Positions 1-64,000 of a stretch of DNA of 64,000 bases are shown here, in pieces. A program made the position numbers and the translations under genes. The DNA comes from Ascidia mentula. Lineage: Eukaryota; Chordata; Ascidiacea; Phlebobranchia; Ascidiidae. Position 1 is the stretch's first letter. The number at the start of each line of letters is the position of its first letter. Under the pieces are notes generated by a model. The model was not told the DNA's origin. It saw nothing but the letters and a program-made list of their open reading frames with translations, and ran no database searches. The stretch lies in assembly GCA_947561715.1 (NCBI GenBank), contig OX387197.1:19452266-19516265 (forward strand), given 5' to 3'.

Positions 1-1399
1 AATCCCTGCTGAATGCACCTTCTTACAACGAGAATCGACCTTGCGCATCATGATGTCGGTCAATACACTTCCGGCTAACCAACCTGTCAGCAACACCGAG
101 CCATGACAGGCGCCCGTCGAGTGGCTAACACAACAAACGAAGCGAATATGAAACACAATGACCGCCGCTCCCCTAGGGCCCGGTTCATTTGGCCAATATT
201 AACGGGCCAATACACTGTTGGTTTAATCGCAGTTTATCTCCGTCCGTCCATCGTTCGCTATAAGGACCAAGCACCGCCTAGGGATTGCTTGAAACAGGTA
301 ACGCAATTTGTTCCATTCGAACGCTCGCGCGATATTCGCGTGCCATCGACTGCAGCGCACCACAATAAATAAAATAATAACGTCGATGTGACAAAATCGA
401 ATTTATCTGCGACCGTTAGCAGATGGTTAATTTGGACGGCCCGCTGCGCGCACTGATATGTTTGCTGTCTTCCACCATAAGCTCTGCAGGCTTCACTTTC
501 GGTTTTAATAAGGAACATTTTTATCATCCGAGCTCTTGAAGGAAATGGGCTAATATTATTGCGTGTTGATATACTGATGAAAGCGAAACAAATGAAATTT
601 AAACCTGACTGATTTACTAAGGTCGATATTTTTGTGCTGAGTAAAACCCACCTGAAGCGTACGATCGTGCGTCAGCGGCATTCCAGCGACGGCTTGAAGT
701 TGTCATGCTGTGTTCGATAAATCCCCTTCAGCGGCACCTAAAAACAAACCGCCAGGAAAGTCGCGTTTGTAAAGGTTCCACGGATCGCGATAAGCTTCGA
801 GTGGCGAATCAACACCAACTTGTTTGCACACGTCATTGGCGACTGTGTCCGGCTATTAAATGACCGCCATGACATATTAATAATTAAAAATCAAACGCGC
901 CCACCCGACACGCGAGCACTCAGGGCAACGTTGAGCTGCAATGCCTCGGCAAATTTAATTGTTCAGCAAACGCGAGAATATTGATAAATGGTGGCCGGAC
1001 TACATCTCGCGGAGTTAACGCGCTGCGACGGGACGCCAGAGAAAGCTTCTGATAATCTTCTGACACTTGAGCTATTTACTTTGCAAATTTTAATCGAGGC
1101 TTGATTAATGTCATCTTGCCGTTACCTTTATTAGTATGAGGAAAACAAAAGCGCAACCGCGGGTGCACTTTGCACATCTGTAAGCAAACGTGACCCACAG
1201 GTCTACTATAGGTTAGGTAACTAACTGAAAGCTTTTCCTTGTCATAAGTTGAGTGTCGAAGGCGTGTTTTGATGACATTTGATTTCGTAAAAGTCGCTTT
1301 CGCGCTTACGAAGATTGGATAATATCTAATTAGTCACCTACACATCGTACAATCTTAACAGAGGCAGTGTGCAGAACACCTCTGGATGAACTTACATCA
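1..1399. other. 5' flank of M1AP, no gene seen
   Basis: I see no supported gene here. The open frames are short, overlap on both strands and show no family resemblance or splice-linked continuation. The DNA is CpG-rich and locally AT-rich. It would hold the upstream control region of the M1AP gene and possibly the flank of a neighbour outside the window. Confidence 0.5.
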
Positions 1400-1407
1400 T
1401 ATAAAAG
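1400..1407 (+). promoter_or_regulatory. TATA-box-like site before M1AP
   Basis: The octamer TATAAAAG lies 135 bases before the M1AP start codon. A start site about 30 bases downstream would leave a leader of roughly 110 bases. That leader contains a pyrimidine-poor acceptor-like AG at 1497-1498. The motif is seen directly; its use as a promoter is inference. Confidence 0.3.
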
Positions 1408-1541
1408 TCACAATTATTTCACGAAGTGTTAGCATTGTAATTGTGTCCCCATGTAGGGTGTGACGAAACAAAGGGAAATGTTCTTGTACATCGCACAGCC
1501 ACAACACAAACTAAACATTGGAGGCCAAGACCACATTAAAA

Positions 1542-3311
1542 ATGAGCGCTGGATTTCTGCGAAGAGAGACACCTTCCCTGGTTAAAAGGTTTCCATTTGC
1601 CCGACAGCCAGTACATTGTATGATAGTGGATTTAACTTCCAAATTTACCAATGAGTCATTAGAGGTACTGTGTGAGGGATTAAGCAATGTATTTTGTTTA
1701 ATATGCAGTTTAAGCAGTGGATCACGAAGAGTTCCATATTTTTGTTTGCTGGCAATTACTCCGTATATAGAAGTGTTGTTTGCTGCCCAACATGTGAACA
1801 AAGCATCGTTTTCACGGATAGAATCGAGTCTACAAGAATTGAGACGAACTAGTCATGACTGCGATCAGAATGCCCAAAACACATACCAGACTGATGCAAA
1901 AGCCATTGAGCGGGGCTTGAAAGATGCTTATGCGCAGTACCAAAAATTGAAGCAAGAAACTGGTTGTAGCAGCAACTTTGAAATAACGTTTGTGACAACA
2001 CACAAATCAAGTGACATTCGAAGATGTATTGTGCAGTCAATTGAGAAATTGTGCATGCCTGATGTCCGCCATATTGAAGTCTTCTGTTTTAACAATGCCA
2101 GAAAGTCATGTACCGAAAGTGGTGAAAATGACGCTGTTGATGGCACAGTGACACAGTCGCAAGTCGACGACACTGGTGGATTGTTGGAAGTTGTGGATAT
2201 AGAATGCGATGTTTTAAGCATTGAAAACAAGTTAAAACAGTGGTTTGTAGATAAAAGCACAGACCGGGAGCACTTGCAATTGCAGTTACGTGGCCCAATG
2301 CCTGAAAACGATTTAATATCCATAAAATGTGACGCCACAGAGAGACTATTTGACGTTTCTGAAATACCGTTCAGTCGCTGTTATCAGCTTACACCCAATC
2401 ACGGCGACGGTAAGAAACAGCCTTACTTGAACGCGCGCCAAAACGCAAAAACCATGGATGGTTGCCCGGTCGCTATCTTAAAAGTGATTCGACGAACACC
2501 TACTGAAAGCGTGTGTGAATCTGTGATCTTCGGAACTCCTGCCATGATTTGCAGCTCAAGTTGCTGGCAAATGGAATGGGACGAAATTGAAATAAACCGC
2601 CATCGATTTGATGCTCTCTGCCGCACCCTAGCGCACAAACAGCAGTGTCTGATATGTGAAAACAACACGTTTGCAGGCGTCGGCGCTCCACGACCGTTCT
2701 TTGTCATCATGGCCTCTGACAATCTTGGATGCTTGCTCGTCAAACCAATTGCTTCGCGGGGTGTGTTGATGACGTGCCGCATGCCGCTGAAGTCACAATG
2801 GGACGATGTTTCAGAAGAAGTTAACAATGAAATAATTACTGCCTTTGAAAACGTTGAACTTGACCCTTCGTACAACCCACTACTACTCAATTGCGACCTC
2901 ACGCGAGCATTAAAGAAAAACTTGCGCGCACAAGCCCCACGGGGTGCAAATGCTACGAGCAAAAAGGGATCAACGACAAAAGGTCCGAGATGTGGCGCAA
3001 AGCGAGACACTGGCTATCAACAACAGAAACCTGTTCTCACTGGTAAGTTATGCATGAACGTACATTTCCAAAAAGACCGTCGCATGTTTAACGAGTCACT
3101 TTTTTAGATGCTGTTCTAAATACCCAAGTTACTACTTGCAGGTAAAGCTGCGAGATTTACTGCGCCGAGGCAGGACCCGGTTACAGCGATAAGAAACAGG
3201 GAAAGTACTTCAGACAATGAGGTATCAAGGACTACCGATCCATACAGTGACGACACAATTAGATTACCATCAAGAAAATCTGTCACCTTTCCTGATTTCC
3301 CCAATTTTTGA
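1542..3311 (+). CDS. M1AP: M1AP, meiosis 1 arrest protein
   Basis: Two coding exons, 1542-3042 and 3142-3311, give about 556 residues; vertebrate M1AP is about 530. In vertebrates M1AP is needed for progression through male meiosis I and crossover formation. Matches to remembered vertebrate M1AP run the whole length: an N-terminal stretch ending in LQELRR, a block around CWQMEWDEIEINRHRFDALC, FFVIMASDNLGCLLVKPIA, and the DPSYNPL motif (vertebrate EPTYNPL). Exon 1 ends ACTG|GTAAGT and exon 2 begins CAG|GTAAAG, joining in phase 1 to a short polar tail rich in S, D and R. The frame is open upstream from a TTG at 1518, but the first ATG is at 1542. No catalytic residues are known for this family. 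Identification is confident; germline expression is inferred from the family. Confidence 0.9.
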
Positions 3312-4583
3312 GGAGGTCAACATATAAACTAGTCTGTTTTTGTTCTGTTTTCTGAGAAGTGTTTTTATCAGTTTGCAACTACTTCTTTGTCCATGTACTT
3401 TATACTTAAACCCCAACGTTGCTTTGACGTTTTTTGTTTTTGATTTTGCGTTTATTTTTCTCATGCGATTATAATACAAACAACATCATGCATCAGGTGT
3501 TTTCACAGTGCCAATTGTTCAAACAGTGTTTGGTGCGGTTATATCTGAAAAAACAAAGAACTCGTTGTGAAGGCAATTACAAACATTTGCAACAAATTCC
3601 CAAAAAATCTCTTGGCGTGGAGGTGCTTGCTGGTCGTTTGCATAAGTGTGACAAAAAGCAAGTTTATAGGTAGAAGTTTAAGTTGGCGGCATGCAACGAA
3701 AGAAGAGGTGAATTGGACAGATGTCGACTGTTAGGTGGTGAGTGGCAGAATATCTATGCATAACTTGCGCCTGCAATACTGGCAAACTCTTCGCCGTCGC
3801 TTGCATCTCCCATCTCCTCGTATATTGGCAGCTCTACAATTGTTCGGTTCTGCACACAGAAACAACAAAAAATCGGTATTTGCTGTTTGGATATTTTTCA
3901 GAAAATAAGAATTTCCGGTTTCGTGTGCTCACCGACTGTTGCGACGTGCTTTGGCGTTTCAGGGCACTCGGCAAACTGCGTGTTGACACTTGCTCAGGCA
4001 GACTCTTCGCCGTGTCGTCATCATTGCGTGACGTAACGAAAGAACGACTTGAGTGTGGCGTAAAGCGATGCGACGAACCCACACTGGTGGGGCGCTGTAA
4101 AGAAGGTAATTAAACTTATTAAAGTAATTAAACTTGTGTGGACTCCTGTAAAAGAATAAACTTACGTATCAAGCACTTAACGCAACATGATCAAGCACTG
4201 AACGCAACAGCGTCTATACCTGACTCCGTTTGCGGGGCAAGACTTCTCCGGGGCGCGGGTACCTCCCTGGGACGTGAAACCAGGCTGAGTCATGGCAGAT
4301 GCCGGTTGATCGAACTGTAGGGCGTGGTGAGGGCGGAGAGGGTAATACGTCAGACACGGAACTGTGCGGGCCGTGAACGGTCAAAGAGAGGTGGTTGGGT
4401 CCAGCGCGGTAGTTACAGTAAAATTGGTGAAGCGAGTTTCTAAACATAACTCTTTGGTTTCTTTTTTTGTTCTCCGTCTATAAACTCGATTAAGGTATAT
4501 TGCAGTACGTTTATTTTTATTGGAACATTGTCTGTAGTTGGTGATGTTAGTCTGCGTAAGTAGGGGTATGTGATGTAAATATT
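3312..4583. other. Convergent spacer between M1AP and the TTC41-like gene
   Basis: This should contain the 3' UTR of M1AP and, on the minus strand, that of the TTC41-like gene. Open frames on both strands (for example around 3742-4113 plus and 4214-4447 minus) show no recognisable domain and no consistent splice links, so I do not annotate them. A plus-strand AATAAA occurs near 4155, rather far from the M1AP stop. Confidence 0.4.
4510..4521 (-). terminator. Tandem AATAAA poly(A) signals, TTC41-like gene
   Basis: Two back-to-back AATAAA hexamers on the minus strand lie 60-75 bases after the proposed TAA stop of the TTC41-like gene. This supports ending the gene at 4584 instead of splicing on to further exons. 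Confidence 0.55.
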
Positions 4584-7500
4584 TTACCTTTGGTTTTGCC
4601 GGGGCGTCACTCTCGAACTCGCACGTGCACTACGCTTCGCGGAACTTGCCTGAACAAAAAAACTTTTATTTTCGCTTCCATTCCTACGCATACGATTATT
4701 TTTTACCTCGGATCGGGTCTGGGGCTCAGTGATATATATACGGTCGTCTACGTCATCGGTCACGTGACGAGATGCTCTTTCCCATTCCTCGAGGTCTAGT
4801 TTCACAGAAAGTCGACTGTTGCGCCCAGCTGGCACGATGATAACAGGGACTTCCTTGCCTTCCACCACGTCTGGACGATCACTGGCCGCCCCTCTAGCGC
4901 CACTTTCCGGCAGCGAACGGGACGAATGTTCGACCGCAATGTGTCGATGTTTACCTGTGGTAATGGTTTTATTCGTATTTAAAGTTTGGTTCTGAGGGCG
5001 TTAAATCTGATTGTGAAATAGCAACAAAGTACAGCTGAAGTGACTTATCGGACAAGGTAACAATAATCAAGAAAAAAAAATCTTGATTGAAAACAAAGAA
5101 AAGAAACTAAGATTTTTTTAAATAAACGCGATAATTTTACTCACTATCATTCATCGTAAACTCCGAATCTTTTCCCTCCAAACCCGAAGAACTACCAGTG
5201 GTGGGAAGGGATCTCGCGCGCAACGAATACAGGCTTGCCTTTGACTTCACCTGCAAAAGGTTTGTAGAAATGATCCGATGTGATCTTTTTATTTGTTTCA
5301 TTATTACAAGCACACGTCCGCGTTTAAGCCATTTGAAATAAACAAAGGTTCCGCCACCGAAAGCATGACCATCAAGCAACCAGGTTGCCGATTGAGTTAA
5401 ATCTACGCCACGTTTGCAGGCATGTTCAATCGTAACAGCAGCAAAAAAACTTAAGAATTATAAACATGATCGAAGATGGCATTTCACTGACCCTGCGTGC
5501 ACTCTGGTTTCTCGGAGTAACAAGCACGTAGTTACCGACTGAACGCGTACTGAAGGGACTGTACGATCGACTGGAACTGGATGAAAGTTTTCCGCTGCTA
5601 CTTCGCAGGGTCTGCAATAAAGTCGAATTAAGTGATGGGAGTTCCCACTTTCTCTAAATGACAGTAATAAGTGGAGATCACATACTTTGATAGATTTACT
5701 GTTTTATGAAACGTGAAGTTTATCCTTAAATTGCATTTAGCCTTTTTGAAACAAGATTATTTCACGAAATCGTGTTCTCATTACCAAACTTCGAATCACG
5801 TTTCGAAAGCATCGGTGTTAAACAGGCTGTAAAAGTTACTTGTTCGTTTGTTCGTGCAGTTGAAGGTGCGAGAGTCACACTGCTCGCACACACAGACAAC
5901 TTATCGAGGTCACGATGGTGCCACGAGAGGGAGCTAAAGGGGCGTTCTGGGCTTCTCACGTCTCTCGGTTTTGCACTTCCGTGTGTGTAGCGGCCCAAGC
6001 GCAAGTCGTTGGCTGTCTCTTTCCAGCTACTGTTGCAATATAGTATAGAATTATAAGCGATAGCAACTCGCTCTGGAAGTTTATGTTCAAGTTTGTAGGC
6101 ATGGTAACGACGTAGAATTCGCTAAAACAGTGCTCCGTTGCCAGTTGTGTCGTGGTGTGAATATTGCCAAAGAGTTTTAAAAACTTTCAAATAGCCTTTA
6201 CTTTTTGGTAAAGTTTGTCATAATGCAGTTGGACAATTCGCCAAAGCTAATTCAAACTCTATAGGTAGACTTCTTATATTATGACGTCAAACTCCAACAT
6301 ATCCTACATAAAGATTTACTCACGACTGAATTTGACGAAGTTTTGCGTTGTCGTCTACCCCGCTTGTTATAAAGGTGTCAAGAGCACGATCAAAACATTC
6401 TTCAGCTTCGATTTTGCTTCGGAGGCTTCCCTCACTTGCAAGCAGATGTCCTGAGATAAATGATTATTACAATCATACATAGGTAACACGTCTTAGACAT
6501 TCTCTTTACGCAATTGCTTTTGATTTTAAAATACCTAAACTTAGCAATTTGTTAACTGTTTTGGAGTGGTTTTGTCAGTTTGTGGTTTGGTTTACCGCAC
6601 AGAAAAATACAAAAAAATAAGTTCAGTCAACTTCGATGCCAGCGACAAATACGTGATCAAAGTTTCGCATTTAAATATTTTACGACTGTGCACTTCTTAC
6701 GGTCACCTACCGATTCGATTAGCTGCTTGTGCGGCTTCTATTTTCCTTTTGTTGAAATCGAACACTTCCAATGCCTGCTTCAAGGCCAACATTGCTTTTC
6801 GCTTCGAATTTCTTTTTGCAAATGGAAAATTGGTGATGCACTGTAGTAACTAGATAACAACTACTATCCGTGTGTTACGTCACAAACACAAATTTCAATC
6901 ACACACAGTTGACTTAATTCTGTTGCAAATATGTTAGATTGGTTTTTAATTTAATTCAAATAGAAATAAATTTATAATTTAAATAAATTTAAATACAAAT
7001 GCAAGATAACTAGAGATACAGGTTTGACTTAATTTAGGCATACACCAACGTCAAGTAACGGATAAACGATAAATTCTCTGTACATGCACACACTATTTTG
7101 CGGTTAAGAGTATGTTGGCTACTGTGTTTGTGACATGCGTTTCACTTACTCTCCGCTTTCATCAGGCAAGGTAGCGTAAATGTTGGCTAGTTCAAGTAGG
7201 GTGTAAGCAACGACCAACTCCATGCTGCCAAACCATTTGGTAAAAGTTTGCAAACCCCGGTTGGTCATGTTCACTGCCTCTTCGAACATTCCTGAACAAA
7301 AAAACTGTAGCCGCCAGCAGAAACTTTTATATGTTCCTAAACTGTGCCACAAGCAGTGGTTGTTTTAGGCAGTCCAGTGTCTGCAAGTAAATGATGATTG
7401 TCCTACCTTGAGATTGCAGAAGTTCTCCGAAGACAACTTCTGCGTAAGCCTGACCACAAACACTTCCGCACTTCTGCATAATCCTGAACGAATCCTAAAA

Positions 7501-10500
7501 TGAGATAAAGTTTTTCTATTTATTGGAAAGTAGATTTAACTATTTAACAAAAGGAACATATATTGTACTTATAAATGAAAAATTTTAATATCATTCTGAA
7601 ACTTGCATCAGAAGTGAATTCCAAAAGTAAAACACAATGTATGGTTTTGGTTGCTGCTACACTTATGAATACATATTTTAACATCTTCTAATGGCTACTA
7701 TCAATATGGACAAGCAGTAAAGGCAAATAAATACCACGATCAGCTGATGAGCATGTTCAAAATCGCAGTCGACGACGAGAATCTTAGCAAGACGAAGGGA
7801 AAGCTCACCTGAAGAAAAAACTAGCTGAATAAAAACGCCAGGTGTCATTTTTCGATCTTTTTAACATTAAGCTGCAAACCTAACGTTTTTAGGCGAATTA
7901 GAACAATTACCACACTATCTAACTGCACCTTTCGCCAGTAGAAGGTTTCTTTTTGTGAACATAGATAGTCCCATAGTTCTGATGGATAGTTCTTCATACG
8001 TTTCCAGCGCCTGCCTCAGTAGGTCCGAGCCATGCAGTTGTTCACCGAAGTTTCCGGTTCTCAGATAAATAAGACGGAAGAGTGTGAGTTGCTGCGAGCT
8101 TGAAAGGGGGCGAGACTGGAAAGCAGTAATATGGTTACTGGTTACGACAAAGTTACGTTGTTGACATAAAATATTGTATATGGTAGTAGAAGCATTAATT
8201 TCAGTTTACTGTCAAAGTTAACATGTTTGGTTGGCGTACATACTAATACTCCAGCGGTGGTTTAATCACTTTTTGCAGCTAAAATTGCACAAACATAAAT
8301 TTCATTCAATCAGTGACGAATCTACAAAGCAAGTACTTCTAACATTTATTCTGCTTTGTGGAATTGAATTTGTATTTGCTTCAGTGCGACAATTGGTTTC
8401 AATTCTAACTAAAAAATGTGTATGTAAATAACGATATGTCGTTCATTTTTCCGTTCAGAGCAGGACATTTTAAACTTTTTTGGGGGTGTAAGGGCGGCAT
8501 GAAAATCTTTTTAAATTTGTGAATTGCTTCAAAGACAGTTGGGTAAAAACAATTTTATCAAATTCAGAAAGTCAGGATAAAATTGCTTGTAGAAATAAGA
8601 AAAATTTCCCAAAATTTGTGGCAGTCGTATTTGTCCTTACTTGCTCAAGCAGCTGTTGCAGTTCCGTGGCTTTCTGTTCGCCGTACTCTTGGCATTTATC
8701 CCCGAGTTGAACAAGAAACCAGGCGATGTAGAAGTGAAGATCAAAAAGTTCGTCTTCGCCAAACATCGAAACGTCTATCTGGTTTTCGGGATCTCCTTCA
8801 TTCGCACTCCATCCTAGAAAAAAAATACATAAATAAAAAGCTTGTAAGGAAATTTCCCTTGCTTCTACATTTATGAGCTGTATAATATTCCATAGAATTC
8901 GTAATGTTTAGATTCGTTTGAATACAGCAAGAAAAATTCGCTCTTCCCCACATTGTTGTCTTATTCAGTCAATTAATGCTATTTTTTGAATAAAAAAGTC
9001 AAAGCTAAGATGCTGTTAATATTTTATTCAAAGTTATTAGTCTCACTTATTTTGCACCCAACTAATGCTATTTTCATATACTGTTTAACAACGAACTCCA
9101 AAACGCAAGTTTTTGTGTGCTTCAATCGCAGTGTAAAGTAAAAAAATATTTTGCCTTCCGTTCCTTTTATTTCGGCATACACACGGCAAATTATTATTTG
9201 CGCCTCTTTCCAACTTACCGCCGATCGTCATTTGGTGTTCGGCCTCGGGTTCGGTGATGAAGAAAGCGAAGCTCTCCGCCTCACTAAAATCCCGGTCTTC
9301 CGTCTCAGACCGGCTCTCCTCAGTGCTCCTGTAGAGGGAGTGTGCATCATCATGCTGTGTAATGATAATCAAGGAAGGAGCCCTCAGTGACAACATGCCG
9401 GGAAGAAGTCTTCTTCCATCGTGAACTTGTGTAGCGGCACTCGTTCGTCGTGACTCCTTAGATCCGAGGATGTTTGGGGATTCTTCAGTTGCCTGGTTTT
9501 TGATGAGCTGCAAAAACGTAAGATGGTTCAATGTCCCAGGAACCGACATTGCGGGATATTTCAAGCAAAACTTGGGGAATAATTTATCAGGAATAGTGAA
9601 AAACATGACAAATGAACGCAGGAATTATTCAGCACTATTTTACGTACTGATGCATTTTTGAAGGTATTAAGTGAATTTGATGCAACTATAACTTCTCGTG
9701 GTGGTTTTATTTCGTCACCAGAACGGCTGGTCAAATGACACGTAATTATACAGCATCAGTGTAATTGCGTGTTAGTTGACCAGTTTTAAATATGGTACAA
9801 TTAAATATGACACAATCAAAAACAATTAAGATTTTTTGAATTCGAAACCTTGATCTAATCAAGAACCGTGCGCGATGTACATAGCATTTAGGGGTTTTCA
9901 ATGTCAAATGTTAACCGGATTAAAGCGCAAAGCAAACAAACCCCTCAAACACTCGAGAGGTGAAGTGTGTGAATAGTTCACCCTGGAAAAAACGCTTCTG
10001 TTAAAAATCATTCTTGTCAAACAAAACAAAGGATGTATTTATTTTGTAAGCTTTCGTTTTGTTTGCGGATTTAACACAATGCCACAATAACTCGCGTATC
10101 GAAATATCCAATCGTAAGAAAACAACTTTCTTCTGTGTCGTGATGAGCACGAGCATATTCGCCTTTTTGCCAATCGCGTTTCACAGTTAAAATGAACAAT
10201 GTCGAGGTTACCAATGCGCGTCATAGAAACTAACCTCAAAGCACTGTACTGGATCGAAGTCCTGAGCGAAAAGTGTCTTCCAGTACATCTGGTGATCGAC
10301 TTGCAAGTTCGGTCTGCATTGAGATTCTTCGCACATCGCTTTGAAAAACCTAAACAACGGGTGTCGAGTTTATTGAGGGATACGTTTAGCGAGCTTCCAA
10401 TTCGTCTATTTTTTATGAATTGACAAAATAAACAATTAACGACTGGTTTTCCCCCTCCCTTATCTTGCAACAATGGAAAACCAAAAATAGGTAATGAAAT

Positions 10501-13500
10501 ACGAAACGCATCCAAATAACGACTATTTAATAATGTGGGGTTGTTCCTATAAGGCAATCCACTTTTATTTACGAAACAGTTAAAATTGCAGTAGGTCTCA
10601 AAGTGGAATTTTTCTGATACCTGGGTTTCGTAAGAACTTGACACAGGGTGGAAAAATCTTTGCCCTGTTCCAGTTGCCATGGGAGCTCAACCAGCTTTCG
10701 TTCCATCGAACCATATTTGACGAAATAAGAGCCAAGAAGCAGATGGTAACGTTGTTCGACGTTCGCCGAGCCGCTGATCAGCAAGAACATACCAAAGAAA
10801 AATTTTCATTACAAAAATGAGAAACACAAGTAAAATAATCTGTTACCGAGGCTGCCAGACATATTAATAGTGCAAAAAAAAATCTTTTGCCAATAAATGT
10901 TCTTTGACGTATTGGTTGTCATACAAACAACCTTTGTCAGGTATAATGACTATTTGATCGGGGTTAAAATACCTGGAACTTGCTGAGAGGTGACCTCCAC
11001 CGAGCAAAGCGTAGGTTATTGCCAGTCTTGCGTCGCCATGTGCTATGGTTATGAGACCGTTGTGTCCCACATGCAATGCACCGCCCGCAGTACGCTACAC
11101 ACACACGTTTTACGCACCGTGAAGTAGAAAAACATAAAAATTTAAAGCATTAGTATGGATAAAACTAAGCAAAACGTTGTTCAAAAGAAAACACGATGCA
11201 AACGACAGAAATACCTGGAACAAATTCCAATCGTGGGGAGTAACGGCTGCTCTTCCTCTGTACCCGGTCAAAGACAGAAGGTGAAGGATTTCCTGAGGTA
11301 AGAGTCCGCCTCTGGATGACGCGATCATTTTCAGGGAGTCGAATACCCATCCAGCCGAACCGGCACGAAGACGTATCGAACCTGGTTGCCCTGACGACTG
11401 CTTGTTCCAGCTGTGGCGACGGCTCCATAGCAGAAACACATTCTTCCAAAAATCCCTGCACGCAAAAAGGATGGAGTGCAGCTTTTCTAATCGACTCCAT
11501 TATATTTTTAACCGCATCTTAGGTGAATCAGTGAACAGATAAAAATACTTGCAGATTTAGGCTATGTACCTATATTTTCTAAAATTAATTTACAGTTAAA
11601 TTTTCGAAAGGCAGCAATAATGCTACAGCATAGGTCTATGATAAACGAGATTTTGCGTCATACACTAAGAAACTAATCATCCGAAAAAAAGTCTACCCGC
11701 TGAAGAATTTTTGCTACCTAAAAATTCTGAGGGCAGTGCACTTGTCCACGACTTGGGAAATGTCACGTGAATTTCTACACGATCTCAGCAAGTCCGAGAG
11801 AGTGGCAAGGAACAATGGTCGTTCACTTAACCTGTTGGTCCAAATTTTGTCCAGCAGATCCCGTCCCAGAATATCTCTAGCTACAAGTAGAAAGACAGCA
11901 AATTGTGAACTGCTGGTGAACTTGGTCTTACCTTCATCTAATTGCAAATTTCGTCTTAAGTGCTAAACGATCAGCTACAATGAGAAGAGTAAATGTACAA
12001 ACAACATAAGGCGTGAATTAAACCTCCTTGCAACCTAACAAATCAGCAATCATATACCGTCTTTGCGGTAAAGCGTTTGGAATATTTTTTCTCGAGTGCT
12101 GATATTGATGGGTGGCATCCACTCGAAATGAACATCATTCCTGGCTTTTAGAGCCTTGTAGGTGAGGTCCGAGCGTCTGGTTGAAACCACAAGACGACAG
12201 TTCGATGGAATTACCTTCGGGAGCCATTCTAGTCCTATGATCAGAAAGGTATCAAAAATGCGTTAACATTGCGGTAATCACAAAGCAATCCTAATATGGT
12301 TAAATTTAAATATTTCAATTCTGTTTTTATCAACTTATAAGGTCTCTTCAGTGCAGCTGTATAGTCACCACAATTCATATTATTGGCTCCACTTTGCTTA
12401 AATATTTCAGTTAGTGTGGTACCGCACCTTTCAGTTTTCCAATGTCCTCGTTCATTCCGTATTTCAAGTCATTGAGACTATCAATCACTAAAACACAAGG
12501 ATGGCATGCGAGTGAAGCTGCGAACGTTTCCTTCAGCGATTCGTACGATTGAACATCTGTACTTTCAAGCGCCCTGAATGTAAGAAAGCATCCAGTGATA
12601 ATGTTTCAAGGTGCATATAAAATTTACTTTCGATTCCAGCTTTTTTCGCGTAAAATTCGAATACACGAACGACAAATGGAGGTGACGTCATAGTTGTGAT
12701 AAGAGGACCCAATGAACTCCGAAAGAACCTGCACAAAACGTAATATTGATAACCGAGTTTTTCAATTGTTCGAAGAAACTGAGTTGTGTGCTCACCAACA
12801 CGTCGGTGTGTTCGCTTTTGAAGTCATGCAGCCAGTTGACAAGTAAGCTTGTTTTTCCACATCCAGGATCACCAACAAGCACCAAAATTTTCACCTTGTC
12901 TGATCCAACAGAAGGGCTGCTTTGTCTGGCCGACAATGCACGCGTACGGTAAGAATAAGGATTACACAGCCTTTTAAACTACTAGAAAACCATATTAAGG
13001 GGCGCTGAGTGTTTGCCAAGTACTTCAGCAGTGTTTGTCAGGTATGCTTAAGTAGGTGTGTTGGATACCATGAAAGTGGCACTTTATTGGTTACATAGTT
13101 AGTGTTGATTATACTACACACTTGATGGACTGGATAAATGATGTGGTTGACGAAAAAATTCCATCTCCAAGTTTGTGACCAGACAGAGGAGCATCATCAC
13201 CTTCAGTTGCTCTTAATGACCAAGGTGATTCTGGACGAATGCAAAAAATGCAATTTATTATTTTGTGAGGGATAGTTGGTAAGCAGCCAACTGTAGTAGG
13301 AAATGATACATCTATGAAGCAAAAAATAAAATGGTTCAAAAATTGATACCAGGGTGAATATTATATCAATAGCAATTGATTTGACTATATATTCAACACT
13401 ATGAGGCGAACTGACCAGGGGTTTTCACTTGCAGTGTGTGGTCAGTGATTGATTTAACATGCAACTGTAGACAATTCAAAATTTTGTGCAGCCCACTGTA

Positions 13501-14809
13501 CTGGTAAAACTTGTTCTTGTATGGATTTGTGTATGACTGTTTACACCATGTGGTGACCAGCTGCTCATCAACTAGAATGTTGAAAACAAAGAAATTAATT
13601 CTGAGAATAAAAAGACTGGTCATGTTTAAGACGTCATGTAAAGACATTAAATATAAACATTTTTAAAGCCGTGGCAATTAAAAATGTATGTAGGCCTATC
13701 AATCCCAGACAGGTCAATTAACAATGGTTTCATGTGACCAATGTCAGAACACAATAGATCAAAGACACTCAGAAATGCTATCAACACCCATTCAGCAATT
13801 TAAAGATTTAAATACCTTGTCTGTACATTAAAACTATTATATTTCAAAATTCAGCAAAAACTTGCAAAGAACACAGATTTTGCAAAGCAAACAGATATTG
13901 TCAAAATCTCCAAAACCATTATAACTGCGGACAATTAAAGCCTAATTTTGCCCAATAGTATTTACCTGAAATAAAGTCCCTTGACGGTATTGGGTAAAGG
14001 GATTCAATGACTCCCGACCAATCCTGTAATAAGGCTGCATCCAAGTCTTCTTTAGAAGTAAAATATTTTACTGAGAGGCCTTTGTTAATAATTCTCTGTT
14101 TTAGGTCATTTAATTGTTCTTGTGCATAGTCACTTTCAGCTTCTAAAACAGTTCCAAATTCATGCAATGATCCAGTCTCAGATGCTATGTTACTGTGGCT
14201 GCAAAGATTGTGGTAGTAATCTTTGAAATAGAAAAAACAGTACTTTGGAAAATAACTTTCTTTGGAAAAACAAGATGCAAGAATTTCCAATTCCATGATG
14301 CTACAGTTTTGAGTGGTGGTATCCAAAACCCAAGGATGACCGTGGGATGATGCAAACATTAAATTCCTCTCTATGGAAGTGCTTCCCTTTGCAGAGCTAA
14401 TATGCTGTTCATTAGCAAGGAGCAATTTACTACTCGGTGGCAAGTGGGAGCCATACTGATTGCCAACAATGCAAATAAAGAAGGGCAAACACTTTTGGAC
14501 ATTGTCCAAAGCATTTTTAAACAGATAGTCTGAGGATGATCGAAAGTCCACAGCTGTTCTACGCACATCAACAGGGGTAAAATGGCAGCCATGTTCCCGG
14601 CAGATTTCGCTGAGCTTCACAAATGTGTGACTGTGCAAAAACTTAAACTCTTCTTCCAAGTCAACAAAGGTGCTGCTAATGTAGGGGCATATTGGTTGGC
14701 GTCTTGTCTGGATGTCAGTTTTAATTTGCCTCAAACTTTGTTTGATAAAACTTGCTCCCAATGGCTCAATGTACACAGAATCCAAAGAAAGATGCTCCGA
14801 TATTTTCAT
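4584..14809 (-). CDS. TTC41-like DUF4062-NACHT-TPR protein
   Basis: Exons, 5' to 3': 14809-13966, 13571-13416, 13311-13122, 12925-12796, 12728-12628, 12573-12428, 12234-12058, 11937-11718, 11455-11215, 11094-10973, 10773-10621, 10349-10235, 9507-9219, 8813-8641, 8115-7929, 7808-7735, 7494-7407, 7291-7150, 6811-6711, 6450-6324, 5594-5492, 5250-5145, 4954-4707, 4649-4584. This gives about 1,432 residues. All junctions are GT-AG and phases agree, except that exon 21 needs an inner AG at 5595; the stronger AG at 5612 breaks phase, so a tiny exon may be missing. Domains: DUF4062 with PYISSTFVDLEEE near residue 43 and TPVDVR; NACHT with Walker A GDPGCGKTS and Walker B CVLVIDSLND; then winged-helix and TPR segments; then a Ser/Arg-rich tail. 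This order fits TTC41 and, less well, nephrocystin-3. Its role is unknown; STAND ATPases usually act as switch-like scaffolds. Confidence 0.8.
9000..9020 (+). repeat. 21-bp repeat, copy in TTC41-like intron
   Basis: A 21-base string starting CAAAGCTAAGATGC in the intron at 8814-9218 recurs exactly at 21709-21729 in Barx intron 1. The flanks differ. Origin is not known: a transposon remnant or a shared short motif. Confidence 0.45.
12358..12400 (+). repeat. Fragment of the repeat family found at 51.0-51.4 kb
   Basis: This lies in the intron between TTC41-like exons 7 and 6. A 31-base stretch (12370-12400) is identical to 51091-51121. An overlapping 16-base stretch TGTATAGTCACCACAA (12358-12373) is identical to 51247-51262. 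In the 51-kb element these two pieces are separated and in the opposite order, so this copy is a deleted or rearranged relative. Confidence 0.65.
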
Positions 14810-17800
14810 ATTTAAATATTATAGAAACTTGAGCAGATCTAAGATAACACAAACATCCTTGGGTGCATGATTTCTTGAAGAAAATTATATGTATAAATAA
14901 AATAATCCTATACGACTTATTGGCCCATACTGTAGGCTGTATTATACTGCTTGTACCATTAGGTTAAGTAAATTTTTGCCTACCGTATCATTTCTAATAA
15001 GATTTTTATTTTTGTCACAAGCTACAGCTCTAAAATATATCAGACGTTTCATTTTTAGCAGTTTCGGTCTTTCGCCGTATTGTGGTATCACGCTAGCTTT
15101 GGTTGACAAGCTTCTGTAGCAACAATTACTCAAGCGTGTAACGAGTTGGTCAGTCATGTGAAACATGTAAATGTGAATACAGCAGGCTGTATCAATTTAT
15201 TTCTTCGAATGCGTATGTTTCGGCGTTTAGGGTAATTAAATACATTGCCCATTCTTGGCAGTGTTTGGTGGAATAAATTGTTGTTACTTGCTATATTACT
15301 AAATATGCAAGCCTTTGGCATCCAGACTAACAGCCCTAATTTACACTAGAAGGGTGTCAAAGGCCTGATCACGAACCGTTAATTTTTTAGGGCATGAGAT
15401 TTTCTAATAAAAATTTTTCGTTTGCATAATGGACAGTAACTGAATAAGAAATAGTAAAATATGGTCTTTGATGTATGAAAAGAATGTGGGTTATTAAATC
15501 AGGGGCCCAAACGAAATGTTTGAATTGAAATGATACCGTTGATAGCCTACATTTTTTTAAAATGCCCTAAAATTTGATACCCGATATAAATGCTTTATTT
15601 GTTACACTTGGTCTGCTGCACTAGGGTTACCAAATCTGTCGAAGAACCGATTTCTGTCGGACAAATTTTTGGGTTTTAATTTTAAGGGCATCTTACCTGT
15701 TTTTGGTCATGTTTGGCCTATGTTGGGGATCTCTGGCGTCTCAACTACGTAACATTACATTATTCATCGGTTACAAGAGGCGCCATGTTCAAAATCCTAG
15801 GCATTTCTCGAAAACCTCATTGCAACCACAAAACAAAAACGACCCGAGAAAAAGAATTATAATCGTGTTATTGTTGCATGAATGTTTGTGCTGCAAAACC
15901 GCATGGTATCGCGTCGTGAGGTAATAATTAAATTTAATTATTGATAAGCTGTATTGCATCCACAGTTTTCCGCAAGACGATTTAAATGGACATTAAACTT
16001 TTGAAAACTGCCAGTTCGTATTTGCCTTTCAATAAACCACATGTTTAAACAAGGAGGCGTTGATTTATAAATTGTGATTGGTTGGTTGTTACATAACTGA
16101 ACTCTTATAATGGGTCAGGGTGTGGTTTCAACACTTGCCGACGTTCACCGAATCCCAACATTTTACCTCGCAAAAACTATGTGTAAATCCCTGGTGTTTA
16201 ACGCTAATTCGTCACACCTAAATTATCACGTTTCAGTCATAAAGCGCTTTTCACTCAGGTTGGCTCTTAAAAATTAGACTACGGAGACGCCCTTTGTATG
16301 ACAGAGACCCATCATTTGTCTGTCCTCGCAGTTATGGGTAACATAAACATGTGACCACAAAGCTGTGGTTGCGTAAATTGCCACGAGTTGTGGCGTTAAA
16401 CATTATCGTCCTTGGTTTGGTATCGAATTTGTCAGCCTTATCCATGTAATCACTTTGTGGTGAAAGATGGATCTTTGTTCGCACTGGAAGCGATTTCTTG
16501 TCCGTGTTCTTAACACGTTTTTCGTGTCTCGTCCATTGTGTGACAAACAAACTCTTGTGGAGGCAAAGAATTATATTTTTGTCAGGATGCGTTGTAAAAG
16601 ATCATTATGCCGAACTTTTTCGACATATTCAAAAACATTCATTGTGTTGGTGTTAATGCGATGATGCAATGCTTCACTACCAACTAAATACGTCGTTTTT
16701 AATGCTATCTACTTCGACTTTCCAGGTGTTTAGAAATGTCGCTCTTTCGTCCACCAGCTGTGAAATTCGTTCTTGCGTTTTTTAAAAGTAATGTCATATT
16801 ATTGACAATATTACAACGCATCCCGGTGTCGCAACTTACGTGTATCGTCAAAAACATTCCTTTGTAGAAAGAGAAAATTGTTTCGTCGACAAACGAATGA
16901 CCTGTAAGGTGTTGAAATGTTTTATTTACTTGATATTGTTATTATTTAGTTGCGGGTGAGTGTTTCCGAAACAAAAATTTCAGTTTGCTAAACGGAATAC
17001 CGAAATTTCGAAAAAATTAGGAAATGCTAAAACGGAAAACAAAAGGGCAGAAAAATGGAAAGTAAATAACGCGAACCGCAGAATGTGACACGGTGCGCGT
17101 ATAGTTCAGGCCGCGCGGTTGTTTTACTTCGCGCGGGTCGCACGATATACAGTTACACAACATGCGGCCAACTGCGTGTGACTAAACGCCGCATCGACTG
17201 ACGCCCGGAACCGGTCCAGCGCGACACCAAGTTCTGTTAATGTGCTTCCCAACGTGCGTGTGGTCCCTTCGCGGGGCCCAACGAAGTCGACCGAGCAACG
17301 GGGCAAGCGTTTTGTCGTTTAGACACCCCCAGCGCCCAAGACATTCGTGCGACTATTTAGCGACTGTTTCGCCTCGGCGTGCTCAGCTGCAATGGTTGTT
17401 TTATAAACAGAGTGCGATGTACAAAGGTGAGGTTTGTGTTTCGCTTCCAAATCCGCACAAACTGTTTAGCGAGCTCCCGCCTGACACATGGTCTTAAATT
17501 TAGTGTTTGCGCACAAATCCAAAATTCCTCTCCGTCCTTCACCTGCAAACATATCAACAGACGAAGCGTGTTGGTTTCAGTGTGCGAACGCAACATGTCA
17601 TCAACTCTTTTTAAGAATCCGATACAAAATGTTGTAGCGAGTTGCGAAAGTTTGCTTCGTAAAAATACTGCATTGAATAAAGTATCAACCCTTATATTTG
17701 TTTTGTTGCTGAAAACATGACTTTGTTCGATTGAACGCGCGCAAACAGTAATGTAATCATCGTCGTTTGTAATTGTTTGTGGCTGCACAATAACGTGGGC

Positions 17801-18396
17801 TTTCTGTGTAATTATCGGCGCTCGTGAGCCGAAAACGAGCCCTCTTAAAACGGACTTTGCCGCGGCGTCGTTGGCCTGTCTGGCCCGGGCGGAGACGTTC
17901 CTCTCCGGTTTGTGTAAACCGTTTTGATACGCTTACTTGGCGTCGGCTTCACAAGCGCTTCCCCGATCGCGGGCCGCAGCGTGGCTTTAAAGCGAAAGTC
18001 GCGCAACGCTAAAATGTCTTCACACGCATAGGCACGAAAACACAATTGCGGCCACAAAAAGCGTTAACCATCCGCAACAAGGGTCCCACTTGGCCACCCG
18101 CGTTGATGCCGCGGATGCGTCGCGTTACTACACGGGCAAGGAGGTCACGTGCCTTGGCAACTTGGCCGCATGGGCCATTTAGAGCCATTAGGTTGTATTA
18201 ATAGAACGGGTAAAATGCATTACGGTTATAGGCGCCACTCTTGGTACCTAAGTGCCTTTCCGCTTCTACGACAACCTTTGAAGTTCGCAACTAACTATTT
18301 ATATTATAGCGGACATTTGAAATTTATTAATAGTGTTTAATTTTTGACAATGCACTCGATTATTTCATCTTAGATCACACCCAGGAGCCCGTGTCA

Positions 18397-18438
18397 CCAA
18401 AAACCAACAAAAAAAAACAAAAAAACAACAACAACAAC
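18397..18438 (+). repeat. A-rich / CAA simple repeat
   Basis: A-rich low-complexity tract of A runs broken by C, ending in about five CAA units. Ordinary simple repeat. Confidence 0.8.
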
Positions 18439-18780
18439 GCATTAGAAATCTTTCCTATCAGGGCCACATCATAGTTTCCGCATATTATTATTGATGACAA
18501 TTTGAGTAATCAAAGAGTATGTTTCTGAATATTGTTCCAAAACACCTATTGAACTTATTTTTAATGTGCCGTCAAGTGTTTGTCCGCGATGAACTGATCT
18601 GCGTTTCTGCTGAGGCACACACGGACGAAGACCCGAAATTCGATACGGCAATTAACCGCTCAAAGGCGCGCAAGTCAAAACACCCCCCACGTCGGGACCC
18701 CAAACCCCTTTTCCTCAAGGTCGAAATTCCGCACGAAAACACAAACCTAATGCAGGTTTCTTTACACAAGTGCACTCTCG

Positions 18781-18812
18781 CCCCCCCCTCTTCCCCCCCC
18801 TCTTCCCCCCCC
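18781..18812 (+). repeat. Poly-C tract with TCTT interruptions
   Basis: Three runs of eight C, separated by TCTT, form a 12-base-period imperfect tandem repeat. The complementary strand carries three G8 runs, near the minimum for G-quadruplex folding. Confidence 0.8.
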
Positions 18813-20818
18813 GCAAACTGGCCACCCCGGTCCCTCGGGCCCTTTCCTGTGTCTGTTAACGCGCAGTAATATTATCATGTTTACGAAACGCCCCAAATGC
18901 TATGGACACCAATTTTTCCTTGCTTGTGCGTTTGTTTCTCCCCACAAAAGAAACTACTTGCCGATTTTCTCGTCTTTAGTCCAATAAACTTACTTTGTTC
19001 GTTCATTTCGCAAAGGAAGTTGCGTTTGGTGACGTTCGCAATTTACTGAAACTCAATACAAGACATGTCCATAATTCAACAATTTAACATGAAAGCAATA
19101 CCGAAAAAGCGTTCGCGCTGGTGCGCTTTTTCACGCGTTGCTCATGCCGTAAATCCTGTATAAATACAATACCCGCTCTTCGAAAAACAAATTATGGAGC
19201 AATGTTTCCTGGCCAGTTTGCTCACCAGTGACACGTATAAGGCCATAACACCCACCACCTTGTCAGCACCGGAGATCCTTTTATCCGGTGCCTGGACAGC
19301 CATTTTCCGTTTATTGTGCCGCCGGTATTTATATTAAAGTCAACTGACGCAGAGGCACGTCTTTCGTTGCTTCCATTTCGCCGCAGCTGCATTCGAATCA
19401 CACAAGCTGAAGTGCTCAGATTAGGTTTGATGGCCCGTAAGCCAATCTTTCCTCTGTCCCGTGCAGGTGTCGCTGCTATCACTTGGCGGTGACGTGATCA
19501 CCCCTTGTTCACGCCATCGACCGCGCGAGCATCGTTTCCTCCTCAATGACGCATCGGTAATAAGTTTGTCGTTCTACCGCTTTGCGCCACCGTATCGCGT
19601 GATAATGAATTACTGCGACAGCCCAACGCGTTGAGAATACGCTTGACTGGAATACGGGCATTCAAGCGGGTAAAGAAGCGATTTGTGGCACAATAATGTT
19701 GCCTAAATTAATGAAATTACCCGGCGGTTGGCCCATTGTTCTCCGTTCTGTTGGAATGCATAATTTGGATATACGGCCTAAAGCGCTGTTTGGTCTCCAA
19801 CCATAACAATTACGTTTAAAGTGTTGCGGTAAAACAATTTAATTCAGACAATAGAATTGTCCTCTTCATCCTGTAATGCTGACTGGAATTCTCAACATAA
19901 ATATAAATAGCGCATCTGTCTGGTATGTACATTAGCTACGTTCCATAAAACCGAAATTTGATTTTAATCTCTTATCCTTAAATTGTCTTGTGTCGGGCTG
20001 TGTTTTTCCCACACTGGTTTGCGTGAATTAACCAGGCGCTCTTCAAACTCCCATAAGTGTTCTGTTTACCAGTGACCTGCAGGTATAAGAGGCCGATTGG
20101 TTGGTTCAATTAGCGAGTGGTCGTTCTTCCCACATGCAGACGCGCGAGCGAAAGCCGGTATTACGCTTCTCTCGGAATGATATGTGATTGACTCGTTCCA
20201 CTACAAAGGCCACCTGCCCGATTGCCAAACCATGTAATAAACGACTAATTGGGCGGTAATGCGCATTTTGGAGCGGCGGTTAGCGGGAAAGTACAATCGC
20301 CTTGAAACAATAGAGTATGCGAAGGTCCTGAGCGCGTTAATTGCTGCCGACTGCAAGAAGAGCCATTTTTAGCTCACGCCGTCAGGAAGCTGTAACCGTG
20401 GCTCGGTAAAGTCGCGCCCAGTTTGCCGCAAGGTCACCTGCACTAGCGCGCGGTTGCCGCGTTTGCGGGCAATAATTATTAGCGCTGGCATGTGTATGTG
20501 CCGTACACAGCGGCGTCCTATTATGTCTTCATTACCGCTGTTTATGATCATACTTCTAGCGCGTGAACGCGACACTTACGCGATGCAAATGGACGGGTCG
20601 TCTAAGCACAATAGGAAGAGCGAACGCGTTTCGCGTCCGAACTGGGAGTCACGCGCAGGTCGAAAACATTACGACACCGACTGGTGAGAGTTAATTGCTG
20701 ACTTGTTAATTGCCTTCGCACGCAGTCTCACGGAAAACGGAGGCAACAACAACCGCCTGCGTCTCCGGAACACCCGCGCGACAGGAGGAGGAACTTCCTT
20801 TTTAGCTCTTTTCGAGAT

Positions 20819-20824
20819 TTTATT
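20819..20824 (-). terminator. Possible Barx poly(A) signal
   Basis: AATAAA on the minus strand about 375 bases after the Barx stop codon. Plausible 3' end; not proven. Confidence 0.35.
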
Positions 20825-21199
20825 TACAACAACACCCACAACATCCTTGGTAATAATAAAAAACAACAACTTTTTCGTGCCGGGGAACTTCCGAAAATCA
20901 CCGCAGCGTCCTGGCGGGACGCGCAAGTAGAAGAGGTATATAAAGGCGAAAAAAACAAAGCGCTTGCAAACAAACAAACGACAAAAATGCATAGGTGCCG
21001 TTCTCACGTGGATCACGACTTTAACGAAATCAAATATTATTCTCTATATATTCTATGTATGATGGGAAACTCATGTAGCGGAACATTTTATAACTGCAAT
21101 TAGAACACCGCTAGGTTTTGCGCCGAGCCGTGAGAAGCCCGCTTCCCGCGAATACATAAATACATCTTCATAATCGACACATCCTCGCAGCGGCGCTAA

Positions 21200-23059
21200 T
21201 TAACATGCAACCGTGTGTTTTAAGTCCTGATGCGTCGCCTCATTCTTGGTAAAGCTGGATGCGGTTGGTTTTGTGGCGGATTGCTCCTCGGGGCGGATTT
21301 TACGCGGTCGGCCTTTTGGTTTAGTTGGAGGTTCGGTGCCGCCGCCCTGCAGAACCTGAATTCGAAGTGAAATTGGTTTAGAAATTCATTACGTTTTTTG
21401 TTCTATTTAACAAACAGTTAAACAACCATTCAAAACTAATTTCAAACGAAATAAAAAAAATGCAAAGTTATTTTTTATATTACCTGCTTTTTCCATTTCA
21501 TCCTTCTGTTCTGATACCAAGTCTTTACTTGGAGTTGGCTCAAGCCAAGAAGTTCAGCCAATTCGACACGATCCGGTGTCGAAAGATACTGTTGCTTTTC
21601 GAAACGCTTTTCCAACCCAAGCATCTGTAAATGTCATTAAAAACGTAATAACCTAAGCATATGTTTGGTTGCAAAATAAGTGGAGTTGATAACTTTGAAG
21701 AGAACAGCCAAAGCTAAGATGCTGTTAATCATATTAAGTGAACGTTTCGAACATATACTTGGTTTATCATCAGTACTACTACAGCTGGTTGTAGAAAAGC
21801 GTCGAGCTAAGCAAATGTATTCGTCTACAAAATAATGTCCTCATTTTCACACAAAAACCCACCTGCAGTTCAGTGAAAACTGTTCTGCTCCGTCGACATT
21901 TCTTCGGCTTTCCATTGCTTCCTTCTATCTCTGTGTTCGCACTTCCGCTCAGACGACTCCTCAGGTACGCGGGAAGATGGACGGTGTTCTTTTGTGGACT
22001 GCTCGGTGACGTCATCGACGTCGTAGATGAGGATGGTGAGGGCGGGTGGTCTGAGCCTCGTTCGGAATTATTCGGATCCGAATCGGAGAAGCAATCTTCG
22101 TTCATCGAAGGGTTGAGGTGGCAGCTGAACGACGATATTTCCTTCTCCTTAGCCCAACGGTCGTTTAAAGTGTAGCGCTGGTGCTGACTATAGTTATGAG
22201 ACCTTTCTGTTGTGGCTTCCCGAGTTGCTACCAAATGCCTGGCACGCTCGAGATAGCTGGCGTAGGCTGCCTCCGCGGTGGGGTTAACGAAGGCAGCGTT
22301 CGGGTACCCCATTAAAAGATGTGGGATCTGCGGGACTTGTAGTTGCCGCGCAGCAACGGCGTACGCATATCTTAAATCGATCATAGGGTAGTTGGCCGGA
22401 TTGAGAAGGATTCCTCTGTACATTGGATGGTTGGCCGCGTCTTCGTCGATGTGTTTGAGCAAGGAGTGACGAAACTTTTCGTAAGCAGGATGACTTGCAC
22501 CTTTTTCGCCGTTGTACACATCGGAGGGCGATTCCCTGGTCGCTGGATCGGTTTGTTGCTGTCCGGTTGTTGATCTTTGGTCAAATTCGGACGCCTCTTG
22601 CTCTTCCCACTCCGCTTTCCTAAGTTCTTCGCGGGAGAATCGGATGCCTCGACGGTCAACGGAAATTTCGCAAGCTGGAGGAGTTCTGGACCTCTTTCGC
22701 TTGGTCTGGTCCGCGGGAAAGCACCTTGTGTCGTCACGCAAGTCTTTGCGATCCGCGCTTTTCAAAATGGCGGATGTTCGTCCCTTGCACTTGTAGTTGG
22801 TGAACTCCGACTTCCACCTCGTGTTTTCCGCGGACGTTTGACTTTTCTCAAAATCGTCGTTCCAGGTGTGAGGGCTTCCACTTTCCGGCTCGGGACTCGA
22901 CGAAGAATCATGCGGTGCTGTGTTTTCTTCGTCCTGGTGATTGCTCTTTCCGAGGATGTCGCGGATGAGAAAGGAGGTGCGTCTGTTTGCGTCCGGCGAT
23001 CCGAACGGGGAATTCCTGCCCCGACTTTCCATCGCTGAAGGCCCGACAGTGGCAAGCAT
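21200..23059 (-). CDS. Barx: Barx homeobox transcription factor
   Basis: Three exons, 23059-21863, 21624-21484 and 21355-21200, encode about 497 residues, much longer than vertebrate BARX1/2 (about 250-280). The homeodomain is residues 388-447: exon 1 ends in [11 protein letters not shown], and exon 2 supplies [18 protein letters not shown] through [13 protein letters not shown]. Position 49 is Tyr and 50 Gln, as in Bar-class domains. Exon 3 opens [17 protein letters not shown], closely like the Barx-specific extension after the homeodomain, which separates it from BarH. FLIRDIL at residues 30-36 resembles an eh1/TN Groucho-binding motif. The rest is polar, Ser/Pro-rich, with a Ser stretch near residues 340-360. 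Introns are GT-AG in phase 0; one splits the homeobox after homeodomain residue 12. Start is the first ATG; Met10 is an alternative. Nuclear DNA-binding regulator by family. Confidence 0.93.
21709..21729 (+). repeat. 21-bp repeat, copy in Barx intron 1
   Basis: Second copy of the exact 21-base match described at 9000-9020, in the same orientation on the plus strand. Confidence 0.45.
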
Positions 23060-26000
23060 TTTTGTATTGCGATAATTGGGTTTTTTATGAGTTTACGATC
23101 GTTGCACTTACTGCCCTGTTTAAACATATCAATACGTTTTTTTTTACCTGCGCCACCACTTTGCCAATTATATAATTCATAAAATTTTCACATTGTTAAA
23201 AAATACAATACAAACAACCTTTCGGGTGATGTCACCACGTAAATTCAAGCAATTCTTCATTTTCCCGCTGTTCCTACCCTGACAGCTCGAAGTATTTGAC
23301 TGCGGTTTATTCATAATCCCTATAGGCCGCGGCATTACCTAATCGTCGCTTGTTTTCCTGTCTGACTTCCTCCCGTAACCCGGTAAGCAGGAGCCCCTGC
23401 GGCCTTGAGCGTAAGTCGATGTCTGCTACAGGCAAGCAGGTGCAGCTGCTGGTATAGATTACCGGCTAACTGCGCAGCCTTTTTTGTCACATCGTTTACG
23501 CCCGGTTTGATCTGCCTGATGCCTGTGCTCCAGTCGCGGCACATCCAGATGGTGAGAAGAAGGCACGCGCCGACGGCAAGTTGTACGCGATTGCGACGCG
23601 TCAACAGCTGATCTATTGTCAAAACAATCGCGAATATTAGCGAGCGCGATGCGCGTAAATACTTTGCCACAAGATAATCATCTCGTCTGGGTAGCTAACC
23701 AAACTGTACCATCATAAAGTCCGCTCGCCAGGTGCATTCTCCCGCAATTTGCTGTGTGCCACCACCGCCAGTTCATGTTTCAGCTTCACTCAATGACGTA
23801 AAATGCATAGCTTCGTGTTGAGATTAAATCCCGTAGAGGTTAGTGGCGCAGAATCTAACGACACTCAGAAGCATTCAAGGAAGGTGACGGAACTGAGCCC
23901 TGATCTTAATATTCCATTCATATTTCATCAAATCTAGAGCTTTTGAAGACGAACTTGTATGAATACGGTACTTTTTGTAGCTGGTAACATCAGTCATTCG
24001 AACTCAATAAACGATCCGATTTTTCATCCAGACCACGCCCGTCCGAGTTCAAACAGAAAACTACAGAGCGAAAAGTGTTTTTACTCCAGCCGTCTTCACA
24101 ACGTCGGAAATACACATTCAGGGCCGCGATCGCGTGAAGTGCGGGGTCCGATTCATAACTTATCGTGAGGACGCGAACCTATGCGAAGCAAAGTCCCGAC
24201 CACAAAAGACCATTTCCTGTCAGAGAACGTGCCCGAACAATCGAACGTCGACGCGAAAGCTGAAGAAATTTCAGAGGACGGCGGCCGACGATGGATGCGA
24301 GAGGACCCGATGCGATTTCACCAAAACGGGGGAACGTGCCTGGTTGGGCGACGATGGAAATAGATAATATTAGAGCAATCGGTCTCGAGCTGGCCCGGGG
24401 TCTTATGCCGTTCATGCGCGGGATGTTGTGATTTACCGACGCTTCGCGCCACGAGCCGCAGGTTCCCGAGCGGGAACGGGGGACTGTGTATATGATATCG
24501 CGTGTGCAACGCTCGATTCACTTCTGTGGCGTGATTGGATAAATGGACTAGGATTGTTGACAAAGTTTCGCGCCCTCACCCGCTACCGGATGAAGGCGCC
24601 TTTGCTCGTGAATGGAGCGAACAATGGCAAATATTATAAGCTCGTCGCAGCACCTGAGCGTGGCGCGACCCTTCGCGAATTAACCTTGTTCTTTAAATAA
24701 ATTTTCTGTGATTTTCGAACACGAGACGTGTCGCTCGTTATTGACACTCATCGATTAAATCATCGGTAATTTCAGACAGAGGAACTTGGAACTGCGTACA
24801 AATGAGAAATTCTTTGGCAATCGCCAGCGCGTTATGTCGCATACTTAGCGCAAGGTCCTCGTTTCTAGGGCTGTTGCCATCAACATAACAACACAGAAAA
24901 CACCCTTTTTTGATGAAGGTAAATGTGCCAACGCCGGGGTCACAAGTTGGAACTCTTCTACTCCCGGCAATGCGCGCAATGCGTTTTAACGATGCCTAAA
25001 GTTTGAGACCACAGGCGTCGGCACTCCAGCGGGGTAATGCTATGGACATCGGCATTTCCCGCGACCGACCACTAGCGCGTCGTTCGCAAGGCCAGAACGC
25101 GACAGGAAACGTGGGACTCACTCGCGAGGCGCAGGTCCTGGGAATATATTGTGTTCGAGAAAGTCGTATTGCCAGTCGAAATGCGACCTCATTGTATCAA
25201 GTGATGCGGGGTGAACCTATCTGAAGCTATTTACTGAATGCTCAAGGGAATGTGACGACCTTCTACAAGAGGGCCTTACTAGCCCGCTCAAAAATGTAGC
25301 AGTAAGTGCCCCAAATTCACCGAGTTCAATAACCGCATGTAAACAAGGAAACTGAAACGCTCACACGTTTCCCTTTGTATTTCCTATTTGGGATAAACAC
25401 GTTGGAATAACAGTCGTCAGCACCATCACAATACCAACGACCTGCGGAAGCACTACCGAAACCGCGATTTGGCAAAACAACGAATCGGGTGTGGACACTC
25501 CGCCACCCATCATCTGCTCTTCTTCACTTGTGCCAATCAGTGGCCATGCGATCGCCACGATGAATGGCGGCGTCACGCAAACTCGTTTGTTTCCCAGCAC
25601 AATTTGCCGGCCCGCAAGTGGGGAATGATGGGTGGCGCGCTGTTTGCGTGATATAACGGTGACCCGCACCACAGGTCACGGTGTCACCTTTCTATATCTA
25701 GATTGCGGCGATACAGGCAACAATCGTTGGTAATTAATATCTTCCTCGCAGGCAATTTGCGTCCAGGACAGGTTGTCTTGTCACGAGACGGTAAATATGT
25801 GAAGATGGTGTGGCGTTCACACATCTTGTACATATAAATTACCTTAGACGGTTTGTGGTTATGTTTTCAAATTATCTCATTATCTTTTGTACCAAGTCTA
25901 ATGAAAAATTAGAACCTGCCGGGGAACTATACTTTGCAAATGGCATGTGTACTTGATACACATGTTGTTCAGTGCAGGATGGCACAAAACATGGCAGTCT

Positions 26001-26448
26001 GCTTTTACCTACTTAAACACTGCGATATTTCGTTTGAAAGATTCAAATCTTGTCATTCGTGCAACCAAAAATTATACAAACAAAGTAGATATCTGTTTGA
26101 TATAAAAGTGAAATATTTTGAAGAAAGAATTCACAATCAGCAACAACTCTGTTCTCATTGCTCGCGGTGGAATAACAACTACAAGGACAGGTGTCGTGTT
26201 ATAATGGAGAACGACTGCACCTGAGCCCGATGGAGACCTGCCAGGAGCGCATAGTTTGGCCACCACTTCGCGTTCCAGGTCTCACTTCCCAGAACGCAAC
26301 ACGATCCCTGCTGTCCACTCCACCTTCGGCCTCCTCGCTTGCTGAATCAACCGCGCGACGTCCTGCACGAAAAATTACCCGAGCCACCCCGGGACTGGCC
26401 AACGTAAATAAGTGTACGACATCCTCTCTGTAAGCTCACCAATTAGGG

Positions 26449-26482
26449 ACCGGGGCCCTCTGCCACCCACGAAGGCCCCGGT
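26449..26482. repeat. GC-rich perfect inverted repeat
   Basis: ACCGGGGCC and its exact reverse complement GGCCCCGGT are separated by 16 bases, giving a 9-bp all-GC-rich stem apart from the terminal pair. No function is apparent. Confidence 0.6.
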
Positions 26483-28799
26483 TACTGTGCGATGCAAGTT
26501 AACTGCATCCTAAACGGGAGCCGCTTTCCGAGTGTCTGGCAACGCTTTGAGCTGGGGATCTCTCGACTGATTAGCTGACCCCGTTTCAAGTTTCTGTGTG
26601 CTTGCAACACTGTGGGGTGGCAGGGGTGATGTGGCGTCATCACTAATGTGTTCGATAGGAATCAGCGGCGTCGAACGAGGCGCGAGACTTGACCTTGCCG
26701 CAGCGGTAAAAAATGACAAGTGGCTGAATGCGTGTTTCCGCCTCGTTAGCGCTGACCGCTCCAGTGTCACGTTTTATTCACAAACTCCTCCAAATCCACT
26801 GATTTCGGTTATATTTCACAGAGAATAGTGATGGAAAATTTAAAACGAAGAGGACAAAGTTTTTCCCAGCTCCCTTTACAAAATACTTCCCCGTTGTCAT
26901 GAACACAAAACCGCCGAATCTCAAAATGTGTTTGGATTTATTTTTTTTCCCACTGAGGATTGACTTTCTAAGTTTGAGTGGATTTACCAAAGAAATAAAA
27001 AACATGATAAAACATAGTAATTTGTAGGCAACATTTTATATTTTTTTAGCAGAAAATGCATCAAAGTATGATAAAGAAAATTCCTTCCAACAAAAGAAGT
27101 TTCAAAGTTTGTTGCAAACATTAAAATGCAGCAAAAGACCAACGTTATCAACGTGAATCGATCAGAATGGATCGCTGCACTTACAGTAATAGCTTTCCGT
27201 TTCCGGGTAACCCACCACGTCCGTTTCGGCAACTAATTAATAGGCGGCGAAAGTATACCTAACAAGCCAATTGAACGCCGCAATCAGCCGCCTCTCATTC
27301 ACACGGTGATTGTTTTTCGCCACCAACAGCATCAGTTGTTGCGCAGAACTGTCCGCGGGTCAAGGCGCGATCTCACGCGCGGATACTCCGGGTAATTGCT
27401 CCATACCATTACCTTGCCCGTACTTCAGAATTCCATCTTAGCTTCGACGAGGCAACGCTGATGCTGAAGAGAGCGACGGAGATTGATGACGAAAATCGCC
27501 GATTCGAGCGTCTTAATCGGATCGCCGATTTATTTGCGATGACGATTTGCGTGGAATTCGTGCCCGCTGCGACGCGCAATTAAGTTCTCGAATACCTGTA
27601 CTCGATACTTCGCGCGGGCAGAGAGCATTCCGGTCCAACAGCTACGCGAGCGCAATGTCACGTAACGCGACACCATAAAAGCAAGCATCGGCGGCCACGG
27701 GACCACCCAGCGGATCCTGCGATTCCATCGCTTTAATACGTGTTGCCGTTCTGGTGGGTTCGAAGCAGGGAGTCATCCGCTTGCTCGCCTCAACGAAATC
27801 TCTTGAAACCCGACACCCGGTATTTTTCAGCACATCGAGCAACTTATTTCGCAAAAAAATACCTAAACTGTGCCGACTTCCAAGCAAAGGACGTCGAGCG
27901 TGACGTCACTTATTGTCGAAGCAACCCATTTTGGGGGAAATTCATTGGGCATTTGCAGACCAATTGCACGGTTTACAATGCCACTCATGCAGCTGCGTAA
28001 CCAGATGGCCTGACTCGCACAGCGCCAAGTTCACAGCCTGATCTTAGTTACAGACGCGCCATTAGCCCCAGCCATTACCCCAACCCATCTGCGATGTTCT
28101 CCAACTTGCGAGGACCCACAGATGGCCGCACTCGTAACCCGCCACCCACTCACCTGATAATTGGAATTTAATCTCAAGTCTATTGACGGCAAACGCCCTT
28201 TTAAATGCCATGTTTGTCCCCCAAGGTAGGAACCTAATTTTATGGTTCCCATTGCTTGCTGGGTGTTGTTGTGGAAACGGTTTGTTGCAAATTTACCGCA
28301 GATTGCCCTTAAGTTATATTTATCTTTTCGCCGTTTTATTTTTTATAGGAATTAAGGGAAATAATCATCCACGCAATCACATATGATAATCAGTAGCATG
28401 TTATTTTTTTAAATTCCTCATAACGGCCGTGAGCACCGGCACATTTGAAAATGAATAACACAATACAGGTCACTATGTGTGAGGTCATTTACTGCTCTGT
28501 AGCTCCACTTTGCGTTTAAAATCCTCTTATATTAGATACTGCATTATATTATTCCACTGATCAATTTTTCCGAAGTGGACCAATTAAAATAAACGTTTAA
28601 AATTATGTTACAATGAAATACAGAAAACTAACAAAGAATGGAAAGTAGTTTTATTGCTTTGTACAAAACAATTTCAACTATATTACTTAAAATCAAAGGC
28701 GATCTCTAAAATAGTTATAATTCTGTTTCTCACATCAAAAAGTGAAAAAGTAAAGTTCATGTAATTTTATTATTTTAAACAGTTGTGTCAAAAACAAAT

Positions 28800-29150
28800 T
28801 TACCCAAGCAAAAGATTCGTTTTCGCGCAACTCTGCACAAGGTCACGGCTTATGCAATTTCCGCTAGATGTGAGCAATGAGCAAGTTTGCCTGATTTCGA
28901 ATAAATTTGTGCAAGGTTGTTGTTTTTTTTCCTTGGTTTCTAAATATTTTCGCAATTTTGCAAAATGTTCATAGTTGAGCAAAACAACACATTGTGTCAT
29001 GTCTAAGTTGATTTCTGAAGACATTACGTCAAAGAAAATATTCTTCATCAAAATAGCAGTTTCCCAACGTTCATCCAATGGCGGAGCTTTTGGTTGCTGT
29101 TTTGACGTGTTTTCATCTGATGTTTTAAGCCGCCTAAAAACGTTCTTCAA
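28800..29150 (-). CDS. Possible small gene or exon, unrecognised
   Basis: Open for about 116 codons on the minus strand; the first codon of the open stretch is TTG and the first ATG lies about 35 codons in. Composition is protein-like, polar and Lys/Glu-rich, including LLNYEHFAKLRKYLETKEKK. The TAA stop is followed 29 bases later by AATAAA (28766-28771, minus). The DNA is CpG-poor, unlike much of its surroundings. An AG (TTTTGAAG) just upstream could be an acceptor, but I found no partner exon. It could be a terminal exon, a retrocopy or chance. No function can be given. Confidence 0.2.
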   Translation of the reverse strand: MKNVFRRLKTSDENTSKQQPKAPPLDERWETAILMKNIFFDVMSSEINLDMTQCVVLLNYEHFAKLRKYLETKEKKQQPCTNLFEIRQTCSLLTSSGNCISRDLVQSCAKTNLLLG

Positions 29151-29348
29151 AATGTATGTATGCCTTAATGGTCGACACGAAATTTTTGACCTATCTTAAA
29201 TCTGTTTGTAAACAAATGCCGATGGTCCATGACCTCGAAACGCATTTAAACCTTTGGGCTCGCAGATGCAAAAACAACTATTTCTGTACCAAACAGCACG
29301 AGGCAAATAAATCAGAGTTAAGCTCAAGCACAGGCCAAGGGCGATCCA

Positions 29349-29380
29349 ATTTCACAGAAAGCAGATTTCACAGAAAGCAG
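29349..29380 (+). repeat. Perfect 16-bp tandem duplication
   Basis: ATTTCACAGAAAGCAG occurs twice head to tail. Simple local duplication. Confidence 0.8.
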
Positions 29381-30281
29381 CTAGCGGGTGCAATTTTATG
29401 GCATCGCTCTATCATTAATTTGATTCTTATCTGGACGTGGAACCTCTCGCTATGCCAGGGTCAAGTTGCGAATGAAGGGCTAATTTGCGTCGGTTAATAA
29501 AGTTAGGCGCAAACAAAACATTTCCGTGAAATGAAGATAATAATATCTGGCGCATGTTAATGGTTTGTCGAAGCTGTTTTCCGTGAGTAATCTCGCAGAA
29601 AAAATATACAAATAGATTCAGTTTCAAGCTCATGAGATCACTTTACCTGTTTAATGTCCATGGCTGGACTTGAGTTTTAGTACAGGGAGGTGCATGTACC
29701 AAACGTTATATGATTCGCATTCGTTGCCTTCTATGTTGGTTGTCACAGTGTTTTCGTCATTGCCAGACGAGTTTGGTTGATGTTTCCTGGAAAAGACATT
29801 CGACAGAGTCGGCGCCCCCGCACGCTTCTCCCGTGTATTACGTTACACCGCCGGTTAAACCGAGTAGATTTGTTTCACTCCCCCCGCACAATACCTGCGC
29901 GTCATACACTTTTAGCCGTTTCAAAAAGGAAGCGAAATAAAGCAATCACAACATTTGATGACGTGGGGCTGACGAATGTGACGTATCCGTATAAGGTCTC
30001 GTTGGCGGCTGAGATACAACAGAACCGCCGTCTTGCTGTTTGTGTTGGACATGCTTCGAATGCGTCGCTTGGTCTTGCGTCGGACGCGGGTAACCTTTTC
30101 GCATGCCGGGAGATCGCTTGGTGGATAAGAACATCTCTGTGCGTGCGTAATGCCTCGCTAAGTATCTTAATTGATCTCGTTTTAAACAGCTTGTCATTGG
30201 CGTAATTCCCGCGCTTGTAGCTGGTAAACCGTTGCCAAATAACTCGACTTGGTAATTGCCCGTGCAATAAGTCGAGGTACG

Positions 30282-30329
30282 GACTATATCGCCAAAAGCG
30301 CTTTTATTAGACTACATCACCAAAAGCGC
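30282..30329 (+). repeat. Two imperfect 20-bp direct copies, 28-bp period
   Basis: GACTATATCGCCAAAAGCGC and GACTACATCACCAAAAGCGC (18 of 20 identical) start 28 bases apart. Could be a duplicated protein-binding site or chance local duplication. Confidence 0.55.
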
Positions 30330-33010
30330 CAAAGATGCCACTGACGAAGTATTTTTTACGGCTTTCTACATAATTTTATTATGTATGACTTGGTGGGATA
30401 AATGACCTTGATATTCGCTCGCAAATCCATGCAAAGCAAAAAGCAGACGAGCGACACGATTTGTACTTTAAATGCCGTTTGGTTTATTTCTGAGTAAACA
30501 AAGTCTACCATCTGGTCAATGTCGCTGGAGAATCGTGAAGTCTGATATGTCTGAAGTTTGTATTTAAATAAATTTTGTTTACGAACGTCAACACCCCTGC
30601 AGGTTCGCGTCTGTCATCGGTTGGAAACACACAGCTTAGTGTTTCTGCATAGTGTCGATGCAGCAGGTGTACTGCTTCACTTGCTTGACAGTAAGCCGAC
30701 AGACTGTTGTGTCAATGTCGATAATTAAGTGCAGCAACAAGGGAAGGGGGACGCTTTTGCACCTAAGCGGTGTCGACTTACGGACATTTCTGTTGAGAAG
30801 TTTGACAGGAACGGTTACACGCGAAACTTGTAAGAGGACGAACAATGGCTCCTTGAAAAAGTAAGTCGAAAAAATCCGAAATATCAGTGAGAATTAATCT
30901 TCGTCGATTTCTATGTGTTACGTCAGCAGGGATTTTGTCCATTAAAGTCGGTGCGTGGGAGCGAATCTTATCCTCGCGTGAACTCTCGGGGGTCCCACTC
31001 CACACGAGCCGGGCGCCCAGTTCAACAAAAGCGAATGCGCACTGAGCTGGAGGCTATCGAGTGAAGTTTCAAGTGTAGTTCGGCTCCTGTGGCCCGATAA
31101 AATTGCGCGGATTCCTAATTCCAATCTTAAGCTTTAATACCACCACGACCCAAACCTATTTTCTCTTCCCGGAATTTCGAAGAGGACGGCATTCTCGTTA
31201 GCGACGGGGGGCAAGAAGGCGCGTGCTTGGTTTCCTACCAGACGCCGCAACATAACGTGCGGCAATGCTACACCGTACAGGGCATTGAATGATGAAAACC
31301 ACGTTCAGATAGAGCGGGGATTAAATACCGTCCATGTTGTGACTGGGCCACGTGGCTTGAGACCGAATCACGCCCAAAACAATGGGAGGTCCAGAGTTTT
31401 ACCGACCTTACGACAGTACATTTTGACGATATGTGCTTGGTTTCATTACCTGAAGCATCGAATCAACTTGGCTTCGTAGGTGGGCGAGAAAGTCGTTTGA
31501 AATGCCGGTGCCTTTGATCCGGAGGCGTAAAGCCACTTGATGAAATGTCGCGGGTTTTCAGACCAATTTTTGGGAACCGATTCAGCGCCGGTAATACTGA
31601 CTGTCGGTGTGTATATTTCTCAAGTACCTGCATCGACCAGTGGCGTCAGTGCCTTCTACATTAAAGAGCAATTAGGAGCAAAAAATATTTGTGGCGATGG
31701 TGGGGCGCCGATCAGTATGTTACTGAGTAAAAAAACTTTACTGTAACATCAGGTTTATCGCAGGCTTAACAAGTTGATTATGTAATTGTTTTTTAGTCTC
31801 CAAATGTTGAAGATGTTTTATATATATTATATTATATGATATTGCCGGCAATTTCTTTTATAAATTAAAAAAATTTAAAATACATGGGTGAGTGATAAAA
31901 CCACTTCCTACTTATCGAAACGTTTCGGATACAAATTTCCTCCAAGAAACGTAGTTTTAAACCGCAGGGGAAATTATTTTGATTTTTTTTAATTTATCTA
32001 GGTTGACACCGACAGCAGACGTATATACTTATTGTTTGGTACAGTTAAAGCCTGTTAACTATGAATGAAGCGCTTCGAGCGACAAACGTTATCCCCATAA
32101 TTTACCTTCAAACATTTTACGTCACAAGAGCAAAGCGGTGCTTGAGCGAACCGCCAGCGTTCAAAGAACAATAGCTGAGTTCGCGCTTCGGCCAATCGCG
32201 ACTCGCAAAGGTCCTGCACAGCTTTTCAATTGCCGCCTTACGAACGAAAAAGGCGCGCGTTTAGAAGGCCAGACAAAATCTGTGCCGAGGCTGGGATGAG
32301 AGTGGTTGGGAGTCCGGTGGTTCGGCAGTGATGTCAGCTGATCGTTGTGACTGAATAAATAACAGGGAAGTGAGAATAAAAGTGGTACAGGACGTGGATC
32401 GGGGCGCTGCCGCGTTAGAACATTCTGCAGAACAAGTGTGCTAAGGAACGTTTTGTCTTAAAGTTAACAGACCTGCGATTAATCGATAGCAACGCATTTT
32501 ACCTGATCGACTGCTCTGCGATCAATACGGCCTCTGGGGCCAAATTCGCATCTTGTGTCACGGTGTCAGTGTGGCAGATATTTTAGACTTACAATCGATT
32601 TAAATATTCAGCATATAGGAGAGTTTAGTCATTCACTTCAAGACGTGAGTGCGCAGTTAGTGCGGGAATTGTTAGGTTGGGCACTTGAGCTCACGATTAG
32701 CAAACCAGCGTTCGTTTCAATTGCATGGCGTGTCAAACAGGGCGTGTTACAAGGTCGCTATTAACTGCCTTTCGGGCTAATTTTCTTCTTCGGTGCAGCC
32801 GTCGAGGGCATCAATTATGTAAAAAACGGGCAGGCAATAAGCACATTTCATTCGGCGTTCAATTATGCATGAGGTGTAAGCGCCAAGGCACACGAAAAAG
32901 TATTATAAGTGGAAGGAGCTTGCACGAAGACTATTTGTTATTCCCATGCCTGTTGTTGAGCAGGAAACGAAGTAGGTGCAATAATATTTACTGCCACGCT
33001 CTGCTGCAAA

Positions 33011-36000
33011 ATGCCTGCAGCGAAATACCGAGAGTTCGCGCTGGCTGCCAACGGACAACATCAGCACGGCAACTGCGAAAAGGCGAACATCTACGTCAAG
33101 GAAGGTTATCGCTACTACAGCGCTAACAATGGGACAGCTGGGTGCGATCAGGTCTTCTTCGCTTCGGACGAGTATCGCCACACGCAAAACGCCCCTTACC
33201 AGAGTAAGAAGATCCGCTACGACGTCAGTCATGATTACGTCAACGTGGGTCCCTTCGGTGCAAATCTGTCGGCGCCCGCGGGTCGTCCTGGCCAGTTCAA
33301 AGACGGCGGTGAGCTTTATTATCCAGCCAAGACCGAGTTGCGCGAAAACGTTAACGACGGCGGCAATTTCTATTTGGCCCTTGATGGACAGCCGGGTTGG
33401 CGCGACTCGCCGCCCGCTTACAACAACGGGACAAAGGCCGACGGCTATAGCAGGATGGACACGTACGAAAACTACCCGTTTTGCACTACTTTCAGCGGTG
33501 CTCGAACGTCGCAAAACTACACCAACACACGGGATTGTGTTCCTCTTGCACAGTTTGGCCCTGATTTCGTTCCGGTCAATACTAAGCCGGAGTCTTACCC
33601 TTACATGTGTCATAACGAAAAAGGGCGTACCAGCTCGGAGCACATTTGCACTGAACAGCTCAAGTTATCCGTTTCCAGTCTCAATGAACTTGAATACGCT
33701 ATTGAGCATTGCAAAGAGGTTGAAGCACGAGCACTTGACACTCAGCAGCCCGATTGCCACAGCAGCACACAAAACCTGGGGGAAACGACTACTAGCAACG
33801 CCTTCTATTCACTGAAACCGTGGTCACCGCAAGGCGACAGCACGTTTCTGGCCGACGCAGACAATCAGCATTTGAACCCAGAGATAAAAAACCTCCAACA
33901 CCAATCCGAAATACACTCCAACGGGCAAAACGCCGTGAAGGATATTCCTAAAAATGAGCAACGTTCAGCAAACAAAGTTAAAGTCGTTACAGCAATCAAC
34001 GGCCAAATTCGGAGGCTGCGGGAGGAAATGGTGAGCTAATGGTTGGTTTTTTAACCTTGTTTTATTGAAAGTTGGTCGGGTTCACGCGCAGCTGGTCGGT
34101 GTTGCCAAAATCCTCCCGTAAATATAATTGTGCATTGACTCAGAAGGCAAACAGTTGTTGGCCACCCTGGCTCTATCGCCTTCCATTAGGCGGCCGCAAA
34201 AGGTGGATTTAAGGCGGGCAAACACTCTCTAGTCTAATTGTACGCAGTAAATAGAAAACTGATACCAGCACGCGGCGATAATAGAGGAAGCCAAATGTTG
34301 GCGACCCATTACACTACGCTTCAAATGGCCGATTGCCCTGGCTGACACAGGTCACAACTGATGGTCTTTGATTCGTGTTCGTAATACCATCATATAAAGA
34401 TTGAATTTACAGCCATTAAAACCATAACCACGTTCTACCAGCACAATAACACTGTCTGCTTCCATTAAACAGACATTCACTCAAAAGGAGTCAACAGTAT
34501 ACGACGCATTTTAAAACTGGTCATAAATAACCGTATGAAAATGAACGTGGACATTTTATGTATTTTACTGAAAGAGTCTCCACACAGCGGAACACCACAT
34601 AAGGGGCACTGAAATAACAATGTCTGAAACAGCCTCCAGACTGCCAGTAACCCAATCAATTGGCCTCCCGACTGCGGCACCTCAAGTTCAAAGCCGTCCT
34701 TGAGTCTTGACCCCGAATGTTGTCGGTTTATTGCTTTCTGCTCGAACTATTGTAAAATATGCATGACGTTAGCCCGAGCACGACGACCCTGTGTTCAAAA
34801 CAAACCCAGTCGACCTTGAATTATGATAAATACTCCCTAAATGGTACAAAGCATTATGTCAAAAAGTTATTTTGCATGAAAAATGTGTATGTGTTGTGGT
34901 AAATGTTTTGAAGGGCAGAGATATGGCATTTAACGCGCAGTAACTGGTGCCAATCACGCCAATCGGGTATCTGGTGCCCGAAAACATTTGCAACAATCAC
35001 GCATTGATTATATCTCAAGATATTTAGCAATACCACTTATGTTTGGCCGCAAACTGGTCTTTTTACTAAAATTCATCTTAATGACCCACCCCCAGAAAAC
35101 ATGCAGCACCGTTCAACAAAATCAATTGATTGTGACGTCAAGTTTGCATTTGAAAAAACAACGAAAGTGCTTTCACCCATCAGATGCGTGTTTATGTGAG
35201 TCAATTGGCGCTCGGTGATTCACCCAATTTAGCGACGCCCGGCGTCCGTCACAAAGACACCAAACAAACACGAGGTCTGATGCGACACTTTGTAGCGAAA
35301 AGGCCGCTGCCCACGCGATCCTCTTGTCACGAAATCAGGTGACGAGGTGTTACCGTTCCCATCGTTCAGGCACACGATACCAAGTCGTGCAAAGGCGATG
35401 ATGACACCCCTCGGCGTTTTTCACATGTCAGGAATGCACTGTTTCCTGTCGGTCATACGGTGCGGTCCCCAACAGCAAAGGGCCACCGACGTCCAAGCCC
35501 CAGTTTTCCGCGCCGCGGGAACGTTCAAAAAATGTCAGGGGCCTAAGTGTCAGAATATGATTTTTCGTCTCGAGTCGTGGAAGTGAACAACAAAGCCCTC
35601 AAGAGGCTTCGATGCGGCCGTCAAGAGTCCAGTGGCCCGCGACGGCGTTACTCGTCTCGCCGGGGAACCCATCCGACCCGTTTCCTGCCGCTCTCTTGTT
35701 GGTTTTTGCCTTGGTTCGCTGAGTCGTGTTGTGGGAGCCTTGCGCTCGTTTCCGGAACGTTCACATTACCTGGTGGATTGTTATCTACTCATCTATGTGT
35801 TTGCGTCCCTTACCGGGCGTGTTGGCTGATGCGAATTCCAACAGTAACAAACTGTCTGTTTCGTATTAAAAATAATGGACTCACGAATATGCGCGTTCAC
35901 TTTAATGTCATGCGATTGGACCTATACCTGTAACCGCTACTTCAATATTTAAATTATCGGGTAATTATATCCGTCGGCATTTTTCGCCCCTTTATGGCAA

Positions 36001-39000
36001 CCGCGCAATTTATTCTAATTACAGGCATTTGTACCTCTCAAATTATCCGATTTGGTTGCATACACTGGGAAATTTAATTGAACTTTTATCATTTAACTCG
36101 TTCGCTTTAATTTCACGCTAGATCAAAACCGCGTGAAGAACAGACAAAAATGCTTTTGCTGGGTGTGACAGAACTTCCTCGGCATGTGGTTGTTCATCCA
36201 TTTGCAAACGTGGCTATCGTCGTGTTTGGTTCTGTGGCTGCGACCTCAAATTTCGTAGACAATCTCGTTTCAACAGAAGTGCCGTTGTCAAACAATGGAA
36301 TGCGTTTGAGAAACACGCAATCCACGTTTTTTTACCAACTGTGTTCGCAGGAATTCGGAAATGACAAACATATTTGTTTCCCACAGTTCCATAATGAGAA
36401 ATTTGGTGTTGGCGTACATAAACCGTGTAATGATTCGATGCCTCTCCTGTAATTGGACGTTTGCTTCCGGAACCGATGAGATTCAGGGCGAGGCAGCTGT
36501 ACCTCTACGCAAATACTACTTGTCGATCTTGACAGGTGAAATTGATATTCGCATGCCACATTCAAATTCCGGAATTACGAGGAAAGTATCTTAAATATTG
36601 TTTTGTCGGGAAGTCAATCCTCTGCATCCAAACTATTTCGGCGGTCTCGCGAATTGACGCTGGGATGACGATCGTCTGGCATCGTGCGCACGTTATTATG
36701 TTTGTTTATGTCTATATGCTGCCGAACCTCGTTAGGGCTCGGCTCCAGATGAAAGGTGACCGAAAGAAGCGAATTACTTCGGCTTGTCAGTGACTTTGAC
36801 TTTCGCCTCAAGTGCTTGCAACTTAACCATAACCGTGTTGGTATTTGGGCTTAAACATTGAAGAGCGTCAAAGGTTCCTAAAATACCCCAAATGTCACCT
36901 AACAGTGATTCACCTCTTCTGTATGTGAAAAATGATCTTGAGTATATATTTCCGAACGTATGTTCGTTTCTGTGGTTGGAAATCAATGACCGAATTGGGA
37001 GTTTGCGGACTTTAATAGGCGGCTTTGTGTGTCGGTAAAGTTCCAAGTTCACCCAGTGGGCGACCAAACAATGCAAGGGCAAGTTTCCCATGCTGTAACA
37101 TGATACAGGGACCCCCATTGGGCGTCCCGATCACAGTATAGGTTACAGCTCTGTTGGACTAGACAAGGGGACTCGCATGACAAAACCACACGGCTTGAGT
37201 GTGTTGTTAATAGTTAGCACCTTGGTTTGCTTGGGCCAACAATGATTTTCACAAAATCGCTTTTCGTCAGGCTTTTTTGAAACAATGTAGGCGTGAAGTG
37301 TACATGATGCATATTTTTCTCAGTGGTTTTGTGGTGAGTTTCTCCACTACTTGTGTTCTTTGAAGTGGTTGGCGTTAATTGCTGTTCGGAAGCTGTAAGA
37401 GCGCATGCCCATGACCGTTAATCGTTCTTCGCCTGTCGCAGGTATTTTGTAGCAAACGCGTGAAACCTGCCATTACGTCGTCCTCAACACGTCAGAAGCC
37501 GCTTATAAACACTCTTGACCCGCAAGACCTTAGGCATCTTTCTCAATCTCTCTTCACTCTTTAGCTGATCCGGTGAAATGACTGCGCTGATGGCCGTCCG
37601 CGTTCGCCAAATAGCATCATCCGTTAAAATTGCTCAATGTTTTTACAATTACACCTCGCATGCGCTCGTTTATGGCGTCGGACCGATCTCCTGTAATTGC
37701 AGGCCTGGGAGGAGCAAACCGCTGAGCGATGGTAAGTGCAGGCTGCGGGTGCGTGACAAGGTTTTCCGTGGAGTTTTTACAATAGCCGGTCATTGTTCGG
37801 ATCATTGACGTTGCCGAGGAAATGTAAAAACTCCCATAACGCGCACACATCACACGATCAAACGCTGTGCTTTGGCAAAGTGGCCAGAAATCACAGACGC
37901 ATTTTGATTCCCGAAATCAAAACAAGGCTTCTCTCGCAATGGGCTGTGTTGTGCTTGGCGCTGTTGAAAAGCGATCCGCATTCCGTTGGATGAAATATCG
38001 CCCTCTCGCAAAAGTGCTAGCCTGGGCCTCCGACGTTAGCTTCCTGACCCAAACAAAACCGTTTCGTCATGATCCCTTTTTAAAGCACCGCTCGAGCGAG
38101 AAAATACATAGGGTTTACTGTGGGGCGGTTTCCTGAGAAAATCGACTCGAAAGGATATTGCGTTCTCACAAGCATTGCGCAGTTACCACACACAGTTCTG
38201 CAAACGCAAAAGCGCAAAAATATGCCAGCAGCTTAATTAATTTGTGTCTTCTTCTTTAAAGAATATGTTTGATTGCAACGAAATGCTGCTTATAAAGTAT
38301 CCGGTTTGCATTAACTGTTATTTTTCTCAAGTGGAGCAAAGTTTGGGAAGTAGTTTTGGTTTGTTATATTGGGTTTCACGGGCTTCGGACAGTTTCACTA
38401 TACATTCTTTCCTCCAGTTTACACTTGTCGCAAACTCCTTCCATCCAATGATGTACGCTTGTCTTGTAATCGCCAGACGGATTTTGCTTTGGAAGAAAAT
38501 CACCGCGGCTATTTACTTGTCAGTGTGATCAAATAGCCTGAAACATATTCTCAAGTATTGTTACAGTTCGTTCCAATGATCCTTAGCTTCGTGGCTTCAG
38601 GTGTGCCGTTCGCCACGAGGTACCCACTTCACATAATTTATGGATGATGTTATTGTGATCGTGAGCAGTTTTAGTGCTGAGTACTGTGTTCTTCACACTT
38701 GCTCATGCCGCTGATGTCATACCTTACTCATTAAGACTCCTTTTATTAAGATTTATTTCCAAGTAAAATCGATTTAATTGGCGTAAAAACAAGTTCGGGT
38801 ATTTTTTAAACATAAACCCGACTGGCAGTTTTTTTTCGCACCGGCGACCTGTGTTGGTAAGAAAAAGGCTCGTAACTCGAAACCAGTGGTTCATCCAGAG
38901 TGAAGTTACGTATTGGTGTACTCGACAAATGTTTTGTTTTCCCGTGCGACTTGAGGTCAGCATCACTCAAAACTCTCGGGAGCTGCGAAAACCGCCAAGG

Positions 39001-42000
39001 GGACAACAACCCTAATGCTCTACCACTCCTTTGCGTAACACCGTAACGACCGAGTGCTGTTGTTTACACTTTCCCCAGCGAATTATGTCATACTTCGAGA
39101 ACACCTCTCACCCATAACGCGTTGTCATCAGAATCTCCTTGATTTTGTGGCATTTCCTGTTGCCAAAGCGGCACAAATAAATTTCGGACAACAAATATTG
39201 ATTTGCCGCGTCCCATGGTTCCGCACAAAGGCCCATTGTGCGGGATAAAATAACACCATAGCTTGCAGTCATGCAGCAAGCGTTTTCGACGCGTACAATC
39301 ACGTAAATGCTGGTGGCCTCGCTCAACACACGTAGACGATACGACTGACGCACTTTGCAAACAGCAACGTAGCGTTGGGCTTAAAGAAGTTTCAAAAATG
39401 TTTCAACACATGGAAGATAAGACACGTAGGGCGTCAGATGACGTCACGACAAATCCGCAGATTTTGGGATTTCGTCAAGTCGGCGCAGCTGTGGGCCGTT
39501 GGAGGCCTGTACGGGTTGCAAACTTGTCTGAAAACATTCGCATTAAAACACGTGACTCGTAAGCAGCCACCCATGATTGATAAAGTTACAAGCCATGGCA
39601 AACTCGCTTAACCCGTAGTGGCTTTATATACACACGCTTTAATGCGATTAGAAAACAATGCACCACATGCTCATAATTTGATTCACCGCCGGCCTTAACG
39701 CTCCTATCCAGTTAGGCACGGTTTAGCTTCATGGGAGGTACCGTATGTTTACGACTTTGCAAGTGCATTCAAAGCAATAAAGGCCCAGTTACAAGTTATT
39801 TGCTGATTGTTTTTGAGGGCGGTAGCTAATCAAGGGTAAAAAACAGGGTTCCGATTGAAGCCTCCTCCTTGGCTTTGCTCGATCGCCTTTGAATGGACAA
39901 ATAATCCGTGTTGTGAAACTGAATTCGACTGTTGGTTGAGCGTAGTTCGAGTGGCTTTATTTTAACCCCAGTCCAGACACAAGGTTTCAACGGGTGAGAT
40001 TTCTATAAAAATCGTCTTTTTGCATTATTGTTTGTTTATTTAGCAGGTTATCAGTTTTTTAACTCAATTTGTGAAACATCAGACAGCACTCGTTTAAACG
40101 TAACTCAAGTTTAGAAACAAGTATGTTTACAGTTGTTTATCCCACCCAGGACCAATTTAAAGTAATTTCGACAGACGCGAACGTCGATCGGTCAAATGAC
40201 GCGTGCTAATGTTTTCCTTTCGCAGTTGGAGCTTCGTGCCGCGACGATGACCTTCAAAGAACAGATGGAGAAAATGTTCAGCGATTTGGCCGCGCTCAAC
40301 GGCGTTATGCGCTTGGAGGAAAGCAAGATCCAGCAGCAGCTTCCTGGAGCTTCTGAGAACCAAATCGTCAGCAGCCAACCGTGCGAACTGGAAGAGTCAC
40401 CACGCGAAACCGACGAGTTTCCGGATCGCAGGTAACCGCGCCCGTGATATTTTGCCTTGCTTTCCGCGTCGCCTGCGTTGGAAAACAGCAATTTCCTGTC
40501 CGTTTGCCCGCTGTTAGAAAAACAGGTATTGAAAGAATACCCAATATGCCTCACTCGAAAGCCGCTGTCTCAATAGTGAGGCACAGTTATATTAAACCGC
40601 AAAGAACTGTTAAATGGCGCTTGATTTATACGGCGCCTGTCAATCAACTGGTTTAAATAAGGGCTCCAAGAACAGCATATTTATATCCCCAACACCACAT
40701 TTATGACGCTTTCCATGTTGTTTTGTGCAACTCAGGTCGCCAGAAACTCCGAATCAACACCACGATATGGAAATGTCTTCCTTGTCGCCCACGCCCACCA
40801 ATCAAGTGTCGGATCTGTTCGTCTTCACAAACCCACCAGATAATAACACACAACAGAGCAACAATCGCTCCAGCCACGAAGTACATTTGGAAAGGTTAAT
40901 TGATGGAGGCGAGAAGACGGTCACCACGAAACGCGGAAAGTCGAACGAGCGTCCCAATTCTGACTCGTTCGCTTCCACTCTCGCCGCGCAAAAGCCCCTG
41001 GACAACCAATTATCGACCATGTCTCTCCCACACTCGCCGTCGGGTGGTGTATCCGCCAAGAGACTAGCCGGCAGGAACAGCAGGCACGTAAACAAGTCAA
41101 CTGGCGAAAACCTGCGAATATTGCCGGTTCTGAGTCATTCAAACGCGGCACTCCACACGAGTGAGTGCAGTATTGACTCGGGCTATCAGGGGTCATCAAT
41201 AACTGCCCCGCGAGAACGCGGACGCGATCTGACGTCACAGGTTGTTACGCCCGCTTCTCCTATCAGCGAGTCGCCGGTAGTCGAAGAAATGTTTTCCGTC
41301 GACTCTAAGGGGCCGCCAGCCGACGCACAGGAAGCACCAGTCGGACAAGTTTGCCCCAAGGCGCGCATTAGCAGCAACAGCGACGAATGCGCCGAAGTGT
41401 TTTGCGAAGGTGTGACCAGCGAGGCCACTTCGTTTCTAACCAGTGCGCACTTGGAATCATTTGTTCAGCCCAAACGACCGAAGCCGAAGTCTCGCGGTGA
41501 CCTGTCATCTTCGGACAATCTCGACGTGAGCGGAAAGGAAGCGCCCGAAATAGCGGAGCCCGTGAGGCCCAAGCCCCGTGCTTCGCATTCCAGCAGGCCT
41601 TCGACGTCGAGCGAAGTCGGTGAAGAAGTGTTGAAAGTGGTTCGGCCCGTGCCCAAACCTAGAACCGCAGTATCGAAAGACAGTGAAAAGGGATTGCATC
41701 ACTGTATTGAGGGCAGTTCTGCGGGTGAAGGAAATCAGTTGTGCGACGATTCTAGAAGTTATTGCACGGAATCGTTAACAGGGAGCGAGGTGCAAGTTGA
41801 AAGTGGAGCAATGAGGATTTCCAATTCATTGACTCAAGTTTACGCAGTTGACTATGTCAAAAACACGTCACAGACAGACGGACAACAAGTTCCAAAGCAG
41901 TCTCCACTGCAATGCTTGACTGTCATAAAGCAGAGTCCGACAGCTCCGTCGGGCCCAGCAGGCGCAACATCAGCTCAAAAGCGCATTAAGCTCGGTGTCA

Positions 42001-45000
42001 GCGCAATCTCTACGCAGCACAGGGAACAAGCAAAGGTGACAGTGGATGAGGTGCGATTGAGGAAGGCAAACAATACGAAGCAAGCGCTAAAAGAAAAGTT
42101 TGCCGCCGTGTTGGAACATTCAAACGCCAAAAACAAGGCAAACGGAGCATGTGCTGTGGATGACAGTGAATTATCAGTTGTGCGGCGAAGATCTATGCGG
42201 ATGATGACCGAGTTTCAAATTTACGACTTTAAGGATTCTTCCGCCAGTTTAACTAATCTGTTAAACGATCCTCTAGACGTCGGGAAACTTTCTGAGCCAG
42301 GATGCATTTCATGTTCCACGTCCAACCTATCCGCGATTGCATCCAGCGCTTCCAAGGCCTTTTCCGTGTCTACTACGTCAATCCCAAAGCAAACCGTACA
42401 AAAAGTCGAAACGACGAACCGGGACCAGCCCAATCCAGCGCGCCAAAGCCAACAAGATAAAAATCAAAGCGCGGTGCCGCTATCGCGATCGTTACAAGCC
42501 AAGCGTGGCGCGCACGTGATCTACACTTCTTGCCACGCTTCACTGCCCCTGCCGCCCCCGCCTCCACCACCGCCGCGATCACCATCTGTCGTAGAAAAAC
42601 CTCCGTCGGTCGGCGGATCGGAGGTGAGCACCTACTCCGAATTAGAGCTTATGCCCCAATCTTCGAAGAGACCCACCGCTCTTCTGCCAAGTCACCTCAT
42701 TCGACCCAAACCCGTCCCGATCGGAACATCGTGCGACATCGCGGCGCAGCAGGCCAATGGCGTCGCTGCAGTAAAATTGTCTCCGAGCGCAGGATCAGCT
42801 TTTACGCCTGTTCTGTCGTCGAGTCTCCGATCTTTGCAAGATAAACCGTCGCCTATAGCAGATCGTTACGACGTGCCCTACTGCCCTGATACGGAATTTA
42901 AACGGCGCGTTTCTCTTCCCATGTCATCCGTCTCAAATCGAGCAAAAGTTCTGGCTGAAATTCTCGTTCCCAATCACCAAACCAGCGTTCCCGGGGAAGC
43001 ACAGAGACCAAGCGATGGCGCGATTTATGAAAACGTACCCGGTCTACAAAGGCGTACTTCACTCCGGAAACAGAGGAAAAGCGATCAACTGGGATCAGTA
43101 ATATCAGCCGAGGAGGCGCACGTCACCAGCTACAGCGTCTACAGTCAACCAAGTACCGACATCCCGCAGCAGCCCAAGGAAAATAGCAATTCCTATGACC
43201 GCGTCGAGGAGCGCAGGCGACCGGCGTACCCCGAACGTACTCGCTCTTCATCCGCCAACCGGTCTAACAAGCACGACTTGGAGAATCAGCCTGTCAGATA
43301 CAATCGCACTGACAACATTAAGCACGTAGTCAGTGCCTTAAGGACGGGTGGATACCTCGTCGCAGAGACGCCACCAACGCAGAACGGACACCAGGTATTA
43401 TCATCATTATTACATATGGTGGTAATAGCAGATATATCGCCGATTCCGACGAAGTTAATATATAGTTGGCGTCAGTATTATTATAGTCCTTATAAACAGT
43501 GCATCACGTCTTACCATACAGAGTTGACTATTCATATAAAAGCTTCGAAAGCTTCCTGGTTGTTGTGGTTGCTGATAGCAGGCAAAACTCATCGGTTCCT
43601 ATAACACTTTTGGTTGCATGTGTTGCAAGTTTCAGCCCAGCGCGCCCATAATCCAACCATGAGTCACCCAGCTGCCTACGCGGCTTCTTTTACTTTTGTG
43701 TCATCGCCTCGATCGTTTATCGTCTACAATGCAATGCCGCACGCGAGTGGCAAAGGGCCCAAACCCAACCCATCGTCTCTACTCCCATAATGTACAATTT
43801 GCCAAATGACGCGTTTTGTTTGTCTTCAGGTGTCTTGTTCCACCACATCGTCATTGACGAGCTGCAAGGGTGGCGGAACCTCAAGTCAACACCAAGCGCA
43901 TTCATTTGTGAGGTAAGACAATTTTGCGAACAGTTTCTAACGTTTAGGGCTTAAAAGCGGAAATGCCGCGTGTCTATTGAGGATGTACTGACAAACGACG
44001 TTGTTTAAGGCGCGGTGGAATCAATGCGGAACGACCGCCTAGGGATTTTGCTTGTGTATATATTTCGTTTCGGAGACAAATAAAAAGAATTGTGTCCCGC
44101 GGTCGGGTTTGTTATTCTTGATTTCGCGGGGCCACACACAGACTGTTTTGACCTTCGAGAACGGTGTGACCTTGGACACGTGCCCCAAGGCCTCCATGGA
44201 GTTAATCATTTCGAATTTTCGGGTTAACCTTTCGAAAAAATGCGACTGTTTTTCCCTTGTGTGAACTTACTTTATGTTTATCAAAAGTAATGCTGTTATA
44301 CTAGAACCCAACAGACAACGTGGATTGGCGCAAATTGTATTCTTTTTATGTTTGTAGAAATACAAAGCCACGATCGTCCACCGGATCACGCGTCAATAAG
44401 AAATCAGAAAACCACGATTACGAAACGGTGAGGAGTGCGGATCACATCACTAACGTAAGTTTAAATTGCAAATTTGTGCTACCAACTTATTTTTGGATGA
44501 ATAAGCTGATAATTCTTTTCTTCTTTCAGTTGAAAACGGACATCTCGTCTGCTGCGGGGCGACACCGCTCGGTATCCAGAGAAACAGTGGTCCGACCACA
44601 AGAGAGCGCTGCGCCTCTGCCATCACCATCGAAAGGTCACAAGTCGACTGTGGCTTTTTTGCGTGCCAGTTTTATGGTGAAGCGTGAAAAACCTCCGCGC
44701 AGCGCCACCACGGACGGGAAACGTGAAAGTGCGTCAACAAAGATCCAAAACGAACGCTCGAGATCCATCTCAGCTGGCGGCAAGAGCAAGAAACAGGACT
44801 CGCAGATTGCAAACCAGAAACCTTCTACCAAATCGAAAACCAGCGCGGAGTCAAAGCCAAAAGAAGCAATTAGCAGTGGAAAAAAGTCAAAACACGACAC
44901 GAAGCAGCCCAAAGAAGGCAAGTCGACTAAAAAGAACAACAAATCCGGCGGCAAAGAGTCGCAAAAGAACAGCAAGGATAGTTCCGCTCCTTTGCCACGT

Positions 45001-45261
45001 GGCGATCCAATTCGACATGGCAACGCCGATTCTGAAGTTATGGAGCGATTTTTGGCGGCGGCTGCAGCTTCACACACCACCCGTTCACCTTTGCAAAAGT
45101 TGCGCAGCTCCTTTCGCGCACCGCGCAACAAAACTAAGTTCCTTCAGGCTGCTCAGACCAACCGAGTTAAAGACGACATGGACATGAACCGCATTGGCGA
45201 CGCCAAGATCGCTGTAGCAAAGAAAGTGCCCCTACGGCAAGACCATTACACTTACGTGTAA
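33011..45261 (+). CDS. Large docking/scaffold-like protein, family unknown
   Basis: Six coding exons, 33011-34030, 40226-40431, 40736-43394, 43830-43912, 44358-44454 and 44530-45261, join in consistent phase with GT-AG introns and give about 1,598 residues. I do not recognise the family. Visible features: a Tyr/Asn/Gly-rich N-terminal third with YVNV at Tyr76 and YENY at Tyr152 (Grb2-type YxN); a heptad-like stretch across the exon 1/2 join (about 328-385); basic-proline SH3 ligands at about 650-715, including RPVPKPR, which fits the PxxxPR motif bound by CIN85/CD2AP; a polyproline run near 1010; YDVP at Tyr1120 (Crk type) and YENV at Tyr1173; a Lys/Ser-rich basic region from about 1390; and C-terminal TYV, a class I PDZ ligand. 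No kinase, PH, SH2, SH3 or membrane segment is seen. Likely a cytoplasmic or cortical adaptor, by inference from motifs only. Confidence 0.7.
34031..40225 (+). other. 6.2-kb first intron of the docking-type gene
   Basis: It starts GTGAGC after codon 340 and ends TTTCGCAG, phase 0. It is over ten times longer than typical introns in this window. Open frames on both strands inside it (for example 36774-37118 minus and 36150-36452 plus) have no family resemblance. It may carry regulatory DNA or alternative first exons; I see no mobile element in it. Confidence 0.6.
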
Positions 45262-47861
45262 CGCGTGATTTACTATCGCGGCACTGCCATATAAGTGGGA
45301 AATTACTTTATGAGCTTTAAGAATATGCATTGTTGTTTGTTGTATTTTCTGTTGTTTTTTTCTTGTCTTTTAGACCATGGCCGACTTCTTCTTTACCAGA
45401 TGTGTATATTTATTGTGTTGCTGGAAACACAGCGTGATTTTTAGTGTTCCCTCTGTTCGCCATTGCTCTGATAATACCGGCCTCCTTGCTTCGTTTTTTT
45501 TTACTGTAACTTCCTGCGCGTTATTTTTAACACACAGTCGCCTGTATTTCCCGACTTACATTAACAATACATGGTCGCATGATGCGTACACTTTCAATAC
45601 TTAATTAGTCTAGCAGAGCACAGTTCTCACAAAATATACGCATTAAACATCGTGAGCATTGCAAATGGCTTCAGGGTTTATATACATCACAAGTAGTAAC
45701 TTCGAATAAATCTACAACAGAAGGAAGCAGCACTAATAAAACAATGGATGACAGACAGATCCCTTGTCAACAATTGGTGTAGGACTAGTTTTATTAGTCG
45801 TTGCATGCGTAAAGCTCACCAGATGCTGCCATAGTACGTGACGTGACGTGCGTATCAGTGGTAAAAGAAGAATGTTGTGGAGGTGATGTTATCCTCAATG
45901 TTTTTAAGGGTGCACTAATTCTTCAGCAGGTATTTGCGCATACTGAACAATATGTTTTTTCAGCAGAGAGAGCATTTTAGTGTTGTCGTATTATATTACG
46001 CCGAACTAAATAAGCTGCATGTATTTGTTGTAGTGTTAAGCTTTTACGACGACTAAGGCTTGCTACCGGCCTCTACATAAATTTCAGCATTGAACACCAA
46101 AGCATAAAAAGTACAAATTCCAAGAAGAACATTTCAATGAAATAAAAGCCCTTACGCTGTGCGTACAATAACGATACCGTCGAAGCGAGTCAGTTGCAAG
46201 TTTCAGAATGTGACAAAAAGTGGTTATAAAGTAAGAACAAAGCAAGGTGATTGTTTGGGTTTGTGGCCTGTAAACATGATTGAGTTTCATCACTGACAAG
46301 AATTTAGCGCAAAACTAAGTGCTTGGTATAACAGCAAAGTTGAACGTGAACAACGAACCAGAGCCGACATCTATAAACTGTGAGTATTTGTCTGCAGTTC
46401 ACAGTTTACCACAACTTTGACTTTCTCCGCATGTTATTTTTGGTAAAATTCGCCCACATGTTAGAACATCACCTCCGCTTGTTACACCCTACGTATATGT
46501 AGATTACAAGTGGTAGTTCGAAGACGCAACTCTTGATCAGGTGATTGTATACTGCCACTTGAAAGCATTGGAAGATATAATACCCCTGAGGCTATAAAAT
46601 TCTAAAATAGTATGCTCAGTGAGGTTGCATTCAGCACTATAGGTGTCTGAACAACGTGTCTTACAGAATATAGAAACAATCCCTTTGGCGAATAACCTTT
46701 TTACAGATAGACACAGCAATGAGCCGTTAGGCAGTGTTTTTATTACAATATTTAAGTAGTACGTTCAAAATTTGCAGCCTAGATTTTTCTGGCAGATAAA
46801 CAAAGCACCACACATTGCGCCAGTGGAATTTTCAGTTGTGTTTTTTTGTTAAACAAGCAAACTGTTATGTTTAAAGGACCAAGAATTCAACAATTTTATC
46901 CTGCAATTTTATTCAATCTTCGGAAAAAAGTAAAACCGAAACTGATTGTAGAAGCCCAACGGAGACGCACTTTACCTAACTAAAGAAATAAGTAACAAAC
47001 ATTTTAATGTAATTTGCTTGGAATGTCTAAGCCAACAATGGCGTTGGTTAATGAATCACTAAACTATAGGTGCACGAAGGTAGCAACGCCATGGAGGCAC
47101 GTTTGTGGGTATACTGGTACTACGGGAGAATGCCGCCTGGCAAGTTGTACGCGACAGCACTGTGGTGACCAGTTTAAATTCACCGGGACCGAAGATTTGT
47201 AGAAATCGAACATACTTTAGTGTGTTTGTGGCGACCTGTAATGTTTGGCAGCCACACTTGTCAGCATAAACTTAACATACTTGCAAATGTAAATTTACAT
47301 TTGATACTATTCTGCCTTCTCATCGCTTGAAACTTATGAATATGCTGGATCTTCCGTCCGAACAGTGATGTCATATTACAACATCCGATTAATATCTAAT
47401 CGTGTGCGTACAACCTATGATAACTTAATCATTGTTACCTTATAAATGTGCTGCATTACTCGTCCTGAATATATTTGGCCAAAGGAAGAAATTTTTTTAA
47501 ATCTTAGCATATACTTTTATACGTATTCAGGTTTTTTGTGGTACAACTTATGCAACTCTGTACCAGTATAGGTTCACGTTTGCTGTCCTAACCTGATGCC
47601 CTTTTCGTTTACCACTCAACCACAGAGTCATGTCGCTAAAAACGGAAGAAGGGAATGTATCGACTGAAGAAAGGTAGAAACGAAACGACACAGCGCTAAG
47701 TTGTATCATACACAAACGTTAAAATTTCAACCCATTGTGATGGCCGCTTCGGCAATATGCTAAATTGCGTATAGCGTAGTTATTTTTCAAAATGTATGAT
47801 GCGTTACCCAGTCTGAAACAATATAAACAAGCGGAAAGAAGTTTGAACTTCCTTTTCTCAG
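45262..47861. other. 3' UTR and spacer before SLC35E3
   Basis: The first 450 bases form the 3' UTR of the docking-type gene, ending near the poly(A) signals at 45705-45740. The remaining 2.1 kb has no supported gene. It is AT-rich with short minus-strand open frames that lack any domain. Confidence 0.5.
45705..45740 (+). terminator. Poly(A) signals of the docking-type gene
   Basis: AATAAA at 45705-45710 and again at 45735-45740, about 450 bases after the stop codon. Confidence 0.55.
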
Positions 47862-47876
47862 GCGTGTAACAGCAGC

Positions 47877-49766
<1,890 letters not shown>

Positions 49767-49902
49767 CATTGAACGAAATGACACAGGATCGTACAAGTTG
49801 TAGTTTTTGACGTATAACAACAGTACGTAATAATGGTTGTCAATGATTCAGTGGAAGAAAACACATTGAAAAACGTGGTGCTAAAAGTATAGCCACAAAG
49901 TA

Positions 49903-49908
49903 TTTATT
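49903..49908 (-). terminator. Poly(A) signal of the small membrane-protein gene
   Basis: Minus-strand AATAAA 128 bases after the stop of the 50036-50858 gene. It lies only about 140 bases past the stop of the convergent SLC35E3 gene, so the two 3' ends nearly meet. Confidence 0.5.
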
Positions 49909-50035
49909 ATATACTCTACAAATTCTGTTGTGTAGTAATATATGAAAGTACACTGCATTGTAATTGTATTTACATGTTCGGGCTGTGTAAATGGATATTT
50001 TCATTTACATATTGACGTTTGATAAGTTGATGCGC

Positions 50036-50858
50036 TTAGATTTGATGACCGTTGAAAATACGTCGAAGGACGGGGTCCCCCTGAATTTCACTGGCATCTA
50101 AACAATGAAAACTTTTACCAAAAGTTAAGGGTCTAAAGTAGAGGTCGGAAGCCCGTGGCTGCGAGGCCGCATGTGGCCCTTTCATTCCTGTGTTTTGGAT
50201 TAAACGAGACTGATTCAGGAAAAGGAACAATAATGTGAAACAATAATCAACATTTAACTCTTTCGATAAACATTTTTGTGAGTTTTAATGAATTTGGTCC
50301 TGAAAACGTTTGTATTTATTTTAAAGTTTTTGAAATGGCCAAAACAGCCTTAACTTAAAATGAGTATTGCGACTCCAAGTAGGCTTGCGTTTTAGTTTAT
50401 TGCAAAAAGGGTGTATAACTAGTTATTTGCATATGCTAAAGGTTGCCGACCTCTTGTCCAATGTATTTGTACAACTTACTTGATGCACACAGATTCATGA
50501 GGTGTTTGTTGGTCTTTTGAAGGTCAAAAACCACCGCAAAGCAAACTGCCAAAGCGCAAAGCACCACCACCAAACCAATTGTCAGGGCGATTATGGAGAG
50601 TTTGTACTTTCTTATGCGCTTTTTCAAAGTACTTGGTGTGTTGGACGCCGTTTGCTCTATGAGCAATTGCTTGTTGGTGCTTGAAGCTTGAGATTGGTCG
50701 TTCTCGCCAGGCAGGCCTACTCCTGTCGTAGTTCGGTTTCTCCCTTGCTTGTCGAAGTCATAATACGACTCATTAAACTTGTCCTCATCGAAATAAACGT
50801 CCTCTTCAATGGTTATGTAAGGATTTCTTCGCATCTTTGTCGGAACGAAACCAGACAT
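50036..50858 (-). CDS. Small type II membrane protein, unrecognised
   Basis: Two exons, 50858-50480 and 50097-50036, joined in phase 1 (CATCAA|GTAAGT and TTGTTTAG|ATGCC), give 146 residues. An acidic, Tyr-rich N-terminus (residues 13-37) is followed by a Ser/Thr/Gln linker, a basic KKRIRKYK stretch (79-86) and one hydrophobic segment (87-111). The positive charges lie on the N side, so the N-terminus should be cytoplasmic (type II). The short outer part has an N-glycosylation sequon, NAS at Asn127, made by the splice junction. If the intron were retained, the frame would run into the MITE and stop at 50436. I do not recognise a family. The single intron is almost filled by a hAT-like MITE. 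Chance open frame is unlikely because the splice phases match, a poly(A) signal follows and a clean membrane topology results. Confidence 0.5.
50139..50455. mobile_element. hAT-like MITE in the intron of the small membrane gene
   Basis: A 317-bp element with inverted ends: left (T)AGAGGTCGG, then GGCTGCGAGGCCGCATGTGG; right end reversed (A)AGAGGTCGGCAACC. These match the widely seen hAT terminal type (CAGxGGTCGGCAACC with a CGAGCCGCATG follow-on). Flanking 8-mers GTCTAAAG (50131-50138) and GTCCAATG (50456-50463) agree at 6 of 8 positions, as expected for an old 8-bp hAT target-site duplication. No transposase is encoded, so it is non-autonomous. Without it the host intron would be about 60 bases. 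Confidence 0.75.
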
Positions 50859-51045
50859 AACTTGTTCTACTTCCCTCTGAACATTACTGCCAGGCTGCTG
50901 TTAGGAACTGCTTGTTTCGGTCATATATCCTCGCAACTGAATGGGTTGTTTGTTGTGAGGTGCTTTATGGCGTTGCTTTGTTAATGATTAACTTGTGAAA
51001 CTCACGAGGTCGCAACCTTAAACAGATGTAAACGAAAATAGTTTC

Positions 51046-51379
51046 TGAGACCTTTTAGGTCGAAACAGTGGCCATCTGTATGCAGCTTACACAATTCATA
51101 TTATTGGCTCCACTTTGCTTATCTTATGATTATTGTGACACGGGGCCTGACGGCACTATTGGTTGAGCTTTGCTTGGCCATAGTGTTTCCACCTTGTTTT
51201 CTCCGTAAGGTTGCACCTAGTTTGGTGCCCAACGGATGACAGTGATTGTATAGTCACCACAAAGTGGAAGTCTTTGCTTGGCCGTTTGGTCAGCAAAGTC
51301 GTCTGAAAGTCACACCAGCTGCACTGATGAGACCTTTTAGGTCGAAACTGTGGCCATCTGTCTGCAGCTTACACAATTC
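51046..51379. mobile_element. 334-bp element with 52-bp terminal direct repeats
   Basis: Copies of a 52-bp sequence starting TGAGACCTTTTAGGTCGAAA and ending CACAATTC lie at 51046-51097 and 51328-51379, with about three differences. The whole is flanked by GAAAATAGTTTC at 51034-51045 and 51380-51391, like a 12-bp target-site duplication. Each repeat starts with a small palindrome (GACCTtttAGGTC). The internal 230 bases hold no open frame of note. A related fragment is at 12358-12400. The layout resembles a very small terminal-repeat element, but no family is recognised; the ends do not fit simple TG...CA. Confidence 0.5.
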
Positions 51380-51391
51380 GAAAATAGTTTC

Positions 51392-52159
51392 ATTTCACTC
51401 CACCTCGATTGGTCATGTGCATCGATCGGCGCAAAGTAAGCATATCAGCGACATAAAGTTCATATTTCCAAACGACAAAAACGCCTACCTTGTTTATTTA
51501 GGTTTCGAAATGTCAAAACGGCGAAGTAAGTAAGTGAGAGAACTGATTTTTCACGACATGACGTTGTTTTTACGTCATCAAGCGCGCGCCACAACAACAA
51601 CAAAAAGTGATGAAAATACAATTGACAGCACAAAAGTAACACAAACAAAATATATATTTTATGTATAATATTGCACACGACCGCACTTACCAAAGTTTTA
51701 CTATTTGTGATCGATGCAGAGTTATAACTGTGGCAACAGGGTTTGCATAATTCAATATGCCGTTTACACACAAACTATTGACTTCATCGCCTTTTAATAT
51801 TTTCGGTAATTATCACGGTATGGTCACCCAACCTTTTCAACTCACAGTATGACATTTTCATGGCAAACATTCCACATTTTGAACAAATGCCCAGTGAACA
51901 TTTATTTCGGTTTTTTTTGTGAGTAACAACGACGACCACGTTTTTAAATGGCCTTTTTTGTGGCCAAGTGACAATTATTTGTTTAACTATTTGATAAAAC
52001 CCCACACAAACACCGGGAAACAGTTACGTTTACAAAGTTTAAACGATTTTTTAGATTATTAGGAGATGCAATACTCCACGGCAGCTAGGAACAGTACCGA
52101 GGGTAGAGCATAGTTTATGCATATGGAATAAGAACAAATGGTAGTAGTTTGTACATCAA
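51392..52159. other. 3' flank of ATP6AP1 / 5' flank of small membrane gene
   Basis: AT-rich, no gene seen. It should contain the ATP6AP1 3' UTR (minus strand) and the upstream region of the 50036-50858 gene. A minus-strand AATAAA near 51901 is a possible but distant ATP6AP1 poly(A) signal. Confidence 0.45.
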
Positions 52160-54934
52160 TCAATCGACCTGGGGCACAGTTATCGTCTTGCTTTTGGGAT
52201 CGTCGAAACGATCCATGGTGGTAACCTGGGAGACCATGCCCAGGCCATAGAAGAGCATGACGATCATTAAGAGCCCAACCAGAAGGCCCATCCATATGGG
52301 CCCGGTGAACCAGCCTTCACAATCCAGTGCACGAGAGAAAGTATTGTTGGAGACATCAAACGACTGGATCTGTGACAATTAAAAAGCGAATTGAAGGCTG
52401 GAAATTTTGCATCAGATCACACACTGTCGAGTAGTGTCAATTTCCTTGATTTGAGATGTGAAACTTAGCTGTTGTTCGCGAAACTTTTGATTCGACTCGT
52501 TTTGAACCGAGTATTTATTCATTCCCATACACATACGTTTGTATTTTGAAACTATAATTCTTGCACCGTGAAAGTTTCAAGTGTTTACATTTTCTAACTT
52601 GATACCTTAGCGGCGTAACCCTGACTATACAACAAACATGTCACTTAAACGCCGGACAACCTGCACGTGGACGAATTCCAGGTGAACTTGATTGTCTGTG
52701 GTGTTTCCCACGTAGGATATATTTCCGGGAGCCTGACATGCGAATGACCAACCGACCGGAGCAGTCATAGTGAGGTTGAAACCTCTTGGGTTGAGATTCC
52801 GTGACATCTCTTCGCCGTTTATAGTGTAATTGACCGTTACGCCGGCCAGGTTCCACCAAAACAACTGCGAGTTCGAGTAGTAAATCGACATGAAGTCATA
52901 TCTGCGTGAATAGAGAAGGGTTAATTTGCAATAGAACTAATCTTCTGGCAAAACTTAAGGTAGTTTTTTTCTCCGACGTTTTAGCTGCCACATAGCCAGA
53001 TTTTATTAGAGAAGTGGTAAATTGTTGTGAATTGCTTGCAACCCTGCTTTATTAGAACAACAACAACATACCTCACTGAAACATCACTCAAAGAAGAGTT
53101 AGCGGATGTGTTATACACCATAACAGCGCTGCAAAAATGTTTGCATTGTTAATAAACAGATTTTTAACAACAAAAAAACACAAACAGAATCACTGTATAC
53201 CTGTTGAAGCTGGTGCTGTTGGTGGAATTGCCCTGGGCACAAACCTCTGATATTGTAGGGCTGTTGCTAGCTAGGAGCTCAGTTTTGTTTGGGCCCACAT
53301 ATAAAGTAAGTGACTCATATGCCATGTAGGTGCAGTTGCCAATGAAATATGTTGTTCCATTAGCAGTTTCTTCAATTGCAAGCAGATGCCTGCTTGAACC
53401 ACTTGCCATTGAAATTTCTCGTTTCTGAACGTAATTAAAATGGTTCAAAGAAGTTTTTATTACATATGTTGCGGAACGCTGACTTACCACCACATTTTCA
53501 GCAGTCACAATAGCAATGTAATTTCCTTGGAATTTATCCAGACTTTCCTTTATTTCTTTGTCTAATTAAACAAACATAATCATATCAAAACCATTCTAGA
53601 TTTTTCTACATTTTTTTCGACAAAAACAAAAACAACTTAAATGGTACAAAATTAGATTGCAAATTATGTTGTTTCAGAGGTCGTACCTCGGGAGGCAAAA
53701 TCAAGTATTGTTGCAGATTGTGACAATCTGTCAACAGGCTTCAGTGAAATTGTTTCAATATCACTTCCTTTGAAGGTTTGTTTCAACTTAGCAAAGAGAT
53801 CATCAACAATATTGGCAGGTTCAATGGAAGGAACAACAAGTGATGTGTTGTACTTGCTTATGTAGTTCTGCACAAAATAAAAAGAATCAGTTTATAAGTA
53901 ATAAAAATTAAATGTTTTCTGTGCATTAGTGATAAATAAAATATTTTTATTCAAAATCAGACAGTGCCTTGGAAGTAATGTACATTAGAGTAACACCACA
54001 ATGCTCAAATTATCAAAAGTTGTTAAGCCAAAAAATATTCTAAGAGCTCGGTAGATTGTGCGGGTGCTTTGCTTTTGCTTTAACACATCAAACATAACTA
54101 CACAGCTAACTAGGTTGTTAATTATCCATATCGATCATTGGCAAATAATAGCATCAACAGATTTGTAAAATAAGGTTTTAAGAAATTACTTACACGAATG
54201 GAAGTAAAAGCCTTAGTATTTCCCAGCAATGTAAAATCTTCGATGGAAAGCTGCAATAAACAACCACGATTTTGTTCTAATTTGGTACAAATATAAACCA
54301 AATGGTATGTGAAAATGTACAAAATACAAAAATATATACTAGATTGGAAAGTTTTGTATTTATGAGGATTTTGTTCGGCGATCGCTAATTGTGCGAACGG
54401 CAATTAGCGATCACCAAGTTTTTCGAATGTTAATTTATTGCACAGATTATCAGTCAATTTTCGCAAAAGTTCTCAGAGGCTTTATCCTACAACACTTATT
54501 CCAATCTTGTACATATATTGATAGACTACACAAGATATGCGTTTACAGTAGGCTGTGTTATGTACTAAAGCACTAGTTTTAATTAACCTACCTTGTCATG
54601 GGTAAACATAAACACTTTCTTTGGATGAACCTGTTTAAGACATTCCAAATATTGATCAGTAAACACAGAAAAAACTGTTTCTCCAGGACCCAGATCTTTA
54701 TGAAGTGGACATGATGGAGAACTGAAAAAACAAACGGCTAGTTGTAGTCCAAACACAAATTATTTGACCAAAAACATTATCCAGCTTTAATCACATTCGT
54801 AACAGTGTTGGGAATGAAATGAAAACTTACTTTGTGTTCGACCACAATAAAAGCGGCACAAATTCCGAGGCAAGGGTAAAGGAACTTAGTCCGAGACACA
54901 ACACAAGTGTTAACGGACCTTTACTTACTAACAT
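52160..54934 (-). CDS. ATP6AP1: V-ATPase accessory subunit Ac45
   Basis: Nine exons, 54934-54831, 54721-54592, 54250-54194, 53867-53687, 53561-53488, 53424-53201, 53128-53072, 52901-52661 and 52369-52160, give about 425 residues (human 470) with all phases consistent. Ac45 helps assemble and steer the V-ATPase that acidifies lysosomes and secretory organelles. Exon 1 encodes a signal peptide (about residues 1-22) followed by EFVPLLLWSN (human QVPLVLWSS). KLSIEDFTLLG matches human LSLDDFTAYG. The luminal part has many N-glycosylation sequons. The C-terminal exon has GWFTGPIWMGLLVGLLMIVM (human IWMGLLTSLFMLF) as the membrane helix, then TMDRFDDPKSKTITVPQVD, almost the human tail. An acceptor-like TATGTAG ends 19 bases before the ATG. 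Confidence 0.95.
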
Positions 54935-55281
54935 TTCTCTTTGTCCAAATGATCTACATAAAATGAGACAACAAACAAACAAGTATGATTATCTAATTAA
55001 CAATTGACAACAAAGTTGAGTTAACGCAGAAATGACACAAAATCGGAAAGAACTCAACAGCTACAATTAAGCTTTACAGATCGCGTGACTGAGGGGGCAC
55101 GTACAACTTTTTATATAAATTATTTTTGTTTTTGGTTTAATACTTCATTCGCCCAGACTGTTATAAAAAATTGTTTTCAATTTTTTATTCATACTAAAAA
55201 ATACAACAAACAAAACATTCACGTCGCAACTTTAAAATGAATTTCTATTGGGAAAACACATTCAAAAGGTCGTTTCTCAGC

Positions 55282-55291
55282 ATCACGTGAT
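55282..55291. promoter_or_regulatory. CLEAR-like E-box 1, ATP6AP1 upstream
   Basis: Palindrome ATCACGTGAT, about 350 bases upstream of the ATP6AP1 start. Its core TCACGTGA is the central 8 bases of the CLEAR motif bound by TFEB/MITF-type factors, which control V-ATPase and lysosomal genes in vertebrates. Function here is inferred. Confidence 0.45.
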
Positions 55292-55648
55292 ATTTTTTTT
55301 ACTGGCCTGAAATCAGTATCGCAGACCAATTGCTTAAAAAACGTCAAGCAGCGCGCGACCACTTTTCTTTTTTATATTTAGTTCGCTTTTCCGAGCGATA
55401 TTCAATTTAAACGTTTTTGTCGATTGTAAAAAGCTAACACAAAGTCTGTTATGGTCGGTTGCCTATTTGCATGTTTACAGCGCACAATTTAAAAAAATAT
55501 TTGCCGGAGCCAACTGCCAACATTTTCCCAATATTATTTTACTACACTCGATAAATAAACGTAGCAAGGATTCCAAACCATTTTTGCTGAAGCAGCATAC
55601 TCCCGACTCAATAAAATTGTATTCCTTGATTTTTTTATTGGTCGCTGC

Positions 55649-55658
55649 ATCACGTGAT
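55649..55658. promoter_or_regulatory. CLEAR-like E-box 2, ATP6AP1 upstream
   Basis: A second identical ATCACGTGAT, about 715 bases upstream of the ATP6AP1 start and 367 bases from the first. Confidence 0.4.
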
Positions 55659-56545
55659 AAAATTAGACACAGATAAATTAGAGCCAGAGCACCATCTATA
55701 GGACGCCATGGGTTAAACACATATGTAGAATATCACAATGAATTGTACAACGGCGTCATCATAATGCAATTTTCATGACCTAAATGTAGCGTGTTTTAAT
55801 TAAACCCATATATAGATACCGTGGGATTGCCATCACAGAAAGTGTCTTTGGTGCTAAATTTGTTATGGTGTTTATTTCCTGCAATCGTGCGTAAATTCTC
55901 ACGACAGAAATCCACAATTCAACGTCCAGTAGTCAAAATCTCAGTTAAGCACTTTGTATGCGACTGTCCACATTCGAATTTAGTCTGGTTCATCACTAAT
56001 ATGCATCGCATTTATTCGTAGTGGACCCCTCAGAACGGTACCACGACGGAAAACAAATAAAACCAATTTTTTGCACTACTGTACTAGGTTGCTATTGTGA
56101 CAAAGGCGGGTTTGCGAAATATTAATTATTACTGAGTTAAGAGCATCATTTAAAATTCCAGGTTATTTTTAGCATTTCTCCCCAATGGACACGGACGGGG
56201 ACTGGTAAAACCACAAATAATCACAAATTTACCACAGTTTACAGTGTTTTCTAATTTTATTACTTGTATCCGATTAACTGAGTTACGAAACGGATTTCTA
56301 TATGTTTTATAATAAAGCCTTATAATAAACCACTTTTTTATCGCTGAGAAGTTTGGTTTCAGTATGTTTAGGTAGGGTTACTGTAAAAAAGTCTGACCAT
56401 TTAACAAGTAGATTTTTACCTACGAAAACGCGAATTGGTTTGTCGAATTCGTTTAAATAATTAAATGGGCTGCGGATAGTATGATATTGCCACTTACACA
56501 CTGGCGTGGGGATACATCATTAAAAATTAACGAAATAGTGAAATA

Positions 56546-56551
56546 TTTATT
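56546..56551 (-). terminator. Poly(A) signal of the dystroglycan-like gene
   Basis: Minus-strand AATAAA about 53 bases after the stop codon at 56604. Confidence 0.6.
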
Positions 56552-56603
56552 GCACAACGTAACATGATTGTAATAACATACGTCTTAAAATAATTTTCAA
56601 ATA

Positions 56604-59473
56604 TTATTTGCCCCTCTTCATCACAAGCATTTCTTTGAAAACAAACGACGAGGTACTTGTGTCACTGCTTATACTCGTTCCATCCCCATTTGACTGGAAG
56701 CGAGCATTTACGAATGAGTAGCCAGAAAAATGTCTGTTATCACCACAGGAAACATCTGTGTCGCTGACGTTCATGATGGAACTGTTGCTTAGGGAACTAC
56801 TTGGGAATGTGATTTCATTTTCATCCACCACTGTGTCCACTACTCTTCGTTCTTCTAATAAAATACGTGGCTTTGTGGGCTGGAAGGTGTCCATTTCTAC
56901 TTCGTTTTCAAGGCAAATTGGTTTTCTGCAAATATATGCCATTAGTTACCTTAATCACAACTTTAAAAAATAATAACTTTGATACCTTGGTTTGGAAAAA
57001 GTTCGGTCACTGAACCACAAGCTTGAATTTTGCAACTTCTTTCTTTTGTGCCTTACAACTAATAATACTGAAGAAACAGTCATAAACACACCAACAATAC
57101 AGATAGGCAAAACAACTGCCAATGAGTTTCTTGCTTCTACGATGACATCATCTTCCTCAATATTAGAAGAAATTTGCAATAAACTTATTTCATTGATTAC
57201 AAATTCTGGCAGCATTGCAAAGAAAAATTTTTCAGTACATTGGTTTTCATCAGGAATGGCCATCAATGGAAAATAATGACTGGTAAAACTTTTGTAGGAA
57301 AATTTGTCAATCAACCATGAAATCTCTACATGTTTTCTCTCCCCTAAAGTGGGATTGTGGTTCAGTAAGGATTGGTTCCAACTCCTAACTGTGATATCAT
57401 GTATGTACACATAAGGCAAAAAGTTAGCCAGCTTTTGCACAAACAACAAAATTGAAGCTTCAATTGTAGCAAAGTGGTTTCCAGAAATCACAACACTTTC
57501 CTTTGGGTTCCAATACACTGAGCAGTTCACTGTTACCAAATACTGGTGTTTAAAAGGTGATATCTTTTCATTGAACTGTAACAGCAGACTGGATGGCCAC
57601 TTAGTTGTCCTGGTATTAATTGTAAGTAGAGTTGGCCATTTAAACATGCTTTTATCAGATAGCATTCCAAGCCATGTGGTTGATGTGCTATTAATTGAAT
57701 CTAGTGGCATGGAACTGTTAATAAAAAACTCCTTTTCAGTTGATGCAGAGTATGTCCAATGGAGAGGAACTTCAAACAGAAAAGCTCTTCCAATTGTTGT
57801 TGTTATATTTATCACTTTTGGAACTGCAAGAAAATCGGAAAAAAAATCAATGAAATGTAGTTTTTGCATTCTTATTACTGTCACAGACAATAGGATACTT
57901 GTTTTTTTTAATTAAAGGCTTGCAGTAGTCAACATTTTGTTATGAGGAAACTAAACAAAAACATTCGAAAGCTGTGCTTTAGGTACCAGGAAATCCTCGA
58001 TAAACCCCAATTGAATAAAATGTAATGCAAAAATATAACTTACCTTTCCGTGAAGATGTAGTTAAACTGTTAAAGCTCAAGTAGCCTTTGGTTGTTAGCA
58101 GTTGATTGTTGATTAATGCTAACTGTGTTACTACTTCAAATATGGTTGTTAGATTAGGTTGAATGACAGTGGACAGAAAATTATGCTTTGGATGCTTTTT
58201 GTGATGAATGTTGTATTTGGGTACAATTGTTCCAACAAGTTTGCTGATGATAATTGATGGAATATAACGATTGGATAGGGCAGTAGTATTTAAAGTTTGC
58301 CCTGATTGAATATCTGCTATATTCCACAATGGTACAGATGTGTGCCAACTACGAGAAGTATGAACTGTGGTAGAAGCTGATTGTGAAGTTGTTTGATATG
58401 ACACCATTTCTAAAGTTAGTTTACTACTGACTTCTAAGCTCCCACTCCCAGATACTATATTGTGACTACCTGATCCACTCTGTACTGCTTCAACAGTATG
58501 GGCCACTGTTTTGGAGCTTGGGGTTGACAAAGTTCCAGCTGTAGCAGGCCTGCCCTCTTTGATTGGCATGTAACAAGAAATAGTAGACATTGGCATTAAA
58601 GTACACATGGAACAACACACATGCATGTACACAACATCAATATGTGATGCACTGACCAGTTAAATGTGGTTTAGTCACTGTAGTACTGTTGGCAGTGTGA
58701 CGAAAGTTTGTAGGCAATATGGTTGCAAATTGCACAGGCATTGTCGGGTGAGGTGGAATGTTGTTCAAATTATTTTTATCAGTAAAGAATCCAGGTGTGT
58801 GTGAAACAGACCGTTTTTTTCTGGAGGTAAAGAACTTCTCAACTGGAACCAATTTGTTATTTTGTTTTGTTATTTGCAGCAAAGACCAAGAGGTCACTGA
58901 GCAACCCAGAGTTTTGCTTAAATTTCCTTCTTTTAAAATTGACTGGTATGACCCAAGAAGGTCAAGAAAGCTTTTGCTTTTAGTGCTCAAAAACTTTGAA
59001 TCTCTGAATGCTTTCCAGTAAACTGCAAATTCCCGTCTGGCAGCATTCTTAGTTGCTTTTTCCATGTCACGTTCAAAAGAAAAATGAGCAAGCATATCAA
59101 TATTTCCCTCTTTGCATTTAAAATAGATGTCATATAAACGATGTCTTTTACAACATATTTGGTCATACTGACAGAAGTACAACGGCATTCCATCTTCCAC
59201 TAATTTGGTTTCCATTGCAACTGCATTTTGAGGTAGATGCAAGGTTTTGGCTAATGTGTCAATAATATTAAAAGACCCTCTTTGACATTTTGACATGTGC
59301 ATCACACAATATACTGCATGAATGTCAGTTGAAAGCTGTGATGCATCTGGCCTTCGTTTGAAATACTGATCAAATCTCTCAAACTGTGGTAAATATTCAT
59401 TTACTAAGACTACGTTAATCCAGATAAACATTACACAAACAAGGAACAGAATCCATTTCGTTTCGCTGAGCAT
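56604..59473 (-). CDS. Dystroglycan-like type I membrane protein
   Basis: Four exons, 59473-58657, about 58556-58044, 57823-56986 and 56925-56604, give about 829 residues (human DAG1 895). Dystroglycan links extracellular matrix to the cytoskeleton. Order seen: signal peptide (1-24, from the internal Met); a Cys-containing N-terminal domain with LGCSVTSWSLLQ shortly before a furin-like RKKRS at 218-222, as DAG1 has LGYPVVGW before RVRRQ; a Ser/Thr-rich mucin-like stretch (about 225-400); a segment starting PKVINITTTIGRAFLFEVP, like the DAG1 Ig-like start; LVQKLANF-type helix region and AMLPEFVINEISLL (DAG1 ALEPDFKATSITVT); one membrane helix (678-700) then RHKRKK. The 129-residue tail has no PPxY dystrophin/WW ligand, and no clear GS autocleavage site is seen. 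The exon 2 start could instead be 58538. Family call rests on remembered, weak similarity plus layout; an alpha/epsilon-sarcoglycan relative is possible. Confidence 0.6.
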
Positions 59474-59505
59474 TATTGGTGCAAACACTATGTTCTGTGA
59501 CGTGA

Positions 59506-60117
59506 CTGTCGAAAACAGAAATATCTTGTTATACGATATTCGGACAATAAACGTAGTGAAATATATTGTTGCCACATCCTTTCCTTCACAATTTTACTTG
59601 CTGTTTTTATGTTGTTGCCATGGAAATATAAATATCACAATTGTCACAAACCATGACGAGTGAAAAAAACTGATCTCTATGTGTTTATCTCTGTCAGTGG
59701 TGAAATTCAGACAAATGATTCTTATAGGCAACCAGACGGCCTCATACTTTGTCAGAATTAACATGTCGGTTATTTAACCAACTTGTTGCTTATTTAGCAA
59801 CGTTTTGCTTTGTCTTGTTGGTAGGGTCTCAAAGAGACTTTATCAGTCCAGGAAAAACAACATATTGCCTAAATAATGAATATATTTGCTGAAATAGGGG
59901 CATGGTAAGCAACCAAAATCGGACAAAGTTTTTAAAATACATTCAATTTCTGCACCAAAAAACATGAAGCTTGATTTTTTTAAATCCTGGCCGAAGGTAA
60001 CCGCGGTCATGGGTCATAACTTTCTACCGATACGGTTCAGTAAACAAAACTCTCAACTAACTCGCATCTAGCGATTGTTGTTTCTGATTCTGATTATAAC
60101 GTTTATTTTTGTGTTAG
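59506..60117. promoter_or_regulatory. Shared upstream region, dystroglycan-like and KIN17
   Basis: About 0.6 kb between two divergent genes (start codons 59473 minus and 60138 plus), so both promoters must lie in or near it. I see no TATA box placed convincingly for either. Confidence 0.45.
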
Positions 60118-60137
60118 CCATTGTTATCCATATCAAG

Positions 60138-62274
60138 ATGGGAAAAGAAAAGCCTGGATTTATGACTGCCAAAGCGATTGGCAACCGAATAAAGTCAAAG
60201 GGCCTGCAAAAACTGCGATGGTATTGTCAGATGTGTCAAAAACAATGCCGGGATGAGGTAACGCCTTTTAAGTAACTGTAACAACCATAAACTTTACAAT
60301 TCTATAACCTGTTTTAGAATGGTTTTAAATGTCATTGCACGTCTGAATCGCATCAGCGTCAGCTGCTTCTTGCTGGTGAAAAGCCCGGTGCATTCAACAG
60401 TATGTTTTCAAGTGCATTTTACAAGGATTTCATGCAAATCCTAAGGACGTCTTATGGAACAAAACGGGTCCAGAACAACGTTGTATGTTGCATAATACTT
60501 AAAAATGGCATTTCACTGAATACATTTTAAGGCAAATAATAAACTTTGCAGGTGTACAATGAATACATTAGCCAAAAAGACCATATTCACATGAATGCAA
60601 CTAGGTGGTACACCTTAACAACCTTTACTAAGTGGCTGGGCCGAGAAGGTACTGTTGTAAACTTGTAAAGCCAACCAGTGTTTTTTATAGTTTATGTGCA
60701 CAGTTAACTTGACTGCTCGTGGTTGATCTTTGTTACAGGTCACTGTAAAGTGGATCAAACAGAAAAAGGTTGGTTTATTCAATACATTGATCGAGATCCT
60801 CTGGTTTTGGCAAGGCAAAAAGAATTAGAAAAACAGAAAGCCAGAGAAAAGGGCGATGAAGAAAGACATGCAAGGTGGGATTAGCGTTTGTCTGTTTTAG
60901 TATACTGTTGGTGCCAAACAAGTCCATATCTTAACTGCAATATAATTCAAAAAAAATGTTCAAGTTGCATGGTATGTGATGTTCAAGTATATTTTATTCC
61001 ATAATGTTGTTCAGGATTATTTTGTTTTCTGCTCACCACTTATGAAAAGCATTCGATTGCATGTCAGTTATCTTTTGTTTATTTTAGTAGAAAAGGTAAT
61101 ATTTATCATTTATTTTCTCCAGAATCATAGAAGATATGGTTAAGCGTGGCCAAGACAGTGAAGCAAGCACTAGTGTTCAAGAATTTACCGAATTAAAGCG
61201 TGAAGATGACGATGAAAAAGTAGCCTTTAATCTTAATGCACCAACCCTACCTGGTATTTACTTGTGTATATATTTTTCTTAATGTAAAGCTGTTTTACAA
61301 AAAAACTCCTACTTGTAGAAACTAAGGTATCATCAGATGGAAAAAATAGTTTTAAAAAATTGAACAACGTTGCAACCAAGCGAAAGCAAATTGGACCAAT
61401 CGATAAAAATGCAAAAAAGAAAAAAAGTGCTTTAGATGAAATTATGGCAGTAAGTTTTGAGTTACATGTGAAACAAAATTCAGCATTTTACACAATCATT
61501 TGTGGTTTTGTGTTTGTATTATTTATTTTCCCCTTGACTTCAAAAATTGCAGTATTTTAACAGTTAGTATCATAATCTTGACAATGTATAGTACAGTTTC
61601 TATTAAATTTGTAAGGCGGAGGAAGTTAAGAAGAAAGTGTCACAACATACAGAGGATTGGCTTGCCCCAGATATTGTTATTAAAGTAGTTACAAAGCGGT
61701 TGGGTGAAAATTACCACAAAAGAAAAGCTGTTGTTAAAGAAGTAATAAACAAGTAAGACAAAAATTTTGTGCTATTGAAGATCTGTTTTTAATATCGTTG
61801 CATTTCTTAGATTTACGGCTGTTGTGAAAATGCTGGATAGCGGTGACAAAATTAAATTGGACCAAATGCATGTGGAAACAGTAATTCCTGCCATTGGTTT
61901 GTAGTTTTTTTATTGTTTAACATGTTTGTGCTGTTGATATTTTAATGTAAATTCATTTTTGTAGGGAGAAAGGTGATTGTGGTAAATGGTGGATACAGAG
62001 GATCTGTAGCCACACTAGAGTCGGTTGACATCAAAAAGTTTTGCGCGACAATTAAAATTGTGGAGGTATGGGCAGAAATGTTGATTTCCAGTTCCAGAAA
62101 TATTGATTTTTCAGCACCAGACTTAGAGAATAGCTGCCATGGCTTGCAGTCCTGATTAAAATCTTTCTAGCATAACCAGTTTTTGTCATATGTATATTTC
62201 AGGGACCATTAACTGGAAGAGTGGTGGAAAATATTAAATATGAAGATATTTCTAAGAAACATGAAGCTACGTGA
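60138..62274 (+). CDS. KIN: DNA/RNA-binding protein KIN17
   Basis: Ten exons, 60138-60257, 60318-60479, 60552-60648, 60739-60874, 61123-61253, 61319-61449, 61616-61752, 61811-61896, 61965-62065 and 62203-62274, give 390 residues (human 393), all GT-AG and in phase. KIN17 is a conserved nuclear protein tied to replication, DNA-damage response and RNA processing. The N-terminus ANRIKSKGLQKLRWYCQMCQ is nearly the human sequence; the C2H2 zinc finger is Cys30, Cys33, His46 and His52. The winged-helix-like region follows (VYNEYISQKDHIHMNATRW, TKWLGREG, GWFIQYIDRDP), then a Lys/Glu-rich helix, the nuclear-signal stretch KKKKSALDEIM, and a C-terminal SH3/KOW-type part (VIVVNGGYRGSVATLES, GPLTGRVVENIKYEDISK). 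The ATG sits 20 bases after an acceptor-like TTTGTGTTAG, so a spliced leader or 5' UTR intron is likely. Confidence 0.97.
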
Positions 62275-62384
62275 CAGCACACCCAAATATGTTGTGGGAA
62301 TTAAAGTGAACTACTTCTATCTTGAATGTGGAGATGCTTGAAAGGAAGTGTACTGTATGTTAAGCAACCTTGTTTGGTTGTTTT

Positions 62385-62390
62385 ATTAAA
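62385..62390 (+). terminator. Possible KIN17 poly(A) signal
   Basis: ATTAAA, the common variant hexamer, 111 bases after the KIN17 stop. Confidence 0.4.
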
Positions 62391-62431
62391 TATATTTGTT
62401 GGCAAACAAAAAAAATTTGAAAATGATTTTT

Positions 62432-62681
62432 AAGTATATACACCAAAAGCAGGTATGAGAGTCAAGTTGTGTATTTGTCAGTACGCCATAATACATTTGC
62501 TAGGTGCATTCAGCAAGAGGTAATAAAACTCTGTATGGCAAATGCAATGAAGAATTTTTTCAAGTATATACATCAAAAGCAGGTATGAGAGCCAAGTTGT
62601 GTATTTGTCAGTACGCCATAATACATTTGCTAGGTGCAGTCAGCAAGAGGTAATAGTATACGGCAAATGCAATGAAGAATT
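62432..62681 (+). repeat. 130-bp tandem duplication, two copies
   Basis: A unit starting AAGTATATACA recurs 130 bases later (62432 and 62562) at high identity; the second copy is about 10 bases shorter because of a small deletion after GGTAAT. It fills most of the gap between the convergent 3' ends of KIN17 and AASS and contains no open frame of note. Confidence 0.9.
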
Positions 62682-62745
62682 ATGAGTAATGTTGTAAAAC
62701 GTGTGTATAGTGCGCTTAATGCAGGTAAATATATAAAAAATAAAA

Positions 62746-64000
62746 TTATCTACGCTGCACGACCGACTTGGATGAAATTCCAAGTCTGCGCAGTTCCTTC
62801 AACAGTGGTTTGTATATTTGGCTCTTCAATGGTGTGACTATTCCCTTTTTCTCGATTTTGCCTTCACAAATAAATTTATTGCATTAAAAAATAGTTGAAT
62901 TCCTCACTTTAGCAGAAGAAATACGTTTTAGCACTTTTTCTGTCATGGAACTGGGACTGAAGGCACGCATTTTGCAGTGTGAGTAAAAACATATCATTAG
63001 AAAGACATACCAAGACACTTACCAAGCAACATCATCCGGGCAGCAATTGCGCATGGATAACCAACTGTCTTTGCCATAGCAGTGTATGAGTTGTCACCGT
63101 AAACGACCATATCAACATCATGTCTTTCAGTTGTTCCATTAGGAAATTTTCCTTCAATTTCGTGACGTTGAATCAGAACATCTTTTTCACCCTTTTCTGC
63201 ACGACATTAAAATGACAAGGAATTAATGATCTTACTCTTTCCTCCACATTTATCTATAAAGTAACTTTGCTGTATTAACCAAAGATAAGTAAACATATCT
63301 GCTCATTTGGGCAGTTTAATTGGCACTAGGGTATTTCATTAAAGTCAAAAAAAAGAAATCAAGTAAGTCTACGCAATTAATACTTGTTTGCTTTTCATTT
63401 CTTACCAAACGGCAGTTTAGAACTTAACAGATGAGCAAGTGCATTAAGTGGGTTTCCAGCTCGTTTCACGGGTGTGTCACTTAAAAGTCCCAAGCTAAAA
63501 AAAAATTTTTTTTACGTGTTTAGTGCCATAACACTTAAGAAAAACTATACTCTTCAATAGCTTGCAAGGAGTCTGGGTTGACTATTTGTGAAATCGCATC
63601 CTTCAGTTGAACTTGTGATAAATTACCACCAAGCTGAAGTAGGTCTGAAAGAAATTGTTTCTGCAAAAACATATTGAACTTGGTTAAAAGCAATTCACTT
63701 TAGTAAACATTACCCAAAAGTAAACTAAACTAAATTACTACATGTGACTTACTTAATACTGACTTTAAATAATTAGCTTTGCAAACTAACCCATGTCAAC
63801 GCAGGAGCGTCTTCTCCCAATAGTGGATGTGGATCCAAGTTGAGAAGTCCCAAATCCAAAAAGCTAACAGCAGTTTCTGCAAAACCCTACAAATAGTGGT
63901 TAGCAGCACCACCATTGTGAATCAATTTTAAATGGCAAAACTAATTGGAGAGGTACCTTATAGCGCAGAGTTCCTCGCAGTACAGTATGAGCATTATCCA
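62746..64000 (-). CDS. AASS: Alpha-aminoadipic semialdehyde synthase, C-terminal part
   Basis: Partial: the last six exons, 64000(beyond)-63957, 63886-63791, 63660-63551, 63494-63406, 63196-63023 and 62861-62746; the rest lies past the window end. AASS is the mitochondrial bifunctional enzyme that starts lysine breakdown (lysine-ketoglutarate reductase plus saccharopine dehydrogenase). This piece is the end of the saccharopine dehydrogenase half: [14 protein letters not shown] then GFAETAVSFLDLGLL (human [20 protein letters not shown]), LGLLSDTPVKRAGNPLNALA, HDVDMVVYGDNSYTAMAKTV (human [25 protein letters not shown]), ARMMLLGKIEKKGIVTP and IYKPLLKEL (human IYGPILERI). All exons are in phase with GT-AG introns. 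The stop is TAA at 62746-62748. It is convergent with KIN17. Confidence 0.93.

Follow-up and report, generated by a model that had tools for sequence, protein, structure and literature searches.

A single-copy six-exon gene of Ascidia mentula encodes a candidate linear-motif scaffold without a Pfam match above cut-off

Introduction

Docking proteins of the Gab/DOS, IRS, FRS2 and Dof type have a domain for membrane targeting or receptor binding (PH, PTB or DBB) and gather SH2- and SH3-domain partners through tyrosine and proline motifs set in a long disordered arm. p140Cap/SRCIN1 and NHS/KIAA1522 are large disordered cytoskeletal adaptors in which regions rich in Tyr, proline-rich regions, coiled coils and basic regions occur together in a single long chain. 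The PxpxPR motif is bound by the SH3 domains of CIN85 and CD2AP, with partners such as CBL and BLNK, according to ELM (PMC8728146).

Here we analyze a gene from a 64,000-nucleotide window (the whole stretch of DNA that was studied) of the ascidian Ascidia mentula, the product of which shares features with each of these systems. Like the Gab/DOS, IRS, FRS2 and Dof proteins, this candidate scaffold would present tyrosine and proline motifs on a long disordered arm. However, a PH, PTB or DBB domain was not detected by Pfam in the 1,598-residue protein. Gab, IRS and FRS2 have an N-terminal PH and/or PTB domain, and neither was matched when all six frames across 23.1-33.1 kb and the forward frames between 34.0 and 44.0 kb were scanned as well; the protein is therefore not assigned to the Gab/IRS/FRS2 class. 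The apparent likeness to p140Cap/SRCIN1 and NHS/KIAA1522 lies in the combination of regions named above; the candidate differs in having no Pfam match above cut-off. With the CIN85/CD2AP partners it shares, at the level of sequence, a PVPKPR motif with RPKP-type motifs nearby, but the Pfam search detected none of the domains of CBL or BLNK.

Gene structure and coding evidence

The gene comprises six exons (33011-45261; all exons and motifs described below lie on the + strand), which join to 4,797 nt and translate into 1,598 amino acids with a single, terminal stop. All five introns have GT-AG borders, with phases 0/2/0/2/0. Exon 1 (33011..34030) encodes residues 1-340, a Tyr-rich N-terminal region ending in the start of a putative coiled coil; the remainder of the coil falls in exon 2 (40226..40431; residues 341-408 plus two bases of codon 409). 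Exon 3 (40736..43394) extends from the last base of codon 409 to residue 1295 and encodes a long Ser/Pro-rich region with no domain. It is followed by the short exons 4 (43830..43912; 83 nt) and 5 (44358..44454; 97 nt) and by exon 6 (44530..45261; residues 1356-1598 and the stop), which encodes a Lys-rich basic tail (13.9% Lys). A possible polyadenylation signal, AATAAA, is located at 45705..45710 (+), with ATTAAA at 45642 and a further AATAAA at 45735 nearby.

Coding periodicity is seen in the three long exons 1, 3 and 6 (period-3 signal to noise of 11.9, 8.5 and 3.3, respectively, versus 0.6 for intron 1). The scores of the short exons 2, 4 and 5 (2.6, 1.1 and 0.7) overlap with those of introns 2-5 (1.2, 2.0, 1.8 and 0.9), so that the periodicity test is uninformative for these exons. 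Exon 3, at 2,659 nt, is free of stops in its own frame, while the other five frames contain 35, 35, 39, 29 and 29 stops. Its donor, GTATTA, looks weak by eye. The initial annotation had described six exons in matching phase encoding about 1,598 residues. This description holds, given the joined frame, the GT-AG borders and the one terminal stop, and judging from the sequence the six-exon gene model is real.

Alternative transcript forms can be envisaged at either end of the gene. Intron 5 (44455-44529) is 75 nt long, a multiple of three, with an open frame; its retention would lengthen the protein by 25 residues, with VSLNCKFVLPTYFWMNKLIILFFFQ as a hydrophobic stretch (19-residue hydropathy at best 1.32). 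Removal is favoured because the intron, at 28% GC, is far more AT-rich than the exons. Exons 4 and 5 together form a 180-nt unit, and joint skipping could keep the frame. Upstream of the gene, an unpaired acceptor-like sequence, TTGTTGAGCAG, has its CAG ending at 32963, 47 nt upstream of the ATG, and an in-frame stop at 32957 immediately precedes this CAG. A possible explanation is an upstream exon and intron, or a trans-splice (spliced-leader) site.

Copy number and search for relatives

Exon 3 DNA (2,655 of its 2,659 bases) had one match in its own genome (195.8 Mb, 79 contigs). In protein-level searches of this genome (E up to 10), the query of residues 1-420 hit two places, namely exons 1 and 2 (2 candidates scored), and that of residues 421-1598 hit four, namely exons 3-6 (34 candidates scored). 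No paralogue was found in the 195.8 Mb at this threshold, this copy being the only one detected. An origin from a repeat or transposon was ruled out, a single copy having been found in the genome. Five tandem repeats were detected, none of them inside 33011-45261, and the Rfam and tRNA scans gave no Rfam match and no tRNA.

Searched against Pfam, the 1,598-residue protein matched no family above cut-off, in line with the initial annotation, which recognized no family; two weak matches below cut-off corresponded to the polyproline and the coil. A sequence search of solved structures (PDB) returned no relative at E up to 10. With exon 3 as the only query, 9 pattern matches in prokaryote contigs and 1 in viral contigs yielded no confirmed relative. 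Pfam scans of all six frames upstream (23.1-33.1 kb), with stops replaced by X and E up to 1, revealed no exon encoding a folded domain, and a forward-frame Pfam scan of 34.0-44.0 kb revealed no domain hidden in the introns. The downstream forward frames (45.3-55.3 kb) produced only a sub-cut-off match to BTB_SANBR. Among the matches listed in a literature search, by text and not by sequence, no ascidian protein could be equated with the gene product. The word "orphan" therefore means here only that no relative was detected in Pfam, among PDB sequences or, for exon 3, among prokaryotes and viruses; animal collections are outside this scope.

Such an apparent orphan could be orthologous to a scaffold or cytoskeletal adaptor already known from animals, the tunicate protein having evolved so fast that it diverged past detection, for which we see a probability only slightly short of even. 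Some disordered scaffolds, NYAP and NCKAP5 among them, are modelled in Pfam, so that the absence of any family above cut-off counts against this explanation. On the other hand, the composition is prone to disorder, one copy was found in the genome, and homology detection failure can reportedly explain many lineage-specific genes (PMC7660931). Descent from a known adaptor is compatible with a scaffold mechanism and thus contradicts novelty only. That the protein belongs to a known family and its homology escaped detection is no less probable than that it is truly novel.

The genome also contains two matches to GH6 glycosyl hydrolases above the Pfam cut-off, compared to none in 14 control genomes; one of the two loci reads by eye as a GH6-like exon. 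GH6 genes have been described in tunicates, possibly acquired by horizontal transfer (PMC7464555 and PMC10334666). The two matches fit a tunicate host without proving it, as GH6 is not exclusive to tunicates.

Coiled coil and predicted disorder

The top-scoring heptad window of the entire protein, residues 326-360, spans the junction of exons 1 and 2 in a single register; its first part (residues 326-340) lies at 33986..34030 (+). The score is home-made; when residues 316-385, a region preselected as coil-like, were shuffled 500 times, 0.4% of the shuffles reached it. When exon 2 was modelled alone with AlphaFold, it formed a 37-residue helix (block-mean pLDDT 84, 96, 93 and 75), the first thirty residues being confident. 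Exon 1 alone, modelled from its single sequence, had a mean pLDDT of 32.6 and a helix at residues 314-339, with values above 50 only in approximately the last ten. This pLDDT is too low for a fold search and, the input being one sequence, disorder and a missing alignment are indistinguishable in it. By the home-made score and the exon 2 helix, residues 326-360 have the hydrophobic heptads within a helix that are expected of a coiled coil. The possible coiled coil proposed earlier thus has a signal in both the heptad pattern and the modelled helix.

The same junction bears on whether the model fuses two genes, exon 1 (340 residues) and exons 2-6, across the 6.2 kb that separate them. Intron 1 is indeed long, and the composition of exon 1 differs: it contains 21 of the 40 tyrosines of the protein, or 6.2% Tyr compared to 1.8% in exon 3. 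However, the intron has a canonical donor (GTGAGC) and a canonical acceptor (TTTCGCAG) with matching phases, the heptads cross the junction in one register, and both flanking pieces are modelled as helix up to the junction, with low confidence on the exon 1 side. A fusion is very improbable, and the heptad register and the helix models on either side argue that exons 1 and 2 are truly joined.

The protein is probably mostly disordered, as judged from its composition, the case being best for exons 3 and 6. Its mean hydropathy of 0.407 is only slightly below the charge-hydropathy boundary (0.421), and the blocks of exon 1 tend toward lower disorder scores. Nowhere in the protein does hydrophobicity reach that of a membrane span (the highest 19-residue mean is 1.01).

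Proline-rich and C-terminal motifs

Motif counts were compared with shuffles within 100-residue blocks (2000 shuffles); 24 classes were counted, 21 first and 3 added. The individual motifs quoted in the initial annotation all exist, namely YVNV at residue 76, YENY at 152, YENV at 1173, YDVP at 1120, PVPKPR at 713, the prolines at 1015-1022 and the terminal YTYV.

The clearest departure from chance was found for proline-basic motifs resembling SH3 ligands. The class RPKP/RPxPKP/PKPR, which was written down only after the sequence had been viewed, had six overlapping matches in four places (residues 656, 686, 712 and 1065) against 0.06 expected, a count reached in 0 of 2000 shuffles. These places comprise KRPKPK (residues 655-660; 41472..41489), RPKPR (residues 686-690; 41565..41579), PVPKPR (residues 713-718; 41646..41663) and RPKP (residues 1065-1068; 42702..42713). 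PVPKPR, which had been singled out as CIN85/CD2AP-type, is present within this cluster of similar proline-arginine motifs and matches the ELM class LIG_SH3_CIN85_PxpxPR_1, making it a putative ligand by sequence match. PxPxPR was found twice against 0.05 expected (0.25% of shuffles), with one of the two matches inside the polyproline run; a single clean PxPxPR outside that run is roughly a 5% event. The run itself, a Leu followed by eight prolines (residues 1014-1022, prolines 1015-1022; 42549..42575), was also rare in shuffles (1 observed versus 0.02 expected; 1.7%). Ordinary class I and class II SH3 motifs were at or near chance (3 and 2 observed, 1.1 expected in each case). Basic-directed Ser/Thr sites were enriched (12 versus 6.6 expected; 2.5%), as suits many kinds of disordered protein.

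Class I PDZ ligands have Ser or Thr at position -2 and a hydrophobic residue at the C-terminus. The gene model ends in YTYV-COOH (45247..45258), with Thr at -2 and Val at 0, and thus has a class I-like ending; by the protein's own composition such an ending has an estimated frequency of ~3%, making the match weak alone.

Tyrosine motifs

The tyrosine motifs had been presented as a coherent phosphotyrosine set, which the counts do not bear out: the Grb2-type YxN and Crk-type YxxP motifs are as frequent as in shuffled sequence of the same composition. YxN occurred 5 times (2.7 expected; 12-13% of shuffles), YxxP twice (3.1 expected; 83%) and YDxP once (0.18 expected; 16%), all at chance. The possible SH2 ligands YVNV (residues 76-79; 33236..33247) and YENY (residues 152-155; 33464..33475) accordingly belong to a class at chance count. 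Two YxxM motifs (0.45 expected; 7% of shuffles) are not convincing, and NPxY and YxxQ are absent from the 1,598 residues. Since the YxN and YxxP counts match the shuffles, most of the claimed set is not evidence.

Y[DE]x[VP] sites, a class picked after viewing the sequence, were found 4 times against 0.6 expected (a fraction of 0.0022 of 5000 shuffles). They include YDVP (residues 1120-1123; 42867..42878) and YENV (residues 1173-1176; 43026..43037), together with two sites new to this analysis, YDRV (residues 1229-1232; 43194..43205) and YETV (residues 1344-1347; 44419..44430), the latter in exon 5, so that the joint skipping of exons 4 and 5 would drop it. For the wider pattern Y[DE]x[VPILM], the 4 matches compare to 0.97 expected (1.7%).

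With the majority of motif classes at chance and the two enriched classes chosen post hoc, the tyrosine and SH3 motifs may be incidental to a different kind of disordered protein, such as one binding the cytoskeleton or microtubules through its basic tail and helix. The abundance of Lys in exon 6 is in line with such a protein, which we regard as a real if somewhat doubtful possibility. Against it stand the six overlapping RPKP/PKPR matches where 0.06 were expected, and the 4 Y[DE]x[VP] sites where 0.6 were expected.

A possible linear-motif scaffold

The gene model, the one copy found, the lack of a Pfam domain above cut-off, the helix and heptad signal and the presence and counts of the motifs are direct observations. 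As the gene is real, is the only copy found in its genome, has no recognised Pfam domain and combines a coil signal with a CIN85/CD2AP-like cluster, its product can reasonably be read as a linear-motif scaffold. We give a little less than even weight to a large, mostly disordered cytoplasmic scaffold that would self-associate through the coil and bind SH3, SH2 and PDZ domains and lipid. The signalling scaffold of linear motifs proposed in the initial annotation thus stands in part, on the coil signal and the proline-arginine cluster, and loses the support of the YxN and YxxP motifs. The post hoc definition of the two enriched classes, RPKP/PKPR and Y[DE]x[VP], among the 24 counted weighs against the scaffold, as do the single clean PxPxPR outside polyproline, the weakness of the C-terminal match alone, the narrow margin to the disorder boundary and the failure to detect a PH or PTB domain.

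We infer the binding partners, phosphorylation, location and function of the candidate as follows. A helix of ~65 residues (314-378) would mediate self-association. In the central Ser/Pro-rich arm, the repeated proline-arginine motifs (cluster at 655-718) may recruit CIN85/CD2AP-type SH3 proteins, and the polyproline run could bind EVH1 proteins or profilin. The four distal tyrosine sites, with an acidic residue at +1 and Val or Pro at +3, would once phosphorylated serve as docking sites for SH2 adaptors, Nck or Crk for instance. The basic tail and the C-terminal TYV might tether the protein to the membrane by contacts with lipid and with a PDZ protein.

More specifically, the gene could encode a docking protein of the tunicate lineage without vertebrate counterpart and without PH, PTB or SH domain, built only of linear motifs and a coil, that couples tyrosine-kinase signalling to endocytic or actin machinery of the CIN85/CD2AP type at PDZ-organised membrane sites. 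We consider this unlikely; in kind, the gene is unremarkable. A confirmed scaffold would give chordate signalling a wiring hub specific to one lineage and provide a test case for the origin of disordered scaffolds or for divergence beyond recognition. At present the product is one of many uncharacterised and probably disordered proteins in a fast-evolving chordate group, and the gene is mainly useful as an annotated locus whose motifs can be tested.

Other loci in the window

An open frame of 530 codons at 1515-3107 (+), with no Pfam family above cut-off, is perhaps another uncharacterised coding exon. At 13919-14818 (-), an ORF with ISSTFVDLEEEF matches DUF4062 (E 3e-6, 27.8 bits), above cut-off when the ORF is scored and just below it in the six-frame read (23.4 versus 24.7 bits). 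DUF4062 occurs in NACHT/TPR-type proteins. A Homeodomain match at 21487-21630 (-) (Pfam E 6.4e-16, profile positions 10-57) adjoins an ORF at 21779-23092 (-), the two being reminiscent of a homeobox gene of Barx type with an intron between its parts; by calculated position, this locus is situated on the opposite strand, ~10 kb upstream of the candidate scaffold gene. Finally, a match to the transmembrane domain of the V-ATPase accessory subunit Ac45/VOA1 at 52199-52315 (-) (E 8.7e-13; position calculated) suggests that part of 52-60 kb is occupied by an ATP6AP1-like gene.
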